Origin: Podochytrium sp. JEL0797
Lineage: Eukaryota; Chytridiomycota; Chytridiomycetes; Chytridiales; Chytriomycetaceae
Direction of reading: 5' to 3'
Assembly: GCA_027596195.1 (NCBI GenBank)
Contig: JADGJG010000021.1
Span: 1-64,000 of the forward strand
Length of the DNA: 64,000 nt
This document shows, piece by piece, positions 1-64,000 of this stretch. Numbering within the stretch: position 1 is the stretch's first letter; the number at the start of each line of letters is the position of its first letter. The notes below the pieces were generated by a model. It worked only from the letters and a program-made list of their open reading frames with translations, was not told where the DNA came from and did no database searches. A program made the position numbers and the translations under genes.

Positions 1-59
1 CCGGAGTTGCCGGTATCAAAAACCGGAGTGATAACCACTACACTATACAACCATGGTAT

Positions 60-262
60 AACTTTCGAAAGCTTGTAATATCAATCTACTATCAGAAATC
101 ATCGCCGCCTCTCTCAGATCTGATGTCTCCCTCACGCACCTAGAAAGCTCCGTCACCGTTGCCGTCACGGACCTCAGTGGGTTCAGAACCTCCTTCACGT
201 GCGACTATACCCATGGAGTCGTTCCTAAAATCGATGCAAATATCCGCGGGAAGAAGGTTTGA
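60..262 (+). other. Possible 3'-terminal exon of a gene cut by the window edge
   Basis: A frame stays open from about position 60 to a TGA at 260-262, with plausible protein-like composition (it ends ...VVPKIDANIRGKKV). It has no usable ATG and an in-frame stop just upstream, so it would have to be a last exon entered through a splice acceptor near 70-85. No family is recognised. It lies tail to tail with the GH16 gene that ends at 404. This is a weak call. Confidence 0.2.
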
Positions 263-403
263 TAACGCAAATGCGTGATTACAAGTGGAAAGCTTTGTGG
301 TCTTAAATCCTGACCAGGTGTTGTGTCCAGGTGGGATTCCGTTGGACGCGGCGGGGGTTTCTCTCGATTTAATTTATTCTTTTGAGAAAAAACTTTCGCG
401 GCA

Positions 404-1174
404 TCATGACAATTTATAAATGCGCGCATAGTCCACCAACATGGGAGTCCATTGTTTGGAGTCTGTGCACAAACTAGCAGCATCCGTTGGAACTTGAGGT
501 CCGAAATAATATCCTCCCACCGCGACATTCAAAACCAAAAACATTTTGTCCGTCGTCAGCGTCTGGGATGGAAGCATCGCGGTATAGTTAACACTTCCAA
601 TAAGAATGTCATCAACAGAGTACGAGACAGTATCGCTCGTCCAGTTCATGGCGTACACGTGAAACCCCGTTGTCATGTCAAACGGAAGTGTGGGTCGGTT
701 CGAATGCGTGAGAAGCGGGTTCGCAGGGTCTTTGTTGTAAAGATGAACGCTTCCTTCCGGCCTGTTGGGGTCATACCCCGCCATTTCAAGTACATCCAAT
801 TCATTCGTGGTGTCATTCTGAGACCACAACCAGATCGCAGGCCACATCCAGTTCCCAAACGGCATCTTCGCAGACACCTCGAGTCGGCCTTGGGTCATGG
901 TGACTTTGTTGTAGGTTTGGATTCTTCCTGAATAAATGTTTCCGTTTTGACAGGTCGGCGTGATCGCGAGTTGACCGTTTTGAACCGTCACGCTGGGCGC
1001 GTTGTTGATCTCGGATTCGGTCGCGTGCGGGCCGAGGTAGTAGGACCAGTTGGTCATGTTGAGGGAGGTTCCGGAAAACTCGTCGGACCAGGTGAGTTGA
1101 TATTTTGGAGTTGGCGGGCGCTTGCTGGCGGTGGCGGCTGCGATCGCAAAGAAGATGATCCAAAACGCGTTCAT
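404..1174 (-). CDS. Secreted GH16 family beta-glucanase with intact catalytic motif
   Basis: Single-exon 256-residue glycoside hydrolase family 16 protein. The start at 1174 is chosen because the N-terminus then matches the three GH16 paralogs at 32.7-36.7 kb (hydrophobic leader, then YQLTWSDEFSGTSLN); an in-frame ATG at 1186 is possible. The leader MNAFWIIFFAIAAATAS looks like a signal peptide. The WPAIWLWSQ core precedes the catalytic motif ELDVLE, that is E-x-D-x-x-E, with nucleophile and acid/base Glu both present (last Glu codon at 785-787). Family knowledge: GH16 enzymes with this beta-bulge motif cleave beta-1,3 or mixed-linkage glucans. Unlike its paralogs it stops right after the final strand (DYARIYKLS) and has no C-terminal hydrophobic/GPI-like tail, so it is predicted to be released outside the cell. 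Substrate is inferred. Confidence 0.88.
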   Translation of the reverse strand: MNAFWIIFFAIAAATASKRPPTPKYQLTWSDEFSGTSLNMTNWSYYLGPHATESEINNAPSVTVQNGQLAITPTCQNGNIYSGRIQTYNKVTMTQGRLEVSAKMPFGNWMWPAIWLWSQNDTTNELDVLEMAGYDPNRPEGSVHLYNKDPANPLLTHSNRPTLPFDMTTGFHVYAMNWTSDTVSYSVDDILIGSVNYTAMLPSQTLTTDKMFLVLNVAVGGYYFGPQVPTDAASLCTDSKQWTPMLVDYARIYKLS

Positions 1175-1341
1175 ATTTTCGATCACTGTGGGGATGAATG
1201 CGGATTAGATCGTGGTGGCTCGTAACGGGAAAACGGGTCAGACCGAAGGGGGGCCGACAATTCTAGGTTTAAGAAAAACAAACCGAAAATTTATTGTGTA
1301 AAAATATAGTTGATTAAAATCGTAAATAAAATGATTGAGCT

Positions 1342-2586
1342 TTAAAAAGTAGTGGATTGCTCCAACGCGACATTCACAGTCGATCCGTTTGGCAACGTGG
1401 CGGGATTCGCAGAAAATTGAAGAGCAACACCATTCAAAGACCCGTCTCCGGTGCACGCCACATCCAACACCATCTGAGCGCCCACACTCGGTTGATCGTC
1501 CTCCTCGTTGAAAGAGAAGCCCGTTCCGCTGACAGTTGGTTTCATCACGTACGCTTGCATGCTGGAAATCTTGGCAGGTGTTCCGTTCACACTGAATGCT
1601 CCAACGTAAGACGCGAGACCATCTTCCGTTGCGGGTGGCGGGGTGATGGTCATGTCGTAGCTGAAGGCGAGTTTCCCACCCGCGCAGAAAGCGCCGCTGA
1701 GCTGGCTCTTGAGGGAACGCGCAACGCTGCTTCCAGCGGGAGTAGCAGGAGCAGCGACAACTGGTGTGGCTGGGGCTGCAGGAGTGGCTGGGGTTCCAGG
1801 AACGAGGGGGGCAGAGCCGGGTGCAGCGGTTGCCGCGCCACCAACACCACCGGGGATGCAGATGGCATCCGCCGCTTCCAAACCTTGGCATTGTTCTGGG
1901 AGAGTGGCGGCCATCAAGGCATCAAGAGAGATCCCGTATTTGGCAGCGATGGCGGTACAAGTTGCATCGGTCATTACAAGATCCACGTGTCCAGAGCAAG
2001 CGCTCGTCGCAAGATACGCGGCCGTGTTGACAGCATCCGCCAAAATAGTAGGCCCCACATCGGCCGCGGCTCCTGGGACGATGCAAACGGCTTGTCCAAC
2101 TTGAAGTTTGTTTTGGTTCTCACCGCCGCAAACGTCTTGGTTCAGAACGACGAGATCGCCCACAGTGGCACCGTGATTCGAGGCGATAGTGTCGCACAAA
2201 TCACCATCTTGGACAGCGTAACTTGTGCCTGCACAAGTTGAGGAAGCAGTTGATGGGTTGCCAACGGGCGCGGTGGCAACTGGAACAACTGGTTCGATGA
2301 TAGGCGCAGGGGTAGCTGGAGCGGGGGTCTGACCATTGCCAGCAACGAGCCCAGTACCAGCAACGCAGTATGGGTTTCCACCAATGATGGAACACGCGTT
2401 GTTTGGGGTGTCATCACAGTTGTCCAGCAACTGGAAAGACCCGCCAATGCATTGCAAAATGGCAGCGGTGCCATCATTCTTTGGAGAGAGCCCGCAGTCG
2501 TAAGAAGATCCGGCACAGGCGTCGCCAATAGCGGAGGCAGACGAGAGGGACGCAATTGCGGAGATAAAGAAGACGAGGGAGAGCAT
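1342..2586 (-). CDS. Secreted protein with Cys-rich module and two LysM-like domains
   Basis: Single-exon protein of 414 residues. The start at 2586 gives a clear signal peptide (MLSLVFFISAIASLSSASA); an in-frame ATG at 2640 would add 18 non-hydrophobic residues. Order: a six-Cys module at about residues 20-75 (C-x6-C-x14-C-x10-C-x7-C-x8-C); a Pro/Ala/Thr linker; a LysM-like domain (SYAVQDGDLCDTIASNHGAT, ending VGQAVCIVPG); a second more divergent LysM-like repeat (TCTAIAAKYGISLDALMAAT); a long Pro/Ala linker; and a C-terminal domain of about 120 residues I do not recognise. LysM domains bind GlcNAc polymers, so a chitin-binding wall or host-interaction role is inferred. It is divergently transcribed from the gene at 2895, which carries two copies of the same Cys module. 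Confidence 0.85.
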   Translation of the reverse strand: MLSLVFFISAIASLSSASAIGDACAGSSYDCGLSPKNDGTAAILQCIGGSFQLLDNCDDTPNNACSIIGGNPYCVAGTGLVAGNGQTPAPATPAPIIEPVVPVATAPVGNPSTASSTCAGTSYAVQDGDLCDTIASNHGATVGDLVVLNQDVCGGENQNKLQVGQAVCIVPGAAADVGPTILADAVNTAAYLATSACSGHVDLVMTDATCTAIAAKYGISLDALMAATLPEQCQGLEAADAICIPGGVGGAATAAPGSAPLVPGTPATPAAPATPVVAAPATPAGSSVARSLKSQLSGAFCAGGKLAFSYDMTITPPPATEDGLASYVGAFSVNGTPAKISSMQAYVMKPTVSGTGFSFNEEDDQPSVGAQMVLDVACTGDGSLNGVALQFSANPATLPNGSTVNVALEQSTTF

Positions 2587-2894
2587 GTTTTGGAAGAGAT
2601 ATTGCCTTTTTTGAGATTTCAAGCTCCCTCTTATACCCAATATATGTGTGGCAACTTTGATGATACTGTCAGAAGTAAAATCTCATTGAGAATCCATTAT
2701 TCGCAAATGCGCACGCGCTGTCCGAAAGAAAATCCCATTCGGACTCACAAAATTTCATCCTTGCCTGTGATGTATCAGGTTTCGGTCCTGATCAACAAGT
2801 TCATTATTACGTTGAAACTACATTTTTCAGAATCGCATCTTATAAAATGAGATGAGTGCGTCTCGTTGATTTCCAAACCAGAAAATCCACCCTA
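2587..2894. promoter_or_regulatory. Shared divergent promoter with TATA-like element for each gene
   Basis: Only 308 bp separate the start codons of two divergent secreted-protein genes. A TATAAAA lies at 2841-2847, about 50 bp upstream of the plus-strand start. On the minus strand a GGGTATAAGAG-type element around 2626-2637 lies about 45 bp upstream of the other start. Both positions are as expected for core promoters; use is inferred. Confidence 0.45.
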
Positions 2895-3443
2895 ATGTTT
2901 TCTATCACCCTCTCCACTCTCACCGTCTTTGCTACTCTCGCGTCTGCTCAAACCGCAATTGGCTCTGCATGTGCCCAAGAAGGCGCTATGGCATGCGCTC
3001 TTTCCGCAAAGATTGCTGGCGCCGGCGCCATCGTGATTTGCTCCGGTGGCACGAACGTTCTCGTGGATGACTGCGATCGTACTCCTAGCAACGCGTGTAC
3101 TTTGATTGGTGGCATTCCCTTTTGCGTGGATGGAAAAGGCATCCTCGGTGCCGCTGGGGGTGCCGCTGCCCAAGCTCCAGCTGCCGCGAATGCTCCAGCT
3201 GCCGCAAAAGCGAAAGCTGCTCCTGTCAAAGCTCAAGCCGCTGCTGGTGCAGCTCCAGCGGATGGCAAAGCTCAAATTGGGGCCGCGTGCACTCCGGGCC
3301 AGTACGCATGCGGGCCACACGATGCTGCAGCGAATCAAGACACCATTGTCATTTGCCAAGGCGGAGCATTCGTTAAGCTGGACAATTGCGACGAAAACAC
3401 GTTCACATGCAAATTGATTGGCATCGTGCCCTTCTGTGTTTAA
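2895..3443 (+). CDS. Small secreted protein with two six-Cys modules
   Basis: Single-exon 182-residue protein. The ATG at 2895 is chosen over one at 2856 because it starts a clean signal peptide (MFSITLSTLTVFATLASA). The mature protein has two copies of a Cys module, C-x6/7-C-x14-C-x10-C-x6/7-C-x8-C, separated by an Ala/Lys/Pro linker (AAQAPAAANAPAAAKAKA). Each module has an I-V-I-C-x-G-G core and ends in I-P-F-C or V-P-F-C. The same module opens the LysM protein encoded divergently at 1342-2586, so the two probably arose by module shuffling and may be co-expressed. A carbohydrate (chitin) binding role is inferred from that association; I cannot assign a named family with confidence. Confidence 0.8.
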   Translation: MFSITLSTLTVFATLASAQTAIGSACAQEGAMACALSAKIAGAGAIVICSGGTNVLVDDCDRTPSNACTLIGGIPFCVDGKGILGAAGGAAAQAPAAANAPAAAKAKAAPVKAQAAAGAAPADGKAQIGAACTPGQYACGPHDAAANQDTIVICQGGAFVKLDNCDENTFTCKLIGIVPFCV

Positions 3444-3582
3444 TTTCTTTTTTATTCTTTTTAACGATCATTTTATATTTTTAATATATCATTCGATATA
3501 CCTTTTCTTCTTTTGATGCTTCAGCACGCGTTCCCTTTCCGCGCTACGCAACTTCGAAACTTCGAAAAAAAACAAAAAAAAC

Positions 3583-4467
3583 ATGTTTTCACTCATTACA
3601 CTCGAGGACACAGTGCGAGTTCTCCCTGCCGACCAGCGCAAGGGCCTACCCACGGCTGTGATTGACGAGCTCAACAAGAAGTACGCCAACAGAGTAAGTC
3701 GTGCCCAGGTTCGGCAGGACATGTTGGTTTGACGCCCACGCTTTCCAGGTCAAACCGAAGGTCGGGCTCTGCATTCGAGTCATGGACGTTCTCGAGATTG
3801 GCGACGGCATCGTCCACGCCTGTTTGGATGGCAGCGGAATGTTCCGATGCACATTCCGTCTGGTCATCTTCAAGCCTTTCGTGGGCGAAATCCTGACGGG
3901 GAAGGTTGTGAACATGACGCCAGAGGGTCTCAGAGGTGTGAGATTTGAAGCTCAGTTAGTGGAAGCTGCGTGTTCTGACTCCACCATCTCGTTCCACAGT
4001 CTCGCTCGAGTTCTTTGACGACATTCTGATTCCCGAATATCTCCTGAAACCCAACTCTGAATTCAACAAGGCGGCTGCACAGTGGGTGTGGAAATACGTG
4101 GACGAAGAGAGTGGAGATACGCAGAATATGGATGTGAGTTTCGCGGGATCTCTGATGTTCGCGTCTTGAGCTAGTCAAAACAGATTGAACGCGACGAGCT
4201 CGTCAGATTCCGGGTCGAAGCTGAACACTTTAACGATGTGCGGCCACAAGCCGTGCCTGCGAATCAAGTCGATCCAAAAGTGACTGCAAGCGCCAACTTG
4301 TCGCCTACGCTCGGTCCCACTGGTGCGAATCCGAAGGGGAGGGATTTGCGCACGTCGGCTTATTGGCTGGAGGTATTTGACCGCATTATCATTTATTGTT
4401 TATTTATCTTTCTTGACAGTGCTCCATTATGGATGACGGGCTCGGATTGCTCTCGTGGTGGTCATGA
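3583..4467 (+). CDS. RPC25: RNA polymerase III subunit RPC25 (Rpc8/POLR3H)
   Basis: Five exons: 3583-3693, 3749-3935, 4000-4133, 4184-4372, 4420-4467; 222 residues. The protein begins MFSLITLEDTVRVLPADQ and continues to ELNKKYANR, followed by VGLCIRVMDV, FRCTFRLVIFKPFVGEIL, the junction PEGLRVSLEFFDDILIP, and it ends LGLLSWWS. These are the hallmarks of the Rpb7-like stalk subunit of Pol III, with an N-terminal tip domain and a C-terminal OB fold. It works with Rpc17 in initiation on tRNA and 5S genes. The third exon is fixed by frame and by the conserved PEG-x-x-VSL match to family members. The gene ends 15 bp before the stop codon of the convergent lipase gene, so the 3' UTRs very likely overlap. 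Confidence 0.92.
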
Positions 4468-4482
4468 ACAAAATAAACCACA

Positions 4483-7082
4483 TCACGCATCTTCATTCTT
4501 CTTCAACCACTCTAATGCACCCCTCAAACTCTTGATGTATTGCCAGGGCATGTGATGGTTGAGCAAGTGCCGCCTGGGAGCTAGATACGCGAGGTTCTCT
4601 CGTCCTCCCACCTCCATCACATAATGTGGAATTTCCGGTTTTTCGGTAACGGGTAGCGGGACAGTTTCCGTGGCTTCCCTGAAGAGACCCGCGCGCTCGA
4701 TGCCTTTCCGCGTTTGGTGGCGTCGAGGAATCTTTCGGATTGTTTTGTACAAGAAGTGGATTCGTCCGGGAAGCATTCCGACTTTGTCGTCGTATCGCAG
4801 CATGATTTCGTCTCGTTTCGTTTGGAGAAGTTTGAACGCTTCGTCTTCAGAGAGTGATTTGTCATCCATAATCTCGGAGGCCTCCAACATCAGATCTCTG
4901 CAAATGCCAATCAGAAAGGTGCCATTAGAAAATCCGAGAATAACACATACTTGAATGCCAATATTGTTCCAACAGAAAGTCTCGGCACTGTGTCGTTTTC
5001 GAGAACATCTAATAATCGAAACAAGAAAATGAGACAAAATTCTGAATACTCGGGCGCGTTTTTACAACTCACAGTTATCCACCAAATCCCCACATTTCTC
5101 TGCCAGTGGTCGCGTCGCAACTCCCGGGGTCGCGAAACAATGACCGTGAATAATGAAATCAGGTCCACCGGCCGCAACAAAGAGTTCACGTTTCTCCTCC
5201 AACAACAGCGTCACTAACGCGCTGGTCCCAGCACCGAGCGAATGTCCTGTACAATACACCGCCTTCACACCCAATTCTTTCACCCATGCCAGCAGCTGTT
5301 CCAAATGCGTGTCAACAATCAACTGCGCCGCGCGGAGCATTCCCTTATGAACCGAGCCGTTTTGGAACGGGAAGTAGTCTGCGTTGATATCGGTCATCAT
5401 TTGCGAAGCCGACATTGTGCCTTGAACGCTGATGACGATTCCGTTGACCTTTTTTGTTCATCAGTGAACGTTCTGATTTACTTTTAGAATGAACTGACCT
5501 TGGTGTCGTGCGCGATGTAGTATCTAGATGTACTGATTGTTCGTTTTGTGTAGTCCCAAAACAGCATGTTCTCGGGTTGAAGTCCAAGATACTCGACAGC
5601 CGTCTTTTCGTCTGCCTTCAATCGAAGCGCGTCTAATGAAACGTAAATTTAGCAAGAGCGAAATAAAACCACTTCACTCCACCCCTCCCTCCCAATCAAC
5701 CAACACACCTTTAACAGACAGAGATCCGTTCGAAAACGCCGAGAAAAACACCCCATAAACAACCAAACTGTGGTCCATGAAACGCGTCGCGAGTTCCAAC
5801 ACCTTCTCGTCCTTCTCAAACTTTCCCGTACGCGGAATCGGCAACCCATTCTCAAATTTGTACAGGTAATTGAGCACCTTCACAATCCGCGGCAACGGCA
5901 AGCCAAAGTTGTTTTGAAGCAACATGCGCGACAGGTCTTTGACCTCCGATATATTCAGATGCGTGTCCTCGTTCAAAATGCGGGGTTTGTGAATCCGGAA
6001 TGATTTGCGCGGCTCTTCGGTGGACGAGAGCCGCGGCGAAGAAGACTCTGGAGTGTTGACGCGATCGGGTGTTTCAGTTGCTGCACCCTTGCTTTTCCGC
6101 AAAGTGGGGAAAGATGCTGCACTACGAATTGAGTTCATGAGAGATATACGCTTGCGCAGAGTAGGGGCTTCTTTTGCAGCAGTTGAATCCTCTTCGATTT
6201 CGGTCAAACCAGGTTCTCGAGGAATCAACGGTCGATTCGGCGAAATGACGCTGTTGAAAGCTTGGTGGTACGAAGCTGGTTGAATGAATCGAGCACGCGT
6301 TGCCGAAGACGGCTGCACAACGAAATCAGTCTCCGCAGACATCCGTTCAGGGGACTCCGAGCGCAGAGTGATCTTTGCTGGTGATCCAGATCGAGAGACC
6401 GTCAGAGGAGGGACAGGTGGTGGCGTACAGGGTTCATCCATGTCACTCTCCGCGTCTGAATTCGTAGTCGAAGGTGCCGTTGAGGCTCCACTCATTGCGC
6501 GTTGTAGGAAAAGGTGGAGGTCGGGAGAGTTTTCTGGTTGTTCGTCTGGAAGCATCAGAGGTGTGAACGAAATCGCAAGAGTGACAGTGGCAGTCGGACT
6601 CGTAGCTTCCGAGTCCTTCTTGCGTTTCTGGTCAAAGAGGTCCACCGAGAGGACGTATGAACCCCAATGCCAATCCGTCATGGTTTCAAAGTTTGTCTTT
6701 CCGCTCCCAAGGTGTTTGCGAGTGAGCTTCACGCTTCCGTTGTACAGATCGACCTGTTGGTTGCACGCGATTTGTCAGCGATTCCAATTTGGTGGGGTGC
6801 AATCACCTTGAGCGAATCAAACAGCTGCGAATGGAACGTCATAACAAAGTCGACCGGATCCCCAGGCAGAGACGAAAGGTCAACAGAAGCTTTGACTGAG
6901 CGCATCTTCAGCTTGAGATTCAGTTTCGGAAACGAGTCCCGCGCAGCAAAGTGCGTCACGACAGATTTGACTTCGACCGTCATTTTCGAAGGCCGGGCAG
7001 GATCGAAGATCTGTTGAGAATGAGGAAGGTTGGCCTCAAGTTGGCAAACGAGCAGGGTGCGAACCGGCAATGGTGAGGCCAT
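4483..7082 (-). CDS. Class 3 lipase, sn-1-specific diacylglycerol lipase-like
   Basis: Six exons on the minus strand: 7082-6807, 6753-5709, 5632-5499, 5448-5073, 5008-4951, 4897-4483; 767 residues, all phases consistent. The N-terminal 200 residues look like a C2/beta-sandwich region (MASPLPVRTLLVCQLEANLP; WHWGSYVLSVDLFDQ). A low-complexity Ser/Pro-rich region follows. The catalytic alpha/beta-hydrolase part contains LGLQPENMLFWDYT, VNGIVISVQGT and the nucleophile elbow GHSLGAG with Ser555. Asp616 (LENDTVPRLS) and His744 or His745 (LLNHHMPWQYI) fit the acid and base of the triad. The order matches diacylglycerol lipases alpha/beta without their N-terminal membrane segments. Predicted role: hydrolysis of diacylglycerol or other lipids at membranes. 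Substrate is inferred. Confidence 0.85.
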
Positions 7083-7235
7083 GTGCGGCAGACGAGTGAT
7101 TCAGCGAGATTCTCAAGATTTTTTTCGAGATTTCGCATTATTGACTTTACAACGAGTCGCGTCCCGCCGACCCACCTACCCGTCAGAGCCAGATCTTTTA
7201 TGATATTATTTAAAACTGAAATATGTTTATTGTTT

Positions 7236-8317
7236 TCAAGCTCTCGTTGTCGTTGCGAACCATTTGAAATAGATTACGATCAAAATCAGCAGCATGAGAG
7301 CGCCAATAATTCCATAAGTGAGCCACTTGTTTGCCATCATTCTGTTGGTTCGAAATTGGGGTTTTCGAATCAGTTCAAGCGAACGACACGCCAGCATTCG
7401 CCATGCGGTACTTACGTGTCATGCATTCCTCTCAGCACTCCCTGACTCTTAGTAATAAAAGAATCCGCAACAGTCAGCTGGGAGAATGTTGTTTGATTAG
7501 CTTCAAATTGCTGTGTTGCAGTCACAGATAGAAAATTAACAAACCCGGTCCTTTGTCCTCAAAATCTGCTCTCTCTGCTGATTCAAGTTGCCCAGTGTCT
7601 CAATCCCAATTGTTTCTATAATAAATGTAGTTATTATCAAAAGATTCTACGACGTGTCGCTTGTCCTCACCAGTGTCCATTGCCATTCTCTTGGCCTCCT
7701 CGAGCTTTCTCGAACCTTCCTGCAATCTTTCTGTCCCTTGCATCATTTTGGATCTCTGTTCGTTTCCTCTGTTATCCATATCGACCAAATGAGCTCCTGA
7801 GTTGCTCGTTCCAAGAAGCTGGTCACGATCCGAGACATTGAGTTTGCTCTGGGCAAAAATTCTCAGCGTATCATTGAGAAGTATGAGAACTCGTTCCTCA
7901 CCAAATCTTTTTTGGCTTTCTTGATGTCGTCTTTGAAAGATTTCACACGCGGGGCCAGCTTTCCCTTTATGGGTGCAGCCAGGGACGCGAGTTCCATTTC
8001 CATTTGACTAATCTACGATCCGAGTTTGGCGGCTTCAGTGCTTTTGTCCCAATAGAATTGACTCGATCGAGTTTCGACTGTAACTTACGATTTCATCCGC
8101 CTCTTCCAACTCCCTTGTGGCTTGGTTAATCAAACGCTTTTTCTGCTCTGTAAGGTAATTACGCGTTGATGTTTGACGGATTTAATGAAGCGTGATGAAA
8201 CGACAAACCTGGCGTCGCCGCCGACGGAATATCAGCCGTCAGTTTCGAAGTAACAGCCTCATGGAGAGTTGCATACTCTTTCTCGTAGGTTTGAAACACT
8301 TCGCTTCCGTCCGCCAT
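7236..8317 (-). CDS. VTI1: v-SNARE Vti1 (Qb-SNARE)
   Basis: Seven short exons on the minus strand: 8317-8209, 8147-8089, 8012-7902, 7848-7671, 7615-7545, 7477-7416, 7341-7236; 231 residues. The N-terminal helical domain runs from MADGSEVFQTYEKEYATLHE to DEIISQMEMELASLAAPIKG. The SNARE motif (MMQGTERLQEGSRKLEEAKR, then ETIGIETLGNLNQQREQILR) carries a Gln at the zero layer (LNQQREQ). A single C-terminal membrane anchor, LTYGIIGALMLLILIVIYF, ends the protein. Vti1 acts in Golgi-to-endosome/vacuole fusion with several Qa partners. The third exon start was chosen at the ATCGTAG acceptor because the alternative at 8007 breaks the conserved EIISQMEME reading. Most of the gene lies in pieces too small to be seen as long ORFs. 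Confidence 0.9.
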
Positions 8318-8481
8318 GATGGGATTTGCAGAACACGGTGATCGACGTTTGTTTTTGACAGATTTTGGAGAAGCAAGAAATGTACGCGATCACTGTCTGA
8401 TCAAAAAGATCTATTCAATATGCAGTTCATCCACATCAGTGAGTTTGTGAGTGTTGCGCTCGTTTTTTGTTTTTCGAAAAC

Positions 8482-9674
8482 ATGCCCGTCCCAAACCGCC
8501 TGACTTTGATCGTCACATGCTCTGCGCTCCCGTCGCACCCATCACCCGTCGTTCTCCAATCTGTGATTTCCTCCATGTGTGAATTCGTGCCTTCTCTGTT
8601 GCGCTGCCACTTGATTCTCGTCTGCGATGGACTCAAAGTCGTCCCCGAGCAAAAGGAAGCCATCAAGCTCGGAAACATCACATTGACGCAGAAGGAGAAC
8701 TACGAACTTTTTGTTGAACGTACTGCAGACTTTCTGACGTCAAATTGGGGCCGGCAAGACTGCGAGTGGGTTGCCAATACGTGGCCAGAATGCGACTCAA
8801 TCGGCAACCACACCGAGCGCACCACAACCGTCACTCATACTCCCATTACGATTCCACCCATATCGAAAACGATCAGCAATACCTTGACCTGCTCCCAAAC
8901 TCAAATTATTGCGGACGGACCTGCGAACCCGATATTCACCTGTCTGAAGATTTCGGGCCAACGATTGGGACAAGCGCTTGCCGTGCGGGAAGCAATGAAA
9001 CATGTCACAACAGAATATGTATTCGCGATGCAGCACGATTGGAGATTCAATGAGTCCTTGGATATTTCGTATGTGCGATGCAACGGAATGGACTCTCATC
9101 AATTAACACTTGAATCCAGCGCATTCTTGGACATGATGGAGCGTCAAAATGATATGAACTATCTTGGATTCATTTCACGAAGATCGCAAGAATACGCGTC
9201 GATTGTTCATGGACGCGGATTCCCGCCCGCCATCGCCGAATCACCGGTGTATCCGAATATCCCGCTTTGTCGATCTTATTTCTGGTTTGACAAGGTAAGA
9301 CGTGTACTTTTTGCTTTCGCATGAATCTCACCCTTGTTTCCTGTCGCCAGAATCATCTGGCAAAAACGAAGTTCTATCGTGATCAAGTTTATTCTGGGAA
9401 ATGGCGATTCAAACGAGGCGATTTTATTGAAGACACGATGGGCCATCAGATGATGGATCAAATCAAGGAGGGTGGAATTGACGCGTGGAAGCGATGGGGG
9501 ACTTATTTATATTACCCGTGCGTTGTCCCTTTCTTCTCTTTCTCATTTAACCAAGCTATAAATCACAGGAATGAAGGAAAGACAAACTCATTGGTCCATG
9601 TGAATGGGCGACAGTTCATGTCGGACGCCGATCGCCAGGAATTGGAACAGTTGGGGCGGTCAAATAAAGGTTAA
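8482..9674 (+). CDS. Glycosyltransferase-like protein of unknown specificity
   Basis: Exons 8482-9294, 9351-9517, 9569-9674. The start at 8482 (MPVPNRLTLIVTCSALPS) is preferred to an in-frame ATG at 8467 because it leads straight into the first beta strand. The start and order resemble a GT-A-type fold: a strand with TLIVTCS, LRCHLILVCDG, and AMQHDW near residue 190, a motif seen in family 2-like glycosyltransferases in place of DxD. A possible 51-nt in-frame intron lies at 9069-9119 (GTATGT...CAG with a TTAAC branch site); removing it gives DISAFLDMM and a 344-residue protein instead of 361. No signal peptide or TM segment is evident. The family assignment is a weak inference from the fold-like pattern; no reaction is proposed. 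Confidence 0.5.
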
Positions 9675-9900
9675 AATTGAATCTTTCATCGTCAAAGGGA
9701 AACAGGCCCCGAATCTTGCCGTCGAAGTGCTCGTACATGCAGTATCGTCAGAGTGGAACATGTTCAGGTGAGTAGCCGAGCAAGATCAAAATGGTGGACC
9801 CGCAGAATCACGGCAGACCATTAAATCAACCTAAATCAAATTATACGGACATTTGATCTTCTTTTCTCCCCACCCCATGCATGCAAGAAAAGAAAAAAAA

Positions 9901-11294
9901 CTAAATTCGCGTGAAGCGCACGAGAAAAGTCAGCGAAAGTGCCACAACACCAATGGAAGCGGTCCTCAACCCAGCGCTTCGCATGGAAACGCCTGCTTCC
10001 CCACTGAATGCTGGCCACGTTGCAATCTCCTCACCACCACCTGCGGCCATGGCGACTCCAGCCTGAGATTTGGTTCTCTTGGAATTAAACACGGTTGGAT
10101 GCACTGCTTGAGCAAACCCGAGTCGACTGTTCTGGATGTCAAACAGGGTATAAGCAGCCCGCAAAAACACGTCTCCGAAGATATATTCCGGTGTCTCGGA
10201 CCCGAGCGCAGCCGACCCGATTTGCGAAATTCCACTTGTGCAGGTTCCGTCTCCATTGGAAAGGACGTATTGCTGCGAACCCACAGTTATAGACGCGCTT
10301 CCGATCTGGACTGTAAGAGGCGCGCCGGTGTCAAAGATGCTGCAATCGATTGGGTATAATCCTTTGCTTGGGTTGTATGCACCAGCCCCGATAGCGGTAT
10401 TTAAATAAGCGGCAATGGCTGCTGGAGCTAGGATGAGCGTCGTGCCAGTGTCAGCGATGGCTCTGGTGCCTGTCATGGAAACGCGCATTCCATTGATGAT
10501 AAAGGAGGCTCCAGTTGGGTCAAACTGATAATAAGTCTTCGACGTGATGGGTACTGAGAATAAAGGAAGGAATTTAAGTATATTGGTTAGCGAGATATTT
10601 TGTACAAACCAAAGGACATGGTTCCAGAGTATTTGCTCGGGTCGACGCCGTTCATGGTGAGCGTCCCAGAATCCCCGTCCACCGAATCCGACAAATAAAA
10701 CGCGAAACTTGAGATTCCAGAAGCACTCGCAAAGTTGCCGCTTGTAATTTGGTTGAGGGAAGTGTATGCAAGTCCCCACAAACCATCACTTGCAGAATTG
10801 AAGCCGGTGCCCTTCGTTGTAACCCCAAAATTGATTGTAGCCGTCACCCCCCCAAGTGTCACGGGACCTGTGTACACGTTTCCCGTGACGGAGCCCGACC
10901 CATAGGAAACTGAGAACTGTCCTCCAGCATATCCGCATGTCCCATCCGTGACGTCAAACGCTTTTTGACCAGCAACCCCACAAGAACCATCCGAAGAAAC
11001 GCAATTGGAACCTCTAACCCAAACATCACTGGATCCGGTATCCAAGTCAACATTGAACGTTTGGCCGTTCCCGAAGCTGACCGCGGTGGTATAAAGCATG
11101 TCCGAAAAGTTGTTCAGTTTGGAATCCCTCTTTTCAATTCCACTCAGAAGTGGTAGGGTGAGATTGTAGCGGCGCTTGGTGTTGGCCATGGCGTTCATGG
11201 GGTCGAGTCGCCTGTCGGATGCACGCTTGATGGGCATTGTGACGGCAGCAGCCTCACAAGCAACAGCAAAGGTAGCAGACACGAGAAATCGCAT
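9901..11294 (-). CDS. Secreted pepsin-like aspartic protease, probably GPI or membrane anchored
   Basis: Two exons: 11294-10610 and 10553-9901; 445 residues. A short hydrophobic N-terminus (MRFLVSATFAVACEAAAV) serves as signal peptide, followed by a propeptide with basic sites (KRASDRR, IEKRDSK). Both catalytic loops of the A1 family are present: DTGSSDVW with Asp85 and DTGTT with Asp263. The flap region (SVSYGSGSVTGN) and the YIFGDVFLRAAYTLFDIQNSRLGFA strand near the end are typical. The C-terminal tail has small residues and then the hydrophobic stretch TASIGVVALSLTFLV before RFTRI, which fits a GPI signal or a membrane anchor (yapsin-like). It is convergent with the gene at 8482. Confidence 0.9.
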
Positions 11295-11529
11295 GGGCTA
11301 GATTTGTTGCAACAATATTTTGGCACCGCTCAATGAATTGAGTCGACTTGTTGACCCGCGTCGAAAGTGGTTCATGCATTCATGAAATTTTCGTTCATCG
11401 TTTTTTTTCCGCATTAAGAAACTTACGCAAAGTGTGTTATGAAAAAGAAAGTACATGAAGAAGATAAGTCTCACTCATTCATGTGACAAAAAGAAGAGAG
11501 ACACCTTTTGCAAGGCTCGAACTTTCGGA

Positions 11530-12449
11530 ATGCGACATTCACTTCTTCAATCACTCCCACCGCAACCACCCCGTGTTTCGCCTCTCCCGGGCTTCTTTAT
11601 CCTCGCTCTATTGTTGGCCGTGCTTCATCGTTCAGTCACTGCCAATCCTCAAAGACTGCGATATTGTCCCAATGGCATCAACTCGACCACTCCAACAGCA
11701 TGCGGGCCCGTCATCTCAGACATTAAGGTCATTCCAATTTACTATGGCTCGCATCCGTACCAATCGGGTCAGTGATGGCAGCTTCCGGCCTCGAAAGTTG
11801 CACTGAAACCAAGTTCCCAAACCGCAGAACTCAACCGATTCTATTCAAACGTTGTCAACTCTCCATACTTCGACGTCCTGCAGCAATACGGAATCCCGAG
11901 ACAGGATATCCGTCGAGGATCACTCGGAGCACCCATCATCCATTCGAATCCGCAACAAACTGGGCAAATTGACATCGAAAGCTATTTATTGAGCCTCACT
12001 CGCGCGGGTGCCATTTCCCCTACTGCAAATACATATTATCCCATCCACTTTGGTCCCGAAATCAGCCACGTGACAGGGGGTTGTGCGTTGCACGGCTCGT
12101 TCGCGATTGGGTCGAATCGGTGGATCATTTATGCCGCGTTGCCATTCCAGAGCACCTCGAAATGCGTTGGGACTGATGCTCTCGCGAGCATTCAACAGAG
12201 CTCGTCGCACGAACTGATGGAAAGCGTGACGAATCCAATCGATGGGCGAGAAGCGTGGAATCTGCATGGGATGGAAATTGGGGATTTGTGCAACGGGAGA
12301 ACAAGTAGCTTGAAAATGAATGGCGTGGTTCATACTGTTCATCAGGTCTGGTCGAATTGTGAGTGTTGGTCATTCAATTTCGGAAACTCGTTTGTTGATG
12401 AAACCTGGCAGGTGATGAGAAATGCGTGTCAGTTAGTGAGTGTGCATAG
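11530..12449 (+). CDS. Secreted protein with HELxE motif, putative metallopeptidase-like
   Basis: Exons 11530-11767, 11828-12358, 12412-12449; 268 residues. An upstream in-frame ATG at 11455 exists, but 11530 gives MRHSLLQS and then a strongly hydrophobic leader (FFILALLLAVLHRSVTA). The mature region contains VIPIYYGSHPYQSGE and SSSHELMESVTNPIDGREAW, followed by GMEIGDLCNG. The SHELxExxTDP/NP...EIGDLCN pattern is shared, to my knowledge, with uncharacterised secreted proteins of bacteria and fungi. HExxE plus the downstream acidic residue could bind a metal, but a classic HExxH is absent. The last intron is deduced from VWSNCDEKCVSV. Without that splice the frame would run through into unlikely sequence. 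Confidence 0.7.
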
Positions 12450-12552
12450 AAGAAATAAAGGAAAGGGAATAAAAGACGGACAGTGTGTATTTGACTTCGG
12501 CAGAACTCGGAACCAAGCCACTTCCGAAAATGCAAAAACGCTTCCGAAAAAC

Positions 12553-13815
12553 ATGCTCTCTCGCCGTTTCCTCTCTTCCGTTACCGCCAAGGTTTCCTCC
12601 GCAACTCGCACATCCAGTCGATCCCATTTTGCTCAACCCCCTTCCTCTTCTCCCAGAAGCCCACAATCGGCTTCGTTGGCCTCGGACAAATGGGATTTCC
12701 CATGGCGGCCAATCTCATGAAAAAGACGGGATCCCCGTTCATCATTTACGACGCCTTCCCCGCCACAACCTCCAAGTTTGTCGAGCTCGCGAAAAGCATT
12801 CAGGTTTGACACACCCCGTGTTTTCCCTGAAACCTGAATTCTGACCTCGAAGCCGCAGCATCCGAACCAATCCGTCTCGATCGCTGAAACTCCCAAATCC
12901 CTCGCTGCGCAATGCGACGTGATTGTGACAATGCTTCCGGCAGGTCCCCACGTCAAATCCGTGTATTTAGACGCTGAGTCTGGTGAGTGCGGGGGGGAAA
13001 AACTGATCCGGGTTTCGCCGCATGTATGTGTGGCTGACGCGTGAAACTATTTTTGTTAGGACTGTTGGCCGGACTCGCAGGCCGCACCAATATTCTCCTT
13101 GTTGATTCTTCGACGATCGATGTGGCCACGAGCAAGATGGTGGCTGAAACGGCAAAGAACGCGGGTGCTGTGATGCTCGATGCGCCTGTTTCGGGGGGAA
13201 CTCTGGGCGCCGAGGCTGGTACACTCACGTTCATGGTTGGTGCGCCTTCTACAGAAGCGTTTGATAATGTGAAGGAGAATGTTCTCGCGCATGTAAGTCT
13301 TTCAGACGATGCGAATTGCACAGCAATGTCATAACACACCCACGCATCCACCCTCTCCACAGATGGGAAAAAACATTGTCCACTGCGGCCCAACCGGCAC
13401 TGGCCAAGTCGCCAAAATCTGCAACAACATGATGCTCGGAATCTCCATGCTCGCCGCCTCCGAAACCATGAACCTCGGAGTACGTCTCGGAATGGACCCC
13501 AAACTCCTCGCCGGGATCATTAACACGTCGTCGGGTCGATGCTGGTCCACTGACACGTACAACCCGTGTCCCGGAGTGATGCCCAATGTTCCTGCGAGCA
13601 GGGATTACACGGGCGGGTTTGGTACGTCGCTGATGGCCAAGGATTTGGGGCTGGCTGTGGCGGCGGCGGGGGAGTCGAAGAGTACCGTGACGTTGGGGGC
13701 GGTGGCGCATCAGATATATAACCAAGTGAGCAGCCAGAAGGAGTTTAAGCAGAAGGATTTCTCGAGTGTTTACAAGTGGTTGAATGACAATCAGGAAGTG
13801 CTTGAAAAGAAGTAA
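12553..13815 (+). CDS. 3-hydroxyisobutyrate dehydrogenase, mitochondrial
   Basis: Five exons: 12553-12591, 12657-12803, 12859-12982, 13060-13292, 13363-13815; 331 residues. The tiny first exon encodes the mitochondrial-type leader MLSRRFLSSVTAK and splices in frame to KPTIGFVGLGQMGFPMAANL, the NAD-binding GxGxxG of the beta-hydroxyacid dehydrogenase family. The substrate motif DAPVSGGTLGAEAGTL and the catalytic-Lys motif GTGQVAKICNN are intact. The C-terminal helical domain ends KDFSSVYKWLNDNQ. Known role: NAD-dependent oxidation of 3-hydroxyisobutyrate to methylmalonate semialdehyde in valine breakdown. Confidence 0.93.
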
Positions 13816-13921
13816 AAAAGATAATCAAGACTATATTTTGGAGAAGAGAGAGACGAGAAGAGAAAAAATGGCGAGGACGTCCGGCTTCCACGGAGGCGCG
13901 TTGGGGGGTGAATAACGGATT

Positions 13922-14718
13922 TTACACGTGCTTGCTCTTTGTTTTTGTGAACGAGGAAGCAGAAGCCGCGCGCGTCGTAAAAGCTGCAGAAGTAGCTGCG
14001 GAAAACACTGTCGGCGACGCCATGATTTGCGTGGGCGTGGGCGTCGGTGTGGGAGTCGCCCACCCACACACTGGAGGAGCAGCACTCCCCCTCATCGTAA
14101 ACGTGAAAGTAGAAGACGAGTTGATCAGCTTCACGCCCGACGCGTTTCCTTGGGTAAACAGGTATCCAGCGCCCGATCCAGCACTGAAAGCGAGCGCGAT
14201 CGGGTTCGTCTGACCCGTGTTAGTCAAAACCAACGTGAAGATGGCGTTTTGGATCGCGGTGGCGTTGTTGGATCCGCAAAAGTGGAACGTGATTGATTTT
14301 TGGTTCGCGCTGCGATCGTTCGTTCCCATGAAATATTTTTATGAGGATACGGAGAGGATGGAAAACGCTTTGCAGTTTGCACTCACTAGAGATTCGCAGA
14401 GGCGGTCACAAGTGGAGCCACTTTTCCCTCCAAAACGCTCCTGTCACCCGCAGTGCCGTCAAAGAACGACAACGTCGCGGTGGAAGCAGCCACCGCCGCA
14501 CTTCCAGACGCTGCAGAGACCGGAAAAGTCAAGCTACAAAGGCTTCCAGACATGGGAGTCTTGAATGGTTCCAACCAAGAGCCACCGTTGGCGGCAAGGA
14601 CGTTGACAGCGTCGGGTACCGAATTGACTGTGCTGACGCCGAACGCGTTGGTGCATTGGCTTTGAGAGGCGACGAGACTGGAAAGGAGGGCGATGGGAAA
14701 GAAGATCGGGTGGAACAT
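13922..14718 (-). CDS. Secreted protein, short paralog of the gene at 14926-16242
   Basis: Two exons: 14718-14387 and 14309-13922; 239 residues. Signal peptide MFHPIFFPIALLSSLVAS. The N-terminal domain shares with the next gene the pattern QSQC-x(20-25)-NGGSWLEPFKTP-x5-LCS-TFPV. The second exon shares NQKS-TF-FCG, LVLTNTG-TNPIALAFS and AGYL--QGN. The intron sits at the same codon and phase in both genes (codon split TA|C). The C-terminus is a short run of Pro-Thr repeats and a Thr/Ala/Ser tail, probably O-glycosylated, and lacks the Cys-rich end of its paralog. Function is unknown; tandem duplication followed by loss or gain of the C-terminal module is inferred. Confidence 0.75.
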
Positions 14719-14925
14719 AGTGGCTGCTCGGTTTTGCTGGTTCTTTTTTTTGGACTGGATAAGGCGTGGACCTGTCAAAAGACCAGACCTGTCAAAAAGA
14801 CAAATTCACGCGTCAAAATCAAATTGGAAGGATCGAACTCAAAATTAAATAGTTGTTGATAAGAAACTAAGCACACCGACTCCACACCACCACAAAAGAA
14901 AGCAAAAAAATTATGAATTTTCCGT

Positions 14926-16242
14926 TCAAAGACACATTGCCGACGCAGTCTGCCCGCCACAATCTCCCACCGTATAATCCGCGCACACATATGTACACGT
15001 CATGACATCACAGCTTCCACTGAGGACCCAAAGGAGTGTCGAGTTGTCGCATTGCAACAGGTTGTTGTTGTCGCCACATCCAAAGTCTCCGAGCAAACAT
15101 GGGTCATTCAGTTGAACGATGCCGGTTGCCAGAGAGGCCGGTGGCTGCGAAGATGTTGGCTGAGTCTGAGCTGACGTTGTGGTCGGTAAAGCGGAGGACG
15201 AGAGGACGGAAGATGGAACAACTTGTGCGGAGCTCGTTGCAACGGCAATACTGGATGTGCTAGAGGACTTGGACTTTCTAAAAGTGGTGGCGGAAAACAC
15301 GGTCGCAAGTCCGGGGCTTGTAGTCCATGCTGGGGTGGTCGTCCGTGCTGGGGTGGTCGTCCATGCCTGGGTTGTGCTCCAAACACGGGGCGCGCTCCAC
15401 ACAGGGGTAGTTGTCCAAGCTGGGGTGGTAGTCCAAGCCGGAGAGTAAGAAGTCACAGATACGACAGAAGTTGGAGCGGGATACGCGCTTGTTGAAGTGG
15501 CCACAGCAGGAGAGGTTGTCTGCCAGACTCGAGTTGGCGTCGGTGTACCCCAAGGAGTCGTGTTTGCGCCAGCGCCTCCGGATCCAGAACCACATGATGG
15601 CGCGGAACCAATGCTTCCAGCAAAGGAGAACGTGACTGAGGAGTTGATTTGCTTGCGGTTGCCGGCATTTCCTTGCACATAGAGGTATCCGGCGCCGGCT
15701 CCTTCACTGAATGCCAGGGCGATTGGGTTCGTCAGGCCCGTGTTTGTCAGGACAAAGGTGATGATTCCATCTTGAGAGGTGGGTGCGTTGGTTCCGCAGA
15801 ATTTGAATGTGAGAGACTTTTGGTTCACGCTGGGAGTGGTTTCGGACAACGGATTTTTAGAGTTAGACCACTGGAGATGGATAAGCAACAAAAACAGAAA
15901 ACTCAACTACAATGTCGCCGAGACTCTAGCGTACGGCACAATAGTTCCAGCCACGATATCCGAGTTGTTCAAGTTTCCCAGATACAACGAGAGAGTTGCT
16001 GTGGAAGGGCGGACTGGAATACCAGCAGCTCCGCCATAAACAGGGAAAGTCACACTACACAAGTTTCCAGTAATAGGCGTCTTGAAAGGTTCCAACCACG
16101 ACCCGCCGTTGGGAAGAAGAGTGTTGACAGTGTCGGGCTGCGAGTTGGTACTGCCGACGCTGAAGGTCTGGCTGCATTGGCTTTGTTGAGCGGAGGTGAG
16201 GCGAAACAGAAGAGCTGCTGCGATGACGACGAGAGAATGCAT
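14926..16242 (-). CDS. Secreted protein with Trp/Thr-rich stalk and C-terminal Cys-rich domain
   Basis: Two exons: 16242-15908 and 15829-14926; 412 residues. Signal peptide MHSLVVIAAALLFRLTSA. The N-terminal domain is paralogous to the neighbouring gene at 13922-14718, with the same intron phase. It is followed by a Ser/Thr/Pro stalk containing degenerate repeats of the type AWTTTP/VWSTTQ, which look like mucin-like O-glycosylated sequence. The last 60 residues form a Cys-rich domain (NDPCLLGDFGCGDNNNLLQC ... CDVMTCTYVCADYTVGDC) that resembles small carbohydrate-binding modules (CBM19-like spacing). It is most likely a cell-wall or extracellular-matrix adhesin-like protein. The binding target is inferred and uncertain. 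Confidence 0.75.
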
Positions 16243-16605
16243 GGCAATGTTTTCGGGGGGTGATATTTTCGTTGGCTGTTTTCCCGTCGCGGTGGGTGAG
16301 GGCTTTATGGGGAATTTGCTTGGCGGGACGCCACCTGTCAAAAATGGCATCGACCTGTCATGATTCATTATCGAGTTCGAATGTGAACGAGGCCATTTCT
16401 TTGCACTATTTCTCGTTACGAACGCGTCCAATCAAGGACGGGCACATGCGATCAAAACATCGCAATATTTTTTCTTTTTCGATTCCTACTTATGATATGC
16501 CTACAATGAATCAAAGAATCCAAAAGGTTCTTTCCCTCCACGAAACGATTCCATATTTGAAATGCGTTTCCAAAATCCGAAATTGAAACCAAAGAAAATC
16601 CAAAA
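16243..16605. other. Intergenic spacer between divergent genes
   Basis: About 360 bp between two divergent starts (16242 minus, 16606 plus). It contains T-rich and A-rich runs but no ORF, tRNA or repeat that I could recognise; presumably it holds both promoters. Confidence 0.5.
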
Positions 16606-18042
16606 ATGCTTCGCACTGGCCGCAGTTACACACGCCATCAGTTCACGAAGGCCGGCACAACCGCACCGCAGAGCGCATGTGCCACGTTCTTTTCGACGGC
16701 ACTTAAGCTGCTTGCGATCGCGTCCCTCCCTCTCTTTCTGGTGTACATCGAGCAGTGGCGCGCAGTGACGCAACGCGGTGTGGCTGAGGTAAAAGCGGTG
16801 TCTAGGACGCCCTGGCAAAGTTGCCTAGAGCGCCCTAGGGAACGCCCGCGCACGCCTAGAGAATTCTTCTTAACTCTCGCCAGGGCCTCGCGCTCGCCAG
16901 CACCGCCACGCCGCAAACGCCCGTCGGCTCCCTCGTCTTTACGGCCTCGCACCAAGTCGAAGCCGATCTCGTCACCGACCCCGACTTTGTCCTCGAGTTT
17001 GACGGCGCCGTGCGCGTCAAGCGGAATGCGGAGTACTGCCAGGTTGGCCGGAAGTGACTCACCCCCATTTCACACAACTGACTGACGCGTGGAACTTGCA
17101 CAGTGGCAAGAATTCTCATCCGAATCCTCCTCCACCGAACGAGACGACGAAGGAAACGAACATACCGTCACCACACGCACTTACTATTACCAGAAAGGCT
17201 GGTACCCGTTCCTCGTCAACTCGTTCCTCTTTGACCAACCCGCCGCCCACTACAACCCCCAACGCGACCCATTCCCCTCCAAAACCACCACCGCCGCCAC
17301 CGCCCGTATCGGCGACTACACTGTCCGCCGTTCGGTCCTCGCAAGCGCGGACCACGGATGGGTCACGCGTAAACGATTCAGCCATGTCGAATTGGATGTG
17401 ATTGATTCGTCGAGTCCAGCTTCTACGCAAGGATTCAAGTTTATCGGCAATGGATACTTTTACTCTCCGTACGAGGCGACCAATACGGCCACGTTTTTGA
17501 GAGCCGCCGGAATGGCCCTCGAAGGTTCGATTTTGGACTACCAAATCGCCGATGTTGTGAACGGATTATTCGGCCAATGCAACGCGGGTGACGTTCGAAT
17601 CTCCTACGACGCGATTCTATTGAGCCAAGAAAAGGGTGCCGCCGTGCTCGGAGAGTTGGAACCTTCGAACGTGATTGGGGTGTTTGAAACCCCCGGCAAA
17701 TTCAAGATTGGGTTGTTTGAAAACACGGCAGACACGACTCCCGTCAAGATGTTGGGGAGGTTGTTGCGGAACGCGTTGTGGTGGATTGTGGGCGCGTATG
17801 CGGCGACGGTGGGGTGGGCTGCGGTTGTGACGTATTATTATCCGTTGAATGCGCAGAGGACGGATGTGTATTCGTGGACTGCGGAGGCGGTGGCGTTGGC
17901 GTTTATGACGGTGGGTGGGATCAAGGTGGTGTTTGCGAATGAGACTGTTGTTGGGTTGATTGCTTTGGCGATTGGGGGTGGCGCTTTGGTTGCGTCAAAC
18001 AACTTTGGGGGTGTGGAGGAGAGCAAAGAGAAAACGGAATGA
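16606..18042 (+). CDS. TMEM43/LUMA family membrane protein
   Basis: Three exons: 16606-16788, 16884-17042, 17104-18042; 426 residues. The N-terminal membrane segment is ALKLLAIASLPLFLVYI. A large lumenal domain includes GSLVFTASHQVEADLVTDPD, RVKRNAEYCQWQEFSSES, WYPFLVNSFLFDQPAAHYNP and the family signature GDVRISYDAILL. Three C-terminal membrane segments (ALWWIVGAYAATVGWAAVV, AEAVALAFMTVGGIKVVF, TVVGLIALAIGGGALVAS) precede a short polar tail. TMEM43 proteins sit in the inner nuclear/ER membrane in animals. A related role in nuclear envelope organisation is a family inference. Intron 1 (16789-16883) is rich in CTAG-containing hexamers. Confidence 0.85.
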
Positions 18043-18149
18043 TTTTTGAATATATCCCTTTTGGCCTCATCGGAATTCAAAGCAATATTCTCTTTTGTTT
18101 GGAAATGCCACCCCACCCCACCCCTCCCGCGGCTCCCTTCTTTGCTGTT

Positions 18150-19445
18150 TCATCTTCTCGAAAACAAGTAATGAACAACCCCCCACTCTCTCCCCCCATC
18201 AAACCCAAACAATTCAGCGCAACTCAAATAAAATACTCTCCACCTGTTGAACCAAACCGCCGCCTCCTCTTTACTCCCATACGCAAGCACCAACGCCTCC
18301 ATCGCCTTTCCCTTATTCGCATCCAAAGCCTGCAACCAGTGTTCACACGTAAGTGCGTAGTTTCTTCCATCAACCGTCCACCTGTTTTCCACCTTCAAGT
18401 GGTCTTGGAACCAGAGGAACAGGTCCTCACTGGGCATGGTGCCCCCTGAGAAAAAGTAACGCGCGAGCCAAGTGTCCGAGGCGGGGTCTTCGGTTTCAAA
18501 ATCGTAGGGTACGGATTTGTGGCAAAACACGTGCACAAACAGGCGACCTGTGTGTGGGACGAGCCAGCGGGATACTTTTTGGAAGAGGGTTTGGTAGTTT
18601 TTCATGTGTTCAAACATTTCGATGGAGACGATTCTGGGTTTTTTGATTGTCGGGAACGGGAAGTGGGGGGGACGGTGGTCAGTTTTTTGGTTGAACCTTG
18701 TTGTGGCGAGACTCCCCAAACACACAAACCTGTCAAACTCTCTCTTGCCTCCAAACTCAAACACATTCATATCCCCCGTCAACACCTCCAAATTCTTGAT
18801 TCCTCTCTCTCTCGCCACACGCGTAATGTGCTCGCGTTGTCCATTCGAATTGGACAAAGCAACCACACTGCTCTTTGGGAACTTGTGCGCCAAAAACAGA
18901 CACAACGAGCCCCACCCGCATCCGAGCTCGAGAATACTCATCCCGTCTTTGAGTTGGGCGCGGTCGCAGTAGAGGTTGAGCATCGCGAGTTCGGCTTCGG
19001 CGAGGGGTGTGGTGGCGGGGGTGATTGGGGTGTTGGGGAGGTTTTCAAAGTTGTAGAAGGCGCAAGAGTATTTCATGTGTGGGCCGAGGTGGGTTTGGAA
19101 GAAGGATGTGGGAACCTGTCGGGGTTTTGTGTTAATTAACCAAACTTCACGTTTATTAATTCCCCGTGAAACACACACACACACACACACCTCATAATGC
19201 TGCTCATTCGCCTCCTTCGTATTCAACGCAATCGTTGAAAGACCCTTGATGGCCTTGATGTAAGCGCGTTTCGCGTCTGAGGCCTTGTTGATTGGCTGTG
19301 CTTTGAAATTATTCGCCGTTTTGGACAAGAAGTGGCGGATGCCGAGGCGCAGGATAAAGTCGGGAAGGAGGCCGTTGTCGAGAAAGGTTTCGTAGAGGGG
19401 TGTTGGGGGGGTGGGAAGCAGCGCTGTTTCTTCAGTGGGGGGCAT
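18150..19445 (-). CDS. SAM-dependent methyltransferase, cyclopropane-fatty-acid-synthase family
   Basis: Three exons: 19445-19191, 19115-18730, 18633-18150; 374 residues. Both introns are multiples of three without stops, so the genomic frame reads straight through; removing them restores HYEVPTSFF and [18 protein letters not shown]. The start at 19445 ([11 protein letters not shown]) is preferred to one at 19529. Motifs: [11 protein letters not shown] (CFA-family entry loop), SAM-binding [10 protein letters not shown] at residues 146-155, [14 protein letters not shown], and [13 protein letters not shown]. The C-terminal [18 protein letters not shown] is typical of CFA synthases and coclaurine-type N-methyltransferases. 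Substrate (lipid or small amine) cannot be told from sequence. Confidence 0.85.
19171..19190 (-). repeat. (GT)10 microsatellite forming a splice donor
   Basis: On the minus strand, ten GT units start directly after the last codon of exon 1 of the methyltransferase gene, so the donor site itself is the first unit of the repeat. Length change would move or multiply possible donors in 2-bp steps. Confidence 0.85.
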
Positions 19446-19594
19446 CTTTGCGAATGGGGCCTTTTTTTGCGAGATTAGTTTCGAATGCCGAGTGTCTAGA
19501 AAAACAGAGAAGATATATCCTGCTTTCAAATTCCATCCCCCCCTTTATTATTCCTGATTCTTTTTTTCGCGTTTTTTCTCACCTCAAATTGAAC

Positions 19595-20996
19595 ATGATC
19601 ACAGCCTGCCGCGGCCACCCCCGCCGCCTCTACTCAACCACCACCACCGAAGTCTCCCGCATCCTCCAATCCGGCCGCTCCTCCAACAACCTCAAAATGG
19701 GCATCGTCGGCATGCCCAACATTGGCAAATCAACCCTTTTCAACATCCTCACGTCCTCCTCCGTCCCCGCCGAAAACTATCCCTTCTGCACCATCGACCC
19801 GTCCGAAAGCCGCGTGGCACTTCCGGATGAGCGGTTCGATTGGCTCGTGGCGCATGTGAAACCGAAAGCGGTTGTGCCCGCGTTTTTGAGCGTGATGGAT
19901 ATTGCGGGGCTTGTGAGGGGTGCGGCGAGTGGGGAGGGGCTTGGGAATGCGTTTTTGTCGAATGTGAAGGCTGTGGATGGTTAGTGTGAAGAGTGTCTGG
20001 TTGTTGTGAGGGAGAGGTTTCGAAACTGAAGCTTCGGGGTTTGTTTGCCAGGAATCTTTCACCTCGTTCGCGGATTCAAGGACACTGGAATCGTGCATGT
20101 TGAAAACTCGGTGGATCCCGTGCGAGATGCTGAGATTATCGATCTTGAATTGCGGTAAAACCTCCGATTTTTAAAATTCGCAGTTCGCACAAAACGCAGC
20201 TTTCTTATTGCATTCTTCTCCAAATATCGCCAGACTCAAAGACGCCGACCAAATCACCACCCTCATGGCCTCCAAACCCACAAAATACGCTCCTATAGTT
20301 GACACGAAACTCCTCTCGCACGTGCATAAACTCCTCACGACTTCCACGCGTCGACTGACTCTCGAACCATGGACCCTCGATGAAGCACGCGCCCTCTCGA
20401 CTCTACGCCTCTTGTCCCTCAAACCCGTCGTACATCTCGTGAACATGAGTGAAGAGGAATACCTCGGGTCACTGAATGGAGCGGATGAACCGCAATACGT
20501 GACGGACTTGAAGGCCCGTATGATGGAGGGTGCGGATGGTGGAATTGAGGCAGCGGCGCCTATGGTGGTGGGATACTCTGGCACGATTGAGGGGCTCCTC
20601 GCGGATATGAAAACGGGAACGGAAGAAGAGTGCGAAGAAGTATTGCAAGATCTTCGCGATTCGTACGGCGTTTCGATTGTCAAGAGCGCGGTGCCTTCGA
20701 TTGTATGGGCCGGATACAAATCCGTCGGACTCGAGCATTACTTCACATACGGAGACATTGAAGTGCGCGCGTGGACGGTGCGGAGTGGGTCCAAGGCGCC
20801 ACAAGCAGCGGGCGTGATTCATTCTGATTTTGAACACAACTTTATTGCGGCGGAGGTGATGCGGTTTGAGGATTTGAAGCAGTATGGGAGTGAGGAGGCT
20901 GTGCGGGCGGCGGGGAAATACTACACGCGCGGGAAAGAGGCAGTGATTGGGGATGGAGATATTTTGAATTTCAAGATTGGAAAGAAGAAGGCGTAA
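19595..20996 (+). CDS. YchF/OLA1-type ATPase with mitochondrial-like leader
   Basis: Three exons: 19595-19979, 20052-20154, 20234-20996; 416 residues. The P-loop GMPNIGKS lies at residues 39-46. Switch II is [20 protein letters not shown], and the base-specificity motif is VNMSEEE in place of NKxD, the OLA1/YchF hallmark for ATP. A coiled region and a C-terminal TGS domain ([31 protein letters not shown]) follow. The 34 residues before the P-loop are basic and hydroxylated ([20 protein letters not shown]), which fits mitochondrial import and a Ylf2-like rather than cytosolic OLA1 role. Localisation is inference. Confidence 0.9.
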
Positions 20997-21180
20997 TTTA
21001 AATATTTAATGATAAACTGAAAAAGAGAGAAGGACCATAAAGAATAAAGGAAATGAATTCTTTGAAATTATTGTGGTGCATTCACAACGCTTTATAAAAC
21101 GTGGACGCGATAGGAGAAATGGATAAAATGGATTTCGCGATTGGCGCGTGACTACATTATTCTTTTGAAGTTCATTTCGA

Positions 21181-23404
21181 ATGGCACCCCCCCCCACTGA
21201 ATCTGCAACACCCGATCCACTGCGCCAGGTGCTGCACCGACTAGGACAGGAGGATCACGACAGCGACACTGAGCCAGCGACTGCGCACTCTGTGTTTGCA
21301 CTCCTCGAGAGGGCGGGGTCGCACCTGTCTTCTCAGGGACTGGCGGCGCCTCCCCTTGTCTCCGACTCTGCGTCGACACGCCTCGTCGTGTCTGAGATTC
21401 TTCTTTCAGACGAGACGCAGGTTGCGCTGAGTCCTTCGTCTTCAAACGACTCCGCGCCATTCGACTCCGCGCCATTCGACGCCGCGCCATTCGACGCCGC
21501 GCAATTCGACGCCGCGCCATTCGACGCCGCGCAATTCGACGCCGCGCAATTCGACGCCGCGCAATTCGACGCCGCGCAATTCGACGCCGCGCAATTCGAC
21601 GCCGCGCAATTCGACGCCGCCAAAACGCGCCAAACAACAAAGATGCGCTTCGCCTCAACGTCGTCATCCGATGGCGCAATCGACGACGAAAGAGTCGGCC
21701 GCATTGGCAGTGGGTCGCTGAGCAGAAAAAACTCGCTCGTCACTTCGTGTTTTGCCGAAAACAACTCGGACCAGGAGTGCATCTCGCACATCGACAAGGT
21801 GCTGGGTCAGGTCTCTCTCATGCGCAGGCCGAGCGCATCTTCAATGTCGAAAAAGACCCACATCAAACTGGCAAATACTGCTGTGGGGCTGCGCGAGATT
21901 GCAAAGAAGCTGGGTAAACTTGTGTACAGTGTGCTTCCCTATTGCTAATACTACATTACAGGGAAACGCACGCTGCAGTGGGAATCACCGCCAAAAACCC
22001 TGCTGATCGTAACAAAAATCCACGATCCAGATCTGATTGTATTCACAAAAGATTTGGCCCTATGGCTTATCAACGAATGCAACATGACCGTGTGAGTCAA
22101 GATCTCTTGATCCAATTGTCTGTCTTGTCTGATCTCGTTTTTCTAGACTCGTCGAAGATCGCATGCGAGAAACTCACGAGTTTGCCCCGTTCTGCGACAT
22201 TGAAGAATACAACATCATCACAGAATACGGTGCCCCGACTCCCTCTGGACTGCCACAGCCCGGATTCCCGCGAACCCCAATTTCATCGTCCCTCCCAGCT
22301 TCCCCACTCCCTCCTCATCTGCGGCACTTTACAAATCAACTGTCGAACGGATCCTTTGTCCCCACAGTCGTCAACAACCTCCTTTTCTGGTCCCCCGAAG
22401 ATTTCAAATATCCTCTCAAAACAGACCCTCTGAGCTCCAAAATCGACTTGATTGTGACGCTCGGCGGTGACGGAACCGTCCTTTTCACGGCGGGCCTCTT
22501 CGAATCCGTCAAAGTCCCGCCCATTGTGCCGTTCGACTTGGGATCTCTCGGCTTCCTCGCCGTGTTTGAATTCGAAAAGGCCAAAGACGTGTTGCGCAAG
22601 GTTCTCGGTATCCCAGACCCGACAACGGCAACTCTCACACCCACCATCGCCGCCCTCGAATCCAACACCGCCACCCTCGAATCCAACACCGTCTCCCTGG
22701 AATCCACCACCACCTCCCTCTCTCCCTCCAACCCCAGCAACACCCCACCCCACCCCACAAGTTCCCAAGACCTCTCCTTCGCCTACGAAAATCTCCCACG
22801 CGACCCCGTCTCCTCATGCCACAGCCACACTTGCTTCTTCCACGTCAACATGCGTCTCCGCCTCGCCTGCTCCATTCACCGCATGGACCCCGAAACGGGA
22901 ATCGTGGACCCCACCGCTGAAGAAACGTTCCACGTTTTGAACGAACTCGTGGTGGATAGGGGACCTTCGGCCATCATGTCGCATTTGGAGTTGTTTGTGG
23001 ACGGGTCCCATCTTACTACTTCGATGGCGGATGGACTTGTGGTGGCGACACCGACGGGATCCACGGCGTATTCCCTTTCGGCTGGTGGTTCGATTGTGCA
23101 CCCGCTCGTCCCAGCCCTCCTCGTAACCCCGATCTGCCCCCACACGCTCTCCTTCCGGCCCATGCTCCTCCCCGAAAGCATCGAACTAAAAGTCCAAGTC
23201 CCACTCGATGCGAGGGGAACGGCGTGGGTGAGCTTCGATGGAAAGAAGCGGCGGGAAGTGATGAGGGGAGATGAAGTGAGGGTGGAGGTGAGTCGGTTTG
23301 GGGTTCCGACGGTTTGTCGGCAGGATCAGAGTAGGGATTGGATAGAGAGTTTGAGGAGGTGTTTGCATTGGAATGTGAGGACGAAGCAGAAGGGGTTTAA
23401 ATAA
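21181..23404 (+). CDS. NAD kinase (ATP-NAD kinase)
   Basis: Exons 21181-21913, 21962-22091, 22147-23404; 706 residues. The C-terminal half is the kinase: [20 protein letters not shown], the signature GGDGT at residues 394-398, [19 protein letters not shown], and the [19 protein letters not shown] active-site segment with [13 protein letters not shown] after it. It phosphorylates NAD to NADP. Unusual parts: an N-terminal extension of about 240 residues, largely disordered, with an 11-unit repeat of (S/A)A(P/Q)FD; and an insertion after GIPDP with degenerate LESNTxT/SLES repeats and Pro-rich sequence. The extension lies upstream of the conserved core and probably serves regulation or localisation, if anything. 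Confidence 0.92.
21451..21615 (+). repeat. 15-bp minisatellite, 11 units, inside the NAD kinase ORF
   Basis: Eleven head-to-tail 15-bp units (consensus GCCGCGCAATTCGAC) encode AAQFD or (S/A)APFD. Only two positions vary: first base T or G, and C or A at position 8. All units are in frame, so unit number can vary without disrupting the protein. Confidence 0.9.
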
Positions 23405-23852
23405 TAAGTTTGTACCGTAAAATACGTAGCCATACAGCCCCCAAGTGAAAGTCATTCAAACACGTCTTGAGATCGAAGCGAGAAGAATGACAGCGTTTTG
23501 AATATACAAATTTGAAGCGATCGAATAGTTTAATTGTCTTCCTTCATAGCGGTTTTAGGATATTTACTTAACGCGTTTCGCGAGCAGGATACTGTAAAAA
23601 AACCCCCACTGGGCGAACCCGCGACACACTTTCCTGCCAAATGGTATCCTGTGAACAATTCTATATATTGCGCAAACTACAATTTTCGTCTTCACTAACT
23701 ACAATCACTGGACTTACAAGAATGTCGGTCGAACGTAACATCCAAAGCAACAAGGCTATGCCGCAATTCCTCCCACTTTTGATTATTTTTTTCCGTCCAT
23801 AAAAACCAGCAACTAATAACAATTCCAACAGAACAAAAATATTACAACTTAT
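23405..23852. other. Intergenic region between convergent genes
   Basis: About 450 bp between the stops of the NAD kinase and the first ammonium transporter. It holds an 8-bp inverted repeat (CAGGATAC at 23585-23592, GTATCCTG at 23644-23651) around a GC-rich loop with an A7/T7 run. No coding potential or convincing RNA gene was seen. Confidence 0.5.
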
Positions 23853-25951
23853 TCACATACTCGTACTACTCACAATCGCAACATTTTCTCCACCCACGCG
23901 CTTTTGTTCCTCGGCCATCGCGGCTCTCAATTCTTCCAAAGCCGCTGCTGCCACACTTTCCGTATTGACCGCTTCCGCAAAAGCGGCCACCAGTCTGTTT
24001 GATTGCAGGGAAGGACCTCCTGGGGAAAAAAAAACACGGGCAATTTAGCGCAAACCACAAAACGAAAAAAAGGAAAAAGGGCAGGAAAAGGGAAGAAAAT
24101 TTCAAACCATTGCGTTGATTCAAAGCGGGCTCATCCACCAAATTGGGTGCCGCCAAGCCCTTGTCATCCGAATCCCCACGCTGATGAGGAACAAACAACC
24201 TCGTGTACCGCGACGGCTCCTTAATCTCCGCAATATCCAACCCCTCGATTTCTTCCTCCGTCGTACACCGCATCTTGAGTCCACACACCCTCTCCAAAAA
24301 CAAAATCAACACCACCGTCCACACACTCGCCCATGCCCCGACAGCCGCCACCGCTGCCATTTGAACGGGAATTTGGATCCACACTCCGTCGACCCATCCG
24401 GATGTGGATCCGGGAGCATCGACATCAGTAACGACGTGTTGGGCAAAGAGGCCTGTGAGGATCATTCCGAGGGACCCACCGACGCCGTGTACGCCCATCA
24501 CGTCGAGGGCGTCATCGATTCGAAGGTATTTGATGAATTCGACGGCGTAGAAACACGCCACACCCGCGAGGAGGCCGTAAATGATTCCGAATCCGGGTTG
24601 AACGAACCCGGCGCCTGTGAGTACACGGAGGAATGGATCAGGAAAAGGGTGGTATAAACCCAGTAAAAAAAAAAACAAGTTCACTCTCCAAACCTGACGT
24701 AATCGTTGCCATCCCCGAAACAGCACCCGTACAAAACCCAATCGTCGTAAACCCCCTCTTCTCCACAACCACATCCAAAAACAACCACATGAGCCCCCCC
24801 GCGGCGGCCGCCAAATTACTTGAATACGCGGCATTCACAGCCCTCGGGTTCGCTGCGAACGCGGACCCGCCGTTGAACCCCATCCATCCGAACCAGAGGA
24901 ATCCTGTGCCAATGTACACGAACGCGGGGTTGTGTTTGTGGAACTCGCGGGTCCCGTAGTCGACGCGTTGGCCGAGCATGTATGCGAGGGTGAGGGAGGT
25001 GACACCGGAGGAGAGGTGGACGATGGAGCCGCCGGCGTAGTCGAGGACGTTGATGTTGTGGAGCCTGGCGAGGGGGTTAGAAAAAATTTGTGACGCCCAA
25101 CGGGGGGGGGGGATACGAACCAGCCGTTGGCGGACCAGATCCAGTATACGATGGGGTTGTACACCTTTTTGAATGAAAAAGATTCAATGTTTTTTTTTGT
25201 TCCTGTGGGACAGGTGGCACTCACAATGATGGACCAGAGCAACACAAACACCATGGTTGGGATCATCTTCATTCTTCCACCGACGGAGCCGGTGAAAATG
25301 GCTGGGGTGATTCCAGCAAACATCATCTGAGAAAAACGAGCCACTTTGAACGTCATTCATTACCCCTATTTAATCGACCCCTATTAAATCTTTTACCTGA
25401 TACATAGCATACAACGAGTTTGGAACAGTAGGAGCTTGCACGTTTTGAGTATCAATTGTGTTGAGAAGGGCACCGTAACGAAAGTTTCCTGTAGAACACG
25501 AACGTCACATTTGGAGAACTAGTGGCCAAAAAATAACACGCTTACCAATGAATTTGGAATCCGCCGTGTCGGACAGAGCCAACGTGAATCCAAGGAGACT
25601 AAATTCAATCGCGGCGACTGAAAAGGCGAGCAGGACTGACACAAACATGGTCATTGAGTTTTTGGCTTCGTGTGTCCCCGAGTAGAATAAACCGAGGCCG
25701 GGCACCATTATGAATACCAGGGCCGCCTGCACAAGTATTGCTGAGAATAACAGGTGATGTAAAAAAAAACCAAGGAATCATCGAACCGAAATGAGAAGCC
25801 AGGCCACGTTCCCTGAATCAATGGCAGCTAATGGGTCGGGCTGGGAAGTATTGGTGCTTTGAGCATTCGCTAGCTGATATGATGTGGCAGCAAAGAGGAG
25901 CAGCCGGTGGTGTATTTGCATTTTGAATGTGATTTGCGACGACAGCGCCAT
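23853..25951 (-). CDS. Ammonium transporter, Mep/Amt family (left copy 1)
   Basis: Eight exons: 25951-25787 (an in-frame ATG at 25921 may be the start), 25726-25546, 25488-25397, 25326-25225, 25164-25121, 25064-24694, 24614-24108, 24019-23853; about 532-542 residues. From the downstream ATG the protein has a cleavable-looking leader (MQIHHRLLLFAATSYQLANA). Eleven membrane segments follow. Motifs: ALVFIMVPGLGLFYSG, FVLLWSIIVYNPIVYWIW, DYAGGSIVHLSSG (first pore His), GFLWFGWMGFNGGSAFAAN and VMGVHGVGGSLGM (second pore His). The cytosolic tail is longer than in the paralogs and ends in a predicted Ala/Glu-rich helix (AAAALEELRAAMAEEQKRV) encoded by the last exon. Intron 5 contains an 11-G run. 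Role: NH4+ uptake at the plasma membrane. Confidence 0.9.
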
Positions 25952-26080
25952 AATTTTTTAATTCATCAGCGCCACTGGTGACTGACGCATTTCGCGTTTA
26001 CTAAAAAATACGCGTTCGGAACAAACAAATAATAAACAACATGGCGCATTGATAACATCGCCCCGACCCGTGTCCCCACA

Positions 26081-27660
26081 TCATACTGGAATCGGGACCG
26101 TCTTCTTCACCCCCTCCTCCATCCCACTAATCTTCGAATACGCCGGCGGCTTCGCAATCTCCTTCAACTCTGCCCGATCTAACCCTTCCACCTCCTCCTC
26201 CCGCGTACACCGAAACTTCATCCCAAACACCTTCTCAATCACCAAAAAAAACACAACCGACCACGCCACTGACCAACACCCGACTGCCGCAATCGCCGCC
26301 AATTGAACCGGAACTTGGATCCACACGTGGTCGACCCAACCGGCGGTTGAACCCGGCGCAAACACGTTCGTGACGGTATGTTGGGCAAAGATTCCGGTGA
26401 GGATCATGCCGAGGATTCCGCCGACGCCGTGTACGGCCATGACGTCGAGGGAGTCGTCGATGTGGAGGTGGTGGCACAGTTCGATGCAGTAGAAGCATGT
26501 GATGGCGGCGAGGATGCCGTAAATGATTCCAAAGCCGGGTTGAACGAATCCAGCACCTGAATTACGAACGCGTTTTTAGTTTACGTTGCGAACCAATTGG
26601 AAATAAATTCAAGTTACCAGCAGTGATGGTGGCCAATCCAGCGATAGCACCAGTGCAGAACGCAACAGTGCTGAATCCCTTCTTCTCCACAACCATCTCC
26701 AACAAAACCCACACCAAACCCCCCGAAACGGCCGCCAAATTGCTCGCAAACGACGCATTCGTGGCCCTCGAATTGGCTGCGAATGACGAACCCCCGTTGA
26801 ACCCGTTCCACCCGAACCACAAGAGTCCCGTGCCGAGGTACACAAACATGGGGCTGTGTTGCACAAATTTGCGTTTGTTGTAGTCGACGCGTTTCCCGAT
26901 CATGAGGGCAAGAACGATTGCAGTTGTTCCGGAGCTGACATGCACGACGGAACCGCCGGCGTAGTCCATTACGTTCATGAGTTTGAGCCAGCCGTTCGCA
27001 CTCCAGACCCAGTACACGATTGGGTTGTAGACAATGATGGACCAGAAAAGAACAAACAGCATCATGGGAGCCATTTTCATTCTGCCTCCAACGGATCCAA
27101 GGAACAGAGCCGGAGTGATGGAAGCGAACATCATCTGGAGAAAGTCGCGCAATCAGACTCTCTACATTATTTAATTCAACGAAAATGCGAACGCACCTGG
27201 TACATGGCAAACAGAGAATTGGGAATAGTAGGAGCTTGCAGGTTCGAGGTTTCAATCGTCCCCAGAAGCCCACCGTATTGAAAGTTGCCAATGAATTTGG
27301 ATCCCGAAGTGTCGGACAGAGCCAACGAGAAGCCCATCAGGGCCCATTCGATAGCAGCAACGCTAAATGCCAACATGACAGATACGAGCATCGTCATGGA
27401 GTTTTTGGCTTCTGAAATTCCAGAGTAAAAGAATCCGAGGCCGGGAACCATTAGGAAGACTAAGGCGGTCTGGTGGGCATGCAGTTAGTACTTGGATGCA
27501 ATTTCGATTGCTAAGATGGGACACGCACCGAAATCAGCAGCCATGCTTGGTTGCCTGGGTCTAGTGGAGATTTGTTGGGAAGTGGGGTTGCAACGTGAAG
27601 TTGAGCGTTTGCCAACGGCATCAGCAACGCAGAAGCAAGAGCTAGCCGTGGAGAGATCAT
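26081..27660 (-). CDS. Ammonium transporter, Mep/Amt family (left copy 2)
   Basis: Four exons: 27660-27529, 27469-27197, 27134-26618, 26556-26081; 465 residues. The leader is MISPRLALASALLMPLANA. Motifs: ALVFLMVPGLGFFYSGISEA, MDYAGGSVVHVSSG, GTGLLWFGWNGFNGGSSFAAN and VMAVHGVGGILGM, with both pore histidines. The intron after LLIS (phase 0) and the one after ITAG match the positions in the right-hand array. It lies 130 bp upstream of copy 1 in the same orientation. Protein motifs make it closest by eye to the copies at 58157 and 60474, which suggests the two clusters share an origin through segmental duplication. No GATAAG was seen near its start. Confidence 0.9.
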
Positions 27661-27885
27661 TGTTGGATTTTTTACTGATGCTTGTTTGTCCGGAAAAATG
27701 ATTACTCACATTTTTAAATTCGCCTGGGCCTTCGAGAAAAGCCTCAGGATTAAAAATGCACATTTCAAGCTTCGACACACAGGTTCAAACTGTTTGGAGA
27801 AGTATGAAATAAACAAGAACGACAAAGAACACATCACTACCTCTGAATCCTACATTTTAGCCACCTTGGCCCATTCCGATTTTTA

Positions 27886-29397
27886 TTATTTTAGACACAG
27901 ATGGAAATAAGTGAGAAAGGCGAGAATACCGATAAACAGGAGAATCAAGTCCGTGAAACCACGTGAATGGATGGATTTCGGAGAATCGACAAGGATTGGC
28001 CCCAAATCGAGTTTCTCTGTATCGCCCAATGACTTGCTCTCCGAGCTCTCTTTCTCTTCGTGAACCTCTCCTTCCCAACTTTTCCGCATTCTCGGTGCAA
28101 ACGACTTTGGGAATCCAGCAAAAACCTCCACCCCAACTACCATCTCTGCCACAGCCCTCCCCGCCAAAAAACATCGCGTCATGCCATGCCCACAGAACCC
28201 AGCCACCACAAACTCACCCCTCACACACCCCTCGATATGCTTCAAGCTTCCCACCATTGGCACATTATCTTGTGTGTATCCACAGATCCCGGACCACTCC
28301 ATCTCGACCGGCACGGAACTCCCTTCAAACCCTTCAAAATTCCTCGCCAAATACGCCCGCAACGCGGCTGAAACGGTCGCATTCAACGCGTCATCGCGGT
28401 CACACCCAACATCCGCGTCTTGACTCAAATACCTCATGCCTCCAAGCACCACGCGGCCGTCCCCGCGGCCACTCATGTATTCGAAGCCAGCGTTGAGAAT
28501 CATGGCGAATGTGCCGCGGGACCAGAACGGGTTCGTGACGGGATGGGTTGCAATGACTTGGTTGCGTACGGGTGTGATGAGGAGGGAGGGAACGAGAGCG
28601 GAGGTCCATGCGTTGGTGGCGTAGATGAGTTGGGTAGAGGTGAACCGACCCAGTGGGGTAGTGATGTGGAACGCGTGGGACGCGTTTGGGAGGGGAATTC
28701 GGGAGACTTGGGATACGAGACATTTGGGGAAGAAGCACACGTTTGGGTTTTCTAAGGCGGTTTGGGCAATTGCGAGGACCAAGCGGGCCGAGTGGACACG
28801 CAGTTCTTTGAAGTGGAGGGCACCGTGGGCTGTGTATCGTGAGTTTCGGTATCCCGTGAGGGAGGATACTTCGTCCTGGGAGAGGAGGGACGCGTCGGGG
28901 AAGCATCCGATGTTGCACCAGTCTTGCCAGTCTTGTTGGATGTCGTTGAGGATATCATCGACCGTCAATCCTTTGATGCCGCCGTGTTCAAAGTCTTTCA
29001 GTAAAGGGTCCGGGGAGCCTCCTTTTGCGAGAAACGCGGCGCAGAATTCGCGCAGCGCTTTGACGTTTTCGTTCTCGAAATCAAACAGGCGCTTGGCCTC
29101 TTCTGTTCCGAATTGCTCCGACAGGGCGCGACACGACCCGGAAACTCCCGGGCGCACAAGGCCGCCGTTGCGCCCCGAAGCGCCGCCGGCAACGCCGCGC
29201 GCATCGAGAACCGCAACGCGCAGCCGCGGCGAAAGCTGCGAAAGATGCAGCGCTGTCGCAAAGCCGGAAAGGCCGCCGCCAACAACAACAACGTCAAAGT
29301 CGCGTTGCGAGGAGGGCGGCCGTCGCAGCTTGTCGCTGGGCAGGTCGCACAGCCAGAAGGACGGCAGCGGGAAAGGGGCGAGGCGTGGCGAAGTCAT
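27886..29397 (-). CDS. FAD-dependent oxidoreductase (DAO family), tail-anchored
   Basis: Single exon, 503 residues. The FAD-binding Rossmann motif is DVVVVGGGLSGFATALHL near residue 35, followed by the family-typical GVAGGASGRNGGLVRPG. Later motifs fit the DAO-type fold: an LIYATNAWTSALVPSL strand, WSGICGYTQDNVPMVG and FVVAGFCGHGMTRCFLAGRA. It is expected to oxidise an amine or amino acid with H2O2 formation, but the substrate is not evident. The last 20 residues, FTDLILLFIGILAFLTYFHL, form a C-terminal membrane anchor, unusual for this family; the protein probably faces the cytosol from an organelle membrane. Confidence 0.85.
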   Translation of the reverse strand: MTSPRLAPFPLPSFWLCDLPSDKLRRPPSSQRDFDVVVVGGGLSGFATALHLSQLSPRLRVAVLDARGVAGGASGRNGGLVRPGVSGSCRALSEQFGTEEAKRLFDFENENVKALREFCAAFLAKGGSPDPLLKDFEHGGIKGLTVDDILNDIQQDWQDWCNIGCFPDASLLSQDEVSSLTGYRNSRYTAHGALHFKELRVHSARLVLAIAQTALENPNVCFFPKCLVSQVSRIPLPNASHAFHITTPLGRFTSTQLIYATNAWTSALVPSLLITPVRNQVIATHPVTNPFWSRGTFAMILNAGFEYMSGRGDGRVVLGGMRYLSQDADVGCDRDDALNATVSAALRAYLARNFEGFEGSSVPVEMEWSGICGYTQDNVPMVGSLKHIEGCVRGEFVVAGFCGHGMTRCFLAGRAVAEMVVGVEVFAGFPKSFAPRMRKSWEGEVHEEKESSESKSLGDTEKLDLGPILVDSPKSIHSRGFTDLILLFIGILAFLTYFHLCLK

Positions 29398-30100
29398 TTC
29401 TTAATTTTCATTTGTTTTGCCCATCACGTCTGATTCATCATGGGTTAAAATAATTCCATCACTCCGCCTTAGTTTAATCATCCTCAGCTGCGTCCAGAGC
29501 ACTTCTCTCTGAACGGTATATCGTTCAAGTTTGACTTCCGGGCTCGGACGCCCTCAAGAAATTCGGTACCGCGAACAGTCGATGGAACCAACTCGAAGAG
29601 AACGTCTGCTATCCCCCATAACGTCAAAAAAACCCCCAAGCCTCAAGTTTTTCAGACTGCAGAGATCCCCCCATTACATCGGAATCGACCCCGAAATGTC
29701 CGTCGTCGGCAATGCTCGTGATGTCTAGACTGCAGTATCCGTCCTTGTCGATCGATGGCAGGCTTGGGGCGCAGCACCATATAAAGGTCTTGGCACACTT
29801 TTATCGATAATAGGGTGTCTGGTAATTTTGCATTTCCAAAATTGAGCCAAAAATGATAGGCGCACGCGAAAGAAAGAGTCAAATGCAAGGTCGTCCGGTA
29901 CCTGGCAGTCAGTGGCGTCACTTGGCAGGTGAGTGTGATATGTGAGGGAGGAATTCGGCAGATCATTAACCAATAGGTCACTCTGCAGGTCTTACAAGAA
30001 AGGGTGAGTCGCTGCTTCAACACCCCCTGAGTTATCCATCCCCCAGAGGGAGATAAGATTTCGCGAGAGAATTTTTTGCGCGACGAAAACCAAACTGGAA
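29398..30100. other. Intergenic region of about 700 bp
   Basis: It lies between a divergent pair (29397 minus, 30101 plus). A CATATAAAG TATA-like element occurs near 29780 but is too far from the plus-strand start to be its obvious core promoter. No convincing ORF, RNA gene or repeat was seen. Confidence 0.45.
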
Positions 30101-32330
30101 ATGCCACCCACCAACGACCACGCTGCCTTCTCATCCGCACTTACAGGGCTCGTCCAAGAGTCCATGACCTTCAAAGCCAACGGCACTCGCAGCACCACGG
30201 CACCGCCCCGCTTCTTCCACAGCCCCGTTTCATCAACACACCTGCCACCAAGCGAGATTCCGCTGGTGCCACAGATACCCCCCGTCTCGCCCCCATCCAT
30301 GCTGATCTTCTCAGGCGGGTCGGCCGTGAGCTCGTTTGTGCCCATGCTGCAGGTTTGTCGTGTTCAGCCAAATGTGTTTGCTTACTCGGCTTTGTCGCCC
30401 AGAAAATCACCGACAACGTGTGCTACGTGATGCCCGTCAGCGACGACGGCGGATCGACGTTTGAAATCGTCAAGGTGATGGGCGGCCCGGGGATCGGCGA
30501 TATTCGGAGTCGTATTCTGGGATTGGCCGACACAAGCACCGTGGAGGTGAGGAAATAGATAACGTTTTGTTTCGATCCTAAGCCCATGCTTTGTCACAGG
30601 GTCTGGCGGTATATAAACTGCTCACATATCGATTACCGATGCCTACTTCCGCACCGTCCCTTTATGCTGCCTGTCCCGCCAAATCCGAATGGATGAACAT
30701 TCTCGAGGGCAATCACGTTCTCTGGGAGCAAATCCCGCTACCCCACCAACGCACGATCCGGTCGTTTCTGTTTCAATTCCACGACCACCTTCTCAAAGGC
30801 ACAGCCGGATCCCACATCATTTCCAACGGCGAGCAGAAGCAAACGTTTGATTTCCGGGGAGGCTGCATCGGGAACTTCTTCATCACGGGATGTCGCCTGT
30901 TTTTCCATTCGCTGGAAGCCGCCATCTTTCAATTTTCGAAACTCGTGGGATGTCCCAACAAAACACTCGTGCTCCCCATCGTGGCCACAAGCCACCTCGC
31001 CGTTTCCATCGGCGTGTCACTGCGCAACGGAACCCATATCCACGGACAATGCGAAATCTCTCACCCAGGCGTCACCGCAGCCCCACTCCCGCGACGAAAC
31101 GGCTCCTCCCTCAGCTGCAACCCCCCACCCGTGACGCAACGCCGCGCCGTTTTCGAAATCGAATCCCCGAGCCCAAGCAACGTTGTGACTCCCGGCACGT
31201 CCCTCTCGAACCCGAACCTCCTTTCCTCAACGACCCCAGCGGTCCCCATCACGGCGAACCCGTCCGCCATTTCGAGCCGACTCAAACGATCGTCCATGTC
31301 TTCGTTCAAGAAATTCAACCTCAGCAACAGTCTCGATTTCGCGCCGCTCAATTGGAACCGGTCGTCCGGGTCGCTCATGAGCGCGTCGTCGTCGAATATG
31401 AGCAATAACCTCTTTTTCAGCAAGTCGCATACGGAAGTTACTTCCCTCGTGTCTCCCATCCGACGCGTGTTTTACATCAACAAGGACGGCGCGGAGGTGG
31501 TCCCGCACATCAACGACTTGCTTCCCAAACAGCTCAAGGTGCAACAGACCATTATTTACGGGATGGGAAGTTTGTACACTTCTTTGTTGCCGTGTTTGGT
31601 GGTTCCAGGGGTTGGTGGATTGGTGGCGCAAGATGCGGGGACGCCTGCGTGTCGAAACAAGATTTTGTTGTTGAACGGTACGCATGACCGTGAGAGTGAG
31701 GGGTACACCGCTTTGGACTTTGTGTTGGCCGTCACGGACGCGTTGAATGCGAGTGTGATTAGTGAGAGAGGTGGGCCTGGGATGGTGAATAAGGTGATGC
31801 AGAAGCGGGACGCGAGTACGGATATGGAGGGGGCGGATCAGGTGTGGCGGTGGAGGGGCGCGCTTGTGGGGACGGGGGGTGGTGTTGGGGGGAAGGGGGT
31901 GAGTTCTGTGGGGACGGGGATGTCGGATGCGGAGACGCTTATGGAAGAGTTGTTTGTTGGTGGGGAGAGTAGTGTTGGGAGTGATTTTGATGAAGAGGAG
32001 GAGGAGGACGATGAGCAGGATGTTTCTGAGATGCAGAGTCCCGGGGGGAGGGGGTATTTGGTCACGCCGTACCCGCCGTCCGCGTACATTACGCATTTGT
32101 TGTATACGGAGGACTCACAGGTGGCTGTGGAGGTGGAGGAGATTGAGTTGCTTGGGATCAAGTGTGTTCGGGTAGATAAGATTGGTGGACCGGCGAGCCC
32201 GACGCGTGTGGAGCGCGGGTCGGTTGTGAATGTGTCGACGTTGAGTAGCCGGACGCCGGGGCATTTTGGAGTGGAGGAGTTGCGGCGGGTGCTTGAGCCG
32301 ATACTTGCCGGGGTGACGACTGTGGAATAA
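30101..32330 (+). CDS. CofD/YvcK family protein (UPF0052)
   Basis: Exons 30101-30352, 30403-30546, 30600-32330; 708 residues. The N-terminal strand MLIFSGGSAVSSFVPML is followed by VCYVMPVSDDGGSTFEIVKV and GGPGIGDIRSRIL, the signature of the CofD-like fold (bacterial YvcK, 2-phospho-lactate transferase CofD, yeast YNL011C). Further family segments are FRGGCIGNFFITGCRLFF, VVPHINDLLPKQLKVQQTIIYGMGSLYTSLLP and KILLLNGTHDRES. Two Ser/Pro-rich or acidic insertions (around residues 280-330 and 560-620, with an EEEEEDDEQD run) are probably disordered. Role in fungi is unknown; bacterial relatives control carbon flux and wall synthesis and bind UDP-sugars. Confidence 0.85.
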
Positions 32331-32693
32331 ATTTGTATTTTAGAATTGCCTGTAGAAATGCTCCGTTTTTTTTGGCGACGGCAAATCTTCACATCACATT
32401 GTGGTTTCAAAATATTTTCCTCTCTACTTGCGAAACGAGACACGTTATTTTTGACTTACACGATTCTATCACGCGTTCGACCCCATTTCTCGTTTCCACA
32501 TCCTCTCGTATCACATTTCTTTTGTGTACGTGTTGTAAACATTTTTTTGAGCCGCTAACATTTTTAGTCACCTTTGTTTGCCAGACGAGCTGCCACCTCC
32601 TAACAATAAAGTTCGTTGCACGTTACCAATATTACGAAAGGCTTGTAAAAGTCATTGGATCTAGTAGTAGTATAATGACACCCAATTCATCAT

Positions 32694-32712
32694 GCGGGCA
32701 GTTTCGCATAAA
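32694..32712 (+). promoter_or_regulatory. Conserved 19-nt promoter element of GH16 paralog
   Basis: GCGGGCAGTTTCGCATAAA lies 42 bp upstream of the GH16 start at 32754 and recurs base for base at 35800-35818 upstream of the GH16 gene at 35880. The CATAAA end probably serves as the TATA-like element. Confidence 0.55.
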
Positions 32713-32753
32713 AGGAGCAACAACACATTCGGTTCCCACTAATCCTCTACGGC

Positions 32754-33632
32754 ATGATCGCTTTCTGGTCTGCCCTCTTCATACTCGCAGCCGCCGCTGC
32801 TTCAGACGCGTCCCCGAATTACCAACTCACCTGGTCCGACGAGTTTTCTGGCACGTCTCTCAACACAACCAACTGGTCCTACTACCTTGGAACCCACGTG
32901 AATGAATCCAACATCAACACTGCCGAGAGCGCGACTGTCCAAAACGGGAACCTCGTCATCACCCCAACCTGCCAAAACTCGACCATCTATTCCGCAAGAG
33001 TCGAGACGAAACACTCCGTCACCATGACCCAAGGAAGACTCGAGGTGCGCGCCAAGATGCCGCGTGGGAACTACTTGTGGCCCGCGATTTGGTTGTGGTC
33101 TCAAACTGGACACACGAACGAGATTGATGTGGTTCAAATGGCTGGGTACGCGCCCAACATGGCGGAAGGAAGCGTTCATCTTTACAACCAAGACCCTGCG
33201 AACCCGCTCGTGAACGATTCGAGCCGACTCACTCTTCCCTTCGACATGACAAAGGAGTTTCACGTGTTCGCCGTAAACTGGACGAGCGACACGGTCTCCT
33301 ACTCTGTGGATCACATTCTTATTGGCAGCGTCAACTACACTGAGATGCTTCCATCTGAAAATCTCTCGCGTGACAAGTTGTTTGTGGTTTTGAATGCTGC
33401 TGTGGGAGGATATTATTTTGGTCCGCAAGTTCCAACGGACACGGCCACTTTGTGTGCCGACTCCAACAAGTGGACTCCCATGTTGGTGGACTATGCTCGC
33501 ATTTATCGCGATATTTCCGGCGGGGTCACCCCTCCAGAGAACACGCAAACGGCAATTTTGACATCAAATGGAATGAAAATTTCGGCCTGGTACTTTTGTG
33601 GCCTTTCTGTGTTGTTGATTCTATTTTCTTAG
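32754..33632 (+). CDS. GH16-like protein lacking the acid/base Glu, GPI-type tail (paralog 1)
   Basis: Single exon, 292 residues, first of three tandem GH16 paralogs. Signal peptide MIAFWSALFILAAAAASDAS. The fold is well conserved (YQLTWSDEFSGTSLN, WPAIWLWSQTGHTNE), but the active-site motif is EIDVVQ: the nucleophile Glu and assisting Asp are present while the acid/base Glu is Gln (codon 33135-33137). The C-terminus has TSNGMKISAW and then a hydrophobic end, AWYFCGLSVLLILFS, fitting a GPI-anchor signal. Family knowledge predicts little or no hydrolysis; a lectin-like wall-binding role or a changed mechanism is inference. Many N-x-S/T sites (NTTNWS, NWTSDT) suggest glycosylation. Confidence 0.88.
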   Translation: MIAFWSALFILAAAAASDASPNYQLTWSDEFSGTSLNTTNWSYYLGTHVNESNINTAESATVQNGNLVITPTCQNSTIYSARVETKHSVTMTQGRLEVRAKMPRGNYLWPAIWLWSQTGHTNEIDVVQMAGYAPNMAEGSVHLYNQDPANPLVNDSSRLTLPFDMTKEFHVFAVNWTSDTVSYSVDHILIGSVNYTEMLPSENLSRDKLFVVLNAAVGGYYFGPQVPTDTATLCADSNKWTPMLVDYARIYRDISGGVTPPENTQTAILTSNGMKISAWYFCGLSVLLILFS

Positions 33633-34120
33633 CTGTTTCTTCATTTGAATAAATATTCCTTACCGACTTCAAAAATCAAGCGAGTCAAACCCCCGCCACG
33701 TTCATTCGCAGACAACACCTGGTCTGGCAACAATACCACAATGCTTTTTACAAGCTTCCACGAAATTGAGCTGTCCATATACGCAGCCTACACGGTACCT
33801 TGTCGCGTCTGCGTTGAACGCGACCGTTGAACCCTGATGCGATTATCACCACGGCGCAGTCTGCTATCTTTTTTAATGAGTTCAGTTTGCAAAAAAACGA
33901 ATATCCGTAGTTTGTAGCAACATAACGGAAGGGAAGGTTTACTTTTTCCCCGCATTGCATTTTTCACTTGAATTCAATGTTGAACCCTATTCTCCCTCCT
34001 TATCAGTAGGCATTTTACGATCTCCTCGTAAAAGCGCAATTGGCAGTTCCGTTGCAATTTCACATAAAAAGAAACGGCGGAAAATAATTCCCACTACCAA
34101 AGAAGAATTTCATTAACCCA
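33633..34120. other. Intergenic spacer in GH16 array
   Basis: It contains a diverged promoter-like stretch, ATTTCACATAAAA, near 34056-34068, about 53 bp before the next start. It resembles the shared 19-nt element but is not identical to it. No other feature was seen. Confidence 0.4.
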
Positions 34121-35020
34121 ATGATAGCAATCTGGTCTGCCCTCTTCATGCTCACAGCTGCCGCTGCTGCTTCAGACGCATCCCCGAATTACCAACTCGC
34201 CTGGTCCGACGAGTTTTCCGGAACCTCTCTCAACACGACCAACTGGTCCTACTACCTCGGAATCCATGTGAATGAATCTAATATCAACACTGCCGAGAGC
34301 GCCACGGTCCAAAACGGGAACCTCGTCATCACCCCAACCTGCCAAAACTCGACCATCCATTCCGCAAGAGTCGAGACGAAACACTCCGTCACCATGACCC
34401 AAGGCCGACTCGAGGTGCGCGCCAAGATGCCGCGTGGGAACTACTTGTGGCCCGCGATTTGGTTGTGGTCTCAAACTGGATACACGAACGAGATTGATGT
34501 GGTTCAGATGGCTGGGTATGAGCCCACGAAGGCCGAAGGGAGCGTTCATCTTTACAACCAAGACCCTGCGAACCCGCTCGTGAGTTATTCCAGTCGACCC
34601 ACTCTTCCGTTCGACATGACGAAGGACTTTCACGTGTATGCCATGAACTGGACAAGCGACACGGTCTCCTACTCTGTGGATGAAATTCGAATCGGAAGTG
34701 TCAACTACACCGCGATGCTTCCTTCTGAAAATCTCTCGCGTGACAAGCTGTTTCTCGTTTTGAATGCTGCTGTGGGAGGATATTACTTTGGTCCCCAAGT
34801 TCCAACGGACACTGCCACTTTGTGTGCCGACTCCCACAAGTGGACTCCCATGTTGGTCGATTATGCTCGCATCTATCGCGATATTTCCGGCGAGGTGGAT
34901 ACCCCAACAACAAGCACCCCTCCACAAGACACGCAATCGGCTATTTTTACATCAAACGGAATGAAAATGTCCTTGGCATGGTGTTTTTGTGGCCTGTCTT
35001 TATTGATTCTTTTTTCTTAG
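34121..35020 (+). CDS. GH16-like protein lacking the acid/base Glu, GPI-type tail (paralog 2)
   Basis: Single exon, 299 residues. Leader MIAIWSALFMLTAAAAASDA. It is nearly identical over long stretches to the gene at 35880 and slightly less so to the one at 32754, so it comes from a recent duplication. The motif is again EIDVVQ, with the acid/base Glu replaced by Gln (codon 34505-34507). It differs from the third copy by a Thr/Pro insert after YRDISG (EVDTPTTSTPPQDTQSA), probably a short O-glycosylated stalk before the SNG-MKMSLAW GPI-like tail. As in its sisters, the sequence around the catalytic strand is otherwise intact (WPAIWLWSQTGYTNE), so the substitution does not look like general decay. 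Confidence 0.88.
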   Translation: MIAIWSALFMLTAAAAASDASPNYQLAWSDEFSGTSLNTTNWSYYLGIHVNESNINTAESATVQNGNLVITPTCQNSTIHSARVETKHSVTMTQGRLEVRAKMPRGNYLWPAIWLWSQTGYTNEIDVVQMAGYEPTKAEGSVHLYNQDPANPLVSYSSRPTLPFDMTKDFHVYAMNWTSDTVSYSVDEIRIGSVNYTAMLPSENLSRDKLFLVLNAAVGGYYFGPQVPTDTATLCADSHKWTPMLVDYARIYRDISGEVDTPTTSTPPQDTQSAIFTSNGMKMSLAWCFCGLSLLILFS

Positions 35021-35879
35021 CATTTTTCTTTGCGTGAATAAATAGATAAAGGATTTTGTAAAAACTTCGATTCTTCATTTCTAAAAATTGGACCTGCAAT
35101 GATGGTTTGAATGCGAGGAAGGACGGGTCTGGGAACATAACGCATCGAGAAGCGCATTTCCAGCGCATTCCTTGGCCACAGTTTAACGCGTTACGTAGAT
35201 TGAACTGAAGGGATATAATTCGCTTTCTCTTTGTTCTTCTCATTGTCTGCCAATATGATATGAGCAATGATTTTGTCGGGTGTTTTGAAGGTTTTTGCTC
35301 TTTCTTCATTCGATCAATTTATATATTCTGATCGGTTGGTGTTCACGACAATTTCGACGCCAGAGTGTGTCTTGAGCTCTGGATGTGCTAGACTCAAGGA
35401 CAGAACTGGAGCTGGGAAAACGCGTCCAATTGTTTCGGAGTTCAGCTGCTATTTTGTCGTTGTTGCATGACTACGCAATTTTCCGATGCATAATGAGGAT
35501 TTGAGTATGCGCGTGTGCGTTTGTTTGGCGTGTTTCGAAAATTGAAGACAATCTGAGGTGTTGGACGTCGACAAAAACGAAGATGGTGCGTTCTTCGAGT
35601 GTCGGTGGGCCAAGCAAGCGTACAAGGGCAAGGATCTCTGCAACGCTGCGGGCGGGTTCTACATTTCTAGGGGTTCAAAATTTGAGGAACCCCGCGAAGG
35701 TATTGTTGAACCTTTATTGGTGGGGCTTTGCAATTGCTTACAGTAAAATTGTAAATAGGAATTTGATATTGCGTTGTAAAATTCGCCATTATTAATTGTG
35801 CGGGCAGTTTCGCATAAAGGAAGGAACAAAAAACCCACTAAATTCCAAAAAATAATTGGCTGAGACGAAATCTAACGAA
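35021..35879. other. Intergenic region in GH16 array
   Basis: About 860 bp. The start of the region (TTCGATTCTTCATTTCT near 35068-35084) matches sequence after the third GH16 gene (near 36764), indicating that the 3' flank was duplicated with the gene. A 62-codon open frame at 35558 has no recognisable features. The 19-nt promoter element is at 35800-35818. Confidence 0.45.
35800..35818 (+). promoter_or_regulatory. Conserved 19-nt promoter element of GH16 paralog
   Basis: Second exact copy of GCGGGCAGTTTCGCATAAA, 62 bp upstream of the GH16 start at 35880. See the copy at 32694. Confidence 0.55.
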
Positions 35880-36725
35880 ATGATTGCAATCTGGTCTACC
35901 TTCTTGATGTTCGCAGCTGCCGCTGCTTCAGACGCATCCCCGAATTACCAACTCGCATGGTCCGACGAGTTTTCCGGAACCTCTCTCAACACGACCAACT
36001 GGTCCTACTACCTCGGAATCCATGTGAATGAATCTAATATCAACACTGCCGAGAGCGCCACGGTCCAAAACGGGAACCTCGTCATCACCCCAACCTGCCA
36101 AAACTCGACCATCCATTCCGCAAGAGTCGAGACGAAACACTCCGTCACCATGACCCAAGGCCGACTCGAGGTGCGCGCCAAGATGCCGCGTGGGAACTAC
36201 TTGTGGCCCGCGATTTGGTTGTGGTCTCAAACTGGATACACGAACGAGATTGATGTGGTTCAGATGGCTGGGTATGAGCCCACGAAGGCCGAAGGGAGCG
36301 TTCATCTTTACAACCAAGACCCTGCGAATCCACTCGTGAGTTATTCCAGTCGACCCACTCTTCCCTTCGATATGACGAAGGACTTTCACGTGTATGCCAT
36401 GAACTGGACAAGCGACACGGTCTCCTACTCTGTGGATGACATTCGAATCGGAGGTGTCAACTACACCGCGATGCTTCCTTCTGAAAATCTCTCGCGTGAC
36501 AAGCTGTTTCTCGTTTTGAACGCTGCTGTGGGAGGATATTACTTTGGTCCCCAAGTTCCAACGGACACTGCCACTTTGTGTGCCGACTCCAACAAGTGGA
36601 CTCCGATGTTGGTGGACTATGCTCGCATTTATCGCGATGTTTCCAGCGATATTCTGACATCAAATGGAATGAAAATGTCCACGGCCTGGTACTTTTGTTC
36701 CCTTTCTATTATTCTTATTATTTAA
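35880..36725 (+). CDS. GH16-like protein lacking the acid/base Glu, GPI-type tail (paralog 3)
   Basis: Single exon, 281 residues. The start is the ATG at 35880 (MIAIWSTFLMFAAAAASDAS); the frame is open a little further upstream but has no ATG. The active-site motif is EIDVVQ with Gln at codon 36261-36263. It has the shortest tail of the three copies: after YRDVSSD it goes directly to ILTSNGMKMSTAW and a hydrophobic end, with no Thr/Pro stalk. The three copies therefore differ mainly in stalk length, as wall proteins often do. All are on the plus strand and spaced 0.5-0.9 kb apart. Confidence 0.88.
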   Translation: MIAIWSTFLMFAAAAASDASPNYQLAWSDEFSGTSLNTTNWSYYLGIHVNESNINTAESATVQNGNLVITPTCQNSTIHSARVETKHSVTMTQGRLEVRAKMPRGNYLWPAIWLWSQTGYTNEIDVVQMAGYEPTKAEGSVHLYNQDPANPLVSYSSRPTLPFDMTKDFHVYAMNWTSDTVSYSVDDIRIGGVNYTAMLPSENLSRDKLFLVLNAAVGGYYFGPQVPTDTATLCADSNKWTPMLVDYARIYRDVSSDILTSNGMKMSTAWYFCSLSIILII

Positions 36726-37008
36726 CTTTTTCTTAATATATATATTTATGGTTATTTAACAATTTCGATTCTTCATTTCTTTCCCTACGGGCGCTAGAAC
36801 TGGTCACAAATCCTTCCACAAACTTCCGCGCCCGAGAGGTGGGCGGTGATGACCGCTCCAATAATTTTTGAAAATGGGGGGAATTGGGCCGTGATGAGTG
36901 GGAAAGACGCGCTGAAACGCGTTGGACAAATTTTTAGGTACCAATGCCGTGTTGGGAGCCCCGGGTCGAAAGAGAGTTTTTGATTTTTTTTCCAATCACT
37001 CGATATAA
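36726..37008. other. Intergenic spacer
   Basis: About 280 bp; AT-rich 3' flank of the GH16 gene followed by the ELP2 5' region. No RNA gene or repeat was seen. Confidence 0.4.
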
Positions 37009-39775
37009 ATGTTCACATCTTCGTCGTGCAACCGCAACGCCCTGGCGACGGCGACTAGCCCCACACACACAGCATTCGCATCGCACTTTGCGGTTGGCAT
37101 CGTTTCCTTGGAAGACAAGCGTGTCGTATCGCTGCTCCAAGGCCACGCCAAAGAAGTGACTTGCGTGCGCTTCCTGGCCAACAACGCCCTTCTCTCTGCC
37201 TCAGCGGACGCGTCGCTCAAAGTTTGGACACAAAACGAAAGCACCAAGAAGTGGAAATGCACGGCTTCCCTCAACCAACACACTGCCCCAATCAACGCCA
37301 TCGCTGTGCTTCCTCTCTCAGAAACATCCCATCTGATCGTATCGGCTGCCTCAGACGCTACTGCCAGAGTATCTATTCTGCACAACTTCGACACATTCGA
37401 AACCGTCCAAACCATCGCAACCGGAAACCGCTACGCCCTGGCCGCGAATCTGGCCTTCCTGCCAAATTCAACCGCCCCCATGCTGTTTTTGGGCGGATGC
37501 GATCACACCTTGTCTGTATACCTGAGGGGCGACGATGGACAGGTCCGCAGTTGTCTGGTCGAAACGCTGACTGATTCGAAACCTCCATTTAGTTTACAAA
37601 AACACTGTCTCTCCACGGCCACACTGACTGGATCCGCGACATTGACGTGGTTCCATTCACTTCCGCTGGAAACGCAAACGTTCCTGGATTCTCGGATGGA
37701 GATTTGATGATTGCGACTGCTTCACAGGACAAATACATTCGCCTGTGGAAGGTCTGTGAGACCTCAACGCGTGCTGAAGAGTCCGTAGCTCCTGTGGCTG
37801 TGGATTCAAGCGCGGTTGGAGCTTCAAATTCCGAGTTTGATGACGCGATTGAGATGCTCGAAGCTTTGGTTGGCGAAGAAGGGTGAGAGTCGGATCGCAG
37901 CTCGAATAGCGATCCTCCAAACTGATGGCTCTTTATCTGTTTTATGGATTCTAGCGAGGGCGGAAGGCAGCTGAGCACGAAAGCGCACCTGATTGAAGTC
38001 TCGGTCGGATCCGTGAAACGAAAATACACCATCATGTTTGACGCGCTTCTGATTGGTCACGAGGACTGGGTCCATTCAGTTTCGTGGTCGCCGGCTGTTT
38101 CGATTGATGGAGGTTTGTTTTCGTGTTCGCGCGCCATCCTTGCGACTCAAAACCTTTTTGCTTTGCCCCCAAGTCCGCACCCAACGCCTCGAACTCGTTT
38201 CCGCTTCGGCTGATAAATCCGTCACCGTTTGGCGCCCCGATGTCGGCCATGTGTGGTCCCCCGACGTACGACTCGGTGAAGTTGGTGGCACGTCGTTTGG
38301 ATTCTATGGCGCGCGATTCGTTTCATCGAGTAGTTCAATCCTCGCACATGGATATCATGGCGCGATTCAGTATTGGGAAAGGAAGAGTGACGTGGAAGGG
38401 AGAGAAGTGTGGGAGGCTGTGGTTGGATTGAGTGGACATTATGGAGTTGTGAAGGATATTGCTTGGAATGCGAACGGTGATTTCTTGGTTTCTTCAAGGT
38501 AACGAATTTTGCAGATCGATCAGTGATTAACTCATCAAAAAAAACCTAGTTTGGACCAAACATCTCGCCTCTGGGGCCTGTGGGCACACGACCCCACCTC
38601 CAAAACCCCAACTTACCACGAACTCGCGCGCCCCCAAATCCACGGCTACGACCTCCACTGTCTCGCCATGCTCTCCCCATACTCCTTCATCTCAGGAGCC
38701 GACGAGAAAGTCCTACGCGTGTTCTCCGCCTCCCAAACCTTCCTCACGTCCCTCCACCACATTTCGAACGTCTCTGAACCGGAGACCGTGTCCTCCACCC
38801 TCCCCGTCGGCGCAGCCGTCCCAGCCCTCGGACTCTCCAACAAAGCCATCCTCTCGAACTCTTCCACCCTCGACACGAACGCGCAACTCACGTTCGAAGC
38901 GCAAGCTCCGGAAATCATACACGCCCCACCCTTGGAGCAATACCTCATGCAACACACTCTCTGGCCCGAGGTCCAAAAATTGTATGGGCACGGGTACGAA
39001 ATCATGGCCCTCACAGCGTCGAAGGACGGGAAGTTTGTCGCGTCGTCGTCGAAAGCGGCGGTGGCGGAACATGCTGTGATTCGCGTGTGGAGTACCGAGA
39101 CGTGGAAGGAGGTGCAGAAACCGTTGGTGGCGCATTCGTTGACGGTGACTGGGTTGAAGTTTTCGTGGGGTGGAGAGTGGTTGGTGAGTTGTGGGCGGGA
39201 TCGGATGTGGAGTTTGTTTGGGAGGAAAAATGGGGAGGAGGAGTTTCTGCCTGTGGTCAAGAATGTGGCTCATGGAAGGATTATTTGGGGGGTTGGGTGG
39301 AGTTGGGATGACAAGTATTTTGCGACGGGGTCGCGTGACAAGACGGTCAAGGTGTGGTGTTTGGATAGGGTGGTTGCGTCGCGGGAGTGTGAAGTTTCGA
39401 TTCAGGGGGAGTCGAGTGTGACTGCTTTGGCGTTTACGCCGTGGGATCAGTTGGGGGGGAAGGGGTACTTGTTGGCGGTTGGACATGAGAATGGGAGGGT
39501 GTTGTTTTATGAGGTGCGTGTGGTGGACGGGAAGGTGGCGGTGGAGGAGTCGAAGGAGGTCAAGATTGATGCCGAGTGAGTCTTTTTTCTCTTGCGAGGG
39601 TTTTTTGGCTTGTGGGATGGCTTTGATTTTTCTAACCCGAGCGTTTTGCTTCAATAGGGATTGTCCTGGATTGACTGTCACGCGTGTCGCGTGGAGACCG
39701 CGGGTGGAGGGCAAGGAGGAATTGGTGTTGGCTGTGTCGAGTGAAGATTATTCAGTGCGCATTTACAATCTCTGA
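37009..39775 (+). CDS. ELP2: Elongator complex subunit 2 (WD40 protein)
   Basis: Six exons: 37009-37542, 37593-37882, 37955-38112, 38174-38498, 38550-39575, 39658-39775; 816 residues. WD40 repeats run throughout: LLQGHAKEVTCVRFLANNAL, SLHGHTDWIRDIDVVPF, LLIGHEDWVHSVSWSP, LSGHYGVVKDIAWNANGD, KLYGHGYEIMALTASKDGK, and VAHGRIIWGVGWSWDDKYFA with SRDKTVKVW. The order of two seven-bladed propellers, SASCNR-like N-terminus (SSSCNRNALA), and the SLDQTSRLW and HGYDLHCLA segments identify Elp2. It binds Elp1/Elp3 in the Elongator complex that makes wobble-uridine modifications of tRNA. Confidence 0.92.
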
Positions 39776-40153
39776 CATGGACGGGGTGGGGGGTGATATC
39801 ATGTTGTCTCTGACGCGAGAACGAAAACATTAAAAAAACGCGTCCATTTTCTATCTTTGGTTTTGTTAAACGCGACTAGCACCCAACAACTTAGGAAGCA
39901 GCAATCCACGTGGGGGCGTGGTGGTGGAAACATGGAATAGTTAAAAATGGCAAGTTACAAACACACACAAAAACTTCTGTTCTGCCGTGTGGACCTGTGC
40001 CACGCGATGGCCGGTGTGGTGTTAACTGAGAATTGCACGCCAAAAGTTTCGCGTCGGTACGCAAGAAAAAAAATAGGGTTCACTCCGGGTTCGATCAAAA
40101 ATCTGCACGTGCCGCTTCCCCCTCCAACCCCCAATTCAAAAGTGATTAAAAAA
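39776..40153. other. Intergenic region
   Basis: About 380 bp. The GPCR-like reading frame stays open upstream to 39947, but that stretch is basic and not membrane-like, so it is treated as 5' leader. No other feature was seen. Confidence 0.4.
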
Positions 40154-41255
40154 ATGAGCGACTCCAACCCTCCCACCCTCGTCTCGCCCACGTTCGATCC
40201 TGACCCAACTTTCTGGTTGCGCATGGGCCTGACCCTCCCCACATTCTTGGTCGGATTCGTGTTCAGCGCCTTCACGTTAGGCACGATCGTGAGCAATCGG
40301 AAGAAGGCCGTCGTCATGACGCTCGACGTGATTGTCACCGCGCTCGTGGGAGTTTGCGTCGTGTGGTCCCTGTTTAGTTCTTGTCGCCTGTTTGTTTCGA
40401 TGTGGGTGCCGAGAAACAATCCAACCATGACGGTGCTTGTGGCTGCAGAAACGAATGTGACCATCACGGCTTTGCTTGGAGTGCGTTTTCATCCTCTCTT
40501 TTACCTCCACCACGCTTGACTTTCTTTGGGACAGATTCAATCCTCGCTGGCGATGGAGCGATACTTCATGTGCCGCAACGGCAACAAAGTGGTCGCAAGG
40601 AATTGCATGATCGCATCCTTCTCCTTCATGATGATTCTTTGCGGCGTCTTCATTGCCATTTTTGCAACCTCGGTGAGGGCTCGGATCTCTTCTATTTCCT
40701 TTTCCTTCCTCGCGTTTATTTTTGCAATAGACGTCGGCAGAAGGAATGTGGCCCGATAAGACGACCCCGTTCTTGATTTGGCTTGTTACCGCATGCGTCG
40801 GGACAGTCTTTTCCGTTTCAGTGTGCGTGTTTTTCTATATTTCCACTTTTCGGACGATCAAAGCACGGTTGCGCTCAGTTATCCGCCGTGATCAATTGAA
40901 TCAGTTTAGAATGATGATGGTAATTTGGTGGCCTCAAAAGTGTACACGCTGACTCAAAACCCCCATATTCCACCAGGAGAATCGCCTTCTCGTGAACTGT
41001 GTCATCATGGGCTGCTCCGCGTTTGTTTCTTACATTCCCGTTATGGTGCATTTCGCGCTGAGAGGCGCGAATGTGATTCAAGCGAAGACCACAGCGGATG
41101 CCTGGTTTATTGCGATCGCGTTCCAGTTCATGGCCATGGATCCCTTGGTGATTGTTGGGCTAATTTGGTATTTCATGAATCCTTTGGAGGTGGGAGACGA
41201 TGGGTTTGCGAGGGCGGTGAAAAAAAATGAAGAGTATGTGATGGATAGAAGATAA
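40154..41255 (+). CDS. Seven-transmembrane protein, rhodopsin-like GPCR candidate
   Basis: Four exons: 40154-40480, 40535-40672, 40731-40919, 40977-41255; 310 residues. The start at 40154 (AAAAAAATGAGC context) is preferred to the upstream in-frame ATG at 39947. Seven hydrophobic helices can be placed: MGLTLPTFLVGFVFSAFTLG, VIVTALVGVCVVWSLF, the one ending LAMERYFMC, MIASFSFMMILCGVFIAIF, IWLVTACVGTVFSVSVCVFF, VIMGCSAFVSYIPVMVHFAL and FQFMAMDPLVIVGLIWYFM. The E117-R118-Y119 triplet at the end of helix 3 corresponds to the DRY motif, and DP...Y in helix 7 resembles D/NPxxY. These favour a class A-like receptor, rare in Dikarya. Ligand is unknown. Confidence 0.65.
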
Positions 41256-41488
41256 GTTTGTGTATATAGAAGTATAAAAATAAATAGATTCAATGAAAAA
41301 AGAAATTGGTTGTGGCACACGTGACCTTTTTCGCGTGGAAAGTGCCAATTCAATTTTCATTCCCAATCCTGCTTAACCTGGGTAGATGGACTTGAAGCGC
41401 AAGACCCTTGCTACGACAGCTGGCAAGCCGCAAGAAGGGTATTGATGCGACCTTAGTTGCTTATTAACGCGGATCAACCTCATCTCAC

Positions 41489-44400
41489 GTGTTTCCGCAA
41501 AATCCAAACAGATCCATCCGCATGTCAATTGATCGTGTGCGTTCATCAGCCGACTCTAGTCGTCAAATGTACGTTTTCGAATCACTGATTCCAGCTTATC
41601 CCCCTCCGAATCACTCCAACATGTCAACTCATCAACGGCCACACCCGAAAAACAGGCCAATTCACGAGAAGCGCAAAACTGGTTTCTTTGCCAACTTTGA
41701 ATCTATGGCCCTTAGGCTCATGCAACATACTCCTCCTCCGTCACCCCCAAGCCCGGTCACCCAATTCCCCAAAACCCTCATCCGAGAGAATACCAATGTC
41801 CAAACTGGCCACTTGAAAAGAACCGTTCCTCGAGCCGAATCAATGCTTGTCGTTGACAACTTGACTGAACTGACCCAGTTGGACCTGTTTCGGCGTCTCA
41901 AGATCCAGTGGGTCGAAGCCACTTCCAACGGTCTTGACATTGATGCCGAGCACCGTGTCGGCCTTTCCGCGTTTCTCGCTGCCATGAATGGAACGGCTCA
42001 CCTCAAGATTAGTGAACCCGAATCCCTCGACGCGGCGCTCAAATCTTCGGTCCACATTCTCTCCAGCAGTTATGACGTGCATTCTGATGATCCTCACGCT
42101 GCTCAGGTTTGCGTTTCTTTGATTTTCCTTTTCTTTCCATCAAATCGACCTTTAGTTTTCCCTCTAGTTGGGCCTGATTCGCCTCCTCACTGCAGGAATG
42201 TCCCACAACCTCCACAGAGCCGAAATCGTCCGAGGTGCCATGATTCTGCGCGTTTTCTTTATGTCTCGTGGTGGCAGTGCAGTTCGTCTCGAGCTGATTC
42301 GAGTTCTCATCAAGTTTATCGACGCGCGTGTGACGCCTTGCGTTCCTCTCAGAGGATTTCTCAGCGCTGGTGGTGATTCGATGTCGCTCGCTTATATTGC
42401 TGCTTTGATTAGTGGTAGATTCGATGATGTCGAGAAGGCCGCGAAGGGTGAGCAAATTTGTTTTGATATCCGAAATTCGCGCATCTGAAAATTTTCGATC
42501 AGGACCGCGAGGCCAGTTCCTCACTGGAAAGCAGGCTCTCAAACTCGCGGGAGTCGCGAGTCCGATCGTTTTGGAGGACAAGGAGGTTTTGGCCCTTGTG
42601 AAGGGATCGTCATTCTCGTGCGCGATGGCGGCTTCTTGTGTTTTGGAATCGCACGTGAGTTTCGTTTGATACCTCCATCTTTTCGTGAACCAGAATTCAA
42701 CGCTACTTCCGAAACCACAGTCCATCGCGCTCTTGGCTCAACTGTTGACAGCTTTCAGCATCGAGGTGCTTGTTGGTTGTGTTGATGCGTTCGATCCCGC
42801 CGTCGCGAAACCGAGATCCCAACCCGGTCAAACCGAGCTGTTTGAGAATATTTCGCACCTTCTCCGCGAGTCCCAGCTCGTTGGAAAAGACAAATCCAAA
42901 CTGGTTCCTTTGCTCTGGGGAAGAACTCTCCCTCATAACACATCCAGCTCTAGCACAGCATCACAGTGGCTTTGCCCGCTCATTGAATGCCTGACTTCAA
43001 TCACCAAGACGTTGGAAATCGAGATCAATATTGGTGGTACGAATCTCTTTTTTTCGGCGTTTTCGCGTTGTCTTCACGAAAAACATCTAATTTATTTTAT
43101 CAGCCGAAAAGAAGAATGGAGGAACCGAACGACCTCCTTCGGTTGCTGACGCCATGGACCGTCTCCGCCTCCAGCTCTGTAACGCCGGTCGTCTCATTTT
43201 CGCCCAACACTCTGAAATCATCAACCCGGCGTTGAACCACGGCCTGCCTACCAATCTGGCCTGGGGCCCTCCATCGACTGACTTTGGCTTCAAGGGACTC
43301 GACATGTCCATGGCTTCGTATCTTTCTGAACTCGGAGACTTAGCGCTTCCCGTCCAATCCGCGGAACACCAGCCTGCCGCCTCGATGGCCCTCATCTCTG
43401 CGCGAAAAACGGAACGAGCGATTGAGCTTATCCAAATGCTGTGTTCGTGCCTCATTCTGTCTCTGTGTCAGGCAGCGGACTTGCGTGCGCTCGAAAGCGC
43501 CATCAGCGAACGCACACGTGCTGCGATGGTTCGCAGTGTTGATATTCTGAATGTCGTTGAGTCAGACGCGTTGGTTGACTCGTTGATGACTGTTTTTGGT
43601 ACCAAGTTGATCGAGTGCCGTGGCCTCGGGTTCGTAATTGACTAATTTTTAGTTTCCTCCCCAATACTAATTGCGTGCCCTGTATAGATGGTCTGAACGC
43701 GTGGGGGTTGCTGTGAAGTTTGTTTTGGATCACCTTGTCGAGACTTCTCAAAGTGGTATTTGCGGCGACGCTCAAATGGACGCGTTTGGAAAGATGTTGC
43801 GTGAAACTGTTGTCAAGGGGGTGCATCTCGCGCAATTGGATGCGGGCTCTGGACACGGTTCCAAGTATCTATCGTCTTCGTCGAAGCGGATGTACGAACA
43901 CGTGCGCAAGACCAAGAATGTGTACGTGTCCTTCTTGAACCCCCTCTCCCTCGAGGCCTGACCCTATTTTTCGTCATCAACCAGCCACATGTACAAGGAC
44001 GAGGCCATGTCCAATATCGGTCGCATGTTGGACCAAGTGCTGGCTTTTGTTCAAAAACGCGAGGAACTCGATGTTGTCTTGCTCGACTGTTTCGCTGGGA
44101 TGGAATCGGGGCGCGTTACCGCTTCGAATTCGGATGACCACGAGTTCTTGAAAGTCGAAATCCCTTCGTCGGTGACGCATAGTCCATCTGCGGCCAAACC
44201 CAGCCTTCTCAACGCTCCTGCGTATACGGGATCTGCGCCTCTGACCATTCCTCGCTCTGTATCCGTCGACATCGATTCGCTGAATGCCGACGCGAACTCG
44301 GTCGCCATTGTCGGAATCGGCCTGCGTTACCCCGAAGGAATCGAAACAACTGACGCGTTTTGGGACATGCTTGTCAACGCCAAAGATTTGATTACCAACA

Positions 44401-47400
44401 TCGACCCCAAAGTGCGCCAATCATTCAAGAACGCGTCGCCTTCCATTCGCGGAGGCTGGCTGTCGAAGGAGATGGTGGAAGAGTTTGATTGCACTATGTT
44501 TGGATTATCGCCAACCGAGGCGAAGTTGATGGATCCACAGCATCGAATCGTATTGGAGACTGTTTACAGCGCTTTGGAGGATGCGAACATTCCAGCGGAT
44601 TCCCTGAGGGGGACGGACACCGGTATGTAAAGTTGCGAATCTCATTGGGATTTTTCTGAGTCGTCCGGCTGTTTTCCCAGGTGTGTTCATGGGATGTCGA
44701 CCAACTGGACACGACGTTCGCGCCCGCGACTTGTACGGAGATGGTGCCATTCCAAGGCACACCGCGACAGGAGCCGATCTGGCTTTGTGCGCGAACAGAG
44801 TTTCTTTCTGGTTGGATGTACTCGGTCCCAGTTTCTCTTTGACGTCGGCTTGCAGCACTGGAGGAGTTCTGTTTGATTTGGCGATTCGTTCGGTGCTGCA
44901 AGGGCAATGCAAGACTGCTCTCGTCGGAGCCATGTCGATCATTTCTCATGAGACCACGTTCTCGATTCTGGAGGCCGCTGGTAATACCTGTTCTCGCCAA
45001 AATTGCACTTCTAACACACACATCTTTCAGGTATCCAAACTGTTGATGCTGGACGATGCGCTTCGTATGATAAGGATGCGGATGGATACGTTCCTTGCGA
45101 GTCTAGCGTCGTATTTGTTATCAAGCGGCTCGATGAGGCCGTGAAGAATGGCGATCGAATCGTGGCGACCATTTGTGGAGTTTCTAATCGACACAAGGGG
45201 AAGGAGGGTCTCGGTATCACGTATCCCTGCCGCGAGGCCAACACCGCCGCCATCAACCAGTGTCTTTCTGAAGCCAAGTGGAAAACAGACGACGTTGACT
45301 TCATTGAGGCACATGCGACTGGAACCAAGGTAAAGGATCGTTGAACTTTGCGTGGAGTTTCTAATTCCTCGAGTTTGGCAGTCCGGTGACCCTATCGAGT
45401 CTGCTGCCATCGCACAATCGTTTGTTGGACGAAAACGGTCTTCTCCACTCCTCATTGGCGCTGTCAAGTCCATTTTGGGCCACACAGAGAACGTTGCGGC
45501 GCTCACCGCCATCGTAAAAGTTGCTCTCGCCATGAGCGCGAACGCGATCCCTCCGACTCTTCTCGATCCCAAGAGGCTGAATCCCGCTGTCGACAAGTCC
45601 TTCAAAACGATCCCGGCCATTATTCCAACCTCGTCGGTCCCGTGGCCACAACAACAAGATCAAGACAAGAAAGCGCTTGTGTTGGCCGCTGGTCTTGGCG
45701 GTTCCGTTGTCGCTCTTGCTCTCAAATCACCACCGTCCTCGGCCCTGAACGTCTCTCCTTCCGCGGCTACGCGTGTTCTGACCATTTCAGCGACCAGTGC
45801 CGGATCTCTGTCTGCTCTTCGTGATTCTTATGTTGCTCTGATTTCCAATACCCGGGAGGATGAGATTGCACGTCTTGCGGTTTCTTCCAACTTGGCACGT
45901 CAGCACATGCGCTTGCGTCTCGCGATTCCAGCTGGCACCAAGGAGTCACTCTTGGCTACGTTGAAGAAATGGGCGCCAGCTAAAGCTGCGAAGAAGCAGC
46001 CCATTGTCTTTGTTTTCCCGGGCCAAGGGTCGTTGGACCTTCAAGCCTGCGCTGCTATGTTCAAATCCGTCGCCCCCTTCCGCGACGCGATCAAGGTGCA
46101 TTATTCTCACCTTTCTAATTTTTTTCTGTTCAATTCTAACAAATTTCTTCAACAACAGGAATGTACGGATGCGTTGACGAAAATTGGCCTTCCCGTTTCG
46201 ATCCTTGAACCAGTTTTCAGCGGCGCAACGGAAGTTCGCGGCGAATACGAGCAGGCTATTCTCTTGATACTCCAATACTCGATCGCCAAGAGCTTGATGC
46301 AAGTCGGTATCAGACCAAGCTGCGTTGTTGGCCATTCTTTTGGAGAGATTGTGGCCGCTACGATCGCGGGTGCTCTTACGCTCGAAGCTGCACTGGTTCT
46401 CACCCACGAACGCCACAAGCCAATGCTCCAACCCGGATGCAGTGGTTTTATGACTTCCATTTTCGCGTCTCTCGACGTGGTTCAGAGAGCCATCGCTGAA
46501 AGTGGTGCGGAGGTGGATGTCGCAGCCCACAACGGGACTGGTCTGTTCGCCATTTCCGGCTCCGAGCCTGAGGTCGGCAAGGTTGAAGCCGCTCTTTCGA
46601 CTGCTGGAGTTCAGTTTCGCCGACTGCCCAACATCGTTGCCTTCCACTCCCGTCGCGTCACTCAAGCGGCTCTGTCTTTCCAGGATTCCATGAAGGACCA
46701 ATACACCAGGGGGGCTCTTGAGATTCCCCTTGCTTCCTGCCTAACCAGCGAAATTTCGCCTATCAACTCGACGATTCCGTTGATTCACTGGGTCGACCAC
46801 ATCACCCATCCAGTCCTGTTCGCCCCCACCATCATCACCATTGACGGCGAGTTCAAGAACGCGATTTACATCGATATCGGCGCCGGCTCAATGAGTTCGC
46901 TGGTGAGACGTCATCTTGCCTTCCCTGGTTCCGATAGGCAATATCTTGCTGCGCTTTCTATGCTCCCGTCGCTGTTGGCTAGTCTTTACATTCGTGGTGT
47001 CGATATCGATTGGGCGAAGCTTCACGGAAACATCCTTTCCCGCTCTTCCATGTCTGCGCTACCTCTCTACGCGTACTCTCGTGTGCCTGTGTGGGACGAT
47101 AAAGTCGGACTCTTTGCCCCGGGCAAGGAGGTCGTTCATCAAATTCCCAGGCGATTCGCTTCCACTTCTGCGCCCAAGTCCAAGATTGTTCTCGTTGGGG
47201 TCGGTTTGAGAATGCCTGGTGGTGTTGAGTCGCTGGATGACCTATGGCGTGCGGTGAATGCCGAAAGTGTGGCTCCAGGATCACTTCCGTCGGATCGACC
47301 TCTGTTCCTGTATGAGGGAAGTCAGAAGGTCAAGGGAAACTTTTTGTCGGATGCCTTCCAGATGGATTGCAAGCGATTTGGAGTTTCGGAGGAGGAGGCA

Positions 47401-50400
47401 TGGCTTACTTCGCCGCGGTTGCGTGTTCAGTTGGAGACGGCTTGGAAAGCTGTCGAATCCGCCAACATCATTCCCTCCGAGGTTTCTCCGTTTAGATGTG
47501 GCGTATTCACCGCGAACTCTGGAGGGTCGAATGACTTGTATTCCAACCACATCATGACGAGTGAGCTTCTGAACGACCGGCAGATGACTCAACCATTGGG
47601 GCTGTTTGTTCCGGAAGAACCGTTTTACATTGCTGAGAAGGTGCATCTCTCGTTGCTTTTTCGCATTTGCTCGAGTCGCTGATTTCTCTCGTTTTACAGC
47701 TTGGGTTCAAAGGAGTATGCACGTCAGGAACTAACGGATTCTGCGACTCTGCACTTGGCATGCTTCAAACTGCGTCGGACGCGCTGCAGTCGCACCGCAT
47801 CGACGTCGCTCTGTGCAATACAGTCAATCTGTACGAAACGGGTGGGCATTTACGCACTTCTATCCCCTATCGTTCCATGGCCGGTGGAGCTCTTGGAGAA
47901 GGCGCTATATCCGTTGTCCTCAAACGTTACGAGGATGCTGTCCGCGACGGGGACGAAATCCACGCGATTCTCGGGGAACCGCTCTGTATGGGCTCTCTGG
48001 AGCTGTCGGATCTCCGTTCCACGAACTTGGCACAAGCGTTAGACCAAGCCGGCCTGCCTCCAAAAGCACTCGATCTCCTTCTCTGGGGTTCCCATATCTC
48101 CAAAGCGGAGGATGCCGAAGCGTACGCGAAAATGGGTTTCGACTCCCTGCAAACATCGACTGCAATCATGACATTCGGCAAAATCTTCGAGGTATGAGTC
48201 TGGGATGTCGTTTGTTTCAGGTTCCAGCTAACAAATCCCCTCTATTTTCCAGCTACAAGGACTGTTCGGTCTCGCTGCGGTGTCTCTCATGATGAAGCAT
48301 GGCAGAATTCCTCCGTCCTCGCCGTCCCTTTCCCGCATCATGTTTTCGCCAAAACAGCAATCTTTGCTGAATTTCGAAATTGGCGGTGTTCCTTCTTGGT
48401 CGCGTCGATCTGACGGAACTCCGCGAAACGCGGCGCTTATGCTTCCCGGTCGTGCGAGAGCGGCCTCCAGCATTATCCTCACTGAAGGCGGTTCGGACCC
48501 TGTTGGGTCGAAACAGCCAACGATGTATCTGTTGGTCGTGTCTGCGGATTCTATCAAGTCTTTGGCCGCCATGTGCACCAACTACGCGAACGCCGTGTTG
48601 AGCGCGCCGAACCTGGCGGCATTCTGCCAAACGTCGAGATTGGGGCGTGTTGGGCTTGATTTCAAGGTAATTTACGCTCGAATATAAGGTGATCAGACGT
48701 TTGTTGTTGACGCAGTTTCTATAAGGTTGCTGTGTACGGGCGCTCTGCTTCCGAGTTGAGCTCGCGTCTCAAAACCGTTGATTTCCGTCAAGTTCAACTC
48801 TCTGCTTCGATTCGCTCAGTCGTTGTCGTTTCTGAGACGGCCGTTGCCCTTGACGAGATCCACGGCAAGTGCGGGCTGAAAGAAGTGCACAGTCTGTCCT
48901 CCTGTGATGGTATCCAGAGCGTCGCAGCAATTTTGGCAGCCCTTGGCCTTGCGGAACCCATCGTGACTGCTTCTGCAGTCCAGAATTCCAAGGACAGTTT
49001 GGTGGTTGTTGCTGGAAGCGATTCCTTCTTTGCTGGTGTCGTGTCAGCAATATCTTCTGACGGCCTTGCTGTGAACGTTTCCACCATGTCCTCGGTTGAG
49101 GAGCTGTTTGCTGCTTTCTACCCCTGCTCCTCTCAAACGCGTTTCGCGGGTTTCGACAACATCACCGAATCGATCGCACATGGCTCTGCGTCATTGCCGA
49201 GTTATGTCTTCGACAGACATGCGGTGACTATGCCATTTCTTGAGGGGCGAGATCTCAACGCACTCGTTCAACCGAAGAATGTGATGCCAGTCACGTTCAC
49301 CGGTATGACGGACGCGATTCCGCCAATGATTCGATCACTCGTCTTTGGAGACAACGAGTGGATGCTTGATCACAAGCTCCGCAACGGAAAAATCATTCTG
49401 CCCGGTGCTGCGTTGGTGAACATGTCCTTGGAGGCCTTGACCAAGTCCGCCGTTGTAACTTCCCTCTCGTTCTTGCGCCCTGCGTATATCCAACAAGACA
49501 TGGAGTGCGAGTTTGTCGTTGTTCCTGCCGCTTTCGGAAACACTTTCACCATCTCTGTTGGAGGTTCCATCCACTGCTCCGGTGCATTCTCCCTTCTTCC
49601 GACACGCGTATCTCCCGCGTTTGAAAATATCGACACCCAACTTGTTGGACTGCTTGCTAGCGGATCTGCCTTGGACCCCATTTCTTGGTACGAGACTGGC
49701 GAGAGCGCGATTAAGTATGGCCCCAATTTCCAAAACGTTGTGTCGCTCCGCGTGTTCGATGACGAGACTGCTTTGGCGCGTGTCGAGCTCCCGGCTGACG
49801 TTTCTGGTACCTGGATCGTCCACCCTGCCATGTTGGATGCGTGCTTCCACATGATGGCGGTAGTTTCGTCGGATGGTTCGCTTCCCGTGCGAGTGGAGGA
49901 TATTTGGGTCTCGGACGCTGTGAGAAGTGGCGAGTTTCCACGATCAGTGTGGTGCTACCGCCAAAAGGTGGATATTGTTGGAGAAGCGACGAGAAGGCTC
50001 CGTGGCAACCATCTCAGCATTTATGACGCCTCAACGGGAGTCTGTGTGATGGTCGTCGGGTCGTTGGTTGTTCAGTTGCCGGGCTCGGAGTCTTCCGCGA
50101 CTGAAGAGGCGGACTCTTCGCTTGTGTGGGTAAACAAGTGGGCTGCGGTGGAAATTCCGGAAACCAAGGAAGCGCAAACGATTTGGTTGCTCGTTGGTGA
50201 CAACACGGACGTCATTGCTGCGCTTTCGTCGAGCAACACATTTTCGCGCGTTATCGGTGGGATGGAGAACGTGGCAGACGTGATTGATTCTACTCCCTGG
50301 GCTGAGTGGAGTGAAGGTGAGAAGCGGTTGTGCTTTTTGGTTACTTGGAGAATCTCTAACTTTTCAACAATCAGGTGGCGTCTCGTCTCTGCAAATCGTC

Positions 50401-53400
50401 TTCTGCGGAAACATGGTTTCCGCTCTCAACGTTTCGACTGGGTCCGAATGGTGGAAACACGGCGGTTATCCTCTCTTCATGCGTGTGTGGAACGAGGTCA
50501 ACTCCAGACGCGTCAAAACCATCGAGTCCATTTCTGCCGTCATCATCACTCCGGGTCTTATGACTGCCGACGGTGCAGTGTCAAGAGATTCCGCACTCAC
50601 CGGATTGATGCTCAACATTCGCGTCGAACTTCGCATGTCTGCCAAGGTGCTCTACCTGGACTCGGCCAACCTCGGCGCGTCTCTCCAACAAGCTGTTTCC
50701 ATCTTGAAGCACCCGCAGAACTACGAATCTGGCTCCTATACTTTGTCTGGCTCGAGACTCGAGAGCCAGTCCTACAATCCGCTTCGCGATGCTCCAAGAA
50801 GGCAGAAGCGCGAGAGCACCATGTCGATTCTAATCACGGGAGGCGTCGGCGGTTTGGCCATGGCCCTTGCGATGCATTTCCTTTCGCAAGGCCACAGTGT
50901 GACTCTCGCTGGTCGAAGAGGAGTCTCCGATTCTTCAGTTGAATCTGCGTTGAAGGAGGCTTCCAGCGATCGCGTGCAGTACATCCAATTGGATGTGAGC
51001 GACGCAGTCGCAGTTTCTTCTGCGCTCAAGAGCGGACGGTTTGACGGGATCGTGCACTCGGCTGGTGTGCTGGAGAATGGTCTCTTCAGCAATGTTACCG
51101 ATGCTGCCCTCAAGAAAATCGGCCAGCCCAAGGTGGAAGGCGCGCTGGCGATTCTCTACGGACTACCGGACGACAAGCCTTGCACTGTTGTGTTCACGTC
51201 CTCTGTTGCCGCGGCCATCGGTTCCTTTGGACAAACTGGGTATGTCCTGGCCAACACCGTGATGGATGGATTGGCATTGGAATACTCGAACACGCGGCCA
51301 AACCTCTGCGTGCGGTCGGCCCAACTCGGACTTGTCGATGGAGTGGGAATGGCCAATGACGCAGCCGACTCTCACACCAGCGGGGAAGTGACCATTAGCA
51401 AGGAGGATACGGTTGACATTCTTGCGTCGATTTTGCAAAATCCGTTGGGCTTCCCTCCTTTAATCGTCGCTGCGCCACTTGGAAAGTTTTTCAAATCCCT
51501 CGAGGTTGCGCCCAAGCTGAAGGTGGTAACTGCTGCGAGCAAGGATGAAATCGCTGCCTTCATTTCCGAGACGATGATGTTATCGATGGGATTCGACGAA
51601 GCACCTGACGGGGGTGCCAGATTCTCCGATCTCGGTGTGGACTCGATCACGTCAGTGTCCCTTCAGCAGAGTGTGGTGGAAAAGTTTGGAGTCATTGTTC
51701 CACTTCTGGACCTGTTCCAACTGACTCCCGACACGTTGGCCGATCAAGTCTTTGACCTGATTATGTCCGCCGTTGAGAACCAAGAAGCCGCTGCCGACCA
51801 AAGTAATGAATTCAATTCCTCTTTTTTCTCACGCGATTCTAAGTCAAGAAATATTTTAGCTGTTCCGCGCGCGGTCTCTGAGGAGCTTTCTTCAGATGCA
51901 ATCACTTCTGCGCGTTCATTCCGGGGGGGCATTGACGAACTGAGTGAGTGAAGCCTCGATTGCCACGGACGACAACTAATTGAACTTTGGAATGAAACAG
52001 TGGTCAAAAACGATATCCACACCGTGACTGACATGTTGGCTCACCACGTCTCTGTCAGACCATTGGCGCCTTTCATTCAGCTCTCCGCATCTACACAAGA
52101 CTTCATCTCCTTTGAAAAGTTCAACAAGCTCTGCGACTCTGCCACCCATGTCATTTCCAAGGCATTTGAAGGCGTAGCCATCGACCCGGCGAACCCTCCC
52201 GTGGTTGCAATTCTTTCTGGGACGTCCCCGGAGGCTATGGTTACTACCGCAGCGGTTTGGAAGCTAGGTTGGATGACAGCCATGCTGAACCCGCGCACGG
52301 TACTCCCATTGTTGATTCGGCAAGCCCAAGCGGTCACGATTTCGGCCGTCATTGTGTTTGACGAACGCGACATTCCGGCTGCAACAACTGTTGCTGGAAC
52401 ACTCGCCGCGCCAATGCTTAATATCACGTCCGAGATTCTCTCCGCCAACGATGGCAAGCCTTCGGCTGCTTCTTTGCCCGTCACTCGCGAAACCCCTCTT
52501 TGCTTCTTGTTCTCTTCTTCTTCTGTTGACGGAACTTCCATCAAAGCCGCCCGTCTCACCCACTACCAGGTCCTCGAAAGCTGCAAGACACGCGACCTGT
52601 TGTGGCAAGCACCTACGGGCGAAGGCCGGGTTCTAGCTTGGCTTCCTTTCTCCCACGTCATCGGGTTGATTGTTGACTTCATCAACAACGGGATCTGCTC
52701 TGGTATGACATTGTGCCTCCGACCGTCAAGAGAGCACCCTGCGACCCCTGATTTCCTGCTTCAAGACATGCAGCAAGTCAAACCGACGTTGATGTATACG
52801 GTTCCGTGGATGTTGGACTGTTGGGTGTCACGATTCCAGAGCAACCTCGATGGAATTGACGCGTTGCGTGGGATGAAGGCATTGATTGCTGGTGGTGCTC
52901 CATTGACCCCAACAACGCGTCAGTTCTTGGTCGCGAACGGTGTTCGAGTGATGGAAGGAATGGGTGCGACCGAGGCCGCAGGGACTATTTTGACTGCCAT
53001 TCCAAGATCTATCGAAAGTGGTCCGCCGAGGGATGAGGAAGGTTGGATGGCCCCGATGCCTGGATTTGGTGTGGCAATCGAACCGGTGCCGGGATGGGCA
53101 AGCGAATTCGGTCAACTGACAGTCACTGGTCCGTCGATTTCGAGATACGTTGTGTCGGCACGTTCTGGGGAGAGCTGTGTGGGCTTGACACCCAGAAACC
53201 TCTTGGCTGATGGAAACGTCTTCCGCACTGGTGACATTTTCGAGAGGAGAGTCGTCAGTTTGGGTGAGGGATCCGAGTTTGAGGAGTTTCGTTTCGTTTC
53301 CCGCTCCGACGATGCCGTCATGTTGAGCACGGGCTTCGCTGTCGCCCCTCGAATGCTCGAGGAATATCTCGTTTCTCACTTTGAGGAAGTCTCTGCGGCC

Positions 53401-53634
53401 TGTTTGTTGAGCGACTTGGCCGGAATCCCTCGTCTCGTCCTCCAATTCACGTCTCCGCCCGTTCCATCTGCTGTCGACGTTTTGAAGAAGATTTCAACGG
53501 CAATCCACAAGTGTGCTCCGGAACTTCAACTGAAGGAAGCGGACTTGGTGCTGTTGGGCTCTGAATTTGCAATGCCCAGAAGCCCAAAACAGACTATCTT
53601 GCGTGGACTGTTGCGGTCGAAGTTGTTTGCCTGA
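41489..53634 (+). CDS. Fusion megasynthase: ammonia-lyase-like domain + type I PKS + AMP-ligase
   Basis: Seventeen exons: 41489-42106, 42168-42447, 42503-42654, 42694-43033, 43104-43629, 43688-43921, 43985-44622, 44681-44980, 45031-45329, 45382-46095, 46159-47640, 47700-48191, 48253-48666, 48726-50316, 50375-51802, 51860-51943, 52001-53634. All junctions keep frame, giving 11,226 nt or 3,741 residues. Domain order (approximate residues): Pro-rich leader 1-115; PAL/HAL-like 120-760; KS 820-1245 with Cys987, His1124, His1163; AT 1335-1640 with GHSFGE (Ser1427) and an AFHS motif usual for malonyl-specific ATs; degenerate KS 1708-2160; DH 2330-2620 (His2379, Asp2534); KR 2840-3040 (Ser2969, Tyr2983); ACP 3080-3160 (GVDS, Ser3117); AMP-ligase 3198-3741. 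No ER, methyltransferase, thioesterase or reductase domain was found. A single polyketide-making enzyme is inferred. The exact start is uncertain (ATGs at 41489, 41522, 41624). RNA evidence for one transcript is lacking. Confidence 0.82.
41850..44150 (+). other. PAL/HAL-like (MIO ammonia-lyase fold) domain, catalytically degenerate
   Basis: Homology is clear from VTPCVPLRGFLSAGGDSMSL (42331-42390; PAL has GSISASGDLSPLSYIA here), NAGRLIFAQHSEIINPALN, GLPTNL, DFGFKGLDMSMASYLSEL, VQSAEHQPAASMALISARKT and LCQAADLRALE. The Ala-Ser-Gly that cyclises to the MIO group is Ala-Gly-Gly (42366-42374, residues 273-275). The YGVxTGFG loop with the catalytic Tyr has no counterpart in the SSSYDVHSDDPHAAQ stretch before the exon 1/2 junction. 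The QDxYxxR motif is replaced by a Ser/Thr-rich segment (PHNTSSSSTAS). The fold is kept while the chemistry is apparently lost. Confidence 0.8.
44301..46905 (+). other. Ketosynthase and acyltransferase domains of the PKS
   Basis: KS starts at SVAIVGIGLRYPEGIETTD. The active-site segment is LTSACSTGG (Cys987) instead of the usual DTACSSS; the histidines are in EAHATGTK and KSILGHTEN, so the Cys-His-His set is complete. AT starts at IVFVFPGQGS and contains VVGHSFGEIVAATIAGAL and IVAFHSRR. These are the only apparently functional elongation and loading domains in the protein. Confidence 0.85.
47180..48660 (+). other. Second, degenerate ketosynthase (KS0)
   Basis: It begins KIVLVGVGLRMPGGVESLDD and follows a KS layout (GEGAISVVLKRYEDAVRDGD). 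The segment aligned to the nucleophile is VCTSGTNGFCDSAL, with Gly at the Cys position (about residue 1871). The first His motif reads LLLWGSHISKAEDAE in place of EAHGTGTxxGD, and the second, GKIFELQGLFGLAAVSLM, lacks GHT. Condensation is therefore not expected here; decarboxylation or a structural/chain-length role is possible. Confidence 0.75.
49180..51780 (+). other. DH, KR and ACP domains of the PKS
   Basis: DH: DHKLRNGKIILPGA (His2379, one residue longer than the standard HxxxGxxxxP), KYGPNFQNV, and HPAMLDACFH (Asp2534). KR: SILITGGVGGLAMALA, FTSSVAAAIGSFGQTGYVLAN. ACP: FSDLGVDSITSVSLQ with the phosphopantetheine Ser3117. The set would give reduced, unsaturated (ene) units and no full reduction. 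Confidence 0.82.
52001..53631 (+). other. C-terminal AMP-binding (acyl-AMP ligase-like) domain
   Basis: ANL-family motifs: FSSSSVDGTSIKAARLTH (A3-like, atypical Gly content), LAWLPFSHVIGL, ALIAGGAPLTPTTRQFL, MEGMGATEAAGT (A5), NVFRTGDIF (A7), SRSDDAVMLSTGFAVAPRMLEEYL (A8) and PRSPKQTILRGLL with the A10 Lys. It follows the ACP directly, with no condensation or second carrier domain. It could activate a free acid for transfer to, or release from, the PKS; the direction is unknown. Confidence 0.8.
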
Positions 53635-54028
53635 TCTCGTTTTTTTAGAATTTCTTTTTCTTGTTTGATAATGTATAGAGGTGTAAATGAAAAAGCAGAG
53701 GTTTTAAATTAAAAAGAAATGAATGCGAGGCTGGAGGTCGTTCCTCTGCAAAAAAATCGAAATCACTTAAGCAGTATAATTTAATTCTCCCCAATTCCAC
53801 TATTCGGTTAGATATCCATTCACATTTAATACGCAAGGCTCTTCACTGCCAACGGGGCAATCAGATGTCAGCGTGGCACCAAGAGTGGCACAGTGGCACC
53901 CGCAGATCGGGACAGGCCGGGACACTGACAAGATAAGATGACGAAACGAAAATTTTCGCTGCCCGAAATGGATACAAATACAAGCACCTCCCGCACATGT
54001 CAGCAGCATCATTCGTTTTTTGATTCCC
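53635..54028. promoter_or_regulatory. Upstream region of right-hand ammonium transporter array with GATAAGAT box
   Basis: GATAAGAT lies at 53932-53939, about 90 bp before the start of the first right-hand transporter. Three direct GTGGCAC repeats sit at 53873-53879, 53885-53891 and 53893-53899. GATAAG is the core of fungal GATA-factor (AreA/Nit2/Gln3) nitrogen sites; regulation is inferred. The same spacer holds the 3' end of the megasynthase gene. Confidence 0.5.
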
Positions 54029-55599
54029 ATGCTCGCCCCAACGTTCATTCTTGCCACACTGGCTTCGGCCGCCTTGGCGCAAAACTCCACTTCAGATGCC
54101 TCTGTCTCACCACTTGTAGGCGGCGACATGTCCTGGATCATCATGGCGTCCGCACTCGTCTTTCTCCAAATCCCAGGCCTCGGATTCTTTTATGCTGGCC
54201 TCGGCGAATCCAAAAACTCTCTGCATACCCTCCTGGGCGTGATGCTTGCCTTCTGCGTCGTGTGCGTCCAATGGGTTCTGTTTGGATACAGTCTGGCCTT
54301 CTCGGACACGTCCTCGTCGACATTCATTGGAAACTTTCAATACGCTGCGCTGCTCAACACTATGACAACCGAAAACTCGATCGCTGGAACTATTCCGAAC
54401 GCGCTGTTGGCTATGTACCAAATGATGTTTGCTTGCATCACGCCTGGTCTCCTAATTGGTGGAGTTGCGGGTCGCATGCGACTGCTTCCTACCATGGTCT
54501 TCGTCTTTTTGTGGACCACCATCGTGAGTGTTTTTTTTGGTGTTCGGCTGTCCAGTGACCTTGTGGCTGAACTTCAATTTTTTCCCAGGTTTACGACCCA
54601 ATCGCTTACTGGAGCTGGTCTTCCAACGGATGGCTGCACTCGCTTAACGTGATGGACTATGCTGGAGGTTCTGTCGTTCACTTGTCCAGTGGAGTTACTG
54701 GGTTCGTCCTCGCTCTCATGCTCGGCAAACGCGTCGATTACGGCACTCGCGAATACAAGCCTCACAACCCCATGTTTGTCTACATCGGCACGGCTCTCCT
54801 CTGGTTTGGTTGGATGGGATTCAACGGCGGGTCTGCACTTGCATCGAACCAGCGCGCTGTCGGCGCCGCGTTCGCCACCAACATTGCCGCCGCGGCTGGA
54901 GGTCTCACGATGGTCGGTCTCGAGTCCCTCGTGAACAAGAAGAAGTTCTCGTCGATCGCGTTCTGCAACGGAGTCGTTGTCGCGTTGGTTGCCATCACTC
55001 CAGGTTCTGGATTCGTTGAGCCCGCGATGGGTCTCCTGTTTGGTATCCTCCCCGCCATTGTCTGCTTCTACGCCGGAAAGTTTGTCCACTACTTGAGGGT
55101 TGACGACGTGCTCGATGTGTCTGCTTGCCACGGGGTTGGAGGTGCCTTTGGAATGATCCTCACTGGAATCCTCGCCCAGTCCAACATCACCGACCTCGAC
55201 GCTAGCATCACGGCACCTGCAGGTTGGATCAGTGGCATGTGGATCCAGGTCCCCGTTCAACTTGCCGGGATCGCTTCCGTCGCGTTGTGGACGGCTGTTT
55301 GGACTGCTGTGATTGTGTTGGCCGTGAATGCGATTCCGGGGCTCAAGATGAGGTGCAACAGCGAAGCGGAAGCGATGGGGTTGGATGCTTATGAAGTGGG
55401 TGAAGATTGTTATCCTGTCACGTACTCGCAGGTTCCTACGATTGAGGTTTCGTGTGAGAAGGAAAAGTCGATCACGTCGGAGGAAGAGTTTGTTGCGAAA
55501 CGTAGTGAGGAGCGGATGCTTTCGGACGCGTCACCGCACCCTTCTTGTGCTACGTTGATGGATGGTGGGATTGTGATTGATTGCTCGCATACGCGATGA
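54029..55599 (+). CDS. Ammonium transporter, Mep/Amt family (right copy A)
   Basis: Two exons: 54029-54523 and 54589-55599; 501 residues. Leader MLAPTFILATLASAALAQ. Motifs: DMSWIIMASALVFLQIPGLG, FLWTTIVYDPIAYWSWSSNG, MDYAGGSVVHLSSG (first pore His), LWFGWMGFNGGSALASNQ and VSACHGVGGAFGM (second pore His). It lacks the intron after the first membrane-start motif that the other copies have. The C-terminal tail is long and acidic/Ser-rich (KSITSEEEFVAKRSEERML) and ends in a SDASPHPS motif also present in copy B, possibly a phosphoregulated tail. It is 394 bp downstream of the megasynthase gene, same strand. A and B form a close pair. Confidence 0.92.
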
Positions 55600-56102
55600 T
55601 TGTCTCTTTCTTGTTTCGTTATACCCGCATCATCAGCAATCGTCGCTTATTGTTATATAAAATAAACTTTCGTTGGATATATTACTTTTTGAAGCACTTT
55701 GATTTGCATTCCTCCTGAGACTTTGTCTGAGTGAACGTGAGATGAAGAATATTTGCACTACAAAATATTCGCATTCAAGGGCATAAATGACGAGGAAATT
55801 GTTTCCAATGAATGAGAACATGAAACAATTCATTTTGAGGTCCGTGGCAGGCCTCACTTGACAAAGATCCTTCACATTTCTTACTCCACAACTTGCAGGA
55901 TGGATTGATACATGCTATCCAAAGTCCGATAATGAGTTATGGCGCAGTGGCAGCTGCGCGAGAGAAAAAATCTGGATCCACAACGCGGGATAAGATTGCA
56001 ACAATTTTTTTCAGATAAGATTCCAAAGGGGGGGGGGGGGGGGGGTACTTGAAGAAGAAGAGCATTCGAAAATCGAGAGAAAACTTCCTCTTTAACTCTG
56101 CG
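55600..56102. promoter_or_regulatory. Spacer with two GATAAGAT boxes and a G18 tract upstream of copy B
   Basis: GATAAGAT occurs at 55989-55996 and 56014-56021, about 110 and 85 bp before the start at 56103. Directly downstream is a run of 18 G at 56028-56045, close to the likely transcription start. The homopolymer may be real or an assembly artefact. No other gene was seen in this 500-bp stretch. Confidence 0.5.
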
Positions 56103-57784
56103 ATGTCCAAACTGCTTGCGCTGTCTCTCCTTGCTTCCACGGTCATGGCTCAAAACGCCACAGCCTCTCCGCTCGACAATGGAGACATGTCCTGGGTTAT
56201 TATGTCGGTTGGTATTCTTCTTCGGCACTTGCAGTACTGTTCTGCAGTCGTAGTGCGAATCTAACAGCGCCAAAACAGTCCGCACTTGTCTTTCTCCAAA
56301 TCCCAGGCCTCGGATTCTTTTACGCCGGTCTCGGCGAATCCAAAAACTCGCTGCATACCCTCCTGGGCGTGATGCTTGCCTTCTGCGTTGTGTGCGTCCA
56401 ATGGGTTCTGTTTGGATACAGTCTGGCCTTCTCGGACACGTCCTCGTCGACATTCATTGGAAACTTTCAATACGCTGCGCTGCTCAACACTATGACAACC
56501 GAAAACTCGATCGCTGGAACTATTCCGAACGCGCTGCTGGCAATGTACCAGGTTTGTTGCAATCGTTTTGACATTAGTAATGACGTTTCACTGATTTCTT
56601 GGCACTTTTTCTTTCAGATGATGTTTGCTTGCATCACTCCCGGTCTTCTCATCGGTGGAGTTGCGGGTCGCATGCGACTTCTTCCCACCATAGTCTTCGT
56701 CTTTTTGTGGACAACCATCGTGAGTGTTTTGTTTTCTTGTTCGGCCCCGTCAAATGACTTTGTGGCTCAACTTCAATTGTTTGCACAGGTTTACGACTTT
56801 ATTGCGTACTGGAACTGGTCGTCCAACGGATGGTTGCACTCGCTGAACGTGATGGACTATGCTGGAGGTTCTGTCGTCCACTTGTCTTCTGGAGTTACTG
56901 GTTTGGTCCTCGCTCTCATGCTTGGCAAACGCGTCGACTACGGCACTCGCGAATACAAGCCTCACAACCCCATGTTCGTCTACATTGGCACAGCTCTACT
57001 CTGGTTTGGTTGGATGGGATTCAACGGCGGGTCTGCACTTGCATCGAACCAGCGCGCTGTTGGCGCCGCTTTCGCCACCAACATTGCCGCAGCGTCCGGT
57101 GGCCTTACCATGATGGCTCTTGCGGCTTTGGTCGACAAGAAACGGTTCTCGTCAATTGCTTTCTGCAACGGAGTCGTTGTCGCGTTGGTCGCCATCACAC
57201 CCGGCTCTGGATTCGTCCAACCCGTCTTTGGAATCTTTTTTGGAGTTCTCCCTGCCATTGTCTGCTTCTACGCTGGAAAGTTTGTCCACCACTTGGGGGT
57301 TGACGACGTGCTCGATGTGTCCGCAGGCCACGGGGTTGGAGGCGCTTTTGGAATGATCCTCACGGGAATCTTTGCTCAGCACACCGTCACCAACATCGAC
57401 GCTGGTTCTGGCACTCCCACGGGTTGGCTCGATGGCGCCTGGATTCAAATCCCAATCCAGCTTGCCGGGATCGCCTCTGTCGCTCTATGGACGGCTCTTT
57501 GTACTGCCGCCATTGTGTTGTTCATCAACATGATCCCGGGGCTCAAGATGCGTTGCAGCAAGGAGGCGGAATTGATGGGACTTGACGCGTATGAGGTCGG
57601 CGAGGATTGTTACCCCGTTGCGTATAGTCCTGTCGCGACTTCCGCACTGCCTGAAAAGTGCGAAGTGGTCTCAATGGTTGACAGGGAAAGTAAAGAACTT
57701 TCGGACGCGTCTCCTCACCCTTCTCAAACCACTCTGGCTGGAAATGGTGTTGAAATCGTGTGTTCGCGGGCACCTCGGGTTTGA
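56103..57784 (+). CDS. Ammonium transporter, Mep/Amt family (right copy B)
   Basis: Four exons: 56103-56207, 56279-56551, 56618-56719, 56789-57784; 491 residues. Leader MSKLLALSLLASTVMAQ. Most of the exon sequence from ALVFLQIPGLGFFYAG onward is near identical to copy A, including DNA, while introns and the N-terminus differ, so the pair reflects recent duplication or gene conversion. Motifs: MDYAGGSVVHLSSG and VSAGHGVGGAFGM with both pore histidines, LKMRCSKEAELMGLDAYEVG after the last membrane helix, and the tail motif SDASPHPSQTTL. Introns after IMS, MYQ and TTI match positions in other paralogs, so copy A probably lost two of them. Confidence 0.92.
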
Positions 57785-58156
57785 TGACGGCATTTTCTTT
57801 TTTTATTTCCCTTTCTGTTGTAAAAATAAATAATGAATGCAATTCCCTGGAAAAAAGGCGTAACCCGCTGCTAACTACAATATTTTTCTCCCTTTTCCTC
57901 ACTTTTGTTGATTCCACGGCACGAGGGTTCATTTCCCACTTTCCCCGAAGGCGCATTTCCGTCATTCATTCATTGGCATTTCGCGGAATGACTCATGTAT
58001 AATCTCAACTCGCCAACCCAAAAGGTCTCGATGCGATTGTGATAGGAGGATTTGAGATGCCTTTCCTTTACTCGAATAATGACTTTCTATTTTCTTACTT
58101 TGCCGTCCTTCTCGAATCTCGGCGAAAATACCACTTCCAAAAATAATTTTTCAAAA
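57785..58156. other. Intergenic spacer upstream of copy C
   Basis: About 370 bp, no GATAAG core on either strand. Only a GATAGG at about 58040 is present. No gene was seen. Confidence 0.4.
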
Positions 58157-59740
58157 ATGACCCCACGTCTTCTTCTTGCCGCTTGCCTCTGGCAGCTTGC
58201 CAGCGCACAAAATTCAACAGTGATTAACAGTCCATACGTTTCTGGAAACGAGGCTTGGCTTTTGATTTCGGTTTGTATTGTCGTTCATGACCTTTCCAAC
58301 ACTCACTGCTCGCTGCCAGTCTGCGTTGGTCTTCCTCATGGTTCCAGGCCTCGGATTCTTTTACTCTGGTATTTCCGAAGCCAAAAACTCCATGACAATG
58401 CTGGTATCAGTTTGTCTTGCCTTCTCTGTCGCTGCTATCGAATGGTCGCTCATGGGATTCACACTTGGTCTATCTGACACATCGGGCTCAAAATTCATTG
58501 GTTCGAATCGTGACTCACACTATCAAGCTAGATCTAATGCTACTTTTAGGTGACTTTCACTACGGCGCGTTGCTGAACACGATCCATTCGGAAAACAAGC
58601 AAGCACCAACCATTTCAAACACTCTCTTTGCCCTATACCAAATGATGTTCGCTTCCATCACCCCGGCTCTGTTCCTTGGCTCCGTTGGAGGCAGAATGAA
58701 AATCTTGCCAATGATGGGGTTCGTGCTCTTTTGGTCCATCATTGTGAGTGAATTTTTTGGCAATTTTACCGCAATTTAGGAGTTTGAAAATTATCTTGCA
58801 AGGTCTACAACCCAATCGTTTACTGGGTCTGGAGTGCCAATGGATGGCTTCATAATTTGAACGTTATGGACTACGCCGGTGGGTCCGTCGTGCATGTTTC
58901 TTCAGGCTGTACAGCGATCGTTCTTGCCATTATGCTCGGCAAACGCGTCGACTACGGAAAACGCAAGTTTGTCCAACACAATCCTACCCATGTGTATCTC
59001 GGCACCGGTCTTCTCTGGTTTGGATGGATGGGATTCAACGGAGGATCGGCATTTGCGGCTAACCCGAGAGGCGCGGTAGCTGCGTATTCCAGCAATTTGG
59101 CTGCTGCCACGGGTGGAATTGTGTGGATGTTCTTGGAAATTGTTGTGGAAAAGAAAGGAACGAGCACCGTCGGATTCTGCACTGGCGCGATTGCAGGATT
59201 GGCCACAATCACAGCTGGTAAAGTTGCTAAAGTGATCATGCAAAATCTAAATACGCATTTGTTTTTCCAGGTGCTGGATTCGTTCAACCCGGCTTTGGAA
59301 TTATTTACGGCTTCCTTGCGGCCATCACGTGTTTCTACTGCATCGAATTGTGCCACCACCTACACATTGACGACTCTCTTGATGTGATGGCCGTGCACGG
59401 TGTCGGCGGTATCCTCGGAATGATTTTGACCGGAATTTTCGCTGAATATCGTGTGACGGACTTTGATGCGCCTGGTTCAACTGCTGGATGGGTGAACCAT
59501 GTCTGGATTCAAGTTCCCATTCAGCTAGCTGCTATTGCTTCTATCGGCTGTTGGGCAACGGCTTGGTCGATCATTATCATTCTTGTTGGTGAGAGAGTGT
59601 TTGGAGTGAAATTCAGATGCACTGAGGAAGAGGAGCTGATGGGTTTGGACCTCGCCGAAGTCAAGGAGCCAGCGCATCCTCTTGCATATGAAGAAATTCC
59701 GAAGGAAGAAAAGGTGGTCGCATACAGCGAATCGGCGTGA
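58157..59740 (+). CDS. Ammonium transporter, Mep/Amt family (right copy C)
   Basis: Five exons: 58157-58270, 58320-58500, 58550-58743, 58803-59217, 59271-59740; 457 residues. Leader MTPRLLLAACLWQLASAQ; the CLWQLASAQ part recurs in copy D, so the signal peptides are homologous. Motifs: ALVFLMVPGLGFFYSGISEA, MDYAGGSVVHVSSG, LLWFGWMGFNGGSAFAAN and VMAVHGVGGILGM with both pore histidines. The tail is short (VKEPAHPLAYEEIPKEEKVV). It differs from its neighbours by AEYRVTDFDAP where they have AQHTVTD, a change in the loop after the second pore His. Same strand as the rest of the array. Confidence 0.92.
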
Positions 59741-60473
59741 GGAAGAGGGTGTTAATAAATCAAATTTATATTCGTTTTTCATCTTTCCTTCCGTCATTGG
59801 ATAAGGTAATTTGTTTTTAAAATGGTACAGAAGTTTTTTTATAAATCGATAAAAGGGAATGAATGGTTAATTGACCTGTTTGTTATCCATATCTTCTTTT
59901 CAGCCCCCACCCCCCAGAAACCCCCCCTCTCCCTACGCCCCCCTTCCCTCACTTTTAGCTTGTTAATAATATTTCGGCCAAAATCTGCAAGGACGCGGCA
60001 ATTGCTCAGCCGATGCTTGGCGTTGACGCCGGGTGACTCGCCGATGGATTTGTCATTAGATAAGCTGCTTGGAGCCAAGGCAGTTGGCCGCTTGATTTTG
60101 CCCCGCCATCTGCCCCAATGAATTCCGTTCTCGATTTCTCTTTTGTCTTCTTCAACCTGCAAGCAACCTCGCTCGTGGATTCCTGAGAAAAAAAGAAAAA
60201 TGAGCAAAGATTTCTTCTTTTCATTTTTCCTTCCGATAGCATGCATCCTTGATCATATTCAAGCAACTGATTCTAATTCGGTGTTTTACGTATAGTTTGA
60301 ATGCTGGAATGTAATGCGGTAGTTAACCGCTTTTCCACAATTACTAAGCTAGTCGCAAGCGCCCAGTTCCCGCGCCAATGAAATTTAAATTCGACAAGTC
60401 AGTCACCGTTGCGACAACTTTTCTATAAAAGGGCGGACGAAAACAAACAACATCCTCCAGAAACATCTCCAAA
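59741..60473. other. Intergenic region upstream of copy D
   Basis: About 730 bp, the largest spacer in the array. It has a C-rich pyrimidine stretch at about 59903-59951, one GATAAG at 60059-60064 about 410 bp before the start, and a TATAAAA at 60424-60430 about 45 bp before the start. No gene was recognised. Confidence 0.45.
60424..60430 (+). promoter_or_regulatory. TATA box of ammonium transporter copy D
   Basis: CTATAAAAGGG lies 44-50 bp upstream of the ATG at 60474, the clearest TATA element in the array. Confidence 0.55.
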
Positions 60474-62052
60474 ATGTCTACTTTCAAATCCTTTCTCGTT
60501 GCTGCTTCCCTGTGGCAGCTTGCCAGCGCTCAAACCAATTCAACCGTGAACCCAGACGTTAGCGGAAACGAAGCATGGCTTCTTATCTCCGTGAGTTTTT
60601 TTTGCTTGTAGGTTTTTGTTTCCAAACTAACTAGTTGCATTTTAGTCTGCGTTGGTCTTCCTTATGGTGCCCGGTCTTGGATTTTTCTATGCTGGAATTT
60701 CCGAATCCAAAAACGCCATGACTATGCTCGTGTCCGTTATGTTGGCATTTAGTGTTGCTGCCATTGAATGGGCCTTGATGGGATTTTCGCTCGGCCTGTC
60801 GGACACTTCGGGATCCAAATTCATTGGCAACTTCGAATACGGCGCTCTCCTTCGCACAATTGAAACCTCGAATGTCCAAGCACCAACTATTCCCAACTCT
60901 CTGTTTGCCATGTACCAGGTGTGTTTGCTTTTCCTTGGATTAATAATTTTCATTATTCTAATGTCGCCACCTTTCTCCAGATGATGTTCGCTTCCATCAC
61001 TCCCGCTCTGTTCCTGGGTTCAGTTGGTGGCAGAATGAAGATGGCCCCCATGATGGTGTTCGTTCTTTTCTGGTCCATCATTGTCTACAACCCAGTTGTT
61101 TACTGGGTGTGGTCCGCCAACGGCTGGCTCAAGCTCATGAACGTGATGGACTATGCTGGTGGCTCCGTCGTGCATGTTAGCTCTGGAACCACTGCTATCG
61201 TTCTTGCCATCTTGATCGGAAAACGTGTCGATTATGGAAAACGCAAGTTTGTCCAGCACAACCCAATGTTTGTGTACCTCGGTACCGGTCTTCTTTGGTT
61301 CGGATGGATGGGTTTCAACGGTGGATCTTCTTTTGCTGCCAACCCTCGTGGTGTGAACGCTGCGTTCGCTAGTAACTTGGCTGCGGTTTCGGGTGGTCTA
61401 GTCTGGATGTTCTTGGAAATCATTGTGGAGAAGAAGGGATTCAGCACTGTTGCGTTCTGCACTGGTGCTATTGCTGGATTGGCTACCATCACTGCTGGTA
61501 AGGATGATTTTTTTCTTCCCTTCCTTACATTTTTACTAAAAACGCGTTCATGTTTCAGGTGCCGGTTTTGTTCAACCAGGATTCGGACTTGTTTACGGAA
61601 TCTTGGCCGCTGTTACCTGCTTCTACTGCATCGAATTGTGCCACCACCTCCACATTGACGACTCTCTTGATGTGATGGCCGTGCACGGTGTCGGCGGTAT
61701 CCTCGGAATGATCCTCACCGGAATCTTTGCCCAGCACACTGTCACTGATGTCGATGCCCCCGGTTCTACTGCTGGATGGGTTGACCATGTGTGGGTCCAA
61801 GTTCCCGTTCAACTCGCTGCCATCGCATCCGTCGGTTGCTGGTCGGTCGCTTGGTCCATCGTCTTTTTCTTCCTCATCGAGAAAGTTTTGCGCCTCAAGT
61901 TCAGATGCACCGAGGAAGAGGAGCTGATGGGTCTCGACCTCGCTGAGATCAAGGAGATTGCGCACCCTGCTGCTTACGAAGAGCTCCCCACCAAGGAGGA
62001 GAAACCTGCTGCTCCCCTCGAGACAGTTATGGTTGCACCCGCGGCGATGTGA
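60474..62052 (+). CDS. Ammonium transporter, Mep/Amt family (right copy D)
   Basis: Four exons: 60474-60590, 60646-60918, 60981-61497, 61559-62052; 466 residues. Leader MSTFKSFLVAASLWQLASAQ. Motifs: ALVFLMVPGLGFFYAGISES, MDYAGGSVVHVSSG, GTGLLWFGWMGFNGGSSFAAN and VMAVHGVGGILGM, with both pore histidines. Exon structure is the same as left copy 2 at 26081-27660 (introns after LIS, MYQ and ITAG only), and the proteins are very similar. D and left copy 2 are therefore the likely direct link between the two Amt clusters. The tail ends KEIAHPAAYEELPTKEEKPA and a hydrophobic AMV-type end. Confidence 0.93.
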
Positions 62053-62173
62053 TTATTCCGCCATGAACATTTTACGCACATAACATATTTAAATAAAACA
62101 TCTTTCTCTCCTTTTGATCTGGCCCCAAAAAGGGATCCTGTGTGGCACTTCCCGAATTTTCGGATGAGTCGGA

Positions 62174-62181
62174 GATAAGAT
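62174..62181 (+). promoter_or_regulatory. GATAAGAT box upstream of copy E
   Basis: GATAAGAT 67-74 bp upstream of the start at 62248, the same octamer and similar distance as in copies A and B. Inferred GATA-factor nitrogen-response site. Confidence 0.5.
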
Positions 62182-62247
62182 CGTGCACCTGTTGGAATAA
62201 TTTTCGCGAATGAACCAGGGCAAATTCATTGTCAAATCGTCACGAAT

Positions 62248-64000
62248 ATGCCATCATTACAACTCCTTCTTGCTGTCGCCTCGCTGCTGCATACCGCCAA
62301 CGCCCAAGCCAATGAGACAAACGCGGTTCCTGTCTTCGATTCTGGAGACGAGGCATGGATTCTGATCTCGGTATGAAACCACATGAAACCTGGTTGTTGA
62401 TGCAACTAGAACGGCTCTAATTCCTCTTGCGCACAGTCTGCCCTCGTTTTCATCATGGTTCCTGGTCTCGGACTCTTTTATTCCGGACTCGCCGAAACCA
62501 AAAACTCGATGGCAATGCTGCTTTCTGTATTGTTGGCTTTTGCTGTGGTTGCAGTGGAATGGTCACTCTTGGGATTCAGGTATGGGTTCGTTTGGTGATT
62601 CCCTTTGGTGGGCGGGTGTCTTCAGAAGTTTATCTGACACATGGGTCTACAGTCTCGCCTTCTCAGACACGTCCGCATCGACTTTCATTGGAAACCTCAA
62701 TTACGCTGCACTACTTAACACGATGGAAACCAGCAACATTATGGCTTCGACTATTTCAAACTCTCTGTTCGCCATGTACCAGGTAAAGAATTCACGTGAC
62801 TCAACATCGATAAGAACCCTAAATTTTATCTTTAGATGATGTTCGCTGCCATTACGCCAGGTCTGTTCCTCGGGGCTGTTGCTGGGCGGATGCGAATGCT
62901 TCCTATGATGATTTTTGTGCTTCTTTGGTCCATCATTGTGAGTGACTTGCAAAAATTCTCGACGCGTCCTTGTTCACTAACTTTTTTCAAGGTCTACAAC
63001 CCTGTCGCGTATTGGGTCTGGTCTGCCAACGGATGGCTTAAAAATATGGCTGTCATGGATTACGCCGGCGGCTCCGTCGTCCACGTCACGTCTGGTGTGA
63101 CAGCCTTCGTGCTCGCTCTCATGCTCGGCAAACGCGTCGACTACGGAAAACGCGAATACGTCAACCACAACCCTACCTTTGTTTACATTGGTACAGGCCT
63201 GCTTTGGTTTGGATGGATGGGATTCAACGGAGGGTCTTCATTGGCGGCAAACACGCGTGGAGTGAATGCGGCGTTTGCAAGCAACTTGGCGGCAGCTGTG
63301 GGTGGACTTGTCTGGATGGCTCTCGACGTCGTTGTTGAGAAGAAGGGATACTCTGGAATCGGCTTCTGCACGGGAGCTGTAGCCGGTCTGGCCACGATTA
63401 CTCCAGGTGACCAAATCGGACTCACGTAATGGATCTCATGACTAACCTTCTTTTTCCCTTCAAGGTTCTGGATTCGTTCAGCCCGGATTTGGTCTCGTTT
63501 ATGGAATCATTGGTGCCACGTGCTGCTTTTATTCCATCAAGGTTGGTGTCATCACTTTTCCCCTCTTGAAAGCAACTATATTAAACGTAATGGATAGGTG
63601 ATGCACTGGCTGCAAGTCGACGACAGCTTGGACGTGACGGCCGTTCATGGCGTCGGTGGTGCGCTCGGCATGGTTCTCACCGGCATCTTTGCTCAACATC
63701 GCGTCACAACCGTGGGTTCTGTGGGAGCAACAGCCGGATGGATCGACGGGGTGTGGATGCAAATGCCTGTCCAGCTCGCTGCTATTGCTGCGATTGGAGC
63801 ATGGTCTGCCGTATGGACTGTCGTCTTGGTGTTCTTCTGCAACGGTGTTCTTCAAATCAAACTCCGGTGTAGTGCGGACTCGGAGAAGCTCGGGTTGGAT
63901 CTGTCAGATGTTGGCGAGCGCGCATATCCGTATGCACAAGTCTCGGCATGCGACGACAACTACACCAGCCCGGAGAACAACCATGCCTGTAATGGCAAAC
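62248..64000 (+). CDS. Ammonium transporter, Mep/Amt family (right copy E), 3' end beyond window
   Basis: Seven exons seen: 62248-62370, 62437-62579, 62653-62782, 62836-62937, 62992-63406, 63465-63541, 63598 to the window edge; at least 464 residues. Leader MPSLQLLLAVASLLHTANAQ. Motifs: ALVFIMVPGLGLFYSGLAET, MDYAGGSVVHVTSG, LLWFGWMGFNGGSSLAAN and VTAVHGVGGALGM, with both pore histidines. It has two introns not seen in its neighbours, one within LGFSLAF (62580-62652) and one after CCFYSIK (63542-63597). The tail (VGERAYPYAQVSACDDNYTS) is still open at the last base. It is the most diverged member of the right array. Confidence 0.9.

Follow-up and report, generated by a model that had tools for sequence, protein, structure and literature searches.

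We predict that the chytrid Podochytrium sp. JEL0797 (Chytridiales) encodes an aromatic ammonia-lyase domain, a type I PKS and an AMP-ligase in a single polypeptide. The gene lies at 41386-53634 on the forward strand of the window, the 64,000-nucleotide stretch of contig JADGJG010000021.1 analyzed here, and its domains run in the order ammonia-lyase, KS, AT, KS0, DH, KR, ACP, AMP-ligase. It is probably a member of a family of type I PKSs in chytrids that prime themselves, and this copy would have lost its own lyase activity and take its acid from outside. Normally, separate proteins make the starter, activate it and extend the chain, and the secondary metabolism of chytrids has been little studied. 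No described enzyme with a lyase-PKS-ligase architecture was found in the literature and protein searches made, and within those searches the initial annotation, which knew of none in this order, stands.

The gene model starts at ATG 41386 and comprises 3,714 open codons in 19 exons with 18 introns (all GT-AG, 50-87 nt); we infer the two extra 5' introns from the N-terminus of a paralogue. A shorter model from ATG 41522 (17 exons, 16 GT-AG introns) is also free of internal stops. The 17 exons and 3,741 codons first given for the gene were slightly off, and the start placed at 41489 is a GTG, not an ATG, within intron 1. The frame continuity and domain order described at that time are upheld by the open spliced model, which has no internal stop, and by Pfam support for each domain. 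The exons are:

Exons 1-7, forward strand: 41386-41438, 41512-41568, 41656-42106, 42168-42447, 42503-42654, 42721-43036, 43104-43629 (5' exons backed by the paralogue)
Exons 8-13, forward strand: 43688-43921, 43985-44622, 44681-44980, 45031-45329, 45382-46095, 46159-47640
Exons 14-19, forward strand: 47700-48191, 48253-48666, 48726-50316, 50375-51802, 51860-51943, 52001-53634

Pfam was run on five pieces of the protein covering the 17-exon model (E<=0.01), and every domain family named in the initial annotation was recovered: lyase (2.6e-75), KS (1.3e-57 and 7.6e-28), second KS (1.4e-17), AT (2.8e-25), DH (2.5e-16), KR (2.4e-29), PP-binding (9.2e-06) and AMP-binding (3.5e-30). The PKS and ligase domains are:

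44298-45570, forward strand, residues 795-1165: KS1 (PF00109/PF02801), Cys-His-His present
46006-46893, forward strand, residues 1311-1585: AT (PF00698), GHSFGE and AFHS present
47179-48483, forward strand, residues 1681-2075: KS0, T at the catalytic Cys position and both catalytic His out of place
49308-50057, forward strand, residues 2331-2580: DH (PF14765), His and Asp present
50821-51375, forward strand, residues 2816-3000: KR (PF08659), Ser/Tyr/Asn present
51541-51765, forward strand, residues 3056-3130: ACP (PF00550), Ser of GVDSI present
52015-53634, forward strand, residues 3176-3714: AMP-ligase (PF00501)

KS, AT and ACP thus share one polypeptide and keep their catalytic residues, as in a type I PKS. 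From its motif we take the AT to be malonyl-type. In a by-eye alignment of KS0 with KS1, the residue at the catalytic Cys is T in the paralogue as well and I in Siphonaria, Obelidium and Nowakowskiella; in the window protein and the paralogue one His lies two residues off the first catalytic His position. In the five pieces, at the same threshold, Pfam found neither an ER-type family, which places the protein outside the fully reducing PKSs, nor a thioesterase family. Set against the ANL adenylate-forming enzymes, the ligase core scores above the PF00501 cut-off and has TGD and the A8 Arg, but its nucleotide loop reads FSSSSV for TSGTT and its A10 motif is P-x-x-x-K-x-T, with the Lys shifted. 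The odd loop and A10 are conserved across the chytrid family. The nearest PDB structures match the ligase weakly (best 6e-08), and PF23562 is sub-threshold in the Nowakowskiella and Chytriomyces ligases and absent from that of the paralogue.

The lyase domain of the window copy has lost its active site:

41831-43519, forward strand, residues 96-575: PAL-type aromatic ammonia-lyase domain (PF00221), TIGR01226 317.6 bits against a cut-off of 519.15
42056-42091, forward strand: Tyr loop site, removed by a 42-nt deletion (DVYGVDTAFGG in the paralogue)
42357-42389, forward strand: MIO-triad position, A-G-G where A-S-G is expected
42928-42963, forward strand: QDRYSLR position, HNTSSSS instead
43015-43123, forward strand, with an intron within: NDNP position, 21-nt deletion (TDNP in the paralogue), and HAGNFQ position, 9-nt deletion plus changes
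43352-43393, forward strand: QSAELHNQ position, shortened to QSAEHQ, Glu kept

All five active-site stretches compared (Tyr loop, NDNP, QDRY, HAGNFQ, HNQ) are deleted, replaced or changed, and lacking the A-S-G triad the domain falls outside the MIO ammonia-lyases (PAL/TAL/HAL). The DNA alignment of the lyase part with the paralogue contains exactly five gaps (42, 21, 9, 12 and 6 nt), all multiples of three, and the domain has no stop codon. The window protein differs at 68 of 396 lyase sites that are identical in the paralogue, the free-standing lyase on contig C240 and Siphonaria (converse tests, 16/344 and 24/352), and carries 73 unique lyase changes against 21 in the paralogue. The domain looks like a pseudoenzyme, and we therefore expect the paralogue, but not the window protein, to produce a starter for itself.

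That paralogue (P0002, contig C358 of the same genome) likewise has all three parts, lyase, PKS and ligase, on a single protein. It is encoded by 18 exons and matches its contig letter for letter. Its lyase active site is intact, and the best PDB match of the lyase is PAL 1 (1w27, E 5.1e-114), which we take to be parsley PAL. The lyase gene on C240 is also intact, groups with the Podochytrium fused lyases (tree support 91/96) and apparently derives from the fusion gene. The paralogue (526.9), Siphonaria (537.5, triad intact) and C240 (523.4) lyases, 3/3, exceed the TIGR01226 cut-off and class as PAL, whereas the window domain falls below it. At what is presumably the selectivity dyad, the paralogue and Siphonaria lyases have H-L, and the window and C240 lyases have L-L. 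Substrate prediction from this dyad was not relied on, because the motif is reported to have misled in the FlxA paper (PMC3992019).

The window lyase domain may instead have gained an MIO-independent function as a scaffold, an aromatic-acid sensor or a docking site for the free lyase. Its dN/dS against the paralogue is 0.26, below 1, and the in-frame deletions and the grouping of the C240 lyase would agree with such a role, but the downstream domains demand the frame anyway and the quicker evolution fits relaxed constraint. We regard this as possible, though on the doubtful side.

In the preferred self-priming family, the PAL-type lyase of an intact member would take ammonia off L-Phe or L-Tyr, and the fused ligase would convert the cinnamate or coumarate to an acyl-AMP and load it onto ACP. 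In the window order the ligase comes after the terminal ACP, and loading would therefore use that ACP. KS1 would extend the aryl starter with malonyl units supplied by AT, KR and DH would leave conjugated double bonds in the chain, and KS0, without catalytic residues, may be a structural part or a gate. Because neither ER nor thioesterase was detected, an aryl-polyene type acid is expected. The window copy must receive its acid from outside if its lyase domain is a pseudoenzyme; the simplest sources would be the free lyase on C240 or the intact twin on C358, and the dead domain may be retained as an in-frame structural part. What the data show directly is the sequence, its frame and architecture, the residues kept or lost, and the relatives; the chemistry, the supply in trans and the product class of the family are what we infer. 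A bolder proposal, which we make only tentatively, is that a chytrid megasynthase makes an aryl-polyene from a free aromatic amino acid and in Podochytrium has split into a self-priming copy, a dead-lyase scaffold copy and a released lyase that shares the dyad of the dead domain and feeds that copy in trans.

Lyase, PKS and ligase occur in one protein in the window, the paralogue, Siphonaria (P0003), Obelidium (P0004) and Chytriomyces (P0123), and a protein of a fifth genus, Nowakowskiella (P0124), has a lyase tail, PKS and ligase. The MIO triad is intact in two of the three fused proteins covering the region (the paralogue and Siphonaria; not the window); the Obelidium, Chytriomyces and Nowakowskiella gene models do not span it. 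The searches scored 2,084 candidates (best 120 of 172 matches), 2,072 candidates, and 7,999 candidates at E<=1e-10; the last missed the window protein itself (P0001), so such searches can miss true relatives.

In Chytriomyces the domains run lyase-ligase-ACP-KS-AT-KS0-DH-KR-ACP. This arrangement resembles a loading module, in which an amino acid would become an aryl-acrylate and then an acyl-AMP before passing to the ACP and on to KS. It bears on the alternative that the ligase acts last, activating or releasing the finished chain or coupling it to another acid, with a regulatory or ammonia-handling lyase. The ligase does follow the final ACP in the window protein, the paralogue and the Siphonaria and Nowakowskiella members, and the lack of a thioesterase family in Pfam at E<=0.01 would suit a releasing ligase. 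However, the ligase that with an extra ACP directly precedes KS in Chytriomyces is homologous (35-37% identical), and starter pathways in which a lyase and a ligase act as separate proteins are known (PMC3992019, PMC12094020). We consider a ligase acting last unlikely. The initial annotation had suggested a product possibly started or capped with an activated acid; the Chytriomyces order strengthens the start, and the lyase damage had gone unnoticed.

Outside the lyase the window copy looks constrained. Its dN/dS against the paralogue is 0.09 in KS1, 0.13 in AT, 0.13 in DH, 0.07 in KR, 0.08 in ACP and 0.07 in the ligase (dS 1.63, near saturation), and 0.22 in KS0. The whole gene could be a decaying pseudogene, as the lost active site and faster evolution of the lyase might suggest, and window-unique changes also outnumber paralogue-unique changes in ACP (6 vs 0) and DH (9 vs 2), an excess that fits a wider loosening. 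Against this, all 3,714 codons are open, the catalytic residues of KS1, AT, DH, KR and ACP are in place, and dN/dS is 0.07-0.13 in these domains and the ligase, making decay of the whole gene very improbable.

The lyase-KS fusion junction is:

43985-44622, forward strand: uninterrupted exon carrying both the C-terminal tail of the lyase (43989-44030) and the start of KS (44298)

The fusion is independent of splice guesses because the junction sits within this single exon, not at the intron 43921/43985 where it had been placed. The ACP-ligase junction crosses two introns; the continuity claimed there is supported by the paralogue and by the identical order in Siphonaria and Nowakowskiella. In the NCBI model (HDU98_004585, P0001) lyase, PKS and ligase are likewise one gene, but a 7TM-like gene from upstream is included and two stretches present in the paralogue are left out. 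That added gene demonstrates that false joins happen, but two genes joined only by gene models are hardly credible here, given the single-exon junction, the fused order again in Siphonaria (56% identity over 97% of the query) and five lyase deletions that all keep frame in a domain without a stop. With lyase-PKS-ligase proteins in other chytrid genera as well, the single polypeptide initially proposed is confirmed as a prediction from sequence.

Among known systems, the HispS-like loading layout has a ligase and an ACP before KS; this layout is present in Chytriomyces and not in the window protein with its C-terminal ligase. HispS is not known to have a fused lyase. This basidiomycete hispidin synthase makes hispidin from caffeic acid (PMC10923510) and, like the window protein, is a large fungal PKS. 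Comparable chemistry on separate proteins is published for flexirubin and proposed for turnagainolide. In flexirubin initiation (PMC3992019), the tyrosine ammonia-lyase FlxA and the CoA ligase FlxY feed a type II FAS-like polyene pathway. As predicted for the chytrid family, a lyase and a ligase act first and KS/KR/DH steps then lead from the aryl-acrylate to a polyene, but the proteins are separate, bacterial and type II. The paralogue lyase scores 210.7 with the FlxA model, far under its cut-off of 700. For the Hppa unit of turnagainolide, the authors propose (PMC12094020) a pathway with tur2 (annotated histidine ammonia-lyase), tur1 ligase, tur4 ACP, tur5/6 KS alpha/beta and tur3 KR. Phe deamination, activation, ACP loading, a KS with a KS-like partner and one extension with KR resemble what is predicted for the chytrid family, but the proteins are separate and the type II PKS feeds an NRPS.

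A bacterial protein from an Omnitrophota MAG (P0121, ligase-lyase-lyase, 2,535 aa, partial, on a 7.6-kb contig) also fuses an AMP-ligase with PAL-type lyases; it differs in that its Pfam list has no PKS domain, and its ligase is 25-29% identical to those of the chytrids over aligned parts. When prokaryote genomes were scanned for relatives of the lyase, none of the 95 pattern matches was confirmed as one. An Aspergillus protein (P0122, lyase, SNF2 and DNA methylase) was set aside by judgement and looks like merged gene models.

A fungal line in which parts are fused, their order changes between genera and a lyase is lost or released would be a natural experiment in megasynthase engineering. 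Chytrids would gain a specific, testable product class, and the family may hold a ready enzyme for aryl-primed polyketides from Phe or Tyr.

Among the ORFs listed at the end of the twin's 20.6-kb contig that carries the lyase (C358 ~14,900-19,999), inspection by eye showed no tailoring cluster and hence no hint of a product. Ammonium transporters occur around the window gene. A link between them and lyase ammonia was dropped: the census, whose counts are lower bounds, has none on the twin contig. We also rejected the fused lyase as the HAL of this genome; HAL lies at a separate locus (C734, 29-32% identity to the paralogue lyase), its first part scoring 300.9 with hutH and the adjoining frame matching urocanate hydratase (9.7e-71). 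A census of KS loci across the assembly turned up no type I PKS besides the window gene and its paralogue; a FabF-like gene (C82) and a fatty-acid synthase (C125) complete the set.

The lyase-PKS-ligase architecture of the window gene of Podochytrium sp. JEL0797, Chytridiales (lyase-KS-AT-KS0-DH-KR-ACP-ligase), is real and occurs in several chytrid genera; it is apparently undescribed so far. In a whole-protein search, the only lyase-bearing entries among 120 matches listed of 172 are the window protein, its paralogue HDU98_007801 on contig C358 (77% identity), a Siphonaria sp. JEL0065 protein (56% identity; record flagged UNVERIFIED_CONTAM) and an Obelidium mucronatum protein that is partial at the N- and C-terminal ends. 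With the paralogue lyase as query and a length filter for giant proteins, 2,072 candidates were scored and 7 matched: the four above, P0123 of Chytriomyces confervae, and one protein each from an Omnitrophota MAG and from Aspergillus. The Aspergillus protein appears to come from merged genes. The bacterial Omnitrophota protein (partial, on a 7.6-kb contig) carries an AMP-ligase and, after it, two lyases of PAL type that each have A-S-G.

P0123, its N-terminus cut, reads lyase-ligase-ACP-KS-AT-KS0-DH-KR-ACP, so the same parts are joined in two orders, and the order in P0123 is the layout expected of a starter-loading module. With its lyase-ligase-ACP part as query, 5 matches were found among 7,999 scored, one of them new, P0124 from Nowakowskiella sp. 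JEL0407 of a different order, Cladochytriales. This protein begins at the lyase tail and thereafter has the window order. In the PubMed Central passages searched, we met with no account of a fusion between lyase and PKS, whether in chytrids or in other organisms.

Pfam returns the domain order that the initial annotation had read (Lyase_aromatic, KS, AT, second KS, DH, KR, PP-binding, AMP-binding). A first model rebuilt from sequence, with ATG 41522, 17 exons and GT-AG introns, gave an open frame. The paralogue N-terminus is MDTKRKTLGNTAGKPQEG, which the window protein closely resembles when read from ATG 41386 with two more introns spliced out. The final model (41386-53634) has 19 exons, 3,714 codons and no internal stops. 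NCBI protein HDU98_004585 is 98% identical to it, includes an extra 7TM-like upstream gene (by eye) and is missing two coding stretches present in the paralogue.

The claimed continuity of frame holds at both junctions. A single exon, 43985-44622, carries at 43989-44030 the tail of the lyase, MYKDEAMSNIGRML, and at 44298-44339 the start of the KS, SVAIVGIGLRYPEG. Between ACP and ligase, two introns flank a small linker exon that the paralogue has as well, and this stretch too is part of the open 3,714-codon frame. The paralogue protein matches C358 letter for letter in 18 exons. Against the paralogue DNA, the lyase part of the window gene has gaps of 42, 21, 9, 12 and 6 nt and no others, all five multiples of three (chance about 1/240 without frame constraint, by our own arithmetic assuming one third per gap).

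Unexpectedly, the lyase domain of the window copy looks dead from its sequence. The MIO cofactor arises from A-S-G, and the Ser is essential. The window lyase has A-G-G where the paralogue and Siphonaria have A-S-G; compared with these, it has kept neither the Tyr loop (DVYGVDTAFGG) nor the TDNP stretch, QDRYSLR is replaced by HNTSSSS, and HAGNFQ is altered. QSAELHNQ has become QSAEHQ, with the Glu of QSAE retained. It scores 317.6 bits against TIGR01226, below the 519.15 cut-off; the paralogue (526.9), Siphonaria (537.5) and the free-standing lyase of contig C240 (523.4) score above it.

With Siphonaria as outgroup, the lyase core has 73 unique changes in the window copy versus 21 in the paralogue (chi2 28.8). 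A window excess is also seen in DH (9/2, chi2 4.5) and ACP (6/0, chi2 6.0); the other counts are KS1 13/8, AT 9/6, KS0 18/29, KR 2/3 and ligase 23/32. dN/dS is 0.26 for the lyase, 0.22 for KS0 and 0.07-0.13 for KS1, AT, DH, KR, ACP and ligase. The catalytic residues of KS1, AT, DH, KR and ACP are all in place. In by-eye alignments, the KS0 Cys position is T, T, I, I, I across five proteins, and P0123 likewise lacks Cys there. Fourfold-site identity between the two Podochytrium genes is about 0.5-0.7 to codon ~3200, then 0.36, 0.28 and 0.23 in the ligase (52001-53634), as if gene conversion had homogenised all except the ligase.

We predict that the lyase would deaminate an amino acid and that the resulting acid would be activated and transferred to the ACP. 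KS1/AT would lengthen the chain and KR/DH reduce and dehydrate it; no enoyl reduction step is expected, and an aryl-polyene acid is therefore the natural prediction. In the window copy, the acid would have to be supplied from outside the protein. The ligase loop is of unusual form. Comparable chemistry occurs with separate proteins in the flexirubin pathway (PMC3992019) and in the proposed turnagainolide pathway (PMC12094020). The predicted chemistry is of a known type, and the lyase-PKS-ligase architecture is apparently the new part.

The assembly (24.4 Mb, 995 contigs) contains four Lyase_aromatic loci: the window gene, its paralogue, a HAL gene adjoining urocanase (C734) and the following:

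G000:C240, about 6241-8805 (L015): free-standing PAL-type lyase, active site intact

The C240 gene has a stop codon after the lyase tail, and the PKS parts of the paralogue have no match anywhere on that contig. Our 8-row tree suggests that it descended from a fused ancestor, because it clusters with both Podochytrium fused lyases (91/96, slightly below the tool's 95/80 mark), Siphonaria and Obelidium lying outside. Branch length is 0.29 for the window lyase versus 0.067 for the paralogue. LIRLLTAGM is common to the window and C240 lyases; the paralogue and Siphonaria have H-L there. KS matches occur on at least four contigs (locus counts are lower bounds): the window contig C124, C358, C82 (a FabF-like frame) and C125 (a fatty-acid synthase with FAS_I_H, KS and phosphopantetheinyl transferase).

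Seven PF00909 ammonium-transporter genes flank the window gene (24217-27469 (-), 54134-63927 (+)), and an eighth lies just past the window end (C124:65023-66514); these are 8 of the 11 loci in the assembly, counted by place as lower bounds. A lyase releases ammonia, which might link it to the transporters. Four mutually similar GH16-like frames, three in tandem, lie at 32712-36725 and 404-1204 (-); the single frame tested matched PF00722.
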